DNA from: Polytrichum commune
Lineage: Eukaryota; Streptophyta; Polytrichopsida; Polytrichales; Polytrichaceae
Reading direction: 5' to 3'
Length of the DNA: 64,000 bases
Assembly: GCA_950295325.1 (NCBI GenBank)
Contig: OX485805.1
Location: 33,035,501-33,099,500, forward strand
Shown here: positions 1-64,000 of the stretch, in pieces
Layout of the letters: each line of letters opens with the position of its first letter
Numbering within the stretch: the first letter of the stretch is position 1
Translations under genes and position numbers: made by a program
The notes under the pieces: generated by a model
What the model was told of the DNA's origin: nothing
What the model saw: only the letters and a program-made list of their open reading frames with translations
The model's database searches: none

Positions 1-508
1 TTAATTGCACTTCATCATCGCCCGAGGAGCGATATCTACTAACAATTTCCTTTCCTGCTGTAACCAAATTTGCACTAGCCCATTTGTCCAGCTCATCCGG
101 CTCCCCTGGCCCCTCTCTTAACTTTTGGATGAAGCTTGGAGCATTTTCAGAGACCCAAACCGCGTCCTCATGATCAAATCCTGCTGCTACCAGATTTTCT
201 GTAACTGCAGACTGAGCCTCTGGAATAGACCAACCTCCTTCGTCGGGTTCTGCACTATCATGCGTGCACCTAACCTTATGATTCTCACTCCTTTGTAAAT
301 ACCCAAGCGCAGTTGTTAGGCTCCCAGTGACATGAGAAAAATTTCGCCCACATATCAATACTGCATCCGGAAACTCTAATTTGTCAAAGCCACAACGATG
401 GGAGGGTTTCAAGCGAGAGATAGTGAGCCTGCCCGACGTGCTTGCGGTAGGGTTACGCACTCCTGGCCAAGTCAGGGTGCATCCCGGGGCATGCAAGCTG
501 GTTGCCAT
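1..508 (-). CDS. plastid-targeted protein, N-terminal exon (partial, runs off left edge)
   Basis: On the minus strand an ATG at 506-508 opens a reading frame of 169 codons with no stop before the window edge. The first ~45 residues (MATSLHAPGC...) are rich in Ser, Thr, Arg and small residues and almost free of acidic ones, like a chloroplast transit peptide. The mature part is mixed and acidic, with a stretch around residues 47-65 (DAVLICGRNFSHVTGSL) and a later helical part (ENLVAAGFDHEDAVWV...NAPSFIQKL). That second part loosely recalls an mTERF-type helical repeat, which is only a guess. The family is not recognised. The gene is divergent from the COA6-like gene, leaving about 1.1 kb of shared upstream DNA. 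The real exon could end by splicing beyond position 1. Confidence 0.6.
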   Translation of the reverse strand, partial: MATSLHAPGCTLTWPGVRNPTASTSGRLTISRLKPSHRCGFDKLEFPDAVLICGRNFSHVTGSLTTALGYLQRSENHKVRCTHDSAEPDEGGWSIPEAQSAVTENLVAAGFDHEDAVWVSENAPSFIQKLREGPGEPDELDKWASANLVTAGKEIVSRYRSSGDDEVQL

Positions 509-1642
509 TGCTGGTAACCAAATTTCTTATTCACGGTCTTACTCAGTCAGTTCGCCATGTGCAGTCCACACATCAATGCGTCAACCACACAGAATTCTAC
601 AAATGGTGAAGCCTAGAAAATGTCCGCTTGCATTCCCACATCAATAAGACATTTTTTTCCTCCGCAGTCCCAAAGCCCATCCCCAGTCTGTTTGATTCCT
701 TCTCGCGCCCCAATCAAATTACCCCGTCAAGTACCAGCAAAGAACTCAATCGCTCAAAACATGAACGATAATCCCGATTTCCTTGTCAAAGCTCGAAGAA
801 ATAACCCAAAACCTAGAACCCAACCTCTGGCCACCAATTACATGTTCAAATTACACCTGTGCCTTTCCATGATGTCGTCTGTCTCTTTCCCACCTCTCCA
901 ATCACCCCTCAAGATACCGTTTCTCATGTATGCAGACACTCATTTAAATTCCTTCGTGCAGATAGAGAGAAGGTTTCGGGTATCCCTTTTGATACTATAA
1001 TCCACGTGATCAACACCTCTCTATCTCTAGATTTTGAAATAGTAGGCCGCATCTTTCCTCTCATCATGGCCTCGTTTCTGTTCTTTTGTCACTTCAGACG
1101 AATGCATCTTCAGCGTGTTTCTGCGCGACACTCACCCAATAAACCAAGTGAGGTCGTTGGAGTCAATACACTATACAAATTACGACAATCACTCGCAACA
1201 CGCGACTCGAAACAATAGCAGACTCTGTTCGGAGTTCCTGCTAAACCCTAAACCCTGCGCGACGAATGAACTCTTGGAGGAGCCCTTTGGATACGAACAC
1301 CTAACTTACGATGACAACTCAACTCCTAATAGTAATTAATTCGCATATTACATAAAAGTCCATCTTTAAAGGCAAGTAGCCCTGGTAATACCCTGTCTGA
1401 GACTAGATACACGGGTCCTCTTGAGATACCCGGCCAAGTGAATCTCCCTTGCTGGGCACATCTTCACCATCCATCCAGTTGTGCGAAGGCCAAAACCCTT
1501 TGTGGAGGAAAGCCAGAGGAGAACTAAACCAAGCATTCAAAGAATTTGAAGGCGAGAGACGGAGAGTGCGAGGGAGGTTTGGATGGTGAGATGGCCGTGG
1601 AGCCAAGGTAGTGAAGGACATGGAAAAGAGGTCGTAGTAGGC
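509..1642. promoter_or_regulatory. divergent intergenic/promoter region
   Basis: This lies between the divergently oriented 1-508 gene and the COA6-like gene. No coding signal was recognised on either strand. A telobox-like AAACCCTAAACCC occurs at about 1243-1255, roughly 390 bases before the COA6-like start codon. Teloboxes are common in promoters of plant housekeeping and ribosomal or mitochondrial genes. Both 5' untranslated regions should fall here. Confidence 0.4.
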
Positions 1643-2856
1643 ATGGCTGCTGGAAAACCTTCGACTGAGGATCATCATATCGAGAAAGATGTTCTCGCAG
1701 CTGGACGTGCTGCTTGCTACAAGGTTTTTAATGCCCAACTCTTTCTCTATCTCTCCTCCTGTCAACCGCTCGATTTACCTCGACTTTGTGTAGCCTTAGC
1801 CGAGATTTTTCCGGCTGCTCTGGCTTATCGTGTGTTCCGGCTGTTCCACGGGTCTTCAGAATCGTTAACCGTGTCAAATTTTTAGTGCATGGAAACTACC
1901 GTGGGGTTCCTGCAATTGAGAGAGCCATTCGGATCGCACTCAGCGCACTAGGGTAGGGTTCTGGTTGGAATCATCCAACATACCTCAATGCAGATGGGCC
2001 GTCAACTTTTGTCCTCAAGCGCCAAATCTTGTCGCCTCCAGCATTTTACTCTTGGGCATCAAATCTAAGGCTTTAAGAAATCTTTGCTGTGAATGATTAG
2101 GCTTTGTGGAATTGGGTGATGCGTGACTAGAATTTGAGGAGGGGCTGAGAGAGAACGCCATTAGAAAGCTCTTCCACAACCAAGATTTGTTGTGGCCCGA
2201 CCAGCGGCACTGGTTATCGTACCAATTGGAAGACAGAGACACCGAAATTACCCTGGAATATATTTTTTCATGAAGATTGAGTTGGCTTCTTGTGAGAAAC
2301 ATTCGATTAGTCTAACATCCAACTTTGATTTATATAATTGAATATAATGTGGGTTATGTGTTACAGTTTAAGAAGTATGATGGAATGGGTTATGCTCCAC
2401 GTTCTTTCTGGTGCAGAGATGATATTGAAATTATGGACGGATATATGTATGTTGGGATGCAGGCACGGGATGCCTTCTTCAAATGTGTAGAATCTGATGC
2501 AGGACACACGACACCCACCGAAATTGCTTCAGTCGGACTCCTCTACCCGTCCCACTGCAAATCTGCACGAGCATTTTACGAGCAGAGTTGTCGTTCAACT
2601 TGGGTGAGCATTTTATCAGCATACTTAGCTGCCCTGCTTTGATGCCTTCCACCTTATGCTGTGATCCACTTGTCGACCTGCATGTTTCAAAAGCTCATTC
2701 ACCGTAGCATCTGATGGATCTGGTGTATTTTAGGTCAAGCACTTTGACCGCCAATTTTGTGCTAAGAAGAGGGTGAAGCGGCTACTGGATACAGATCGTG
2801 CGCGAGGCCCCATGACATTGCCTTCCAAGTCTGTTGGCCTGCAACCTGGTGACTAG
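1643..2856 (+). CDS. COA6: COA6-like cytochrome c oxidase assembly factor (3 exons)
   Basis: Exons 1643-1723, 2463-2603 and 2734-2856 join in frame at GT-AG sites to give 114 residues, close to the length of plant COA6 / 'subunit VIb family' proteins. It carries the twin-cysteine signature of that family: C-X9-C (CYKARDAFFKC, split by intron 1) and C-X10-C (CKSARAFYEQSC). These are followed by the conserved WVKHFDRQFC segment and a basic tail (KKRVKRLLD). Family knowledge: COA6 acts in the mitochondrial intermembrane space, in copper delivery to COX2 during complex IV assembly, and is imported by the Mia40 disulfide relay without a cleaved presequence. An in-frame upstream ATG at 1583 would add 20 residues, but 1643 gives the family-typical start. 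The gene is intact. Confidence 0.85.
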
Positions 2857-3540
2857 AAGGATCAGATACCATGGTCTTCGATGGACAGAGGATTGGATTT
2901 TCTGCGAGTAGCCCGTCCTTTCCAAAAATCGGAATAATTGCTGTAAGGAGGTGATGTGAAGGACGCAGAGAACCTCTCCTTCTGCATAGGAGAAGGCTTC
3001 AAGTGGAGGAGATTGCCTGCTGACACGAGAACTCTACTGCTGCGTAGAATCCTGGGCATGACCAGTGCATTCCGCATAGTAGAATGGCCACATCTTGAGA
3101 CCATTCTGGAGGACATTTCTGCAACGGAGGGAGCAGATAAACTCAAAGAGGAATCAGGCCTAGGTTGTTTTTACATGCATTTGTAATGTGCGACATAGCA
3201 AATGCGTCGTTGCCATTTTTTCACCTCATTCAGTCCAAAATCACACTGCTGTGGTACTGCTCCTTTGAGCATACATATTGAGTACATTGCTTCAGCCCCG
3301 GACCATCAATGGATGTTGGTTATTATTGTTGGACTTGTTCAGTGCAAAGAGACACAAAGAGCCAAGTGAGATTTTTGGTTGAAAGCTCAACTATCACCTC
3401 ATTGTCTTGTGGCGATCTGCAAGACATGCGACAGATCCTCGTTGTGATGAAAGCTGTGTCATATGACTATGGCTGCTTCCTGTTGCTCTTACCAAACTCA
3501 AAACCTTGCACACAAGAGATTTCAGATGTGATGTATGTAA
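2857..3540. other. downstream region of COA6-like gene; no firm gene
   Basis: This is probably the 3' untranslated region plus spacer. A plus-strand open frame at 2951-3186 reads like coding sequence (contains FCIGEGFKWRRLPADTR), but it matches no family I recognise and has no clear start. It is preceded by an AG at 2949-2950. No other signal was seen. Confidence 0.35.
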
Positions 3541-3850
3541 AACAAGATTCGACCATCATTTCTACCTTATGCTTCTTGGAAAGTCAAATGTTAAGGATGT
3601 TAACTGTATGAATTGTGGTTATGATATATATACTCAATGCAAGGCTCTATCATGATATTGAAAGTCAAGTACATGCTGAGGGAAAACTTACAATTTCTAT
3701 GTAAGGCACTCCTTCATGTAAACCTTGTAAAATTGGGAATGGAAGCACTTTGCAGTATGCATGTCCGAAAAATTTAGAAGAAACACACCACACCCTGGAA
3801 TTTTTCAGGTGTGGATACTTAAAAGCATGTAGTGCAGATTGGCACTTTGA
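3541..3850 (+). pseudogene. degenerate DC1-like cysteine/histidine-rich fragment
   Basis: One plus-strand frame near 3532-3650 reads VCKTRFDHHFYLML followed by CMNCGYDIYTQCKAL. A second frame, after a TAA near 3701, reads GTPSCKPCKIGNGSTLQYAC. Both resemble plant DC1 domains, which have paired Cys-X2-Cys units, a central His/Phe pair and a C.FD.H..C ending. The pieces are broken by stops and frame changes and lack a start. DC1 proteins are a large plant zinc-binding family of mostly unclear function. The call rests on cysteine spacing alone. Confidence 0.3.
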
Positions 3851-4166
3851 GGGGTGATGTTGGAGCCAACGCGGATGTTCACCTGTGGACGAGGAAGCTG
3901 GTGGGGGCTTCGTAGAACAGAACTTGGGATTGCCATGCAGAAGTAGGGGTTGCGTAGTTGGACAGTTGCCGAGATAGGTACTTGCCTTGCCTAATTGGAG
4001 GTTGCCATGCTTAAGTGGGGGTTGTGGCGATGGACATCTGTGGCAGGTGGTGGCTGGCAGTTGTATATCGGCAGCCCGCTTGTAGACAGTTTGTGTGTTG
4101 AAGGTTTTCTTATGTGAAATGTGGTTCTCTGTGCTGGGTTCATCTTTTTGTTGAATTACTGTAGCA

Positions 4167-4481
4167 ATGCCTCCAGGATGCGTGCCCTTGCTAGTGCAAG
4201 AAAGAACACGTGCATCCCTGAAGTATTATGAGGCTTTGGTGATGATTGCCGTTGGAGGCACCGATGTACGCATTAGACTTCCTGTGAATTTGAGGAAGTT
4301 TATAGAGGGGCAATGTATAGTTGGATTGTGCTTTGTGGAGAGGGGAGGCGCATTGATGCACAAACATTTTCAAATGGTGATGAAGGGGAACTTCACCAGT
4401 CCTCTGCTGTTGAATAAGATCCGCCGGTATGGATATGACGAGAGTGGTGTTGATATGGAAAATCATGATAAATCCTCATGA
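4167..4481 (+). pseudogene. HUH-endonuclease-like ORF (Replitron/Rep-type remnant?)
   Basis: A 104-residue frame starts with ATG at 4167. The central segment CFVERGGALMHKHFQMVMKG resembles the GxxxxxHxHxQ region of Rep/HUH single-strand endonucleases: an acidic-glycine lead-in, then His-X-His followed by a Gln. A helical segment (PLLLNKIRRYGYDES) follows at about the distance seen in related plant and algal transposon ORFs. The middle residue of the His-X-His is Lys rather than hydrophobic, and the frame stops before any catalytic Tyr can be assigned. A further open piece lies at 4589-4777. If the reading is right, this is a decayed rolling-circle-type transposon. It could be a chance likeness. 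Confidence 0.3.
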
Positions 4482-5060
4482 TATTGTCATGGAGGACATC
4501 TCCAATGTTTTTTATAATTGTCACAAGGGTGTCCAACATGAGGTATCTTGAAGCACAATAAATTGCACTTGAGCATGCACATAAGAGAATGATAAACAAC
4601 ACTATGTACGAAGAGGTTCCTTGTAGTATGGATGGTGGTGGTGTCGATCCTGAGCTCCTGGACCTCCAACAAAGGCGGTTGGAGGAGGATTTGCAAGCGG
4701 GTGTCGCAAAGGGTGTGATTGGTTTATCCAAAGTTGTTCTAGAGTGTTTATTTGGAAAGCGTCATCATTGCAGGTAGGCTACAAACTCTAGGGTTGGCTG
4801 CAACACAAAGTTGGAGCTAGACTTCAACTTGTTCATTAGTGTCCGTGTCAGTCCCTACTGGGTAGGGCTTAGGCCCGGATGGTACCACTCCATATACCCG
4901 TTAGGGGCCTTAAAGCTAGTAATGTTGACGAAACCTTCTAGGCATACAACTATGTATTTTTGGAACAATCAATAAATACATGACTTTTGGTAATGTGTAT
5001 TTTTTTGCATCCATCTTTTATTGAAGCACAATAGAACTGGAGATTAGATTACACAATCAC
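4482..5060. other. intergenic, possible tail of the HUH-like relic
   Basis: A second short plus-strand frame at 4589-4777 is rich in Glu, Leu and Gln (LLDLQQRRLEEDLQAG) and could be the continuation of the broken 4167 ORF. The rest is AT-rich, with no recognised signal. Confidence 0.25.
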
Positions 5061-5250
5061 ATAGACATACACAAAGATATATGAATAAGCTTGAAGTAAG
5101 ATGAACACTAGCATTCTTTGCCTTGCCTTTTGTTCTATTTTTTTCCCTAGGTTCATACAATCTACATGGAACGTCTTAAATCCCATTTCCTATAATATGG
5201 AATTAATCAAATCTTATTTATTCATACAACATGTACAAATCTATGACTAC
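5061..5250. repeat. diverged direct repeat, left copy (LTR remnant?)
   Basis: This aligns by eye with 5857-6055 in the same orientation. Shared landmarks in order are ACAAAGATAT, TTGAAGT.AGATGA, CTTTG.CTTGC, a T-rich run, CATGGGA/CATGGAA, CCATTTCCTA, TCAAATCTTATTTATTCATA and CTATGA. The copies lie either side of the copia RNase H fragment, as LTRs would, with most of the internal region deleted. Confidence 0.5.
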
Positions 5251-5344
5251 AAACATCATAATACAACTCTAATCTTCAACACTCCCACTTTGCAAGCAAT
5301 CAAAGTTTTGGAATCCCATTACCCTTGTTAGTGCTTAATGCCTA

Positions 5345-5566
5345 TCAGTTGAAAAAAAAAATGTAAGCATATCTGCCATCATGTCTTTTGTAAGATAATA
5401 CTTCAAACATATTTATCTTTTTTTCCAATTTCTCTCGAATGAAGTGAAGATTTATATTGATGTATTTGGTGCAAGAATGGTGTATGAGATTCCTTGCAAA
5501 TGCTATACATCCTTGATTGTCACACCTGATGGATGTTGCTCCTCCTTGCACAAATTCCACATCCAC
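5345..5566 (-). pseudogene. Ty1/copia RNase H C-terminal fragment
   Basis: The minus-strand frame reads GATSIRCDNQGCIAFARN, then HHSCTKYININLHFIREKLE. This is the end of a copia-type Pol RNase H domain: the catalytic Asp in CDNQ, and the HxRTKHI..xHFIRE region with R changed to C at HHSCTKY. Only about 70 residues survive. Upstream reverse transcriptase is missing and the frame ends in degenerate sequence. In copia elements this segment lies just before the 3' LTR, and diverged direct repeats do flank it (5061-5250 and 5857-6055). It is a deleted, inactive relic. Confidence 0.7.
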
Positions 5567-5856
5567 TAAAAATTGCTAAGCTAAGTATCTCCACCGGTAC
5601 TCTCTGCATCAATATCATTCTTTGCAAGACAATCTTTTGCCACTTGATTTGCAACATGGTTATTTTTCATGTACTCCTTAAGGTCCTCAATATCTTTATC
5701 ATCATCAATCATAGATTATTTCGAAATTCATCTACCACAATCATCATAGAGGCTTCATTTCTCCTAGTTAGACACATCTCCAAATCATTTTCAATATTCG
5801 TACTATTCATCATGAACATAACGTCTCTAGTTTTAATGATATATTTAGTTTGCATG

Positions 5857-6055
5857 CACATACACACACACACAAAGATATGTAAACAATGTTTGAAGTG
5901 AGATGATTACTTGCACTCCTTGACTTGCTTTTTATTTCATTTTTCTTCCTTGGTTTATAGAATCCATGTGGGATACCTCAATTTCCACTTCCTACAAACC
6001 ATACGAAGTTATTCAAATCTTATTCATTCATATGCCTCTAACCTTTATGACTATG
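5857..6055. repeat. diverged direct repeat, right copy (LTR remnant?)
   Basis: This is the partner of 5061-5250. It includes a short (AC)n run at its start. Clear insertion/deletion differences and many substitutions indicate an old duplication. Confidence 0.5.
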
Positions 6056-6949
6056 AGCAATCTTTTGGGATGGACTCTTCACACCATGTACGAACCAATT
6101 TGAATATAGAAAAGGATTTAAATCAATGCATTAGTGTACATAGTATACATAAGGAAGAGGTATTGATTTTCTCTAGTGTGTACATCTAAGAAGGCTATAA
6201 ATAAATTTGAAGTAAATATAAACATACAAAATGAGGCCCTAAAACTCAAAGAAAGAAATACCAATAGAAGTGCTAGTTTCATTTAATTTACACTCTCATC
6301 CATTATGATGATATGGTAATATCTCCCAATGGCTTGTATATGTAATAAAGACATTTACTTGATGATTTATACTATGTGTATGTAGTGGAGGCATTTATCA
6401 CATTAACTTGAAAAAATTGGTATAGATACATGAATTGAATTTCTAGCCCACCGTTTGAATGTATACATTTATTTTTCCCTATAAAAGTCTTATGCATAGG
6501 GTGTTTTTATTTCATACTCACCCAAGCACATCATTTAGGTATCCAATGAAGAATCCACCCCCCAAGGAGCAATCTAATACAACTCTAATCTTCAACATCT
6601 TTGTCGCTTTTTTTTTAACCCCTCCCCCCTGAAACTATTGAAACTCCCATGAAAATTGATTGAATTTATGATTAAGCTTCAAGGTATAGATACTTAACAT
6701 GCGTAGTACTATGGTGCACACACTACTATGGAAAAAATAGTTGCAGAGACAAATAGGATTGCTTTGTTGTCAAGTCCCAGTAAGTATTTTTATCAATGAA
6801 GTTAATCAAGGACTTTGATGTGCAATCCCCTTGAAGAATGTTAGTTTAATTCTAGACTCATACTTCACACCTCCTTACAGAATGCTCAAATGATGGCTGG
6901 CAGAGTGGACTTTCACAATATACTTCAGAAGCAAATGTATAAAAGGCTT
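6056..6949. other. intergenic, no gene recognised
   Basis: AT-rich sequence with a short T-run and C-run near 6608-6630. No coding frame of interest was seen. The part closest to 6949 is expected to hold the 3' untranslated region and polyadenylation signals of the minus-strand gene that ends at 6950. Confidence 0.3.
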
Positions 6950-9900
6950 TCAAGTTCTTCGTCGAGATCGCATTCTGCAGCTAAAGCAATTAGCACTAGA
7001 CAGTTCAAGATTAGGATTCCTAGAAGTTTGAGATCCAGAAGTTGTTGTAGCAAGAATTCCCTTGTTATTTAGCTCCTCCCGCAATTGGGCATTGTCATGC
7101 TCAAGCTCCTCAATCTTCTCTTGATGCCTCAGAAGCTGCACAAAAACGGGGTCTCATGAGCATTAGCAATCATTTAGACTGACAACATGACATTTGGACT
7201 AGAAAAGACAGCAAGCTGACAAACACATTCAAGGACAACTTAAAGAGGGGAGGAGGGGTTTACCGTCCGCAAAATCTCGTTCTGAGTGCGTAACCTTTCC
7301 ACCTGTAAACCAACCAACCCAGAAATTGGCAGCAACCTTAGTGTACAGCTCAGGAATTCGCCAATGAGTGGCTCTAGGTTTGATGCATCTGAAAAGTGCT
7401 GGCTAGAGCTTCAACCTACTTTCACAGGAGAATGTAGAAGTCTGATTTCCAAGTTTGTTCACAGTGCTATTTCATGTATGAAACATCCCATAACTATCAT
7501 AGAATGTAGGCTACATAGAATTGGAGGCTAATGAAACAACCTCAGATTCAGAATTCAGAGATGGGGCGTTGTTGAGTTGGCTCAATGGTGTGGGTGCAAA
7601 TGCTGGTTGCAAAACCTTTGATTGAAACCCATGAAACCCTAGACCCTCTGTCTGTGCTTCTCTATGACTCCCAGGAAGCACTTTCTTTGTCACTGCCGCA
7701 AAGCCTTCCTGTCTCGGTCATGCTTGACCAGTTAGACACTGGAGTGGCTATATTTCCCAAGCATTTAATCACTGTCATACTAATTTCGCAATGTTCAGGT
7801 TGAAGAGCTCCTCAAATTATCAAAATAGTTCAGGATCTCATTGGAAGCACTTTAAAGTCAATGACAACACAACATGATTGTTCCTTTGTGATATACACTT
7901 CCTGAGCTGGGAAAGCATGGACTTTCTTGAAAGGAAAATCAAGGAAAACATTCCTACACAAAATACCACATTTTGGGACCACTTGAACAAATCACTTACA
8001 ACTACATCAAACATAGGAGATAAAATTTGAAACCTGAACAATGTGGAGAAGTGATTGTGTAACTCCTGGTTTCAGCGCCAAGCCTGCAGCCCAATTTTGT
8101 CCCTGCTGTCAATGATGTCACATCAAAGAAGCCCTATTGGCATTCCTTGTGCATGGTTGTAACCTCTGCAAAGTCCTAAAATCAAACCTTGAACCATCGC
8201 TCACAAACAAAGCTAATCACAAGATAACTACCAGAAATAATGACCAGTAACTGCACGTAACGAAAAGAACACATTATTGGAGGAAAATTTACAAACAACA
8301 GATCGAAAGTAATGCAAGAAAGAGATGTAGAGAACAAACCGACACCAAAGCCATGGCCTAACCCCACTCCACATCCAATCCCCGCCTCCAGGTTCTTGAT
8401 GCCCACTCGCTTTATCTGGCACACTTGCAGGCCGCATCGTGAAGACTTATGCTAAAAAGGCGTCACTCGCTTGGGTATCAATCACTGCGGAGCTCACAGT
8501 AATTGCTTTCTGCACCACGATGACCGTTCTAGCAACACACACTATCAACTTGTTGGGGCTCTCTTACAAATATAAAGACCTACCAAAGTTTTGGAACCAA
8601 GTTTCACAAACACAATTTCCTGTTAAGTATCAGTTTTGCATTTTAGAATGGCACTACATTCCTCAGACCTCTTAGTTACAGGACTCGAGAATTTGGGTAC
8701 AAACAACCTGCTCCCCTCACGCCAATCTCTGCCCTCCTGTCTTTAAATAGCAATTAACATTGTAACAGGATTTTGGACTATGTGCAAGTTACCACGCCTT
8801 GCAGTTGCCGTCCCCCTCCTATATGTCTCGTCATTCCATTTGCTGCACTCATGACTTGTGCAACACCAGGTATATCTGGGCCCTCCCAACACAACCAAAA
8901 TGTTTGATCAACTCAATACCCTCACTTTAGAGCTCACATCACAAACCGCTAGATTCATATAGCATCTACACTGAACTCAGATTGATTCAATCACACCCAA
9001 CTACAACATTGAATCAACGCCTACAAACATAGGGTTGCAATTTTTATCCATATTCTCTATACTTTATAGCTGCAAGACCTAAAAGGTTGAATTATGAGTT
9101 GGATCCATGTTCATTAGCTTTAATTGCTGAGTCAGTACTAAAGATATAGTACACCCTGAAGGGTATGTGTGAACACTAACTCCGCATTAAAGACTGGTCA
9201 CTTGCATGTTGAGATGCACGTTTTGTGGCAACCACCATCGACGGCCAGCAAAGAACCAAAGAATGCTAAAAATCTCCTATACTCGACAGCATAGTCCAAA
9301 TTTTGGTGTGACCAGCCCACCTACAAGAAGCTCATTATCAACAAATCCCAATTATTGCCAAGAATGTCATATTTCCTGAGAAGAGGCCAATCTTACACCC
9401 TGTGTGCCCAATCTCGTTCAGTACCGGCCCATAAGCCAAGTCTGGCCTAACTTAGAAAGCACCTCAGTCCCGACAAAAAATGTGAAGAGCAGGAATTCAC
9501 TTGCAATGGCAATGCCACTTAATTCAGCTTAAAAGTGCAATATCGAACAGGACAATCACTCCCAAAACACCAATAAGTTCATTTACCATACATACATAAA
9601 TAGTTAGTTTCATCGCTACCGCGCACAGTGACATCGGTTCATAAACCCTACACCCTCGGCCTGGGCCCTGGACTTCGAAATAGGAAGCTTAAAGGAGGTG
9701 GGAAGAATCATAAGAGTCCGAGGGGATACGAACCAAAATATTCTACCCTTCCAAAAGCCACAGTCCGACAGAAACTTGAGGAAAACGTCTGAATCTGGGC
9801 ATAGGTATTAGGACGGCGGAATTGGAAGGTGGAGAGTGAGTTACCCATCGGGATTGGCACCCCCACGCCAATGCCCAAGCCGCAGCCCACCCCAAAGCCC

Positions 9901-9998
9901 GTCATCACCTGCCCCACCCGGAGCACGAAAGGATTCTGTAATTTCACACGCGAAATGGCCGCCGCCGCGCCCTCCCTTGTGCTGCTGCTGCTCTCCAT
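6950..9998 (-). CDS. conserved plant glycine-rich protein with C-terminal coiled coil (8 exons)
   Basis: Eight coding exons join in frame: 9845-9998, 8793-8875, 8340-8415, 8034-8083, 7781-7810, 7541-7708, 7264-7302 and 6950-7135. They give about 261 residues from the ATG at 9998. The start is MESSSSTREGAAAA. Next come two glycine-zipper-like hydrophobic segments, GFGVGCGLGIGVGV (residues ~35-48, exon 1) and GIGCGVGLGHGFGVG spanning exons 3-4, which look membrane-inserting. A low-complexity middle follows, then a coiled coil across exons 7-8 (VERLRTQNEILRT, LLRHQEKIEELEHDN), and a basic cysteine tail (CFSCRMRSRRRT). I recall this architecture from uncharacterised land-plant proteins. The function is not known to me. 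The 30-bp exon 5 is the least certain. Confidence 0.72.
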
Positions 9999-10160
9999 CT
10001 TCCAACTCCTCCTCACCCGGCTCGACCCAATTTTCTGTGAATCTTCGTCCTCCTTAGATTACATTCTCCCCGCACATGTCAATCCATCACCGCCCATAAG
10101 CTCTAGCTCTGTGTTGTCTACCTCCACCGGGGCTCACTCACCTTCTCTGTAACTCTAACT
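9999..10160 (-). promoter_or_regulatory. probable 5' UTR/promoter of the glycine-rich gene
   Basis: This is immediately upstream of the ATG at 9998 on the minus strand. It is CT-rich in plus orientation (GA-rich on the transcribed strand), as many plant leaders are. In-frame GTG and AGG codons precede the ATG, but no upstream ATG in that frame is needed. No TATA box is assigned with confidence. Confidence 0.35.
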
Positions 10161-12452
10161 CAGGGACCACAGGCAATTGAATCGATGATGCAAACACAAT
10201 TGACTCCAACCTGTCTCTGCAGCCTGTGTATGACTTTCAGCTCCTAAACGGGAGCTCTCTTACTTTGCAAGCATCTAACTATCTCCATGCCATTTCACAA
10301 ATTGTGCACACCACCTCCGCCTCTCCAGATCATCTGTTGTGGCGGAGAGTTACAGGGTTTTCCTTTGCTTTCCTGTCCCTGGATTTTCAAACTCTATTGC
10401 AGGCGAAGATCCTGGCATCTATTTTTCATGACATGGAGAGTTTATAATCTCTGGGTTCTAACACTTGCTTTCTAAGTTATGGACTAGATTACCGTCCGCA
10501 CCTCGTCATCCAGTCTCGCTGGTTGTCAGTGCATAATCGATCAGCTCATGGACAGAATATGGGAATTATGGATGATATCATGTTCACATGGATGAAAGAT
10601 TGTGACAAGTTCTGAAAATCCTTGTGATCTTGGATGAGTGTTTCAATTATGTTCAATACGCAAGGTTGATGAGCAATTCTCACACCTATTTATTGTCCCA
10701 ATTTAGCAATTACAAATGTATCAAGGTTGTGTGGACATTAATTATGCAAATATTCAGCAAATTCGATTCAATTTTACTTTTCTATGAAAGATTTTAAGGT
10801 GCTCATGTTTTATTTAACATGAGAGCATCTTAATCCGTGCCACCACATCACCCTCCAACACTATTTTAGAGGGAGCGGAGACTCAATGATCACCGCCACA
10901 TCCCATCACGTTTCCCTCCACAATGGTCAACGTAAATTTAAAGGAACCAAAGCAAAGAGGACCCTCATTTGATGTACCAATATGGAGGGTCCTCTATCAT
11001 GGTCAAACATCGTTCAATGCCGAAAAGCACTCTCAACATGACTTTACACTTCATGTTTTATGTTAACCTTCACATGATTATATTATTGATGTTAACATAC
11101 ACACATTATTATCTCACACACTGGGGTTATGATATTATGCTTAGAATAGTAATTGGTGATATAATGGTGGTGCCTTTGCCACTATAGTTTTCAAATGCTC
11201 CTCCACATAAGGTAGAGGGCGTTAATCCCATCCCTGTCCCAAAAGCGCACCCTATATATGCCTTCAACACCCATGACCATAGGTAACGAAAGAAACAAAG
11301 AAGAAACGTTTGGGTTATTGAGGGGAAAGATTTAGAACGTGTATGTCCCCTAGATGAACGGTCTAGATTGAACACCGCACGATGAATGGTTGTAGCTTAA
11401 AGTTTGGGGGCAATTTCTAGAAAGACCGTCAAACACAGGTGAGTGCCTTGTTTCATTTATCTTCGTTGCTCTTAGGTTAGTTGTCTTGACCCTTGTGCCT
11501 AGTTTCTTTTGGTTTCTCCCTCTGAAATAGTGGTACTTATGTGCATGTATTTCTTGCTCATCTCTCTCCTAGATTCATGTGAAGTCACTTCGTGTGGTGT
11601 AGTTCTTGCTCGTCTCTATCAAAGTCTCTTTATGTTGTACACTTCCTATCATATTAAGCTTTGCTCATGGTGTCTATGAGCCTATTGGAACTTGCTACAC
11701 GCCCTTTGTTCATTTGTGGTGGCAGCATCATGCTTCGGGGTTGCTTTGGTGTTGAAAATTGATGCTCAATCTCTTTGGTATCATGATCGCCTTGTGATTT
11801 TAGTCGGTAAACCTCTTTGAAACATCACTCTTATTGTTATCTTTGTATGCACTAGCATGGACATATGTACTAGGATGTCTTAATCATGTGAGTTAGCATT
11901 GTTGCTTCGAGATAGAAATATTGCCAATGCTTTGTAGTTATGATGTTTGATGCATTACTGTGGTCCTAGTAGCTCAATATGAGTGATTGTCTTTGATCAT
12001 GTTGTCTTGTTGATCATGATGTTTTGTTTGTTGCAAAGCTCACGAAGGTACTTGGGCATGATGCTATTATATTTTCATAGATTGTAGTATTAGTGAACAA
12101 TTTCAAAGTTGACATATTGCGATGCCTTATTAATTATTGAATGATTTTTTGGGCACTTACTTGCATCATGGTTTCTCGTCTCAAGAATAGAGTGAAGGTA
12201 ATTGGAGATATTTATTATTGACTTGCCTTCTCATTCAAGTTGGTTGCATTCATTATTTTGGTTTCTAGTATTTGGCTTCATATAGACTTTCATTTGTGGA
12301 CACTTACTTTTGGAGTGCACATGTATGATGCTTCACGAAGGTGTCATCATGGTCCGCATGGAGTATATGCATGATTGTCCCAATGATCATGTGCAAAATG
12401 CATACTATGACAACTGCACTCACGATCATGTGCTTCCCTACAACATTGTCGC

Positions 12453-12481
12453 CAACAACAACAACAACAACAACAACAACC
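12453..12481. repeat. (AAC)n microsatellite
   Basis: Nine uninterrupted AAC units. They would encode poly-Asn in the 12310-12771 frame. Confidence 0.95.
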
Positions 12482-13632
12482 ACCTTGTTGGCAGGGATTT
12501 AGCAGCTCCTATTGATGTGGATCGTCTCTTTGATGAGGGAGTCGGTAATATACACGAGTCAGTTATTGGAGATGTGGATGATGATGATACTGCAAATTAC
12601 ACTGAGCGAGTAGGTCTTTTTAGCAACCTTGTTGTGTATAATTTGGAGATCCTACTATCTATGGTGAGCTTACTGCTACGGAACTGCTATGTTGAGTCAA
12701 ATGATGAGGAAGAAGATAACTGTCGTTGGAGAGATGTGGGTCGTATGTCTGAACAAAATGTCGCAACATGATTCATTTATGACGAAGCCTACCATAAGGT
12801 GAAAATTGTTGCATGTGAGGCAAACGGAAAAAGGAACCAAAAAAACAAAACAAAGACTCCGATGTTGCTACTAGCATGAATTAAGGTGTTGCTTTATTTT
12901 TTAGTTGGTCTAAATTCATATGTAATCCCAAAATGGACATTACAAGAATTAGGGGGTCCTAACAATTTTTGCCCCCTTTCCAAGTTGGACACTTTGAATG
13001 GGTGTGGACAAGTTGGCCAACAATTATCTTCCCCAAGGGCAAACCCTAGCTCCCACATGGTTGGTTGGAAATATCTAATTCCCCACAATGATTGGGTGGA
13101 TCATAGGTGGCAAAGTGCATTGGAAATCAAGTGCTAGGAAGGTCACTCATCCAAGTACGATTCCAACCTAGGTGACTTAATCTTGGAGATCCCAAGGCTT
13201 TGGGTTTAAGCCACCCTCAATAAACAAATAAACAAATAACCAACGTCGGGTAATCCGATGTGAATTTGAGCCCGTTGACCCTATCCTGCTCAAGAATCCT
13301 CTTGGTGCAAGGTGGGGTATACTACCTACCTTGCGGTGGATGGGCTCTTGGCTTCCTACCCACCTAGTTAGTTTTTACCGTCAAGCAGAGAGAAGATTTC
13401 ACAACATGAATTCAAACTGCCAATTACTCCATTCAGAATTGGGTACCTCTCCACTATCACCCGGAAGTTTTAGGGTCATCTTGGACCTAAGCCACCCTCA
13501 TATGAGACAATCCTAAAATTGTAGGAGGAAGTTGGGTTGGGTTGGGAGCATCAGAAGAGCGATGTCTTCACAATGTCTAAAGAGTGGCTCAAGACCGATG
13601 ATCGGGGAGAACTGGCAATTACTTACAAATGA

Positions 13633-13810
13633 ATTGGTCGAGTTTGAGAAATAACTGGTTGAAGCTCAAGACTGCAGAAGAATTACCGATCATTTTAGAG
13701 GAATTTATAGAATATACCCTAATTAATAAAGGAAAACCAGAGGATGTCAACATGTAACCGGTTGGACTTGCAAACACTAGGATCTCAACCAGTTATGCCC
13801 CAAAATCTCC
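13633..13810. repeat. dispersed repeat, copy A (also at about 35993-36170)
   Basis: The two copies share, in order, GAGTTTGA.AAATAAC, TTTAGAGG, TATAGAATATA/TATGGATTATA, AACATGTAACC.GTTGGACTTG and CCCAAAATCTCC, in the same orientation. This is an unclassified dispersed element. Confidence 0.65.
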
Positions 13811-15300
13811 CCGATCACTGCACAAGAGAAATGTAATTTGGCAATCCCTCAAGGGATGATTAACCTCCGCATGGGATAAATTTCATCATTAGAGGTGGCC
13901 AGGAATTCAGAAACACTACAGTACTAATACAAGCATGCATAGAGGTAATTCTACTTGTCTAGTATATGAGTTATTTTCCATGACTTTGGGTCATTTTCCA
14001 TTTTTGGTTTAGGGTTCATTGCACTTGAGTTGTTTATCGTTTTTTGGACATGCAATAAAAAAAAATGAGTCATGTTTAATGCAATCGTTGAGTACATCCT
14101 ATGGATAGAAAACTATTCAATGACTTATTCAATACAAAATGAACATGGATTCTACATATGATAAAGCCATATTTAATTCATGATTTATATTTTGTATATG
14201 TAGTGGAGGCATTCAACTTAGTGTAAATACTAAGTTGAAGCTTGAAATCATGTTCTAAACATGCAAATGATACAGATTATTGTCATGTCTTTTTGAATTC
14301 CTAGACCTTCTTTCTTAGTACTTGTGAATGTGCAACTCAAACATTGGACGTTGCTAGTGTAATGGTTTGTACACTCCTCTGCACTACACATTGAGTGCCA
14401 CTATCAAAGTCAAGAGGAGATCAATTCCTATACATTTGTCAGGCAAATTTGAAGGTTCACGTGTCTAAATGAATGATTCTTGATCTTAAAACAACACTTG
14501 ACCAACCAATTGTATTCAGTCCATGCTTTGCTTACTTCTTGCAATACATTCAATGTACGCTAGTACATGTAACTTGGTCGAATTGCACTAAAATCTGACA
14601 AGACAAATGTAAATTTAGGGACACAAAATTATTAATAGGGCTTTGCAGTTAGGAGCAGCTTCGTGCAAGAGAACATTTTTGAATTGCAACATTTGCACCC
14701 CCATTTGGCTACAAGGAGCAACTGATCATGTTACCTGAACTTGAGCCTCCATTCCCTAGGTTTTGTCCAGCTTTCTAACTTACATGTTTGCCCATGTGCT
14801 AAGTTCCCCAGAGATCCATAATTTTCAGTACTGCATGTGCTTACTTGTTATGTTGGCTGTCGCTATGTCTCGCTCACCATTCGAATTCTCGCTCCCACTG
14901 CAGAAGCCCCCTAATATGAATAATATTATAATTCCAGTGTAGTGAAAGGGGGGAGGTGAATGTGCACCTGCCTAAAACAAAAATCTTAAAAGTGATTGCA
15001 CTGAATTATTAGAAGCCATCCCTTCACATCCAAACCCCCTGCAGGCTTTCTAAACACCAATTAGGATAGTTTGCAACACAGCTAGAGCAAGAATATTATA
15101 CACATGATTTTGAGCAAACCTTAGAGAACTTGCAAGCTTGATAATTGCAAGTGGTAATCCGTCACTAGAGATAAGAGAAACTTAATATGAGCAGATTCTC
15201 AACTCATGCAGGCATTAATGATTTTACAAGTGATTTCCAACTTGTGAAAGGCACATTGAGTTCGAAATGCTCGAAAATCCCATGTTTTAAAATCATTTTA

Positions 15301-15580
15301 CAGTAAGACCTATTTTATCCACAAACTATCATATGTAAAAATCACATAAATTTGATATTAACTATGTACGTATACATGTGGGACCCATCACATCTGCATT
15401 TATTACCTCTATAATATGACATTTTGGGAGTTCAAGAATGTCGTATTACCAATGTCACACTCACATTATAGAGGTAGACTTAACTAGAAAGTTTGGTTTA
15501 AAAAAATTGTGTCATTGTGTCGAGGTTATCATATTATCAAATGTCATAATATCAAGTGTCGTGTTAAAGAAGTAGGACTG
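15301..15580. mobile_element. pogo/Emigrant-like MITE
   Basis: The ends form imperfect terminal inverted repeats: CAGTAAGACCTA at the left, and CAGTCCTACTTC when the right end is reverse-complemented. TA dinucleotides flank both sides (15299-15300 and 15581-15582), as expected for Tc1/mariner-pogo insertions. Internal CCTCTATAATATGACA motifs, also in inverted form, are typical of pogo-derived plant MITEs. It is 280 bp and non-coding. Confidence 0.55.
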
Positions 15581-15689
15581 TATTAAACACATGATAGATT
15601 GTTGATCAGATAGAGGAACTTATCAAAGGTAACCACACCTACTCCAAACTTTTGCGAGTTTGGGTACTTAGTGTGGTCCAATTCATATA

Positions 15690-16219
15690 CTCCCTCCATT
15701 TCATATCAAAAGTTATGTTTCACTAAATATATGGGATTAAGGTCATTTTTCGCATTTTTAGCACGAAATTGTGTGCGTTGTATAGCTCTCACTAAGCACT
15801 TTCCGGTGAGCTAGGGGTGTCCAAAAAAAAAATCAAATTTTTTTTAACGCCAATTTCATTGGAAGCCCGTCATTTTGGGCGGATGGCACCGAAGCTCATT
15901 TGCTAATGAGTAGTGAGGTTGAGACTCGTGCTCCTTAAGGTTTGTGTTTAGGGTTAGGGTTTTTGAGAAGAAACAGCATGGCGATATCCATTAATGATGA
16001 AATCGATGTTGACGATGTCCATTTCTGATGAAATCGATGTTAAATAAGTGTAAATTGTTAGTTGATTGACTTGGTAGTTCATCAGCAACAACATTTACAT
16101 TGTTTATAGCAACATTCCAATTCGTTTGACGAAGTTTGAAAGAAATTTCACCAAACGTATCTTTTGTTTCATAACGCAAATTATGTCCAAACGTAACTTT
16201 TGATATGAAACGGAGGGAG
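15690..16219. mobile_element. Stowaway-like (mariner-derived) MITE
   Basis: Terminal inverted repeats of about 30 bp begin CTCCCTCC.TTTCATATCAA and differ at only two or three positions between ends. TA duplications flank them (15688-15689 and 16220-16221). CTCCCTCC ends are the hallmark of plant Stowaway elements. At 530 bp it is longer than most. Internal copies of the terminal motif (near 16155-16200) suggest internal rearrangement. It encodes no transposase. Confidence 0.85.
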
Positions 16220-16221
16220 TA

Positions 16222-17144
16222 CCAATTATCTGTGAATGACATGACATCACGGTGTCATACACGATGGAATGGCTGTGTGTGCACATAGGTCATGCTGTGC
16301 CTTCACTTGGTTTTTATGTTGCTGCAGACCATGTATCATATGCTTCATGTTCAATACACCCTTAATCTTATGTGTCCATAATGGGTCACAAACCGAAATA
16401 GGTCCACAAACCTTAATACCTGAAGCATGCTGAATGTTTTGACCCAACTTGAGGCTAGGTCTGCAATGTTGAGTAAATATATTATAAATGTTTCTGGTGG
16501 ACCAAGTTTTTTTTTCTCAAATTTGCTTACAGTTGAATTTTTGGAGCTACTAGAGACAATTGCAACAGTTACAATCATCCAATCACAAAAAGATGCACTC
16601 TGTGAAGGTGCTAACTGAAATCGATTTTGAATTTATCTAAGAATCTATTGACCATATCATCAATGTACACCCCACTTACATAAAATAATTCAAGGAACTT
16701 GAGGTTCTAGTAATGCTTCTTGCACTTCAACCAAAATCTCAAAGCAAGAGTAGGTATAGTACACTCTTCCCAACTTACTGCCACTAAGTTATTCACAAGA
16801 CCCCAAACATATAAATGATATGTGAAGTATGAGAGCTACTTATCCACTCGGCCGCACAGAAATCGGAGTCTGAGGCTGGGGCCAGATGCCACCCACCCTT
16901 GTAGATGCCCCCAGGGGTGGTGCAGGAGTAGGCTACATGCCAACAATACCATTTCAGAACCACATACACATCAAGAGACTGAAGCATGAACTACACCTAA
17001 TGAGACAATCACTTCAATGAACAAGCTATAGCTACAAAGTGGAATATTTTAAAATAATAGCCATGAATTCTCTTGTCCTTTAAACAAGAAGCTACATAAT
17101 AGATGAATTGCACTTAGTTGAAAACGTTTAGTCATGATGGTAGA
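16222..17144. other. intergenic, downstream of the J-domain gene
   Basis: Holds the 3' flank of the minus-strand J-domain gene. No other gene, repeat or RNA was recognised. Confidence 0.35.
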
Positions 17145-20100
17145 TCATGTAGGACCACAGAATTGAATAATGCAAACCACCAATGAGAGTAAATACAGCC
17201 AAGGACATACCAAGCAAGAAGTTTGTGGAGCTTGGGACATTGGCCTATTGTTCTCCATAGCAGACCTCGGGCTTCTATAATCACCTTGGTGTGCAAAAGT
17301 GAACCGTGGACTTTTGTTCTCTGCCTGGTATGCAGGAGAGGACCTCGAATGCCTGGGACTTGATGAAGATGAATATGATGGAGTCTGATTCTCCAATTGA
17401 AAGCTGTGACCCTGCTACTTATAAAGTTTAAAATTTGCAAGTATTATAAAATAAAACATTCTTCCTAAAAACCATAATGCAGAAAAATACCTTAAATTCT
17501 TAAATTGCAAACTGCATCCACCCGTGATGATACAAGGTATAACATCAATCATGGTTGAAATCTAGCAGCATTCAAATTTGAGACTAGTGCCAGATATAAT
17601 TTATCTCCTGAAAATTTGGTCCTACCTCCTCCAGGATAAACAAAATTATCTCTTGATAAGCAAATCATCCCCTGATGAACAAACCTTCTTGAGGTATGAC
17701 ATAACTATTTGGCAGATGAGGTGGTGTTAAGTTTGGGGAGGAGGATGACTTTCCCATAGGGTAACCCTCTCCTCCCCTACCCTCAATCTAGGCCATCAAA
17801 CCACATGATCAAAGGGTCCAGAGGAGAGGCCAGCAAAATGCTTATGTCCAGTAGCCCCAATCAGGCCTCTCGGCCCTCAAGGGTCTAGTTCATGTATTGA
17901 GTTTCACTGACCTGAAAGATTTGACCCAATTTCTTGAGTGCCCTGGCGCGTTTCATTAGTATATCCTTATTTTCAGTTGGATCGAGTAAAACCTGTCCAG
18001 AAAACAGACAAGATATTTGTCAACACACAAAAAGCATCTACTTCGTATGCCCCTAGCTCATTAGGCAACTTTGCTTTCATGGTCTACATATTCTAAAACA
18101 GCACCTGGGTCTCTCAAATACAGCAACCCACCTAACACTAATAACAAGCTAGATAGTCACTTTCAAGAGCTGTTACAAAAGGGACTTGAGAGGACTTCAC
18201 TGTATGTTTATGTCACTACAGTTGTATAGAAACTGCATCAAAGGTTCACAGTGAGTACCTTCTCGCAAACATGGGTGAGTGTGTTCTCAATATCAGCCAC
18301 ATTGAGCTTCCACAAATTATCAAGCAGCATTTGATACTTTGACTCCATAAATTGCTCAATTGTTTGTTCCCCTATGTCCCCGGCCTCTATCTGCTTTTTC
18401 ATATCCTCTTGTATCTGCAACAATTGGAGCGCACCTGCACCCCATCACACGACCCAACACATCAACCACATAGGCATCTGATAATAAGCAACCATTGTTG
18501 GCAACTCTACCTACATATGTCAGAATGACAATTGCAAAAACAGAGGTCCAACCCAGAGGTTGCCACATGAGGCAGCCCACAATGTGGTGGAAGTATTCCT
18601 GAGGAAGAGTGATCAAGGAAAAATATCAAGGACTAGACTATCTATTACTTCTATATACTACTTTCAGCTTCACAGCTAGACACAGTCAAACCCTGGATCC
18701 CAATTTCCTCCTTTTCACAAATAGAGGGGACCAAACTTATCCAACTGTCCCTCAAGCCAAGCAAAATGTAGAATCCCAGCTAGTGCTGAGTGGTATTGAC
18801 TGCCTTCCTACCCAGAATGATACATTGATCCTCCTTTACAATATCCACCACAGAGTTTTGGGGAATTATAACTTAGTTGCCCCCATCAATTAACGTACAA
18901 AGAATACCATCTCCCAGTAATTTGCCAAAGATACAACATACAACATCCAAGTCAGTCTTAGAGGCTCATACCTGCAACAGCAGTAATTTGAGATTTGATG
19001 AAGTGGCCTTTGCTGCGCATCCACTCCGTCACAAACGGCACCCCAAGAAATATCATCTTCTTGCCAAGCTCTTTAGCACCATGCCTTTCATAAACATACC
19101 CAATTGTTCGCAGCATTGGTTCTCCAAAAGCTTAATATCCGAGGTTGTACACACATGCCAGTATTATCCCAGTTAGTCAGTTGTTGCAATTTCAAATGCA
19201 AGTGTGGTAATCTACTGCAGAAGACCCTTCCCCAAAGTTTGGTGAGATATCCACAATTAACAGCAGTCATTAACATCAGATGCTAATAGCAAAGGTGGCC
19301 TGTAAAAAGCAAATTATGTGAATCATTCCCAAACCAGACTCTTCTTACAATGTATGAAGTACTCATATATTGTGATAAATCCTATGCAATCAAGTGCGTC
19401 CTACTGTGTGAAAATCTAAGTGGCAAAACATCCAAAAGGCTCAGTTCAAGGTCTTACAAGCATCCTTCAAGTGACTCCTTTCATTTTGAGCCCACTTCAG
19501 AAAATCTTCCTTTCGGTTGTCTACATACGGCTTGATAATTTCAATAAGGCGTTGAATAAGAACAGTTTCCCTTTGCTTTTGCATTTCCTGTGATAAAATC
19601 ATTGCAAATCTGTCTAAGAGATATCCAAGATTTTCGTCACAATGCACCAATTCAATTCCAGGCAAATTGTCTATTTAATTAGCACCTTAATATTTCTCAG
19701 CCAATGACAAGCATCAATGTGAGTTTAGCTATTTATGCTCATCAGTATTTGGTATACTAAACCTTGACTTCTTGGGATGAAATCATGACAATGAGTAGCT
19801 TTAAGACCAAAGTGAAACTAAGAAAAGTGATCCCAAGAAGCTGCTCCATTGTCTGACAAGACTCCTTGTTGAGAAAGTCCTCACTATATTGTCTAACCAT
19901 TTTGAGTATCAATGTGCTACAGAATATCCACATCTCCAGGCCTCAAAAAACGTTTCAGAGGTTTCCACATGATTCACATCTGCACCATGCTGACCAGTAA
20001 GAACGTTCATATCTAACATGTTACATACATGAGAAATCACTTGCCTTGTATTTTGTCTGGACTTGCTTAATATCAATTGCTTGACCATGACTACCGTTGT

Positions 20101-21814
20101 CCATCCCAGCCACTGTTGCCAACGCCAGCTGCCAAAAACCACCAGAAGCGCTCAGCAAAAGCAGTCATGAGTCGAATGGGAAAGAACACACCTACAGAGT
20201 ATGAATACCCAAGTACCCAGGGATACTGGCCTTTAAATTCTCTCCCCAACAAAATATTATTGTTGACAAAGCAGGTCATACTAGACCTCAAAGCAGACTA
20301 TGACTCAAATGACCCAATGTAAACCAAACAAACAAACAAAATTGAATAAAAAGGCAAATGTTGACGGATGATACAGAACTTTGAGTCCATCATTGTGTCC
20401 ATTTCAACATCCCATCATCATATAGTGCTAACACCATAACATTCAGTTCTGCTCTGATAACATCTACCAAATTTTCTGATAATAGCTTCTGGTTTCAAAA
20501 TTATAGAGCCATTTTTAGAAGACCTTGAGAGATCTTGAGTCTGTTGGTAACTAATAATTTGATAAGGTAGATTTCACACCTGGCCAATATAATCTTGAAA
20601 GGCATCACTTCCAAATGACATCCCAAAAACAGCAGCTGGATCCACCATCGCCTCTCTACAGCACAAGCAAGTAGGTCACTCCAGCTGGAATGTCAAGTCA
20701 TATTAGGGGCGCCTTCTAAGTTCCAGGAGCATGAAGGAGAGAGGAATCTCAACAAAAAGAGACAAACGTTCTTTTAAGACTTGAGTATCATTACACAGTT
20801 ACTCCAGGACATTCATGTACTGAACCAAGCCATTCAAATGTGCATGGTGCAGTAAGATAATATGATACAACAATATAGATAAAAGAGAGAAATGGGAGAC
20901 ACGCACTGTGACACGCCCTGCCTTCCAAAATTATCATATGCAGCTCTCTTCTGAGGATCACTGAGGATCTGATATGCCTCGCCTAAAACCTACAAAAGAA
21001 CAGCTCCCTCTATCAACCATCAACCATCAACAGTTGAGCACATACACAAATCATTTCATTACTTCCTTCAATCAGAAGAGCAAGTGACCATATGCTTTGT
21101 TTGCATGCTCCTAAGCTGCGGCGGATGGAATGGGAGACATCCACAAAATGTCACTATAATCCATCGAAACCCTAAAAAGGGGATTTAAAGACAACTGCTA
21201 ATTCTAACCGAGGAACCTGCACAGCATCTTCTGTGATACAATTGTGGGAAAAAATACGACACATGAGGTAAATATGCCATAAACATACCTGGAAATTGTG
21301 TGCTGCTTCAGGATTGTTTGGATTCTTATCAGGATGCACCACCCTCGCCTGTGTCAGAATGAAAACTCAAAATCGATCAGAAAATGGTAAATTTCATATT
21401 CACCACCTTCATGGTTTCTTAATAGGAGCAAAGATGACCTCCATTTCCAAGTAGGTGTTAAAGTGTCTGCATTCCCATCTCTCGATGAGGATAACAATAT
21501 ACTTCCTAGTCTTGTTTTCTTTGACACCATAATTTCTATCTATCGATGACTGCTCAGCATCTTTGAGTCTCATGAATTATTAAGCACGAAATGGAAAAGA
21601 AAGAGCAGAAGGAAAGATCGTCACAGGAAAACCAGGAAAGGGAAGCAGCTATGAATTCAGCGGTGCACCTGAGGTTTGCAAAATGGGCGGCTGAGTGATT
21701 GAAGTTGAGAAAGGCAAAACAGCTAACCTTTACATAGTAGGCTTTCTTGATCTCCGCGGGAGTGGCATCAGGCTGCACCCCAAGGACTTCATAGTACTCT
21801 ATGTCCTTCACCAT
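17145..21814 (-). CDS. type-III DnaJ (J-domain) co-chaperone, plant DNAJ10-like (10 exons)
   Basis: Ten exons join in frame on the minus strand: 21728-21814, 21289-21348, 20907-20989, 20580-20655, 20045-20128, 19458-19587, 18972-19130, 18259-18434, 17912-17992 and 17145-17411, for about 400 residues. The J domain starts at residue 2 ([12 protein letters not shown]) and has the essential HPD in HPDKN (exon 2). No G/F region or zinc finger follows, so it is type III. The rest matches the plant DNAJ10 family: [12 protein letters not shown], then [27 protein letters not shown], a charged helix and [13 protein letters not shown]. Family role: stimulates Hsp70 ATPase in the cytosol or at membranes. 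Intron 5 uses a GC donor. The C-terminus is uncertain: a GT donor (GTATGTCC) near 17208 could remove the hydrophobic end at 17145-17207. Confidence 0.88.
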
Positions 21815-22560
21815 CTTTCCAGTACTCTTCGCTCCAAAAGTTGATGTCGAACCAAATTCACGGCTCTTTGACCTAAAGCATTAAAAAAATATATCCGAAG
21901 TTGATCCTGTCAAAAATTGCAAAGAACCTATAAAAACAAAACAGATTTGAGAGTTCCACAACTTGTTATGAGCACTTCCACTCTGTTGTTTTACGCATCA
22001 CAACTCCTAGCATCAATCCCTCGCACATAAAATATGCGGAGCAATCCAAGACAGAAGGTCAAAAATCGCAGGCAGCAACCAACCACGGAACACAAACATC
22101 AACCCTATTCAAGTGTATAGCAACCTCAATTTATCCATAAACACATGAGCTCTCACGCAATAACAGAATTGAACTCACTTACCTCTTGGAAATCCTTTCT
22201 TTACAGTAGGCGCTTCTGCGATTTGCAAGCAGCTGCGCACCAAGATTCAATCACCTTGTGCAAAAAATTGGAGGTACCGATCTCCCGCCCCTCGTCACCG
22301 CCCCCAAGAATCGTAAGCTCAGTTTGCTGATCTTCCCAGCGGAAACCCGCAGGCACCCAATTATGATCACACCCCAGAAAACTTGCGCTACAATCTCGAA
22401 ATCGAGAAACGGCTACATAGATATCCTTTCAGTAATTGAACATCCTGTTGTGGAGCATCGCATCCGAAGCGAAGGCCGACCGAATTCCAAAGAACCCTTA
22501 GGTTAGCTTTCGCGCTTGGAGCCCCGATCCGCTGAACAAAAACGCTACAGTCCACGTTGA
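21815..22560 (-). promoter_or_regulatory. 5' UTR of the J-domain gene, probably with an intron
   Basis: Upstream of the start codon at 21814 the minus strand lacks further coding sequence of this family. A GT donor-like site (GATCG|GTACC, near 22275) in GC-richer sequence and the AT-rich stretch at 21850-22130 suggest a leader exon at about 22275-22540 spliced to the coding exon. This is inference from composition and splice motifs only. Confidence 0.35.
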
Positions 22561-22572
22561 CGATGTCTACGC

Positions 22573-22578
22573 CACGTG
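22573..22578. promoter_or_regulatory. G-box (CACGTG) in GCCACGTGGC
   Basis: A palindromic G-box/ABRE core just upstream of the presumed J-domain transcription start. In plants such sites bind bZIP and bHLH factors in light, abscisic-acid and stress responses. Confidence 0.5.
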
Positions 22579-22694
22579 GCAGCGAAGGTTGACGTGTACG
22601 CAAGCCATCTAATGGCCACGATTCGCCATGGGATGTAAGTCAAGCAATGCGGACGATGCCGACTTCGGTGGTTGCCTGGGTTTGGACTTTGGAG

Positions 22695-22733
22695 AAGGAA
22701 GGAAGGAAGGAAGGCGGCCTGCCTGCCTGCCTG
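22695..22733. repeat. (AAGG)n then (GCCT)n microsatellites
   Basis: Two adjacent tetranucleotide runs, about five AAGG units followed by about four GCCT units. Confidence 0.9.
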
Positions 22734-22778
22734 CATTACCATTGATTGGTAATTAGGTCCAGTGATCCAAGAACCTGT

Positions 22779-22799
22779 GCTGCTGCTGCTGCTGCTGCA
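22779..22799. repeat. (GCT)n microsatellite
   Basis: Seven GCT units just upstream of the J-domain gene. Confidence 0.9.
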
Positions 22800-23304
22800 G
22801 TAGTCATCTGATGGAGCTCATCCGCAATTCGGCTGACCTAATTAAAGCCACCACCATATATACGAACCCACTCACTTGGACTCTGTGAGGACGACCTTCC
22901 TGCCACATCCCCATCACACAACTCAACTTCTGAGCATAGTCCGCCAAGAGCCTAAGGCTAGTGTAAATGCAGCCTACAAAATTTGTGACTTAGCCTATCA
23001 AATTTTGAAAGTGTAGGACAAAGAGCCTATGGACAATTTAAAAACATAGGATATCAACCTATGTGATAAAAAACATGTAGGAAATTTTGCCTACAAAGTT
23101 TTTGAAAGAGAGGATTTTAGCCATTCATCCTTCTTCAAATTGGGAAATTAGTTGACCTAAGTACATATCTTTAGGCTAATACTCGGGGCTCTTGGGTGGC
23201 ACATAGACGGATATCAATAATAGCCCTAACTCCCTTCCCGCCAATCTTTACAAATACCATTCATCACAACTCCTCTCTCATCAGCTCCTCTCTCTTTGTG
23301 AAGC

Positions 23305-23340
23305 ATCTCTCTCTCTCTCTCTCTCGCTCGCTCGCTCGCT
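23305..23340. repeat. (CT)n-(GCTC)n compound microsatellite
   Basis: A CT run passes directly into GCTC units. Confidence 0.9.
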
Positions 23341-23437
23341 GTGTTGAAATTCAAGTGTCGCAGTCTCGCAGATCAAGCAACTCTCTCAATCTCTCGCGCA
23401 AGCAGAGTTGAAATTCAAGTGTCGCAGATCAAGCAAC

Positions 23438-23462
23438 TGTGTGTGTGTGTGTGTGTGTGTGA
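23438..23462. repeat. (GT)n microsatellite
   Basis: About twelve uninterrupted GT units. Confidence 0.9.
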
Positions 23463-25282
23463 GGTCAGCGATTTGAACTCTGTCTGTGTGTGTGCGAGGT
23501 TTTTGTTGGAGTTGGTTAATCCTTGGCCTTCAAACGTGGTGAAGGGCTTAGCCAGGTTCAATTCCTGCCAAGGATACCACTTAGTACTCAAAGTTTGAAT
23601 TTAAAGCCTACAACATTAAAAGATATGAAGGATTTTAACCTACTAAAAATTAGTTTTGAAGGCAATTGGCGGGTAACTTAAAAACTCAAAAGGTTTTCAA
23701 CTTACAAAAATTTGATATTGTAGGATGCAACCTATGCCATGAGGGAAATAGCCTATGCCCTTTTAAAGAGATAGGCAATTAACCTCAATAACTTCAAAAA
23801 CTTTTCGGACACTGCTTCTGAGGCAATCATAATACTAATAATAATCATAAGTAGTAGTCACCGAACATAACATAACAGAACATACCGTACCGTAACGTAC
23901 TGTACTATGATATGATCAACTTACGAGATTTGCAGAAACGCGGCTTCAGCCACGCCATCCTTATACCCAATGCCAACCCTCTCATTCAGGACATCAACAA
24001 CAGCAAAGCTTGTCATCACCCTTACTACTACCACCATCTAATTACAATTACAATTTTCGTATGTCATTCCTTTTCATGTGAACATGATATGGATAACATG
24101 CATTCATCAATATCATTGTTTCCGGTCATAACTTTTACATCCATAAACCATCCATTCTCCTTCAACTCGCGTCTAACATAAGCTAATCATGAACTATGAG
24201 AATTTCATAGAATTGTTACCCTAGTGTTACCGTTTATGGTCCACCCAATCATGTTATTACATCAAATAATGATCTTAAAAGTTGATGGTGCTCATGAAGA
24301 CCTTCATTCAAATCCCATGAATACTTAGAGTTTAAATTGCATGTAAATTGTGTGTGCATGAGTGACAGTTCATTGTATCTTACAACTATGATCCAGTATT
24401 TCTTATGAGCTTTCATGATGTCCATATTAGAATTCATATAGAATTAGATTGTATTAAAGGTGAAGCAACAACATAATTCACATTGGTGGCAACATTGAAG
24501 TCATCTTTTCTCTTCACTTCTTCTCTCTTCTAGTACATACAATGGACAGTCAAGTTGCCCCGATTATATATATTTTGGAATTGTCACCTCTCACTATAGA
24601 TCATAACTTGCATGCAATGTTTTTTTAATAATTCATGCTAAGTGTCGGCACCCATATGTGTTTTCTTTTCTCACTTCTTTCTTTGACTTGTATCATTGAG
24701 CATCGTGTGTTTGGGCATTGCCTTTGTGGATTTAAAAGCACACATTTATTAGATATCAATGGTAGATGCTAGAAGTTAGTTATAAAAAGGGAAAGGATAT
24801 AATCTCATGTAATTGATATATTTGCTTTGTGCATTTTCAGTTTAATTTGAACTTGTTTTCACAGTTGTAGTATCAATTCCATTTTCAATTTAATCTTAAC
24901 CCAGATAAATGCAACTTGGAAAAATGTTTGTCATTGTATTTCTTGTGGGGGTTAACACATGATGAGAGTATCACCTACTCACACCGTACATTGCACTTTG
25001 AACACCGTGGGGGCTCATGATAATGTGCAAGACAATGTTGAAGTCTATTGCCAAGAGTTTGCACACACATTCGTGGGAACTTGTAAATACGAATTGTGTG
25101 ACTAGTGGATGCGTAGTAGTAGCTCTTGTAGGGAGCATTGGTGTGAACGTTTTGGGTGGGCAAGATGTATGCACCAAGGAAACCAAGATGGTTATGAGTC
25201 ACTGTAGTTGTGATCTTTCATGAACATAAACCTTGGTAAGGTTATTAACCTTAAACGAATGTGGGTTTTTTGTTGGTCAAAC

Positions 25283-25779
25283 CACGGGTAGATCACTTAG
25301 TGCATTTTAAAAACGACGTGCGGCATAATATAGAGAGGATTAAAATCATTTGAAATAAATATTATAAAGGAATTCCAAATAATGAAGGGGCCATTAAATG
25401 TAGACAATCCCATTATAAGTAAGTTAGATGAACATAAAACATGGGCCATTATTTTTTTGTAAAATTAATATAGGGGTTGAAGATAAGGATCCTAGAAGGT
25501 ATGTTTAGTATGGTATGTAAATGAGTTTAGGACTCACGGGGATGGATGATAATTGGGAATTATGTTTGTCCAAAATTACTTAAAAGGAATATAGAGTACA
25601 AAAAATTGCAGTGACTTGGACAATATAAGTAATGGAAGGGTGCAAACAAATGGGTCATTTTTGAAATTTAAGTAATTATAGGGAGGTTTTAATTCAGCCC
25701 TTGAAGGTAAATAGCCCCAAAACAAAAAAAACCCAGCCGCACGTGGTGCACAAAAATGCCTTAGAGTGATCTACCCGTG
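25283..25779. mobile_element. hAT-type MITE with perfect 8-bp target duplication
   Basis: Terminal inverted repeats start CACGGGTAGATCACT. The inverted match continues imperfectly for about 45 bases to ACGTGCGGC. The element is flanked on both sides by the identical octamer GGTCAAAC (25275-25282 and 25780-25787). Eight-base duplications with CA..TG-type ends point to the hAT superfamily. It is 497 bp, AT-rich and non-coding. The perfect duplication and well-kept ends suggest a fairly recent insertion. Confidence 0.85.
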
Positions 25780-25787
25780 GGTCAAAC

Positions 25788-28700
25788 TTGAAATCCACCT
25801 TGATAATTTTATTATTTGTTTAGTTGAACTAATAATATGAAAACTATAGAGTTTGTGATTTAATGGATTTTTTTATAACAAAGAATTTGATTACATTTGC
25901 GAGCATTATAGATCTAAGACTTCAACTACACGACATGGTGTATTTTTCTATGAAATTCATGTGATTAGTTAAATCATAAGTTCACTTTGACCCATTTAAC
26001 TTTTGATACCAACATTACTCTACCTCTATATGCAAGGATGGGTGGTATCTCCATAATTGCATCAAACAACAAAGACAACCCAATAACTTAGTCATTATCC
26101 CTAGAGCAAAATAATATGTAGAGCAAAACTAAAGAGAGTAGACAAGTGCTCCAAGAGTCTCCAATTTGGAAAATTCTAGAACCCAAAATTTGTAAAGTTT
26201 CCTAACAAGGTTGGCTACATTGGGGGCTATAATCATATGTTAGCCATGGATGAACATAAATTGGATGAAACTAACACAACTATGGTCACAAAGCATTGGG
26301 GCTCATGGGCACTTGAAAACCAGTTGTTCATCTAGGTGATATTGAGTGGTTGGTGAATGTGGGTGCAAGGGGAGTGTCCAGACGCCCGAGGTTGTCATTT
26401 AGTGTGACTTATGAGAACCACGTACGGCAAAGGTATAATGGTTAAGGGGTATCATCTTGTTGACAAGCAATTCAATGACCCATTCAATTAGGCAAATTTT
26501 TATTTGTGCATGTTTTGTAATACCTTTTAATTACTCTAAAAGGATGTGGCTAGTCATTTTCATGTACCATATGTTTATCATAAACCAACAAGCAATTTGT
26601 TACAATCCAACCCATATATTTATTACAATCCGCCATATTCATAACATATGGCACAAATGCATCCCCATCAACGCTCGTATCACCACTTAAATCAACACCC
26701 AACCTATTGCTTTCACCGTTACGTTGATTTAATGTCCTTTGCTTAATCCTTGGCAACTTTAGGGGGTGCTACAACCTTGGTGAACTCATGATCAAAAACT
26801 TGGCATATGACCCCCCAAAGAAAGGATTCGTGAAATGCGTGCCAAACTTGAAGGAAGTGCACATGTTTTGGGTGTTTGTTATGTGTACCAATTATTCCCA
26901 AAGTAATCCATCATGCACATGTATAATACCGTGAAGGTTTGTTAGTGAAGGGCCACATGTTTTATGCTCCGGAATGCACATGGTTTGATTTGTGAGAATG
27001 ACTTGCGCAACTCGTGGAGTTGTAGATGGGTTTGCATTTTGATCAATGAGCACATTAGTAACCTTGCTCCTCTTGGAAGGTATGTGGATGGAGTTGGCGT
27101 ACGGACATTGGTCTTGAGCATTGAGAGGAGAAGTGGCCCGGTATGAATGGTATTGTTGCGTGTTAAGGTCCTTGTAGTGGATTGTCCTATGTGTTGAAGC
27201 GTGAAGCCATGTGAGAAACCATGGACATAAACCAAAGAGAGTAAATGTGAAGGAGAATAAGTTGGAAAGAGGCAAGGAAGGGTGAGAGTCCCTTCAAAGG
27301 GAGGGGTAGGAGGCACATCCATGCTTGAAGCAGGTGCCCGCTTCAAGGGAATTGTCTTGTATTAATGTTCCATCGATCGAGGGCAAACCCTAGAGAAGAG
27401 AGCCAAGCCCAAAGAGAATTAGGGAACGAAGGACGAAGGTCAATAAAACCAAACAAAGAGATCCACAAGAAAAAGGCCAAACTAAACAATACACCGAAGT
27501 TATACTCATTGTCTTGGTGTATGCTTGAGCCTTGAAGGGTTGGGGATCATACACAAAGGCGCGAAGCATTGCAAAAAGATACCATATTGTGCACACTTCT
27601 AGGGCACATGAAGAGAAACATATTCAAACTTGTGAGCAAAGGGAGCAAAACATGACATTTGATTGGGGAGAAGAGGGTGAAAGGTGAATATACTTAGGTG
27701 GAAGGGGAATTGGTGATCAAATTTTCACTAATATGTAAACGTGGGTGAATCACGTATTGCGCTTTGACCATGTAGGCGATTGAGTACCAAATATAATATA
27801 ACACCAATTTTTCTACCGATGTGGTGACATCATGTAGTGGCTTTAGTGAAAACGTTGGGATTCATAGGCAAGGGTAACAAGAAGGGCCAATGTAGAAGGT
27901 GGAGTCCAGAGGCCAGTGGGGGGATTAGCAAATTGCATGTTCAACAACAACATAATCAAAGCTATTACTAAATCAATGCCACATGGAAAATGAATGCAAT
28001 CCATTGACATTGCAACGGTGAGTCGAGCATAGCGTTGATAAATGCCCCTTCATCTATTGGCATATCTTGTATTGATATATCACAACTATATCCACCCATT
28101 ACTCATAATATGCATGATAGAAGAAACATCACCAACCTATCCAAACATTAGAGAATATCAATTCATAATTTTCAAAGGATACCCAAAATTTAGACAAAAT
28201 GTAGAAAATGTCCAAGTTGATAAAAAAACTATCATTGTGCATAACATGTATAGACCAAAATAAGGTTCATATATATAACCCAACATTTAGTTGGTTTAAA
28301 CAAGGGTACGGGCTTACCTAGCCACCTTACTAATTAAGGTTACATATCTTTATTTTGATTTTTATTTATCATTCATTGTTGTACATGACCTTGATAACTT
28401 GCGGTCAATGCATCACGGGATCAAATCATATTTGGCTCAAGGCTCAATCCAATCCACATGAGTGTCAATGTCATTGCAGTTGTTCTATATGTAATGAGAT
28501 CATCTAGAACCAAACATCAATTGCAACCAAGCTACCAAAAAGTAGCTAGGAAACCCAAATTAGCTACATTGCTTAATCTCTTATAATTGGATATGACTAT
28601 GAGTTGTTTGTAAATGTTTTTAGAAAGGCGTAGAGAAAACATAAGGAGCGCAATGGGTTTTAACTTGCCTTTTACCTCATGTCACTAAACCAATGCAATA

Positions 28701-29606
28701 GAGAAAAATCACATGATGCACATACAAGGACATGCTCAAATACACACACATGTATGCATTTGTTGAAGTGTACTAGATTTGTAGTAAATGCAATTGCAAT
28801 AACAACTTGGGTTCATCTTTAAACACCTCTCTTTCTAACAAGTTGTTGCTATGTTGGGTGGAATAAGCATACATCAAGATGAATCCCTTTCTTATAGCAA
28901 TCATCATCTAAAACATGCTAACACCACCCCCCCCACACACACACACATACCTCTATCTATATATAGGGTGTATTTTTTGAACTGTAACTCTTTAAGGATT
29001 TCTTATTTTTTCATTTTCTCTCAATTATGCTCAACTTGATTTGCTTGCTCAATTAGCTTTTTATTTTATTTTCACATACTCCATAACTTAGTATGGTAGT
29101 TGATATTGCATACTTGACACGTAGCATATTCATTAGTGAATTAATTTGAATGGAGAGCTTGATCCCATCGGCCACCCACGTAAAGACATGAATAAATAAC
29201 TATTCTTGAAATGAATGTCAATGTGTTGGTTGGAAGTCTCCATGATGACTTAAAGAAGGAAGTAGAGTCTTGAGCCCACATTATTTCCACCTTGACTAGA
29301 CAAATTATGTGTGGTCCACATTAATAATTGTCACATGATTTGTCCACCCATACTAATAAGACTTATGTTGTGTAGTGTTTGCGTGTGCAAAGGACCATAA
29401 TTATAAGGAGGCATACCTACTAGTCGTGCTTGAGGATGTGAAATGAACATATGGGAGGAGGATTGTTGTCTTTTTGCACTTGTTGCCCATGGACTTTGTT
29501 GCCAATATTGTTTTATCTCACATGGGAACAAAAACCATGGGAAGTTGGAGTGAGCATAACAACCTAAGTTGCGGAGTTCATCTTCCAACACCATTCACGC
29601 ATACAT
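25788..29606. other. intergenic, no firm gene
   Basis: No recognised coding sequence. Two overlapping minus-strand frames at 26892-27346 are open but Thr/Pro/Leu-rich and match nothing I know. A minus-strand frame at 29331-29594 ends close to the LINE insertion point and continues, in pre-insertion terms, into sequence now at 48983 onward. A C-run followed by an AC repeat lies at about 28925-28946. Confidence 0.35.
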
Positions 29607-29620
29607 GGGAGGTCATTGGT
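29607..29620. repeat. LINE target-site duplication, left copy
   Basis: GGGAGGTCATTGGT, identical to 48969-48982. It marks the 5' edge of the LINE. Confidence 0.9.
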
Positions 29621-29700
29621 TAGGGGCTACCACCCCACCAAAACCAAGGTAAATAATACCTACATGCTACCTAACAACACAACCACAAATAACCACCAAG

Positions 29701-30122
29701 CCACAACCCTCAAATTCGTCACCCGGAACACTGGATGCATTAGCTCCAGCCTACCATGTATACAAGAACTCATACCAACACTACACACGGATCCTCACAC
29801 CATACTCATACAAGAAACCAAACTCCACAAATTCAAATTCACAACATATATAGACCGCAAAATGCAAGACTACAAAATCATATATAACAAATCCAATAAC
29901 ACAACACACAAACAAAGTTGATATTTGGGACTCACCATGGCCATAGGCGGCATATTAGCCATGATTCCCAAAACTATTTACACAAATGAAAACATCACCA
30001 AAATCCCAACCCACGGCTCAATATCACCCTACCTACAAGCCATTATCATCAACAACAAACCCATCACACCCATACTGCTCTTGAACATATATATGACAAC
30101 ACACCCCCAAGACATACACCTC
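29701..30122 (+). pseudogene. LINE endonuclease, N-terminal part
   Basis: The frame at 29616-29921 contains TTLKFVTRNTG and the endonuclease motif IQETKLHKFKF, which supplies the catalytic Glu. After a stop and frame change it continues at 29925-30120 with GGILAMIPKTIY and LLLNIYMTTHPQDIHL, typical of exonuclease-endonuclease-phosphatase domains of plant LINEs. Further residues (ILARNFNRD, where GDFN is usual) lie beyond the CACTA at 43367-43400, so the Gly-Asp pair of that motif is lost. Confidence 0.8.
30120..30122. repeat. CACTA target-site duplication CTC, left
   Basis: CTC, matched by CTC at 43292-43294. Three-base duplications are diagnostic of CACTA elements. Confidence 0.85.
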
Positions 30123-31326
30123 CACTACAAGAAAATGGGTGTAAAAACGACCAGAAGTCGACACTGAAATGTCCAAATTGACAAGTGCTACTCGAAACAC
30201 GTGTTTTCTGTCATTCTGGATATACATGGTGAGTTTTGTCATCTTCTAGTCAATATTTTGACAGGCTTTACAGCGTGGAATCGGAAATAAGGTTTTTATT
30301 GAGATTTATAATTATTTTACTTGCCATGTCATCGAAAGCCGACGTGGACTTTCATTTCACATGTTCATCACAGCGTGAGAAAATTAACACACCGAATGAA
30401 TTTTCGATATGTAGTCGTCATTTTTACTCTTCATTTAAAAAAAATTTCGTTACCATTAGGATGATCTGAATTTACCGGATTTGGTGTAGTTGATTATAGG
30501 AGAGTAATTTACTATCTACAACACGCTCACTCTGAACTTTCTTCACTTTCGGTTTTACCCACAACTTCGTTACCAATAATCTGTTACTATATTCTCTACA
30601 ACGTGTCTCACTAGTAAATACTGCAATACAGTTAAAATAATTAGAGTGACTCCGTTATTGTTCTGGTTTAGGGCTCTCTAGTTAATATCACGTTTGTCAG
30701 ATATACTGAGAACCAAAAATATACACTGGCAGTAGAAATATTGATTCCACCCAAAAAAAAGGATATGGTGATATGCAAAACATTTAGGGCTGCAAGTACA
30801 CATGAAATTGCAAAAATATTGTATATTACACTCTTTGCTATATTACACAAATACCGGACGTTTGGTCTTACGCATGTGTAATCCACTTCCTATTGAAACT
30901 AATTCTGAACTACTGCCTTATGATCTCACTGCCGTGAGAATCTCAGAACATGATTCATGATCACTAAGATAGATAGATAGAAACTCCGGTCCCTTTTAGG
31001 GGCCGGCGTGAATAGAGTGTCCGTTCGTAATGCCAACAACCCGATGCCCACAGGACATGGGGAAGCTGGGTAATGATCACTAACATCACTATATAGTGAT
31101 ACATGACCGAAGATCTTCGTGAAGAGTGTTGTAAGCTCCACCGCATTACTGCCACAAAGACAAAATTTAAGTTCGTGATGTGCAGTCTTTCAACAACATG
31201 TTACAATGGTCACGAATAATAAATATGCAGACTAACTAATCCTCTTGAACACTCCCTATACAATTAGCACATCAGTTATAGTTGCATCCAGGAAGTACCT
31301 GCCAACAGAACAATAAATGAGTGGAT

Positions 31327-34300
31327 TCACGAAGAATTAGGTTTGCAGCCCACCTGGTCATCATCGGAGTGTTCTGAATTCCTCGACAAACCTTCTGTTG
31401 ACTCGCTCTCAGAACTTTCAGGAACAAATTCTTCACTCCCGCCGTCTGAACTTGGTTCAGACTCCTCTACTTGATTTCTTGGAGGAACTCCACGCCCAGT
31501 AAGCCCGCCACGCCTGCCCCTTGTGCCTCCTCGGTTCGTACCTTGAGCCCCACGTCCTCCCCATCGTCCTGTATTCCCTCGATTGAGGGGCTCAAGATAC
31601 ACATCCACTCCTGTTGTAGCTGGAGGTAGCTCCTGCTCCCCAACTTCCCGATCAGGCCGTAAGCCTTCATAGTCTTCATTTTGCCCCATCTGAAATAATT
31701 CGGGCTCCTCTTCGTTTTCACTGTTCGGTATCACCCGTTTCCCTCTGACATCTTTCCTTAACCCGGAGACTCCCTAGCGTTCGAATAAAACACTTGTTCA
31801 CAGTGCATTGGAAATGCAAAACTATCTCTACAAACCGTACCATATCTTCTTTCATAGTTTGCTAACGTGAAGCCCCATTTGTCTCTTTTTATTGTTGCAT
31901 TATCTCCCCTGTAATTAGCCTTCACAAAATCGCATACTAAAACCACTAAGCAATGACGTCTGTAGTTAAGTTCTAATATCTCCTCAATGTGTCCAACGTA
32001 TTCCACATCTGCCTGAACTTGGTTAGCATCACGGGTATTATTCCTGCATACTTGCCTGAAGGTAGCTGCAACTCCACTATTGCATGTTCTTAAGGTCCTC
32101 TCTGAGCTTATAACTCGAAAGTGGTTACCGAAAGCATACATTGATCTATACGCTGTAGCTACTCGCAATGGGCCCAGCGCTGTGTCCACTACCATCTGAT
32201 CTACAACAACACCCGCTTGCTGTTCATGCCGTACCTCTTCCTGGATCCATTATGAGAACACGGGTAATGGTCGGAGCTCTCTGGGAAGCACAAACCTGGT
32301 CCTTCTTTGTCGACGTTGTTCTCGTCGATACTGTTCTCGATCATGCTCCCGTTCTTTTGCCTGGTCCTCATATTTCCTGTACAGCGTGAATTAGGACTCG
32401 GCCACTCATTCATAAACTCCCTAACGTTAGACTGCCCATCCAAGATTCCTACTGGGCCCTAAAGCTAACGAATTACCTAAGTTCAACCCCAATTGTAAAA
32501 CTCTTTTTAATTCTGTTCAAGTGGGTAGCTCCTGACACGCATCAAAATTAACCCTAACATGCACACACATCTAGGTAAAGAAGGAAAGTCGTACCTTGTG
32601 TAGGGAGCCATGTGCTCGGTGTTCTCTAGTACAAATCCGTGTATCAACTTCATAAACTCAGGCGACATGACTCGGTCCCATTTGGCACCCTCCAGGATCT
32701 CATCAAACATTGCAGGTTCCTCCTTGTCATCCCATGCTCGCTTTCTTGTAGGAGTATACTCTGAGAGATACTCATTTAGAAAGCCAACTGACTCTTCTCT
32801 CAAATATCCATGTGCCATACTCCCTTCAGGTTTAGCTTTATTTTTCACGAATCCTTTCAAGCCTTTCATATACCTCTCAAATGGATACATCCAGCGCGTA
32901 TGGACTGGACCGCAAATGTATAACTCCTCCACCAAGTGTATTGGTAGATGCATCATTATGACAAATATTGATGGTGGCAACTCCTTTTCTAACGAGCAAA
33001 TGGTCTTAGCGACATCTTCTAGCATTACTACTTTTTGATTAACATCTACCACTTTCGCAGTGATGACTCGAAATAATCAACTGACGCGCATTACAGCTCC
33101 AACAACTTTGCAATTACCTATGTTCCTTAAACACAAAGGTATCACTTGTTGGAGCAAGATATGAAAATCATGAGTCTTTAAACCCCTCAATTTCCCATCT
33201 GATATCCTAGAGCTCAAGGGGCCTACATAACCTGATGGAAATTTTAAATCTCTCAATGTGGTGAGGAATTGCTGACGCTCGTCTTTTGTCAGAACATATG
33301 GTGCATCGGGCTTGAAATGAGTACGTCCATCCGGATTCCGCTGCAAGTGAAGGTGTGGCCGGATCCCCCTTGCACGCATGTCCTCCCTCGATTTCGCATC
33401 ATCTGTTTCGCCAAACAACGTCCTCAATAAATTTTCACATATGTTTTTTTCGCAATGCATTGCGTCTAACGTGTGCCGGGTAGGAAGTTTCTGCACAGAC
33501 CACACTAACATTTAGCCTCCCAAATTTGAGTTAAACTGTTTAATTAACTGTCACAATTCTACACTAGGAGCGCTACTTGATATTAGCCGCTCCTGTGAAC
33601 AACATATTCTGATCAAATTCCACTAGTGCAAGAGCTGAAATTCAGGCCATCAATATAATTGTGCACACTTAAGTCTTAGCTACCCTAGCGCATGAGAGCA
33701 CTCCTACTATAAACGGACTTAACATAATCAAATTATAAACAAAAAAACATAAGAAATAAAATAGACTTACCTGCCAATACGGTAGTTGAAACAAAATGCT
33801 TACTCGTTTTACACCCGTTTTTTTTACAGGGTCATGTTGCGAATTTTGACGCCCCCCAAGTTGGAGGAAGGACTCCCTCCATGCTCCTCGCAATCTCACT
33901 GTTACTCCGGATTGTCAAACAGGTGGTGGATCGTGATTTGGTCGCCCATTGAACGCGGCACGGGCTGTCCTCCAATGGTGGTTCGGTCTGAGCCACCTCC
34001 GATGGCCTAGAAAAACTGTCTTGCATGCCTCTCTCGAATGCTCTGCAAAAGTCCCCTCCCCACATACCGGACAACCGGCATACCCTTTCCCACTTTGACC
34101 AAAGATCAGAGTATAGGCTGGATAATCATTTATCGTCCATATGAGCATGCCTCGCATCTTGAAGCGCCTATTTGGTCCATCTGGTTCTAACATATCAGTA
34201 GCTAACACTCCCCTCCAAAGTTTCTTTAGCTCATGTACAAGTGGTTGTAAAAAGACATCTATCGTATTCTCTGATGGTGAGGTAGGTCCAGGTATTATCA

Positions 34301-35674
34301 TACTTAGACTAATGAAGAATCTTTTCGTTAACAAATATGGTGGTAGGTTGTAGAGTACTATCATAACCGGCCACACAGAGTGTTTAGAAGACTGCAAACT
34401 GTGCAGATTTACGCCGTCTAAAGCAAACCCCATTCTAAGATTCCTATCCTGCCCACTAAAGCTAGGAAAATGTTCTTGAATGAATCTCCATTGTTCACTA
34501 TCCACAACTGATCTCATTTTCCTATCTTGCGAAAAATTTGCACTATGCCATCGCATATGCTTTGCTAATTCTGGACAACGAAACATTCTTCTCAACCTCC
34601 TTATCAATGAGAAATACCGGAGCACCCTAACTGGAACAGATTTGGACCCTGGAACGTACCTGGACTTCATGCAAATTGGACACTCCTGTAATTCTAACTT
34701 CTCTTACCAGTATAACGTTCGACCACACTCACAGCAGTGTATGGTCTCATGCGATAAACCAAGCTTCATGAGCATTGTCTTCATCTCATATGAAGATTTC
34801 GGGCATGTATTGTCTTTTGGCAGTACATCATATTTTAGGAACGTCAATATTTCGTCTAAGCAATGGTGGCTGAATGAAAACAGTGTGCACAAGGACATAA
34901 GAATGATGCTAAACTGTAACCTGCTATTCTTAGAACCTGGATACAGGGGCTGCATAGACTCTCAGAGTAGCGCCTCCACGATAGGTGTACAATCTGGTTC
35001 ATCTTCCTCTGAAGACATGTCATCGAAATCCAGTGTTTCGTCCTCCACCTCTCTGAAGGACCCGTGAATTTCATCCACCCTCGCAAAGTAGTTTTCCGCC
35101 ATCTCTTCGAAGTTGACATTTGTATTCGGAGGTGCTGGTTGAAAAGCCGCATAGTCTTCTGCATCCAAAAAGACGTCCTCTTCTCTCGTGTTATTGTCCT
35201 CTTGTACTGGTGCATGACCGTCGAGTTCAAAGTCATCTTCTCTTATTTCAGTCCGTTCATGGGGATTTCTCTTCAATACGGAAGCACAACATCAAATGCA
35301 CATCGAATGGTTAAGAGCACGTAGCATCGTGGATAACCCGCGGTTTTAGGACTTATTCTTCGTTTCATACATGCAGGCTGAAAACGATATGACTACACTA
35401 CGCACAATACGTTCAAATTGAGAAAAAATCAAATCCTGTACTATAGTTCTGTACATGACGCGGTTTAGTCTAAGAGTGTTGTGGAGCTTACGAGAAGGGG
35501 CTCGTTCAGTTTGTTGTCACGCCCGTACTTGCGATGGTGACGTTCAACTGTTTGAACTGACTGGCTCTTAAATCCGTGGCATCTTTCGCATCCACATGGA
35601 TATCTTGCAATTCCTTGACGAGCTGCTAAAGCCCTCTCTATGTGGTACGCATCTCCAAGGCGCATTGGCCTCAT
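31327..35674 (-). pseudogene. TNP2-type CACTA transposase, broken (multi-exon)
   Basis: Minus-strand domains in order: a transposase-associated Cys-rich start (YPCGCERCHGF, 35465-35674); an acidic segment (34962-35276); the TNP2 core (ECPICMKSRY, MGFALDGVNL, KMRGMLIWTINDYPAY, GCPVCGE; 33915-34955); the LDAMHCEKNICENLLRTL segment (33077-33490); DUF4218 (HLPIHLVEELYICGPVHTRWM, 32594-33052); DUF4216 (YVGHIEEILELNY, KDKWGFTLANYERR-like, 31758-32195); and an acidic/Gly-Arg tail to 31327. In-frame stops lie at 34962-34964, 34704-34706, 33915-33917, 33077-33079 and near 32251, and a frameshift near 31765. Introns are evident (GTAAGC at 35492, GTAAGT near 33770, GTACGA near 32594). It is not functional as it stands. 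Confidence 0.88.
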
Positions 35675-35737
35675 CGTCTTATGTCAACCTCTCTTCACAG
35701 TAAGAGGATGCAACTATGTACACAGATATGACAATCC

Positions 35738-37175
35738 CTAATTAGAGTATGTTGTACCTACAGAAACACCGGAACGAGAGCACTGTAAGCACGTCACTTC
35801 ATTCAGGCCAGCATCATACAGTCTACTCATGAATTTAAGGCAACACCAGAATGTTCCTAGACTGATATCACGGGGATAAATACTGCAGTATCTTGCAGAG
35901 GAAAAAAATTGGCTAAAAGGTGAGATGATGAGCTTCTGCAGTAAATCACCCAAGATATGAAGGGGGAGATCCAACCACTAGTTACAAATGGGCCGGTTGA
36001 GTTTGAAAAATAACGGGTTCAAGACTTTAGACAAATTGCTGATCAGTTTAGAGGGATCTATGGATTATATCTTGCATTAATGAAGAGAATCTGAAAGATA
36101 TGAACATGTAACCAGTTGGACTTGTAAACCAGGAAGATTAACACTTGGACTTGACCGACTTTGCCCAAAATCTCCGCGTTAACTACAACCATGATTTCTT
36201 AAGGCTTAAATTAGCATTCTTAAAGCTTATTAACCCTAAATTAACTCATCTCTTAATATCAGGTCTTGAGATTACCTAAAAGATGCAAGATAAATGATGG
36301 ATTGCTAAATGGCTCCAAATACAACTAATCCTAAACCGAATGATGTGTTCAACAAATGTGAGAAAACTTGGCCACTGCTCATTTGGAGGACGAGGAGTCC
36401 TTCTACTGTCAAGTCTTACATTGCAATTACTTGTATCGTTCTTCAGCATCACATACAGAAAGTTCATTAGACACATGAATTCATGCTGGAACTTGAAAGT
36501 AATTAGGCTGAAACTGAAGAACATCTGAAAGTGATCGATTCATCACAAGACTCCCAGCTGTGATCACTGAACTTACTTTTAGGTTTGCAAGAATTGTGAA
36601 TTGAGTTGGGCACAGTCAACTGTTGGATCTACCGCAATGACGATGTTCAAGTGGGTAGCAGGTGGCTTCCTCTACGACACATTATGACCTCAATGCCCAC
36701 CACCGGCCAATAATAATTAAACCTGAGTAAATTAAGTAGTAAGTACAACCGATTTGAATCAACCACCTAAATTCATTATCACATCCTCACTAATAAGTTT
36801 CACGGGAGTACTTAATTACCTCGTGGACAGAAAATGATGTTAAATAGTTACACAGAAGACTCAGGAAAGTGGCTAATCAAGTCCGTAAACTTTGTGACAA
36901 TGTAAATACATCGACTTAGATTAAGCAAGGCAAGCTTGTAGAGTAAATTGTATGAGCACTCACACAGCATGATGATAGATTACTTATGTCAGTCCAGATA
37001 TGAAATCTTCCCAGTGCGATCAAGTCAAGTAAGTGGGAGGAATTTCCGAAATTTTCAGATGGAAGTTAGGTGTGACTTTTGTGAAGTGTTCTCCACGCAG
37101 AGTCAGCAGAGGTTCAATATACAAGAATTCCTAGATAATGGAGATAGATGATGAACTTCAAGAGTGACCGAGTAC
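35738..37175. other. CACTA interior: dispersed repeat and possible further captured exons
   Basis: Minus-strand open pieces at 35750-35910 (CSIYPRDISLGTFW, CLQCSRSGVS) and 36330-36440 (RRTPRPPNEQWPSFL) are bounded by plausible AG and GT sites. They may be further exons of the gene fragment at 37176-37658. No family was recognised. Confidence 0.3.
35993..36170. repeat. dispersed repeat, copy B (inside CACTA)
   Basis: Same orientation and order of conserved blocks as 13633-13810. It shows that intergenic repeat sequence was inserted into, or picked up by, the transposon. Confidence 0.65.
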
Positions 37176-37658
37176 CTGCAGTAGCGGACATGTCGTTCTG
37201 CAAAGGGAGCCAGCGGCCATCCTTAATCTTCAACGCCCATTGAACTCTGGACAAAAGAGACCGGGATGTCAACCGAATTTGCCTCAGAAACAACATAAGA
37301 ATTCGTGCATGACAATACTGAAAGTAGTAACGATTCAAGAGCACGAAGATCTAAAGAATCAGATTTATCACAAGGAAGTGAAGTCCTTACTAACACTGAT
37401 TAGTGAGGGCAATGAATATGCCATTGCTGGGCGGTCATCAAAAAAATCCTCTTGCGATGAGTGCAACATGAAGCCTCCACGGTATGAGTTGAAACGATAC
37501 GCCCCAATTGACAAAAACGAGGAGTTCTTTACTCTGCAAACTGAGGTTGGAAATTCGTTGAAAGACACGTACCCCTCCGGTGTAGCAGTTGTGCCATCTG
37601 AACGGGTAGATTCTCGCTGTGGACATCGTGGCTGAAGAGCGAAATCTCTGCTATCCAT
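37176..37658 (-). pseudogene. candidate captured host gene fragment (2 exons)
   Basis: An ATG at 37658 opens exon 37372-37658 (MDSRDFALQPRCPQRE..., later SIGAYRFNSYRGGFMLHSS). It can splice in frame through GTGATA to exon 37176-37246 (VQWALKIKDGRWLPLQNDM), which ends at a good donor, CAG|GTACTC. The protein does not resemble any transposon domain. CACTA elements often carry pieces of host genes (transduplication), and the position between the two transposon genes fits that. The product is unknown and later exons were not found with confidence. It could instead be a normal accessory of this CACTA family. Confidence 0.4.
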
Positions 37659-38751
37659 CCCGTGGTGCAGTGTAGGAAGCTGGAAGCTGAGTCAGGGTTT
37701 CCAGAAAAGTGAGGAGCCACCACACTCGCCCTACGCAGGAGCTCCAAAATTAGCAGAAAATGTTACAAATTTTCGCTTGTGGCGATGCATAATGCTCGCG
37801 CAACTAGCAGAGACACACTGAGAATAGGAGAAGGAATCTAAAGAAGGAAAAAGAACGACTGAGAAGAACGGTTCCGTTATTCATCCGGAAATTAGGGCTT
37901 GTTGGATGAAAAAGTGTCAATGCAGAATTGAGGCACAAACTTCCACGTCTGTACACGTCCTCTTCTTCTCTTGTCAATTAATTTTCTAAACTTGCATGTG
38001 GTGTGTCAACTTTCTTTTACAGCCTTTGTTCTTTCTTACCGAGCTGCTTTCTAGTCTTGCACAGAGAAATAGTGGCCGCCACCTGGGGACCCTAGTTTTT
38101 CTTGACATTTGTATCGATGTTCATGGTGTCGCTGCAGATAGACAGCTCCTATCTGAAGACACCTCGGACAGTTGCGAGGAGGGAGAACCGTGAACCGCTT
38201 CGACGTAGATAAACTCTGAGGCAAGTAGTGTGAAGCATAGTTTCCTTATTTTCTTTGCAGGTCTCCTCGTACAGGATTAGCACTACCGCATCATGTAAAG
38301 TACGGAGAGGAGTAATCCAACAGAGTTGATACATGTAGATATCGAACCCTCTTTGGATTATCTTGTTTGCAGAGTCGCTTCATGCCAAGGAGTAAGGCCG
38401 TTTGGATTCAATTTCGGCCTGATGTTTTGCCAGTTTTGGATGAGCAGATCACAAAAGTTGTGCATGAAGTAGAGGTTAAAAGCTGTGCTCAAAATCTATA
38501 TATGGCCTGAATGGCCACCTCCCTCCTTTGAAGGTTTATGCTGCTTTTGTCTGTCGATAAGCACCCTTTCAGAGTTGTGAGGTGTTGACGTCTGATTCTC
38601 AGTTACTTCTTAGAAGGTATGCAACGTGGAGTGCGCATTCCCAACCTTACGGTAGTCCTCTCCGATCCCAGAGTATTTATGCGGATTCAGATCTCAGAGG
38701 CCCTCCTTGTTACCGAACTGGCTGAAACTACTCTCTTCCTTCGAGACTTAA

Positions 38752-38808
38752 GTGATGGAAAATGATCATGAGATTGCGCGCTTGTGATGGAAAATGATCA
38801 TGAGATTG
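38752..38808. repeat. tandem duplication, 32-bp period
   Basis: GTGATGGAAAATGATCATG plus six more identical bases occurs at 38752 and again at 38784. Confidence 0.9.
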
Positions 38809-39575
38809 GGCCTTATAAGATTTAGCTATTCTGTGTCAAACTGCCTCGTAATAGATATTGATCACAAGCTCCTCCAAGCAACAAGCTACTTATTCAATTT
38901 GAAATGTTCCTACAGGTATCCCACACTTTTTCCCAAGTCTTGTATTTTTGTGGGTACTGAATTTTTGCATACTTTTCGTTCACATTTTTAGTGAAATGAA
39001 TATGTTGTGTCCCCTGGGATGGTGCAGGAATCCTTGTTTCTGGAGGCCACCCATAAGCGCAGACAGTGGAACTTGGAAGGGTGGCTAAGAGAACGAGATT
39101 GAAGTTGGGAAACCTGATTGGAGTTCCTTATCACAATGAAATAATCAACATTTGAGCTCATTTTCGGATTATTGGTCAACACCATTGAAGCATTTTGGGT
39201 CAATTACTAAGCATTTCAGGTTAACTTATTCGCCAACATCCATTTAGTTGAATGAATTGTTGCCTCACGCACTCAAGTCAGGTATTAGATAACATGGATT
39301 CAAAGTAAACAAAAAACAGTCTTGTCCTCCTTTACAAAAACCATCCTTCGAGGATCGTGTGCCAATTTCGTGGCGAGTATCTCTACTGTAGTAACTTTAC
39401 TTGAATTTCCTCGCCGGTCATTCTTCAAGCATCAGCTGAAACCAGAAATTGCACTAAAAAGAAGTTGACACAAAATTGAAGTGCTAAGTTGAAACTATGT
39501 TAAAATTGAAAATGTGCTAAAATTGAAATTGTGCTAAGTTGAAACTGTGTTGTGCTTTGATATTGTTCACAGGAA

Positions 39576-42317
39576 ATGGTTCGACTGTCACGTTCGGAGG
39601 GAGGGAGCGAAAGGTTTGTTCAGTGGAAGGAAGCAGTGCCAGAACAAAGAGACACCGCAAATGTTGTTGGACCGGACTCAGCCAACAATGTGAGAAAAAA
39701 GAAGCCTCGACAATCTCATAAACCTATTATCGCATCACTTCAAGCATCAATTGACGTAGGTGAGGTTCAAGAAATCGGCCATCGTCCAAATGCTACTGTG
39801 CGAGTCCGCGACACAGGGGTTGCTACGTCGTCACATGCTCATGTAGTACCACCGCATACCTCACCTCCACCACCTCAGTTTAAACCGCCTCGACAGATCC
39901 ACAACACGCGAGGAAGATCTAAAAAACCAAAATCAGTTCCACACGATGGGGCAGTGGGACCAACCGATTTAGAAAATCAACACAACGATTCTGAAGAACA
40001 CGAGGACGAAGATACATCAACACCGCCTCAAACTGGAGAAAACCAAGGTTAGACGACATATTACTATAGTAATTGATGTGAATTATGGTGAAGAATTATA
40101 TCCCTAAGAATTAAATAATCATGCACAATAAAATGTGAAATACCAAATCTGTGGTTGCAAATCTAAGCATCATAACATAACCGTGATTGACATACCTTAA
40201 AGTGTATTGTATGCAATTAATTTTTACTAGTAAAGAGAAATATGATTTGATTTTGCTTTCAGGGAATGTTGAGCTCCTTGCATTGAATGTGAATCGGTGG
40301 ATGTGACTCTTGTTGTCTGTGCGTTTCTTCGAAGCCACAGGTGCACGGGTCAAAGAAGTGCGCTCAACTAAAACACCATCTGCGCCGCCTCCACCAAACA
40401 ATGTGGAGAGTAACGCAAGCACAGTACGGGCAAATCATCATGCTACCAACCTTTGGTTGTCCACAACCTCTGAATCACTAGGTCATCGGAGGCCACGAAG
40501 TCCCAAGACTACAAAACAACGCGACCAAGTTCTACCCTGAACCCTTCTACTTACTTGATCACTATATTCGTTAATCACTATATTCACTATAAGAAATACT
40601 GTCCCATGTGTTTGATCATTTCAGTACACTATAAGTTGGTTTTTTAAATTCAGTTATGACGCTATGTAAAGGAACGCTAGGATGAAATACAGAAGGCGTT
40701 ATTGAGGGCTCAATCATTATGTTCCTCTGATTTGCTACAGGTACGTGGAAAATCTCGCGAAGAGTATATAGATAATACCGGGCGCAGGTCACCATCTGGA
40801 GAACACCAGCGACAGATGTATTCATTCTACAATTCAGATCATGAGGCCGATAGTAGTGATGACAGTTCACAAAACTACGAAGAAGAGCTCGAAGACGTAG
40901 AAGAGCAAGGCTATGCAGATGCAAACGAGTCGGTCCCAGGATATCTATATGGTGAAACAGAAGCTGAGAAACGGAAAGAGAGGAGGCACGCAAAGAAGGC
41001 AAGAGAGAGAGAAGGGGATAGGCGTCGTCGAGAAGGTAAACCCAGAAACTATCTGCTCGTGGATGAGTACACTAAGAAACCTTACGGGGCAGGTGTAAAT
41101 GATTGGCGCAAGGAGGTGATGTTACTATCAAGGAAACTAGATCCAGCAATAGGACAGATCAATAGACAACCCGGGGACGATGTGAAGGAAATTGGTGAGT
41201 GGATTCAACAGACTTGGGAGTACAGTACGCCTATTAAATTTGAGGTAGTGAAGGAAGTTATAGCCCGGGGAGTGTCCTTGAGACGTTCAGAGTTATGGAA
41301 AAAGATTCGCAACAAGGAACCAAAACCTCCAGATGTGACAGATCGGGCGTGGAGGTCGCTGAAAAGGGAGTTGGAGAATCCAGCAACAATCAGGAAGTCC
41401 ATAAGCTGCAGCAAGGCAAATGCGAGCAGAGTCAACTTCGGTTGCACTGGGCCCTCTGGGGAGGTGGGCGTACGAGAGAAACTCCGAAAGATGCTGAGAA
41501 GATCTCCTGATCCAGAGGAGATACAGTTTGAAATGGCGCGGGACAAGGGATATGGCGGACGATCCAAACGCAAGCAAATCCATGATATGACTGAGGAGCA
41601 AATTGCCTCTAACCCATTCGTTTTGAAACTAATGGAACGTTTAGCTGCTTTAGAGGACTCTCTAAAAACTAAATCAGTTGAAGTTGCAGCCGTTAGCACG
41701 GAGAAGTTTTCTGAAAGAGTAGTTGAACCTGATAACGAGTCTATGGCAAGTGAAGCACATATCGTTACGCTAAAGGTATGATAAGTTTCTTAAACCATAT
41801 GCTATGTAGTCATCAAGTAATTGACTTCAATTCTGGTTCTATGTATTCCGTTTTTAAAATTCATGGTTGGTAGCTAAAAACACAAAATAATCCTTGGAAT
41901 TAAGATACCAGCATTGGTTGTGATTGTCAGAGTCACAGAGCTGAAGCAACAGAGGCCGTAGAACTCGCAGAAGGGGCACGGCAGGTAGTTTGTATTCAGG
42001 TACGTGTTAAAATTTGTCAATCTAGCATTGTAATTAAAAGCTTTGCTTAGTTTTCCTTTGCTTTAGTTTGAGTATTTGCTTACATGAAATGCCGAGGTCT
42101 TTGAAAAATGGCGGAAATGTGATTTCTTACTTAAGGTAGTGTAGCAGATTCAATATAGTATATATTGGCTGGATTTGTGCGGGCATTTCAAAGAGCTGCA
42201 ATGGTGATTCAATGCTTAAGTTTAGTAAATATAAATTAGGAGTTAAAAAAACACGATCCATGTACGATGTGAAAGCATGCTATGGTTTTGCAGGGCGAGG
42301 ACGTTGCTACAGGATAG
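39576..42317 (+). CDS. CACTA-associated second protein (Transposase_24/TNPA-like), multi-exon
   Basis: The start is ATG 39576. Exon 39576-40047 (Pro-rich, with PPHTSPPPPQFKPP) is followed by one or more uncertain exons at 40263-40540. The main exon 40741-41775 (345 codons) and exons 41931-41999 and 42294-42317 join in frame at GT-AG sites and end at TAG. The main exon has an acidic stretch, a basic helix (RRHAKKAREREGDRRRREG), then a segment with WRKEVMLLSRKLD, EIGEWIQQTWEY, and a SKANASRVNFGCTGPSGE block followed by LRKMLRRSPDPEEI. That arrangement resembles the plant Ptta/En/Spm Transposase_24 family, likely a DNA-binding partner of TNP2. No stop interrupts the exons I could join, so this gene may be intact even though TNP2 is not. 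Confidence 0.6.
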
Positions 42318-43291
42318 GCGAGCAGTCTGGTATTGAAGAAATCACAAGCCTTGAGGAAGAGAGTTAAGCGGAGTTGACTTGAAGTGGCCTTCAATTCTCT
42401 GCAATCACTGGAATTCGACAACATCAAAGGGAATATAGTTGTTGTTAACCTTTTTTTTTACTTATAGGGATGTTGAGGATGATCGAATATTCGGGCACAA
42501 CACCCAGTACGTGTGTTACAATTAGAAATAGATATAGCATGAGGACCATATTGGTGATAAGCACGTGCATTCATACGTATGAAATAAACTCCTCTGTATA
42601 TGGTATGTGTACAGTTTTTATTGTACTGTACAATTTTATGAAACCAAATTTCATTTTGCAACTGTATTTGAACGCCTACACTATTAAGCTACATGTAGAA
42701 TCTGAATGGTCCTACAATTTCCACGTGCCAAAATATGTATAAAAATTCCGTTCGGCAGTTTTGGAATATGAAGCCTCCACTTGGAACCGCCACATTGGTT
42801 TATCTTGAATCAGTAACCAAAGGCCATGAATTACAAGCAACTGCAGTAAAAACAATAAGGAATTATCATTCAGTAAAATTCCAAAAATTCCAAAGGTAAC
42901 AAATTATCATTCAGTAAAATTCATGCGATTTCCACCTCCACGAAACTTCTAGGAACTTCATACCAAAATTAACTACAGTCAAATTTGATTTTTACCAAGT
43001 TGTAAATGGTGACATGGCAGTTGCTATTCTAAATTTCACAAACATGTAAATGGTGACATAGCAGTCAATTTCAAATTTTCACCAAGGTATAAAACGTGAC
43101 ATGGCAAATAAATCCAACGTGGCATTGGGGAACGGGGCCGGGTGTCCTACGTGTATTTATATCCGAATTGACAGTCGAGATGACCAAAGTGTGTAAAAAA
43201 TGTGACCGAATCAAGGTGCCCTAATTGACAAGACAGTTAACAATATTTTGTCATTTTTTTTGTCAAAACAGACAGCCAAGCCCTTGTAGTG

Positions 43292-43294
43292 CTC
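43292..43294. repeat. CACTA target-site duplication CTC, right
   Basis: Matches 30120-30122. Confidence 0.85.
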
Positions 43295-44559
43295 ATACAA
43301 GAAATCCAAAGCCAAATCCAAACACTAGTAAATCAATACTCAAGATACCAAATTATCCTTGCAAGGAACTTTAACCGGGACATACTACTCAAAGGTAGGT
43401 CATCCAATGGGTTGACATCCCCCCCCCCACACCAAACCAAAACAACTATGAATGGACTCACTTCATGCAAACGACATGACTTAAAGCAATCAACAACCAA
43501 GAAGATTTTACGAGACAAAGAGGCCACAACTACACCTCAACCAACCTCATAGATGGCTTCTACACTAACCTCCCCAACAATCTCCAATGTCACACAATCA
43601 CTAACCTCTACCAAAACACTAACCACTACCCGGTCCAACTACAACTAGCCCCTAACAACATAATCAACAAGGGAGTAACCCCCCCCCCCCGCAAACAACC
43701 CTTGGATCACATACCCCATACCTCCTTCCAACCTACAAAAACTACAAACAACATTCTTGGAGGAACAAAGTCTATCCATAGCCAACCTCACACATACACT
43801 ACAACACAAACAACTCTCCCACACACAATGCCAGGAAGCATAAAATAAATTCCAATAAATCATAAAACTCCCTTAGCCGATGCATTGAACAAACCTACAT
43901 GACACAACCCATGCCCCCATTCCCCCACAAAGCAAAATCTCAAGGTGGATTCCTTCCAAGAAAACAACAATAGTTATAGAAATAACAACTACCAATCCAC
44001 CACAACATTCGTAAAGCAATACGAGCTACGTCTCAATACTCTTACATACACATTCAAAGCAACCAAGATAATAGAGCCATACTACTGCTCATAAACATCA
44101 ATATCCCACCTCTCTCCACAAACCTTGTAGAGCAAAAACAATGGATAGAAGACCTAGCCAACATTGGCAAAAATGCTAAGGGTGGAGCACATAAAATTAC
44201 CTCCAAAGAGACCGCAATCAACTACAGAACCGCTATCACAAAATACATGACCCTACTGAACATAAAACCAAAGACTATTCACAAACGGATATTCCATCCA
44301 ACAAACGACAAGTCCCTTGATTGTATACAAAACTCACAAGGCAATATTCTAACCGAACCCACAAACATAGCCACAAAAATATACCATACTCAACAAACAT
44401 CATTCTAAAGGCAATCACCATGTGTGAAGATACCATAGACCACCTAAACAAATGCATGTGCACAATACGTAAATATCATTGGCACACCCAAAACGGTATC
44501 ATACTTCACAAAAGTGGCCATCCAAACATACAAATAAGCACCCAATTTACCCAGGAAGT

Positions 44560-45420
44560 TTATGACAAATGTCTTAGATGACTAACCCGAATAAAAGTTG
44601 CCGGACCAGACAACATTCCCAATGACATTATCAAAAACCTACACAATGCCATGACCTAATATTCCCTATCTTCCAATAATGCTACAAACATAGAGAAATC
44701 CCAACATACTGGAAACACAGTAGAACCATCATCTTACACAAAAAAGATGACCCTATATTCCTCACCAACTATATGATGATTGCATAGGCTAATACCATAT
44801 ACAAGTTATACACAAGCACCATGACGGCTTTGCTCACAAGCTACAAAGAACAACACATAATACTACACTTTAGTCGAGAAGAATTTCGGCCACAAAAAAA
44901 TACCTCCACACAAATACAAATGATCATAGCAACAGTTGAAGACACACGACTCACCAACAAAGACATTTACCTCACATACATCGACTGCTACAACGCCTTC
45001 AGCTTCATCAATCATGTAAGACTACTCGCCATTATGGAACATTTAGGATTCCCCTTAGATGTAGTCGACACATAAAGAAAGATATACACACACTCCACCA
45101 TAGTCTTTACATGAAATGACTTTGGAACAACACCCCCAGTAGAAACCATCCGCAAAACCATATATGGAGACACCCTTAGCTCGTACCTCTTTATCATATT
45201 CCTTGAACCCTTCCTGAGGTGGTTGGAAAAAGACAATCTAGGATACTACTTCAACACATCCCCATCCGCTTGCACCACCACCGCATATACATATGATCTA
45301 GCAATAATTACCGACAACATACACCACATTCAACCACAAATACTCAAAGTATAAAAATTTGCAGAATGGTCATATATGGATTTTAACCTTGCAAAATGTG
45401 CCATCACATGATGTCCTAAC
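44560..45420 (+). pseudogene. LINE reverse transcriptase, broken
   Basis: Recognisable RT blocks are VAGPDNIPNDIIKNL (44600), EEFRPQKNTSTQIQM (44880), IYLTYIDCYNAF (44970, finger/palm A with the Asp kept), GTTPPVETIRKTIYGDTLS (about 45126-45180) and a motif C that reads YTYDL at 45286-45300 where YADDL is normal. One of the two catalytic Asp residues is therefore lost. Stops follow FPLDVVDT and precede NDFGTT, and there are several frame changes. The domain cannot be active. Confidence 0.85.
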
Positions 45421-47404
45421 AAATCCAAACTTAAACCAAACACCTTCAAAACATATATACAATCGTAAAACATCACCTACAAATCCAAAAACTTCTCCAC
45501 CCTTATACAAAATGAATCATATACAAACCTAGGTATCCAACTAATGCCATCACTTAAATGAAACCTACAAAAAAAAGGCACGATCCAAAAGGCCAAACAA
45601 CAAAGTAAACCATTTACCATCTCCCTAGCTAGCCTCAAACAAAAAAATCAAAATACTAAACATAGTCATTAAACCTTGCATAGCATATACCTACTACGCA
45701 ATCTCATTCTCCAAACCTGACATCAAAAAACTAGATAGAATGCTTAGCAAACTAACCAAAGAAACATGTAACATACCCAAAAACACTGTAAGCATCCTCA
45801 CACACCTCCCCCACAAGAATTTTGGCATAAGCATAACATGACTCCCGTATTACATACATTGCATAGGGCAACAACTAATACAAGCCTTCAATGACCCTGA
45901 ACAACTAGGTACCATTTATCAAGGACTAGCCAAATACATGTATGTCAACCATGGGGGTTCACTACACCTTTCAAAACTTAAACAACAAGCATGCACAGGG
46001 TCACCCATAGCCAGAACACTCCTACTAGAAAGATAATACGAAATACACGCCACCGTCACCAACCGTGCATTCCCCATCAAACACACCTCACTAGAACAAG
46101 CATGGCGTACCAACCCAACATACACCAATCTTACGGACAATACAAAGGCAAAATCTCAAAAATACATGGACAAATTATACACGTACGGCATAACAACACT
46201 ACAACAAATCCAAAACAAGGAAACTAGTGCCATACTAACACCAAATGAATTTCAGAACATATACACATACGCACCTAAACTCATCAAAGATGCAGTACAA
46301 CAAACCAATACATTATTCCCCTCACCCCCACCCTCGCCACCCACGAGGACCCAACTACAAACCTCACCACAACCACACACAACCACCTCATCTAACTCAA
46401 ACACCTCCCCACAAATCCCCCTAGGACAAATAATCTAAGCAATAACTAAGGAAAGAACCACCACTAGAAAAGACAAATGGGGAGCACAAACCATCAAAAA
46501 TACGGGCCAATGGCAAACCACACAGGAAAACACACAACAATGGAGAACAAAAGAAGACCTCCTACACCCAGATAACATCTTACTTGACCATAATCTCCTC
46601 CTCATAATCCAATATCATAAAAAGGTCCTAGAACAAACGACCACCCAAATGTACGCTAATTATCTCAACTACACCCAAACAAAGGACAACAAATTTATAC
46701 ACCCCCCCCCCCCCCTTCAAGAATCACCAACCTCAAACCATCCGCTCAAGAGTGTAACCCGGATAAAGACATTTTCACAAATAATCCAACCATACAAATA
46801 CACGGCTTAGAGACCACCATACATGACCAAAACGGAAACTATATAACCACTATCACTACCGAAAGAGTACAACGGCTATGGAACCGCTACACTCACAACA
46901 ACCTCCCACAACTCATTAACTTCCTACAACCCCCGCCACAAGACTTCAAAACAAAAAAGATGTGGCTCATACATGGATATATAACCATACTCCCAAAGAA
47001 AAAACCTAAAAATATACAACCTAACAATAAACACCATACACTACACCCTAAAATCATGAAACTACTAAATAAACTTCTTTAACATTACACACTCATACTA
47101 CTCATCCCCACTCACCTGAATGGCCAAAATATAATCAACAAGTAGAACCACTCCTAACAACAATACTATGCATACATAACCAAACACCCCCCCCCCTGGT
47201 CAACTTTCAAACTCCACACAAACTACAAAGCGTCCTACAAAAAACAATTAACACCCATATAGACACATACCCCATCAAATCTACCACTCCACAATGCAAT
47301 GTCAAATTCTCTCATACATCAAAAAACACCCCCAAATAAAAAATCCCATCCCTACTAACACCCCCATAACCCCGCTACCACAACCACATCCACCCTCTTA
47401 AATT

Positions 47405-47830
47405 CCACCCAAAACAATGCATATGCACGGATGGATCATTCATCCCACCCACCAAAAACTCATAAAGCCAAATAGTGGGCAATACCGTTGGATCATTAAT
47501 ATTTAGCCCCAACCGTAACACTAAAATATCATAAAGACTCCTAGGATACCAAAATGTCGTACGCGCTCAACTCAACGCAATACTCATTGCCATCAAAACC
47601 ACACAAATAACCCAACTAGACACGTACATGTTTACAAATAGCCTCGACAACATATCTTTATTCAATAACCACATCATCACCCAACATCACAACACCGCCA
47701 CCCAGACAATTTACTAATAGAAAATTTGTAAACAAATATATTGGACACACATCCATAAAGCTAGAGCACATTCGGGCATTACTAAAAATGAAATTGCTGA
47801 TACATTCTCCAATGAAGGAGAAACCAACCA
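47405..47830 (+). pseudogene. LINE RNase H domain, broken
   Basis: The frame around 47405 reads CTDGSFIPPTKN (first catalytic Asp kept). Later blocks read AQLNAILIAIKTTQ, where AELNAI is usual, so the catalytic Glu has become Gln, and MFTNSLDN, where FTDS is usual, so the Asp has become Asn. A HxARAHSGI block follows near 47755-47790. Stops are scattered through the domain. It lies downstream of RT, as in RNase-H-bearing plant LINEs. Confidence 0.8.
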
Positions 47831-48968
47831 CAACACCCCGTATACACACAACCCACTCCACCCCCTATTGGCTAGCAAGTTGCCCAATGGCCACACACGA
47901 CGGAGCCATCTGTAACCTCCACACATTCATAACAAAAGAACATAAAAACCGAGAATCTGCAGCATCAAAACATAAATTTCCTTACATGGACAAAAGGGTA
48001 TCCAATACTCACATAAATCATAAACTATGAAACCACTCTTGGAGAGATGAATGCGTAACATACGCCCAAATCACTCAAACCCTAAAATTTAGATACGCCC
48101 AATACATGGGTAACCATAGGAAGAATATTTTTTGGCCCCTCCCGCATCAAAACCCCAATTGCACATTGTGCCATAATAATGACCGAGACACATGGCCACA
48201 CCTATTATCAACATGTGAATGCCCATACTTAAAAAGCCTAAGATTGCACAACACAACAAAGTAGTTCACCTCATCACACAAACGCTACAAGCCAATAAAA
48301 ACACAAGGTTCCTCACATTGATCAATGTCGACACTCTCAACAACAAACCACCATAACATACAATCCCAAATTGGCTCCTCAAGTGTACATGCCCACGATC
48401 AACTTGCCAATACCAAGCCAAACTAAGGCCATACATACTTTGCATACTAGGAGCCCCAAACCAAACACAAACACCAATCACATCCTCCCCTGCACTCACA
48501 ATCCAACTTATTGAATTCACATACTGCCATGACAGATTCCCCGACCAAGCCCTCCCACATAAACATACCAAATATGACCCACTACTTCACAACCTATAAA
48601 ACCATGCTTGGAATACCAACCCCCTCATTACTATCATAGCCGGAGTAAGAGGGGCTATACACGAACACTCGATCAAGAAACTCGCCAACCTTAAAATCCC
48701 AAAAACTAATATTAAAGCTCTCATGAAAAATATACACCAAAATGCTATCAAATACCCCACATACCTTATCCTAAACAAAAGAAAACTTGATAATAACTAA
48801 AACCCACCACCACATTGAACTTGGAAACTACTAACACACCACCAGAGCCCACCTCTTCAAAGAGGTAAAATTAAGTTGCATCGTGGACAACTGTGATCAA
48901 CATTAGGTTAACGGGCTCTTATTCACGCCAGTACTCAGATACGGGTGTTATTTTTTCTTTTCTTTTTT

Positions 48969-48982
48969 GGGAGGTCATTGGT
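48969..48982. repeat. LINE target-site duplication, right copy
   Basis: GGGAGGTCATTGGT, identical to 29607-29620, directly after the T-rich LINE tail. Confidence 0.9.
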
Positions 48983-50393
48983 CATCAATCCCACTTCGTT
49001 GTCACAAACACAAAATGAGGTTTTTATGGTTTCCCACAAAAAAACCCGCAACAATTTTACGATGCAAAGAAATTCAAGTACAACTAGCCTCCAAATCCGG
49101 CTGGGAATCACAAAAAAATGACAACGGACCACAAACCACAACACACTTGAATTTTCAAAATTCTTCAATCTTCAAATCTTCACGCCAAATTGATCGATCC
49201 AAATCTTTACAAAAAAAATCTATCGATAAGTGCTACTCCCTCAAAGGATTGTTGCCAACAAAAGACTTGGCCGTCTTTTTGTGGTCGGTCGAAGTCTCAA
49301 CCCTTCTATGCAAGAGCTAACAAACTTCCCTCCACTCAAACTAGCACAACTTTTGTTTTTGCTAACTCTCATTCAAGCAAATGATCACTCAAGAGAAAAC
49401 AATCCCATGAAACGCAACTCTTCCATATTTTATTTTCCGATTCTCATCAAATCCACACCAAACACAACAATGAGTTTTCCACAACAACAAAAAAAACTCT
49501 TGTCTCCCCAACCTCTCTTCTCTTCAATCACACATGTGAGATAAGGCCAAAAATCCTCCTCTTATCCTCATCACATGGCTTCTAATTATCCATTGGTCTA
49601 AAAATAAACTAAGGATAAAACTAGAAGTAAGGCTAAAAGGGTAATAAGAGTAACTAAGAGTAAAAAAAAAGATAAGATTAAAAATGGTAAACTAAAAGTC
49701 ACTAAGAATAAACAAAAAGGTAATCTATTTCTACTCCCTTTTACTTTCCTCCAAATCAAAGAATCGTAATGCAACACAAAATAAGTTCACATGTAAATAG
49801 TGTACGCATTTACACTACGACACCATTAGTTTGGAGATTGCATCTTCTACTATTTTGGACTCGGGACTATTATTTACCCTTGTATGATTTTTTACAACAC
49901 AAAAGTACCACATCTTCCATGTTTATGGGTTTGAAACTATGTTTATTTAATGCATTTCTCATGTCGTGTAAACTAAGATCGTTAAACACAACAGATCGAG
50001 TGTCGTCGTCAACATCAATTAGCAAAATAAAATAGCAAACTAAAATGCTAAACAACCACCTCTTCAAGTGCCCCTACTAGCAGATAAGGAGCCCCTCCAA
50101 TCGGCTAGGAACACACACACTCATCGGTAGAGTTGTTGAACATGATGAAGTTGTTGCTACATCTATACATATTCAATTGGGTAGTGGTAATCTAAGGAAT
50201 TAAACTCATGATTGAGAAAGTAATCCAAGAACTATAGGCTGGGTGCAATTTGAGCCCCATCCTTAATCGCCTTCAACCATTTAATGTTGAATTCTTGGAT
50301 AACTCTTTCAATGTGGTCTTAATTCCATAAAATTTCCAACCAACTAAATAACAACTTCACCACTAAAACATGAGGTAAACATCCACAAAATTC
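48983..50393. other. 3' flank of the Ty3 element; possible LTR, no match proven
   Basis: This lies downstream of the minus-strand Ty3 polyprotein and should hold the polypurine tract and 3' LTR if they survive. A purine-rich stretch on the minus strand (GGAGGAAAGTAAAAGGGAG, plus-strand 49733-49752) is a candidate polypurine tract. By eye I found no segment matching the 57603-59330 region, so an LTR pair is not demonstrated. The A-rich tract at 49600-49720 is otherwise featureless. Confidence 0.35.
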
Positions 50394-51781
50394 TCAATCA
50401 TGACCATTAACGGCCACGGAATGAGAGGCTTTCCGACAACGAGGACAAACCCAATTGCCAGAAGGAAGAGTAAAAATGGGAGGTGTCAAACATGCCATGT
50501 GCCATCCACATTGACATTGATCGCACAATAACATTGTTGCAGCTCCTTTCTTCTCTCCACAAACATAACAAGGCAGACCCTGTGGTACAACCGCCAACTC
50601 GGGATGCACAGAGCCGTCGATGGGAAGGTGACATGGAGCACAATTCTTTGAATGCTCACGACATTCCCGTCCATCCTTGCCTTCAAGCAATAATATACCA
50701 CTTGGCAAGACATCTTTTACCCGCAAAATCGTGCGCCCAGCCTTGACATCCAATGTCGTAGGCGCCTCCCGTTGCAAATAAACATAATCCCCCTTGGAAA
50801 ATCTACGAACCTGAGGTCGATAAGCTCCACTGCGGATCCGGGCATACCGTAATGTATCACGATGTTGAGCAATATTTAAGTTCTCCATAGCCATAGGCAT
50901 GGCCTTTTGGAAGAACGCTGCTCGGTCATGAAGACATTGAGTCCAAACATCTGGATCATTCAAGTTTACCACGGGAGCCAATTTCTCTCGCACCGAGCTA
51001 GGTAAAATTGGTCCCCGTCCATACAAGATGCCAAAGATGCTTGCCTGCTGAAACGATAACCCATTGCTATCCATGGTAACATCAAGTCCCAATCGCGATG
51101 GTTGCCATGAAGCAGTCCATACTTCCGCAAACCGCGCTTAACTGTCTGAACAACTCGTTCAGCTAAGCCATCTGCCTCAAGGTGATCTCTGGAAGTTGTC
51201 CGATGATCAATCAAAGCCTTGGTACACAATGCCTCGAAAGATCCAAGGAATTCTCTCCCTTGATCCGTCAACACCTCTGCAGGTGCTCCAAACCGTGCCA
51301 AAACTCGATCAAGAAATGCCATAGCCGCCAATTCTGAGGAATTTTTGGGAAGAGCCACGAGTTCAATCCACTTACTAAAATGCTCCACCATTACAAGCAC
51401 ATATTTGGAACCACGTGGAGTGATAGTAAGCGGTCCAGCAAAATCCAAAGACCAACGATATCCCAAGCCCATAATAGGCAAAGGCTGAAGTTGAGGTGAC
51501 AAAGTATTAAAACTTGACATGACCCGGTCACATACTTCACACCGAGAAACATAAGTGGCAACCTGTTGATACATACCAGTCCACCAATATTGGTTGCGCA
51601 ACATAGAGTGCGTCCTTCGCACTCCAAAATGTCCAAGCTCCTCGTGCACTTGCCGCACCAAAGAAGCTCTTTGATCTGGCCTTGGAACGATGCGCCTCGT
51701 TCCGTTCGGCCACACACGAAATAACAAGCTATTTGCCCAACGAAACCTTGTTATCCGGTGACTAACTCTATCTCGCTCCAT
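50394..51781 (-). pseudogene. integrase with C-terminal PHD finger, frameshifted
   Basis: Zinc-binding HHCC N-terminus: HEELGHFGVRRTH...CEVCDR (51540-51690). Catalytic core D,D,E: DFAGPLTITPRGSKYVLVMV (first Asp ~51445), VLTDQGREFLGSF (second Asp ~51275) and ADGLAERVVQTVKRGLRK (Glu ~51155), so the triad is complete. A frameshift at ~51060-51090 moves the rest into another frame (to 50394): PSSVREKLAPVV, an SH3-like YRPQVRRFSKGDYVYLQRE block and GRTILRVKDVLPSG. The end is a C4HC3 PHD finger at 50430-50580 (CYVCGEK, LLCDQCQCGWHMAC, WVCPRC). Many Ty3 integrases end in a chromodomain. Here a PHD finger sits in that place and may read histone tails to steer integration. Confidence 0.9.
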
Positions 51782-51790
51782 AGAAGATAG

Positions 51791-53893
51791 TCAAAGAGGA
51801 AATATCCCTTGTTGAAGTTTGTGCAAGACCGCCTCGTCTTCCCACACATCACTAACAACGAGAGATTTATCAATCTCCTCATCTTGCTCTTCCACAAGGA
51901 TTTTAGCAGCCAATCCCGACATCATTGTGAGATACGTGGTAGCATGCCAACCCGACATTGCCTCACGATCACAATCTCCATGCCACCTGGCTCCAGTTAA
52001 ATCCTCATCTGAAGGACTTGGATTGCGAGACAATCCGTCTGCATCCAAGTTGGCAATTCCTGCTCGGTGAACAACTTCAAAATCATATTCTTGAAGTAAC
52101 AATGCCCACCTAGCAAGTTTTCCAGTGAGCTTATCTTATTCCATAAGCCATTTTAAAGGCTGATGATCAGTCACCAAAGTAAACTTCTGCCCATACAAAT
52201 AAGATCGAAAATGTGCAATGGCCCAAACGGCCGCCAAGGCCTCGCCTTCATAAGAAGAATAATTAGATTCAGCACTATTATTACTTCTAGATGCATAAGC
52301 CACCACATATTCCTTTCCCTCTTCATCTTTCTGTGTCAATACCGCTCCCAATCCCACTGCACTCCAATCCGTGTGCAATTGAAAAGCTCTAGACACATCT
52401 GGGCGTCGAAGCCCTGGCGCTGAACCGAGCCTCTGCTTCAATGTATCAAATGCCTGTTGTTGTTCCCGACTCCAAATCCATGGTTGGTCTTTCCCCGTGA
52501 GAATGGTAAGAGGTTTGGCAATCAAACTAAAGTTTTTGACAAACTTCCTATAATAATTTGCCAATCCTAGAAATGCACGAAGCCGTTGTACATCACTAGG
52601 TGCGGGAATTTTGTGCAAAGCATCCACCTTCGCCTGTTGCACACCAAGACCGCCAGGAACAATCATGTGGCCTAAATAGGGCAATTGATCATGGAAAAAC
52701 TTACATTTCCCATAATGTAAACGGAGTCCCCACCGTTGAAGTCGTTCAAATACCGCTTGCAAATGTCTCACATGATCCTGTGGACTGTTACTAAAGATGA
52801 TAACATCATCAATGTAACATCTAGCAAACGGCAAACCAGCCAATAATTGGTCCATCACCCGCTGAAATTCAGCTGGTGCATTCTTGAGACCAAATGGCAG
52901 AAATTTCCAATGATAAAGTTGATCCTTGCTATCTTTATCAATTCCCCAAAATGCGGTCTTCACCCGATCACCCAACAACAAAGGTAATTGGTGATAACCA
53001 GACCTCAAATCCAAACTGCTGAAGATTCTAGAAAATCCTAGTGCATCAAACAACTCCTCCGGCATCGGCATTGGATATTGATCCGACTTGGTCTTGCGGT
53101 TGACTGGACGATAATCACCACACATCCGGTTTTCCGTCCAGTTGCCAAAGATATCCTTATTTGACGGCATAACCGTGGCACAAGCATACTCTCCATTGGA
53201 GAGTTCAATCAATTCCGCTGCCAATAACTCTTGACATCGAGTTTGAACACCCAACCTTTCAGAGGTACTAAGTCTGTACGGCCGTCTGAAAATAGGGTGG
53301 TCGTCCTCGAGTTGAATACGAACAGGTTTACCTTTATATCCTTCAAGATCATGAAGACTAAAGGCAAAACAATTACGGTAAGAGCGAATAAATGCCCGTA
53401 CCTTTCGTGCTTCGGCACTTGTAAGCTTTGGCCCCACTTCAATTGGCCAATTGTCAAACTCCGTGGTTTTCTTCTTCATAGAAGGATTGCCACTTGGTGC
53501 CAGCACAGCCTGTGATTGCTAGTCCGTGGAGAGGGCAACACCTTTGCCCCCATCATCTGCACTTGAATCCAAATGCGTATTCTCTCCACTACAATCAGTT
53601 TGTGTAGCTAAATAGCTACCCACATATGAAGTATCACCAAGAAATAGAAATGGAAACATTTTATGGGCCTCCAACTTTCCAAACTCTTGGGCCAAAGCCG
53701 AAAAAATACGTTGGGCTCGAAGCTCTTCCGCACCATAAAGTTTCAAAGGAAATAATCCCTCGGTGTCATTGACCTCAATATGATCCTTGGATTGCGGCTC
53801 CATTGCCCCCTGACCATTGTTCTCTGCCCTCAGAATACGCAATTGGTCATCCATACGTTGTTGAGCAGCAAGACAAATTCCAATTATCCACAC
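51791..53893 (-). pseudogene. linker, reverse transcriptase and RNase H of the Ty3 element, broken
   Basis: 53519-53893 is a linker without a known domain (LRILRAENNGQG, FPFLFLGDTSYVG), closed by a TAG. From 53506 the Ty3 Pol core follows: IQLEDDHPIFRRPYRLS, MCGDYRPVNRKT, LDLRSGYHQLPL, FLPFGLKNAPAEFQRVMD, and the active site YIDDVIIFS at ~52800-52820 with both Asp present. RNase H has LHTDWSAVGLGAVL, YSSYEGEALAAVW and VTDHQPLKWLM. A TAA at 52136-52138 falls directly after KWLME. RNase H then resumes ([26 protein letters not shown]) to a TGA at 51791. The catalytic residues are intact, so only the stops disable it. Confidence 0.92.
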
Positions 53894-54823
53894 AATGCTT
53901 CTTAAGATCCATAGCTTGCTCCAATAGGAAACGTCTCTGACCTTCCTGAACCCCGTGAGCAGCCGTGGTACCTATAAGAAAACCCATGGCGCGTTCCCGC
54001 TCATCTGCCGTAGGCTCCTCATAAGTTTGGGTTTTTGAATCCCAAACCATGCCAGGTCCACGAGATCGAAATGCAAAAGACTGTGGATATGTCACAAAAG
54101 TAGGTAGTGCACCTCTTGGAATGCCCACCTTATTAATTAATGCAAATGACAAGGTGTCATCCTTGGTAACTGCCAAGGAAACACGATGATCATCTAAAAT
54201 GTCATCCACTTTGCGATCCATAAGGCGGGGAATGCGGGCAATCGCCGCTGAAAGCACCCGAGGTGATACCAAGTTGGTCCAAAATCAACGAGGCCGATGA
54301 GCAAAGGATCCCAAAGATGCAGCATCCAGAAATGTTGGAGTACCCAGAATTTGGTTAATGTACTCAGCATCCTTCACAATTTTGTGCCGGGTATCACCCA
54401 ATAATGGTACATTTTCGAAAATGTACCCTGGCGGAGTTGATTGGTGGGTAAACCACCATTGCGTCAATCGCGTCAAATCCGCAAACAAACTAGACCTAGG
54501 ATCATCCAATCCCTGGCTAGTTCCTGCCCGCGAATGGCCTTGACAAGGCCATCCTGCAAGAATCAAATTCACGTGGCCCAACCTTCTCAAATCCTCATCA
54601 CTAATCATAGTGACATCTTGAGGAAGTTGACCACAACATCCATGAATGGCAGAGGCTGACAATTATGCAGGGTATCTCAACAACAATTGTTGGATGTGGT
54701 GTCGGACGGCTCTGTTGGGTGCATACCCATTGTCCACATGAATATATCGCCAAACTGTAATTCCAGCTTCCAACACTGCCGCCAAACCTGTGCCAATGCC
54801 TCCAAAGATCTCCACAAGGACAA
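53885..54823 (-). pseudogene. C5 cytosine-DNA methyltransferase domain, retrotransposon-encoded, broken
   Basis: Motif I (EIFGGIGTGLAAVLEAG, SAM binding) at ~54770-54823. Motif IV, AGWPCQGHSRAG, has the catalytic Cys at ~54550. Motif VI FENVP is near 54420. Motif VIII is split as HRPR, then a TGA stop (54285-54287), then FWTNL. A target-recognition-like segment follows, then the C-terminal motifs IX/X (PTADERERAMGF, RRFLLEQAMDL) ending near 53890. Overall order and spacing fit DNMT3/DRM-like or bacterial-type C5 enzymes. Predicted reaction: transfer of methyl from SAM to C5 of cytosine in DNA. All catalytic motifs remain, but a TAA after motif I (54663), the TGA in motif VIII and a terminal frameshift prevent translation of a full domain. 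Confidence 0.9.
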
Positions 54824-57602
54824 TACCTTCAGATGATGGTTGCCAACGAATGGGTTGAGCAAAAGAAAATGAGGATAAAGTTGGAGGTGCCTCTCCAAGC
54901 TCCAAATCCGCTATAATGTGTCGACAATGGTCGGATAACTCCTTAGGAGTTCGCCATGGTGGAGGTGGATCCTTGAAATGTCGAGCATGAATTTGAAAAG
55001 ATGGTAAAAATTGTTGTTCTGCCGCATTACAAGTGTAGTCCATTGTTTCCTCCAATAAAACTGGAGCACAAGGCAAATCTGCAACTGAACCGCTGCAACC
55101 AAACATTGCCTCCGCAACCATAGTCATAGCAGTGGCTGCAAATGTGACGGGAATAAATACCTTCCTGCCATCTCCAGTGGACCATCCCGGTCTAATCCAT
55201 GCCTCTTCCGTCCAATTATCCAAACCAAAGCCAAGTGGGTAAAGAGCTTGCTGACCAACAAGTATATCATAGTTGGTAGCATTAGTAACAACACACTTCA
55301 TTGACAAATGAGTGTAAGTAGGCCCTGCCCCCACATGAAAAATCAAACGTAGAGGTGCCTTGGTGTAACTTGTTGCACGTTCAGTGCCCCTTACTGAAGT
55401 CACAATAGTGAATGGACAAGGATCCAAGCTTGCTGGCGTCAATCCAAGACTGTCAGCAAGTCCTTTGCCAATCATAACCGGTTGAGCACCGGAATCCATC
55501 ATAACTCTCAGTGGTATAGCACGGATAGTGGGCATATCCGTGCGTGAAACGACAAACAAAGATTTGTCGTTCATCAGCCGTACAACTCCAGGTTGCAAAT
55601 TATGCCGTTCGCGAGCAGGCCTTGCAGAAATGTCTGCAAGATATGCCGTTCCCGACGCATAATTCGAAAATGACGTATCCACTGCTGAAATTGATGCTGG
55701 AGGAATATCAGTTTGCTTACCAAAAGCAATGATCGCCGCATCCGCAAGACTTGCTCGCAAATTGGCTAAGTCCTCCACCTCGTCAACCACAGCTTGGGAT
55801 ACTTGAAGGGATGGCAAAGCCGCCTTACCTTCTAACATTCTCCCAGCTAAATGAAAAACTGCAGCAGGCTTGAAATCCGAAGCCATAAATTCCGAACCCG
55901 AGAAAATTGGCATATGGAAAATTTTGTATGCCAATGCCTGCGTAACATCCTTCCAGATGGAATCCCCATCTCTAAAAGGTACAGGGTTTTTAGCCCCAAC
56001 AACAGTGGTGTCTACCAATCCAAATGACAAAGGTAAACGTGCTTGACCAATTTGATCAGCTGGTCCGGCATGGCGAGGATGTAGCACCTCGTTGCTACCA
56101 CCACTCGTGGAAGCCACCGCATCTGCTAATGTTTGTGAGCGAGTAGAAGCCGCCGCCACCACCTCTCCAGCTGCTCCAAACATATACATGTCCAAACCCG
56201 AGGTGCCACCACTCACATGCGGCTCAGAAATTTGAGCAAAAGATGCAGAAGATTTAAGCTTTTGCTCAAGCTCTACCACCTTAGCCTCAAGACTCTGCTC
56301 CCTTGGAGACTTTCCAGTGACATAACTGGCAGGCCGCATCTCAGGATGTAGTTGGAAACAATGATCCACATCGTGATTAGTGCCACCACAATGGTTACAT
56401 TTCAATTGTCTCTTCTTAGAATTGTCCCCTGCCTTTACTGGTTCCATCTTTTGTTTTAATTTTCCCAAAGGCTGAGTTGTCTTCTTCTTAGGACAATTGG
56501 GATCATTCTTCGAATGACCAGCTTCTCCACAACCCCAACAATGCAAAATCTTTTGCTCCTTGACGGGTTGAGTCTCAGCTAAACTACTAGTAGCTGTGAC
56601 AATTCTTCTTGGTTTCGGACTCTCTGTCATCCAAGATACCATATCCGTGGCATCATGTTGGCAAAGAACCCGATCACATCTCTCAACCACGGCAAACGCT
56701 TGTGCAAGCGTAGCTCGGCCCTCGTAATCGAGGATAATCCGAGGTGATGCCAACTCAAGTAGCCGCTTGTCAATCTTAGACAAAAAGATTTTAACAAGCT
56801 GACTCTCAGCAAAAACACATCCCGACTCCACAGCAAATCGCGCGAGTCGCGTATACATGGTCCGTGGAGTATCATCCTTCTCTCGGCGGAAATCCTGGAT
56901 GCGCTGCATCTGGTCTCGCCGAAACCCACCATACTCCACTTCCAAATGTGCGACAAATTCAGTAAGGGGATTAAACGGAGGTGGTGGACCAACAGCCGTC
57001 AATGCTGCCTGTGTAGCACGTGCCACCCGTGAAAGGGTTGCCGTGCTACTGCTAGCCACCATTGGCCCAAGTGCCAGTTCCGTGTCCTTAGACTCCGCCG
57101 GCGATTCCTCCTCCTTTAAGGTGGGTGGAGCTAATGTAGCAATCGCCCCATCTTTAAGGGCTGAAATAAGCTCAACCCGGGCCTCCCAATACTGCTCCAC
57201 CTCCCGAAGTTGTCGCTGATGACCCTCTGTCCAGCGTTCGTAAGTTTGGAGTGCCTCATACTCCAAATGTTGAGGCAGAAGTTCAAAGGCATACCAATCA
57301 TTGAAATTGGAAGACCTTTGGCGTTTCTCCTTAATCCAGGTACGAAACCGGAGTTTCCAATCGGGCAAGGAAATGCCCCCAGCTCGACCTGAGAACCGAT
57401 CACGCACTGAATTGTGGCGATCATCCTCCATTTCGTCGAACGTGCCGACACTCCAAATCCGAAGCCTACTAGTAGTGTCCAACGCCGAAATAGGCTCAAA
57501 AGCCTCGTTGGTATCTACCTCTGGCTCAAAATTTGTGGTATGCACGTCCTCCAAGTAATTTGGTGATGGCGATCGATAATATCGGCTCCTAGTTTGCACC
57601 AT
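54663..57602 (-). pseudogene. Gag-protease polyprotein running into methyltransferase motif I
   Basis: 979 codons from ATG 57602 to TAA 54663. Gag (residues ~70-330) contains the retrotransposon-gag-like stretch LPDWKLRFRTWIKE and FVAHLEVEYGGFRRDQMQRIQDFRREK-type helices. Zinc knuckles are at residues ~351-367 (CWGCGEAGH...C, with an enlarged last spacing) and ~401-414 (CNHCGGTNHDVDHC, canonical CX2CX4HX4C). A retropepsin-like domain follows, with the catalytic triplet in MMDSGAQPV near residue 702 and IGKGLADSLGL after it. The last ~60 residues already belong to the methyltransferase (VLVEIFGGIGTGLAAVLEAG). The frame has no internal stop and is the best-kept part of the element. Confidence 0.9.
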
Positions 57603-57756
57603 AAAATAATCACTTGAGAACCTGCAACTATCTACAAGGTAATGGCAACCTGCACCTGTTGCGGGCTATCTAAATGGCAATCCCTTGCCAAATGCCAAGT
57701 GTTTATGCCCCCAGAATTCCAAAATTGTGCAAAGGTTTGAGATTGGTAATTAAAAT

Positions 57757-58045
57757 GAAAAATCAGCGTTGAAAAGGCTCATTTCCAAGGTGATTATGAA
57801 CTCCAATCAACAAACTAAGTGCACCAATGGACTCCTAGGAAGATTTCACACAAATTAGGCTCAAATTTCACTCCAATCGGAGTTAATTTGCTCCCAAAAA
57901 CAAAAATCAGCGTTGAAATTAGCAATTTCAGCAATGATTTTGACTTCCAATCAAAAATCCAATTACACCATTGGATTCCTTGGCAAATTTCACACAAAAT
58001 AGGCTCAAATTTCACTTCAATCGGAGCTAGTATGCCCCCAAATTT
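57757..58045. repeat. tandem duplication, ~144-bp period, 2 copies
   Basis: AAAAATCAGCGTTGAAA begins each copy (57758 and 57902). Shared later blocks are CACCAATGGA/CACCATTGGA, TTTCACACAAA.TAGGCTC, AAATTTCACT.CAATCGGAG and GC.CCCAAA. The copies differ at many positions, so it is an older duplication. Confidence 0.85.
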
Positions 58046-58387
58046 GAGCCTCAAAGTTTGTGACAATGAAATGCCAAATTTGAAAGTGAAAGTAAAAAAA
58101 TAAAAATAAAATAAAATCCGGTTTATTTAAAATTTTAAATAAAAATTAAAAATAAAAATAATAAAAAGAACTTAATGAACTTAATCTAAGTAACTTAATT
58201 AGCCTAAATGAATTAACTTAATTAAATTAAACTAATGAACCTAATTAATTAAGTTAATCTAAGTTAATGAACTAACCTAATTAACTAAGTGAATTAACTA
58301 ACCTAATTAACGAATTAAGCTAACTAACTTAATTAATCAACTTCATCAAGCTTAGTCAACTTAATCAACAGTCAAACTTACCTTGAA

Positions 58388-58560
58388 AAAGGGGGGGGGG
58401 GCAGGCTGGCGCCGCCCGCCACCTCGGCTAGGCTGTCGCCCGCCCGCCCCCGGCCCCGGCCCGCTGCCACCTCGCCGCGGGGCCCGGCTAGCGCCGCCCG
58501 CCGTGGGGCCCGCCCGCCCCCGGATGCAGAATTGGAGCTCCAGGAGCTCCAAGAGGGTCC
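58388..58560. other. isolated GC-rich island with a G-run
   Basis: A run of about eleven G is followed by about 140 bases of nearly pure GC (repeated CCGCCCGCC, GGCCCGG), set in DNA that is otherwise strongly AT-rich. Short open frames in both directions are compositional and not evidence of a gene. Confidence 0.8.
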
Positions 58561-59330
58561 GGTGAGCTCCGGATCCGTCCGGAGCTCAACCAAAATTAAA
58601 ACTAAATCGGATTTTAATTGTGGTTTATGTTTGTATTTAAATTAAACTTTGCTTCACAATTTGCAAGCAAGAAAATGTGACTTGAGAATCTTGAAACTAA
58701 ATGGAATCTCAAGATTCAAACATCAATAATTGAAGAAAATACAAGAGACAACCAAAGAAAAATGGGAAGATTTCTCTCAAAATCTTCTTGAGGATTGCAA
58801 GAAATGACGAACTAAGCTTTCAAACACTTGTATCACTCATTTGCTCTCATTACTGGGCCATTCTAGCTCAGAAATACAACCAAAAATTAAAATTTTGAAT
58901 AAATTGTTGTCAAGTATGAGGTTTTCTCTCTCCAAGCTTAAGAAACTAAAATGTCTCCTTACAAAGCTTAAGAAACTCTAAAATTCACACACAAGAGTCA
59001 AGCTATCTCTCACTCCACGAAGGGAGAATCCAAGAGTGCAAGTGGTGGAGAAAGAATGCAAAGGCTTTACTCATAATCTACTACACCATAGCCATGAGAA
59101 AGCAACAACAAGCTCTCTCTCTCTCTCAAAACACACTCACAAGACTTGACTTGACAACAATGGCAAGTCAAGAGGCCTTCCTCTCCATACAACCCCAATC
59201 CTATGTGGAGTTCATCCATGGAGTGGATGAACAACTAACTAGGACTCCCAATGGAGTCCGTTACTCATCCCAACACACATGGACTCCTAGTGGAGTCCAT
59301 TTACTCCTAAATTGACGTGACTTAGCCCCC

Positions 59331-62300
59331 GATGTCACCTCACGTGACACTCATGTTAAGGAGAAATCAAAAACTCACTCATATATGGCATTGTCAAAAT
59401 ACTAAGTATGTATTTGCATCCAAGGACACCCATGCTATGTGCTTGAACTTGATTTTCAATAATATTAAGCTATTCAAGTGATTAAAAACACACGCTTGAA
59501 GCATTGATTAAACAAAACATATCATGGTTATCCACTCTCATCTCCAGATGTAGCGAAGAAAGAGAATGTTCCAAAGGCAACAATAGCACATAAAAATAAT
59601 AACAGTTTCCAATAACATCGTAGTTCTTTTGATGTAATAATAATTGCATTATCTTGAATTTTCTTGTGATATATGCCATATACAACAAAGCAAATTATTT
59701 ATTTAAGAACAAGTGCAAGCATAATAAATTGGACAACTCTTCATCCTTGCACATGTTTGAGTGAAAGTGATTCAAAACTATATACTTACTTTTAATTTTG
59801 TGAAAACAAGATCATAAACATTTAAAAAACATATTGATGTACAGAATCCAACAATTTATGTTGATAAAACAATCTAAAAAAAATTATATGTATTTTAGAA
59901 GCAAGTGCGAGTGATGTGCAAGTGGTGATTGAACAAATAATCAACAATTTTTGTTTAAAATACCATAGAAATACGTTGAATTGATGATTTTCTACAAAAC
60001 ATTTGATGATGACCTCAAGTGTATAGTGAATTCAAAGAATATGAAAAAATAAATAAAGTTCAAAATAGTCAAGGTCATGAATTTCAAGTCCAGAACTAGA
60101 TCTAGCCATTGCTTTTGAGCATTATATTTTAATGAATAGTTTTGAAGATCACATCTTCATATTCTATGTTTGAGTACTTAATGTTACAATAAAGGTCACC
60201 ATGAAAAATATGCAATTTAAAGAACGTTTTACTATTGCTTTTAGGCGTTTGACCAATAAACTACGGTTTTAGGATACCATAGAACTTTTTTGGTCCACTT
60301 TACGGTACAATATATTATTATACAAACTACACTATACACCACTCTTTGGAAGTTTGAACATCGTGTCCAATTGAGGGCATGATGTTCATGAATCATGCTC
60401 TCAATTGTATCAATTTATCAATCAACAAATACATTATTTGGGTTTTTATATAGAGCATAAGAAATAATGAATTACTGAAATTGTCCATCCGTATGAGAGG
60501 CTCTTCTCATTGATACAAAACAAGTCGGAACATGATGTGAAAGAACTTCATATTATTTTAATAAGTTGGGTACCGTACCTACGTTGGTAGTGTGGAGGGG
60601 TGGATGTAACATCCCTAGACAAGCATGTGGGTGATTACGGGAGTATTGATCAAGATTGACAATGTATGTGAATAATAGCCCCTTTTGATTGGTGGAAGCG
60701 ATGCATAGGACTTCATCGTACCGAGTTGCTTCGTTTTAAGACACAAAGTGGATGATATTGGTTAGTGTTTCAAGGTGACATGAAGTGCAATGCCACCACC
60801 ATTCTATAACATAATACTTTATCAAAGATGAGACCAAAACATGATATATTTTCATATGACTCACTAAGTTGTGGCCACACATGGTTTAGAGCGTAGACTT
60901 GAAGTGAGGGCGCCATGAAACATATGGCCATGGTGCAACTTGAACCTCGAATCCAAGGCAAAAGTGGGCCAAAAGCAAGCAAAAGGGTGGGAGTGTGAGG
61001 GCATGGGTTGGGAATGTGGAGGCCCCCATCTTGGCATGTGCCCGAGTGCGCATGCCACATGCATGGCTTGTAATTAGTAACTTAAAGTACTCAAATGTCC
61101 ACACCAACCACACCTTGTTTCTTACCCATGTTTCAATCATAACTTAACCCTTAAACCCTTTCTCAACCCGCTTCGGGTCTCTCACTACGGATGGTAGTTT
61201 TGAAACCCTACAATGTGAATCGGTATACATTGTTATGTGACTTTATGGTAGATAATGATAGCTCGTTGTCTTGCAAGGTTGTTTTTCTTGATACATGGAC
61301 ACAAAGTAGTAGGTTGGGAACAATTTGACATGGAGTTCATATCATCCAATAGAGTTGATTGTAAAGTATAATATGAACAAGGGGTTTTTTCTTCTTAATG
61401 TAACAAATAAGTTTTGGAGGGCTTCTTTGAGTTTTAGACGCCAACATATTTCATCTCTTTCTAGCTAAGGATCTTCTTAATTTCTTTACCACTTATGTGA
61501 TCATGCATTTCTTTGCTTCTCTTACCACTTGAAAAATCCCCAATTAAAATCAACCATAAGAAAATAATCCAATATGTTCTCAAAGTTTTGTTACCCCATA
61601 AGAGAGCAAAATGATTTCCCTCTCTAGTTTTTTTAAGGTCATTAATACAAGTGTTGGAAGTGGTAAGTACGAGAGATTCCTTCAAACACCTAAGTTGGTC
61701 TCCATTTGTGGGAACTTTAGGATCAACTCATCTATTTAAACACACACACACACACAAGATTTATATGAACAAGCTAAAAAGCATTTTAGGGTTTAACCTT
61801 TAATAAAATCATAGAAACATTATTATACATTTTTGTTATAGTGTGCACCAGTCCTATGTAGTGACTCTTCTTATTTAAACACATGTATTGGATTGATATA
61901 TGACAAGTTTATAATTAAGAAGGGACATCAAAGTGACACTTGTCACAGTGAAATCGGACTATTTGCTCAAATATAGACACCACGAAATGTACCACATTTA
62001 ATAGAACTAGAAAACCACTTTGACGAAAACATGATTTTCACTTTGACATGTAGATTTGGCATAGCAATCCAACGGTTAAAATAGTATGTGCAGTTGGAAA
62101 GGTCAAGCATAACAAGGCCACAAGCTTTGGACACATTTCTTGACCTCTTCACCCAGTCACAATATCAATGTATCAAGAAACAATTGCTTTGCTTATTTTC
62201 AGCCGGTGATAGTCACTTTTAACAAGAAATAACTTCGTTCATTTAAACCAAGTAGGGATCCAAAATAGGGGCCGGGAATTATTCGTCACATCATTTGTTT

Positions 62301-64000
62301 TTGGGTATTCTGATGGATGGAGTTATCAATTCTTCCAATCTCAAGGAACATAGCATCAATCACATGAAGGAGCCTGTTCCACTCTATACTTTAAACTATA
62401 TCCCCAGTGTACGAACAAGGAGGGGAAATTGTGAGAGTGAAAAATATTTGGCAACTCAGCCAGGGTCAGCGAGGCTGGTGTTGCCTGGATTGCATGCTTC
62501 TGTTAATGTTGATGATAATCCTCACTACACTAAATATGGTGTTTAGTGTCAGAGGGTATTTCATGTCACTATGGTTGCACTTCGGATGACACTTCTTATA
62601 AGTTAGTGAACAAATATTGTCATGGATGATGGATGAGTTCATCTATTGGCCAAAACCCTACCTTCTCATGTCAGCAACTTGTGATGAAATCATGTCATAG
62701 ATGATTGACATTTGGATGAAAACCCACTTGGTAAGTGATGTTGGATTAACTTTTAGTGTTGGTGACACTACAACACGGTTTACAATTAGTTTTGAGCAAG
62801 AGGATTAGTAAAATTGGGGACTCTAAATACCATGTTTAGTGCAGAAAGCACCAAGACATCCCCATTTAGAATGATGCACCAATGTGTTGGCAAGTGAGCC
62901 ACGCTACTGACTCACTAGTAGAGTTGGTCACCAAAATACGGTGGCAGCATTGTCTGGAAAAGAAAAGCTAAACCAAGCCACGCCAAAATAAAGGCGGCTA
63001 CCGCGCGTCACTGAGGCATTGTGCATGGGTCTTGTGTGGTTGCGGGCATGGTGCATCCGGGCCGTTCATCTACCAACGCTTTTCCAAGGGTCTCGGTGGT
63101 CCTAGGTGGGGGGGGACTAGTGGTGGGGCCATGGGGCCTCATGTCTTTTCCAAGGAGGCCATCTTATTAAGGGTCTTGTCGGGCCTAGGGTGGCTAGGTG
63201 GCTTGGCGGGCTAGACAGCTAGGTAGGCTTACTTACTAGGTGGCTAGGCCTATGTACTAAATAACTAGTTGGCTAGACTTATTTGCTAGGTGGCAATGGA
63301 CGACTAAGGGCCATTTCACAAAGGAGATTGAGGGTTTATGACCAATCTCTTCAAGCACTCATTGGTAGAAAAGGTGGAGCCGGTCCAAGTTCGCTTCACA
63401 CTATGCTTGAGGGACCAACGGAGTATGTGAATGCAAGATGCATGTAAAGTCCACGTGGATTCCTACATCACATCAAATGGATCATGTTTCATGGTCACTT
63501 GGATTATTCTCATATACCAACTTTTGGATGTAGGCCTAACACAAAACCGGGAGACCGTTTCACTCCAAACACTCGCAACCGTTATTATACTTTATTTTAT
63601 CATGTGTGAGGACCCGCGTGAATAGAAATTCATTGAAATAGCATTGAAAACTTTTGAGTGAAGTATCCCTAGAGCTTGGGTGTGAATCTAAGAATAGCAC
63701 CAAAAATGCATGTCCCCAAAAAGATAGAGGGCAACGTGCTCAAAACTTATAAACGATGCTAAATGGAACAAAGCAACATAATTGGGGATGCCTATATGGT
63801 TTTTGTTTTGACCTAGAGTATCTTCCTTTTGATAGTGAATAGAATATTCGTATGAGCTCCTTGCATCATGAGGAAAGTGGCTACGGGCACAAATTGGATT
63901 TGTTAATCATCTCGCACTAATTGCATGTTTGGCATCCTAGTACAAGGAGTTGGTGCATAAAGAAAATGTATGTTTAAGACCCAGTTCCCTCACAATGTTG
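59331..64000. other. intergenic, no gene recognised
   Basis: AT-rich, with no convincing coding frame on either strand. It includes an (AC)n run at 61741-61756 and a stretch of CTAGGTGGCTAGG-like direct repeats at about 63190-63295. Nothing resembling an RNA gene was seen. Confidence 0.4.

Follow-up and report, generated by a model that had tools for sequence, protein, structure and literature searches.

A C5 methyltransferase and a PHD finger in a retroelement family with Ty3/gypsy-type Pol and split terminal repeats in the moss Polytrichum commune

Background

The 64,000-nucleotide stretch of Polytrichum commune DNA analyzed here (the window) contains a retroelement in which sequences for a C5 methyltransferase and a PHD finger lie among those for Gag and Pol. 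The locus raises the question of whether these two domains are regular parts of an element or an accident of one copy and, if they are regular parts, what the element might use them for. DNMTs encoded by retroelements have been described in dinoflagellates and in a charophyte (PMC5890265). A 2019 opinion article states that land plants such as tracheophytes have no transposon-encoded methylases (PMC6338049). The host genome is 408 Mb in size, with seven chromosome-sized contigs and a rearranged DRM gene.

Results

The copy in the window

The initial annotation had read Gag, protease, methyltransferase, RT, RNase H, integrase and PHD finger, in that order, between 50394 and 57602. Motifs and Pfam matches on the minus strand bear out the domains and their order, and methyltransferase motifs I, IV, VI, VIII and X were all located (Table 1); the protease match in the window (0.0014) is under the curated Pfam cut-off. 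The extent had been drawn too small, the element running from 49962 to 59349 between its TGAG duplications. The copy is damaged by two frame breaks and by in-frame stops, two of them in the methyltransferase and others where RNase H ends and in the stretch from there to the integrase; the TAG at 53519-53521 is the conserved ORF1/ORF2 junction of the family and not damage. An ordinary LTR pair was looked for in the window and rejected: none was found, because the repeats are split and this copy lacks the additional A2-B2 that others have.

Table 1. Features of the element in the window, with positions counted from the first letter of the window
Feature	Position	Strand	Evidence or remark
Whole element	49962-59349	minus	TGAG 4-bp duplications on both flanks
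A1, left terminal split repeat, starts TGTCACG	58910-59349	minus	98.6% identical to A2 of L024; TSD TGAG 59350-59353
Leader, two tandem 144-bp units	57752-58039	minus	common to L022 and L024
ORF1 first piece: Gag, protease, methyltransferase motif I	54666-57602	minus	motifs, Pfam
CCHC knuckle of Gag	56358-56399	minus	motif
DSGA protease motif	55485-55496	minus	motif
C5-methyltransferase domain, broken here	53886-54860	minus	Pfam PF00145 (DNA_methylase) 4.6e-12; relatives intact
Methyltransferase motif I	54792-54806	minus	motif
Methyltransferase motif IV	54540-54554	minus	
Methyltransferase motif VI	54405-54416	minus	
Methyltransferase motif VIII	54288-54299	minus	
Methyltransferase motif X	near 53904-53915	minus	
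Conserved ORF1/ORF2 stop, TAG then CAATCA (UAG-CAR-YYA)	53519-53521	minus	
ORF2 start: RT and most of RNase H	52139-53518	minus	Pfam (RVT_1 2e-30); closest solved RT is Ty3
Integrase H2C2 and rve core	50969-51790	minus	Pfam 2.7e-18 and 1.9e-14 (rve)
Integrase C-terminal region	50571-51056	minus	alignment with L024, L030 and L032
C4HC3 PHD finger, final ORF2 domain	50436-50570	minus	Pfam PF00628 (PHD) 2.5e-9; motif
B, right terminal repeat, ends CACGACA	49962-50068	minus	98% identical to B of L024; TSD TGAG 49958-49961

The family and its lineages

The family is large, with 436 methyltransferase and 830 INT-C/PHD candidates in a first-look search of the 408-Mb genome. Subfamilies A and B are found in the host genome and a third lineage (C; L051, L054) in a separate record, a contig catalogued as part of a cyanobacterial MAG. 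The third lineage keeps the domain order, stop context, PHD finger and B-GC-A junction of A and B; its contig closes on itself, so that the ends and any target-site duplication (TSD) are hidden from view.

Twenty loci were chosen by methyltransferase match, and the presence of the methyltransferase in them is thus by construction. The PHD finger is found in 18 of the 20; the two without it, L015 and L017, look 3'-truncated, the B repeats being absent from them as well. Among 126 subfamily-A INT-C/PHD matches, a methyltransferase match lies 2.5-6 kb upstream in 107 and at 6-45 kb in 7; there is none in 12, two of which, when read, carry a frame-broken methyltransferase in pieces. The reverse direction gives INT-C/PHD downstream in 107 of 134 subfamily-A matches found by the methyltransferase, and of the 150 INT-C/PHD matches that were scored, 147 extend into the PHD finger, a proportion that ranking by score favors. 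Intact copies with the same order, which the initial annotation had proposed to look for, exist at seven of the 20 loci, all in the host genome, with both frames open. Intact relatives lacking either domain, which it had named as grounds for rejection, were not seen among the 20 loci and the 150 scored matches, where two of the 12 with no methyltransferase match nearby were read. The methyltransferase and the PHD finger are regular components of the element and not a one-off. The earlier interpretation stands in assigning both domains to the element; it had missed the split repeats and the leaky-type stop that closes the Gag-side ORF.

Two ORFs in one reading frame and a leaky-type stop

A single polyprotein had been proposed; the window copy is broken, and intact copies have two ORFs in the same reading frame with one UAG between them, ORF1 (Gag-protease-methyltransferase) and ORF2 (RT-RNase H-integrase-PHD). 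Counted stop to stop at the seven open loci, ORF1 is 1386 aa long in the six A copies and 1372 aa in L030 (subfamily B), and ORF2 has 1047 or 1045 aa. All 20 mapped copies, which come from three diverged lineages, have the stop in the TMV-type leaky context UAG-CAR-YYA (all 19 mapped of 21 host-genome sequences, window included and L021 and L033 unmapped, plus L051), and the CAR and YYA letters vary between lineages with the pattern kept. In TMV and other plant viruses, this context is reported to suffice for readthrough (PMC2194720). With the UAG placed after it, the methyltransferase sits on the Gag side and is probably made at a Gag-like dose. A readthrough-stimulating hairpin 3' of the UAG was considered and dropped: folding z-scores in three copies were -1.3, -0.7 and -3.4, and covariation was not above that of shuffles (175 of 500 reach the observed pairing).

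Split repeats, target-site duplications and age

The repeats follow the layout A1-ORFs-B1-GC-A2-B2, which is that of split direct repeats and not of ordinary LTRs. B1-A2-B2 was found at 12 of the 20 loci, with A1 also read in five of these, and the junction CACGACAGCTGTCACG occurs 138 times in the host genome, its reversed control 0 times. The GC spacer and the arrangement are identical in subfamilies A and B, and the B-GC-A junction is also present in L054. All six copies read at both ends have a 4-bp TSD, located outside A1 and B2. Within a copy, A1 and A2 differ by 0-2 substitutions (five of five copies); judged from these repeats, the insertions are young and the family recently active.

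The family has the Ty3/gypsy Pol order (protease, RT, RNase H, integrase) and, with its rve domain, the short TSD expected of a DDE integrase, but it does not have identical LTRs at both ends and is thus not classed with ordinary LTR elements. Split direct repeats are shared with DIRS/PAT elements, which are also expected to have a tyrosine recombinase and no TSD; here TSDs are present, and ORF2 of L024 and L030 gave no tyrosine recombinase Pfam match at E up to 0.05.

Integrase and PHD finger

The best solved relatives of the window RT are Ty3 entries (top 1.1e-69), including 7q5b, named Ty3-G, and 4ol8, which we take to be Ty3. The PHD finger was said to stand in place of the integrase chromodomain, and this agrees with the absence of a Chromo match in the window pieces at E up to 0.1; Pfam gave none in ORF2 of L024 and L030 either. 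The C4HC3 zinc ligands are kept in nine of ten intact ORF2s; in the remaining one, L030, the H is replaced by Y. PHF12, CHD4, Lid/KDM5, UHRF1, PHF21A and ATXR5 are among the best PDB matches of the finger; such PHD relatives are readers of the H3 tail.

Kind, origin and constraint of the methyltransferase

The motif order I, IV, VI, VIII, X is unrearranged, and the catalytic motifs PCQ, ENV, HRPR and QAMDL are invariant in seven aligned stop-free methyltransferases. Against solved structures, the intact enzyme of L030 matches DNMT3A best (1e-11) and then DNMT3B, with further matches to 4onj (1.3e-6; presumably the tobacco DRM), 3g7u (3e-5), HaeIII (2e-4) and DRM2 (0.0018). By these comparisons the enzyme is DNMT3-like, with DNMT3 as its nearest match among C5 enzymes of solved structure. 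In a tree with bacterial enzymes the branches are long. Two phage enzymes come as near to it (33-41%) as DNMT3A does (35-36%). The window piece alone matches HaeIII best in PDB, with phage enzymes down to 1e-10; its middle piece has partial matches in 448 phage and 121 plasmid records, and its last piece has no match in phages. In IMG/VR, neither the methyltransferase and RT pieces of the window nor the INT-PHD alignment gave a relative, and the methyltransferase alignment gave six loci in which the match covers only part of the enzyme.

A DRM assignment was rejected, as motifs VI-X do not precede I-V in the element enzyme. The host DRM, a plant de novo C5 methyltransferase, is circularly permuted (motif X before motif I in host exon L044), unlike the element enzyme, and the two are 24-30% identical. 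A human DNMT3A query gave 139 matches in the host genome, the best of which look like element copies with long frames; a few weak ones are left over (e.g. C7:33957254 and C5:22541959), and a candidate host DNMT3 is possible among them.

In the comparison of subfamily A with subfamily B, the RT and the integrase each have an omega of 0.04, the PHD 0.09 and the methyltransferase 0.11, against 0.63 in the ORF1 tail. Saturation of dS (2.6 in the methyltransferase) makes these values rough; without L032 and L033 the methyltransferase gives 0.12 and the ORF1 tail 0.63. Within A, omega for the methyltransferase is only 0.52, and the within-subfamily PHD omega is above 1 on very few changes. The methyltransferase and the PHD finger look constrained between subfamilies. 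Comparison of a young copy with the window copy gives a C>T excess that is no more than mild (123 against 87), with changes at 3.5% of CG, 3.8% of CHG and 2.7% of CHH cytosines, and therefore no strong mark of past methylation.

Discussion

Comparison with known elements

Chromoviruses are Ty3/gypsy elements with a chromodomain at the integrase C-terminus. The moss element likewise carries a chromatin-reader module at that position, but it has a PHD finger and split repeats where chromoviruses have a chromodomain and LTRs. The closest published relative, likened by its description, is KnitGypsy-Dnmt3 of Klebsormidium nitens, which shares the Gypsy domains, an unrearranged Dnmt3-related enzyme and repeats published as the same as those of a DIRS retrotransposon, and for which purifying selection is reported, with Ka/Ks under 0.2 (PMC5890265, de Mendoza et al. 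2018). Its enzyme is described in the Pol polyprotein ORF, whereas the moss enzyme ends the Gag-protease ORF before UAG-CAR-YYA; the main text of that paper mentions neither a PHD finger nor a chromodomain, and neither a leaky stop nor Gag-side placement. SymbioDIRS-Dnmt3 of dinoflagellates also has a DNMT3 in a retroelement, with repeats A-coding-B-A-B, but uses a tyrosine recombinase in contrast to the rve integrase and 4-bp TSDs of the moss element (PMC5890265). A Gypsy-like integrase with a C-terminal PHD is tabulated for at least one Ginger1 family, Ginger1-9_HM; Ginger1 elements, however, are DNA transposons with the PHD alongside Ulp1 and without RT, Gag or methyltransferase (PMC2836005).

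Proposed mechanism and alternatives

The window copy is a damaged member of a recently active retroelement family that combines a Ty3/gypsy-type Pol with a DNMT3-like C5 methyltransferase and a PHD finger, and we lean slightly towards the view that the family works by the following steps. Most ribosomes would stop at the UAG to give Gag-protease-methyltransferase and a few would read through to full Gag-Pol, by which the methyltransferase would be loaded in quantity into particles and could modify the double-stranded cDNA of the element there, before integration. Restoration of ends from an internal junction has been proposed for DIRS/PAT elements; the internal B1-GC-A2 junction may likewise serve as the template that restores both ends in reverse transcription, after which the DDE integrase would insert the product. 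Placed at the end of the integrase, the PHD may dock the intasome onto unmodified H3 tails. The complete chain, from an enzyme packed at Gag dose through integration of pre-methylated DNA guided to unmodified H3 by the PHD to DIRS-like end restoration with DDE insertion, is a tentative proposal that we hold to be possible but rather doubtful.

We would give pre-integration marking of the cDNA a higher rank than a self-limiting or host-taming role, in which the methyltransferase would enter the nucleus and methylate resident copies or the host genome de novo, so that the element is damped or the host protected. Such a role is unlikely, though it deserves a real share of the probability. The PDB matches of the PHD to H3-tail readers suit it, but the finger sits on the integrase and not beside the methyltransferase. 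Also in its favor, SymbioDIRS-Dnmt3 enzymes show de novo CG activity in yeast and slowed retrotransposition was raised by the authors as one possibility (PMC5890265); many moss copies nevertheless have long open frames, some of them very young, and give no sign of restraint. We consider it improbable that the enzyme acts on RNA (genomic RNA or the tRNA primer) or is a non-catalytic nucleic-acid-binding part of the particle. Its Gag-side position fits RNA packaging, and yeast assays of the K. nitens Gypsy DNMT3 found no activity on DNA, a result its authors call inconclusive (PMC5890265), yet the invariant PCQ, ENV, HRPR and QAMDL motifs speak against a non-catalytic or RNA role and the nearest solved relatives are DNA methyltransferases.

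The chance that ORF2 comes from reinitiation or a separate RNA instead of readthrough is similarly small. Tca2, expected to use readthrough, showed none in yeast (PMC2194720), and subfamily A has an in-frame ATG 14 codons into ORF2, but no ATG stands there in the B and C rows and the UAG-CAR-YYA context is kept in every mapped copy of the three lineages. It is very improbable that the split repeats are decayed LTRs, from an ancestor whose 5' LTR lost its last 106 bp and with an extra piece preceding the 3' LTR; although A2-B2 jointly read TG...CA in an LTR-like manner, the TSDs flank A1 and B2, the arrangement and GC spacer are the same in A and B, the B-GC-A junction recurs in L054, and DIRS-like repeats are published for the K. 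nitens relative (PMC5890265). A chance or secondary insertion in the window copy alone would suit its broken state, but we give it practically no weight against the subfamily-A pairing from either side (107/126 and 107/134) and the PHD in 18/20 loci picked by the methyltransferase and 147/150 scored matches.

Significance

The family is young, has a high copy number and intact frames, and carries a methyltransferase in a genome with a rearranged DRM gene. Because young intact copies share the layout, it becomes testable whether a genomic parasite places marks on its own DNA ahead of insertion, and the Gag-side placement, leaky-type stop and integrase PHD make the purpose of the enzyme testable through dose, packaging and insertion-site chromatin. 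If the proposed mechanism is true, the element would have a self-contained epigenetic life cycle, so far in this moss genome and in the one further organism that carries the third lineage.

Domain content and damage of the window copy

The initial annotation had joined Gag, protease, C5 methyltransferase, RT, RNase H, integrase and a PHD finger in one polyprotein, with the finger in place of an integrase chromodomain. Six-frame reading together with Pfam recovers this set on the minus strand, the protease as a motif, and in the window copy the finger is matched with no Pfam chromodomain match at E values up to 0.1. The single polyprotein had to be given up: the window copy is damaged by two frame breaks and by extra stops, which lie in the methyltransferase (two), in the RNase H end and before the integrase, downstream of RNase H, and its open relatives have two ORFs parted by one stop. 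Aligned with the young copy L024 over 9055 positions, the window copy shows 96.2% identity.

Features of the element and of the rest of the window
Feature	Position	Strand	Evidence or description
C5 methyltransferase		minus	PF00145, 4.6e-12
RT		minus	Pfam 2e-30
Integrase		minus	Pfam H2C2 2.7e-18, rve 1.9e-14
PHD finger		minus	Pfam 2.5e-9
TAG at ORF1/ORF2 junction	53519-53521	minus	see text
4-bp target-site duplications			TGAG (window), CCAC (L016), GAAG (L024), CATC (L028), TGTC (L030), GGTT (L032)
G+C-rich stretch, very strong	58170-58600		in element leader, A1-Gag interval; adjoins AATT-rich tandem repeats
A+C-rich coding strand, strongly so	43400-48000	plus	GC skew to -0.54, AT skew to +0.39; broken frames, LINE-like by eye; three pieces without Pfam match
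CACTA/En-Spm-type transposon, damaged	31330-34703	minus	Transposase_21 5e-60, DUF4218 5e-31
Open frame, 366 aa	40681-41778	plus	charged stretches; no match in Pfam search
Open frame	2-526	minus	by eye, like the start of a host gene targeted to a plant organelle, perhaps mTERF-like; no Pfam match

Two ORFs separated by a conserved stop

We compared 20 loci of 10 kb each, which fall into subfamily A (window-like) and subfamily B. At seven of the 20, ORF1 and ORF2 are both open and share a reading frame, with a single stop between them; at L032 both are open and the frames differ. From stop to stop ORF1 measures 1386 aa in A and 1372 aa in B (L030), and ORF2 1047 or 1045 aa. The placement of the methyltransferase between protease and RT holds as a domain order, but the enzyme is encoded in ORF1 and a stop precedes ORF2. 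The junction can be mapped in 19 of 21 sequences (the 20 loci and the window), and in all 19 it is a TAG, which continues as CAATCA in 11 (subfamily A), as CAATTA in seven and as CAGTTA in one; in L051, from the third lineage described below, it reads TAGCAATCA. Because the TAG and its context are kept in all of these, the TAG of the window copy is the family's own signal. At this stop, whose UAG-CAR-YYA context is of the leaky tobacco mosaic virus type and, according to PMC2194720, suffices to direct readthrough in that and other plant viruses, we infer readthrough. A downstream hairpin was tested at the stop and found no support.

Split repeats and insertion

Comparison of the copies gives the layout A1-ORF1-ORF2-B1-GC-A2-B2. 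The B repeat is 106 bp long, and the A repeat measures about 437 bp (subfamily A) or 334 bp (subfamily B). B1-A2-B2 is present at 12 of the 20 loci; L014, L022, L023, L029, L033 and the window copy have a single B and no A2, L019 is rearranged, and L015 and L017 are without any B and likewise without the PHD. The single-B copies would be the expected product of recombination between B1 and B2, or else a second product of integration. The termini are TGTCACG...CACGACA, and each of the six copies whose two ends were read is flanked by a perfect 4-bp duplication. A genome-wide count gives 138 occurrences of the junction CACGACA-GC-TGTCACG and 0 of its reversed control. In 5 of 5 copies only 0-2 substitutions and 0-3 gaps separate A1 from A2, and these five insertions are therefore recent.

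Family size and sampling

The genome comprises 408 Mb in 64 contigs, among which seven of 42-78 Mb were seen; the window is 33035501-33099500 of contig C3. A PF00145 search of the genome gave 353 candidates, and all 123 that were scored lay above the cut-off. The window methyltransferase piece gave 436 candidates and the piece spanning the integrase C-terminal region and PHD gave 830, with 150 scored in each case. The end of the PHD is reached in 147 of the latter 150, a figure biased by score ranking towards full-length matches, and the other three break off inside the PHD at residues 222-223. The 20 loci were chosen from the PF00145 list with a preference for long open frames and are not a random sample, so that the presence of a methyltransferase in all of them results from the choice. 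Gag, protease, RT and integrase are matched in 20 of 20 and the PHD in 18. Subfamily B is 62-67% identical to the window in the middle methyltransferase piece, 66-78% in the PHD and 80-86% in RT, except one RT piece at 73%.

Pairing was counted in subfamily A only, which excludes 24 integrase-PHD rows and 16 methyltransferase rows of subfamily B. A same-strand methyltransferase match lies 2.5-6 kb upstream of 107 of the 126 integrase-PHD matches and at 6-45 kb for 7, and 12 have no such match; two of these 12 were inspected, and both have the enzyme in frame-broken form. Starting from the 134 methyltransferase matches, the partner is found at 2.5-6 kb for 107, at 6-45 kb for 7 and not at all for 20.

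Constraint on the coding regions

Omega was obtained by Nei-Gojobori counts from 12 copies with intact ORF1 and 10 with intact ORF2. Between A and B, RT and integrase each have 0.04, the PHD 0.09, the methyltransferase 0.11 (at a saturated dS of 2.6) and the ORF1 tail 0.63; for Gag and protease the A-B dS was not computable. Dropping L032 and L033 gives 0.12 for the methyltransferase and 0.63 for the tail. Within subfamilies the methyltransferase has 0.20 in B and 0.52 in A (at dS 0.02), and the PHD exceeds 1 on very few changes, too few for judgement. The catalytic motifs are identical across seven aligned stop-free methyltransferases.

Origin of the methyltransferase and a third lineage

The motif order of the element enzyme is unrearranged; it is rearranged in a DRM exon of the host genome, which matches Arabidopsis DRM2 at 53% identity along 117 residues. 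This exon points to a streptophyte host, probably no angiosperm, with which a moss of n = 7 would agree. The best solved relatives of the intact B enzyme are DNMT3A (1e-11) and DNMT3B, then 4onj (1.3e-6), which we take to be tobacco DRM, then bacterial enzymes and DRM2. The enzyme was likely captured from a DNMT3 of a host. Evidence against a simple DNMT3 origin comes from a pair of phage enzymes carrying a YWTN motif, which resemble the element enzyme as closely (33-41%) as DNMT3A does (35-36%), from HaeIII as the first PDB match of the window's own middle methyltransferase piece, and from the long branches of a 14-row tree, which weaken its deep placement. All three element lineages group in that tree as a single clade with good support.

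Prokaryote genomes gave two matches to the enzyme. The one at full length (66% identity) is contig CADCWO010000201.1 of the cyanobacterial MAG AVDCRST_MAG81, where AVDCRST presumably stands for arid biocrust. Its ORF2 frame is open (1047 aa, with PHD; 85% identity over residues 30-241) and its 16-base B-GC-A junction is the same as in the Polytrichum family; in all likelihood it is a mis-binned eukaryotic retroelement contaminating the MAG. The contig begins and ends with the same 127 bases, and this self-closing, which hides the outer ends and target-site duplication, may be an assembler effect of the A...B-A layout or a real circle.

Relation to known elements and a proposed cycle

The nearest published kind is KnitGypsy-Dnmt3, for which De Mendoza et al. 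(2018; PMC5890265) describe DIRS-like repeats. A 2025 paper (PMC12344493) cites that work and, for both streptophytes and dinoflagellates, mentions 'LTR Copia and DIRS' elements with DNMT3. Literature searches on PHD fingers in LTR elements, split-repeat Gypsy elements, DNMT retroelements of mosses or bryophytes and readthrough retroelements gave, among the open-licence papers listed, no description of an element that combines these features.

The closest solved fingers to the element PHD include PHF12, CHD4, Lid/KDM5, UHRF1, PHF21A and ATXR5, which are mostly readers of unmodified H3 tails, and the element PHD may dock on H3K4me0 chromatin. Around the observed layout, stop context, repeats, duplication and conservation, the most likely cycle would have Gag-protease-methyltransferase as its main translation product, with readthrough adding the Pol part including the PHD. 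The methyltransferase would be packed and mark the cDNA, the internal B1-GC-A2 junction would restore the element ends, and integrase, guided by the PHD, would insert the element at a 4-bp stagger.
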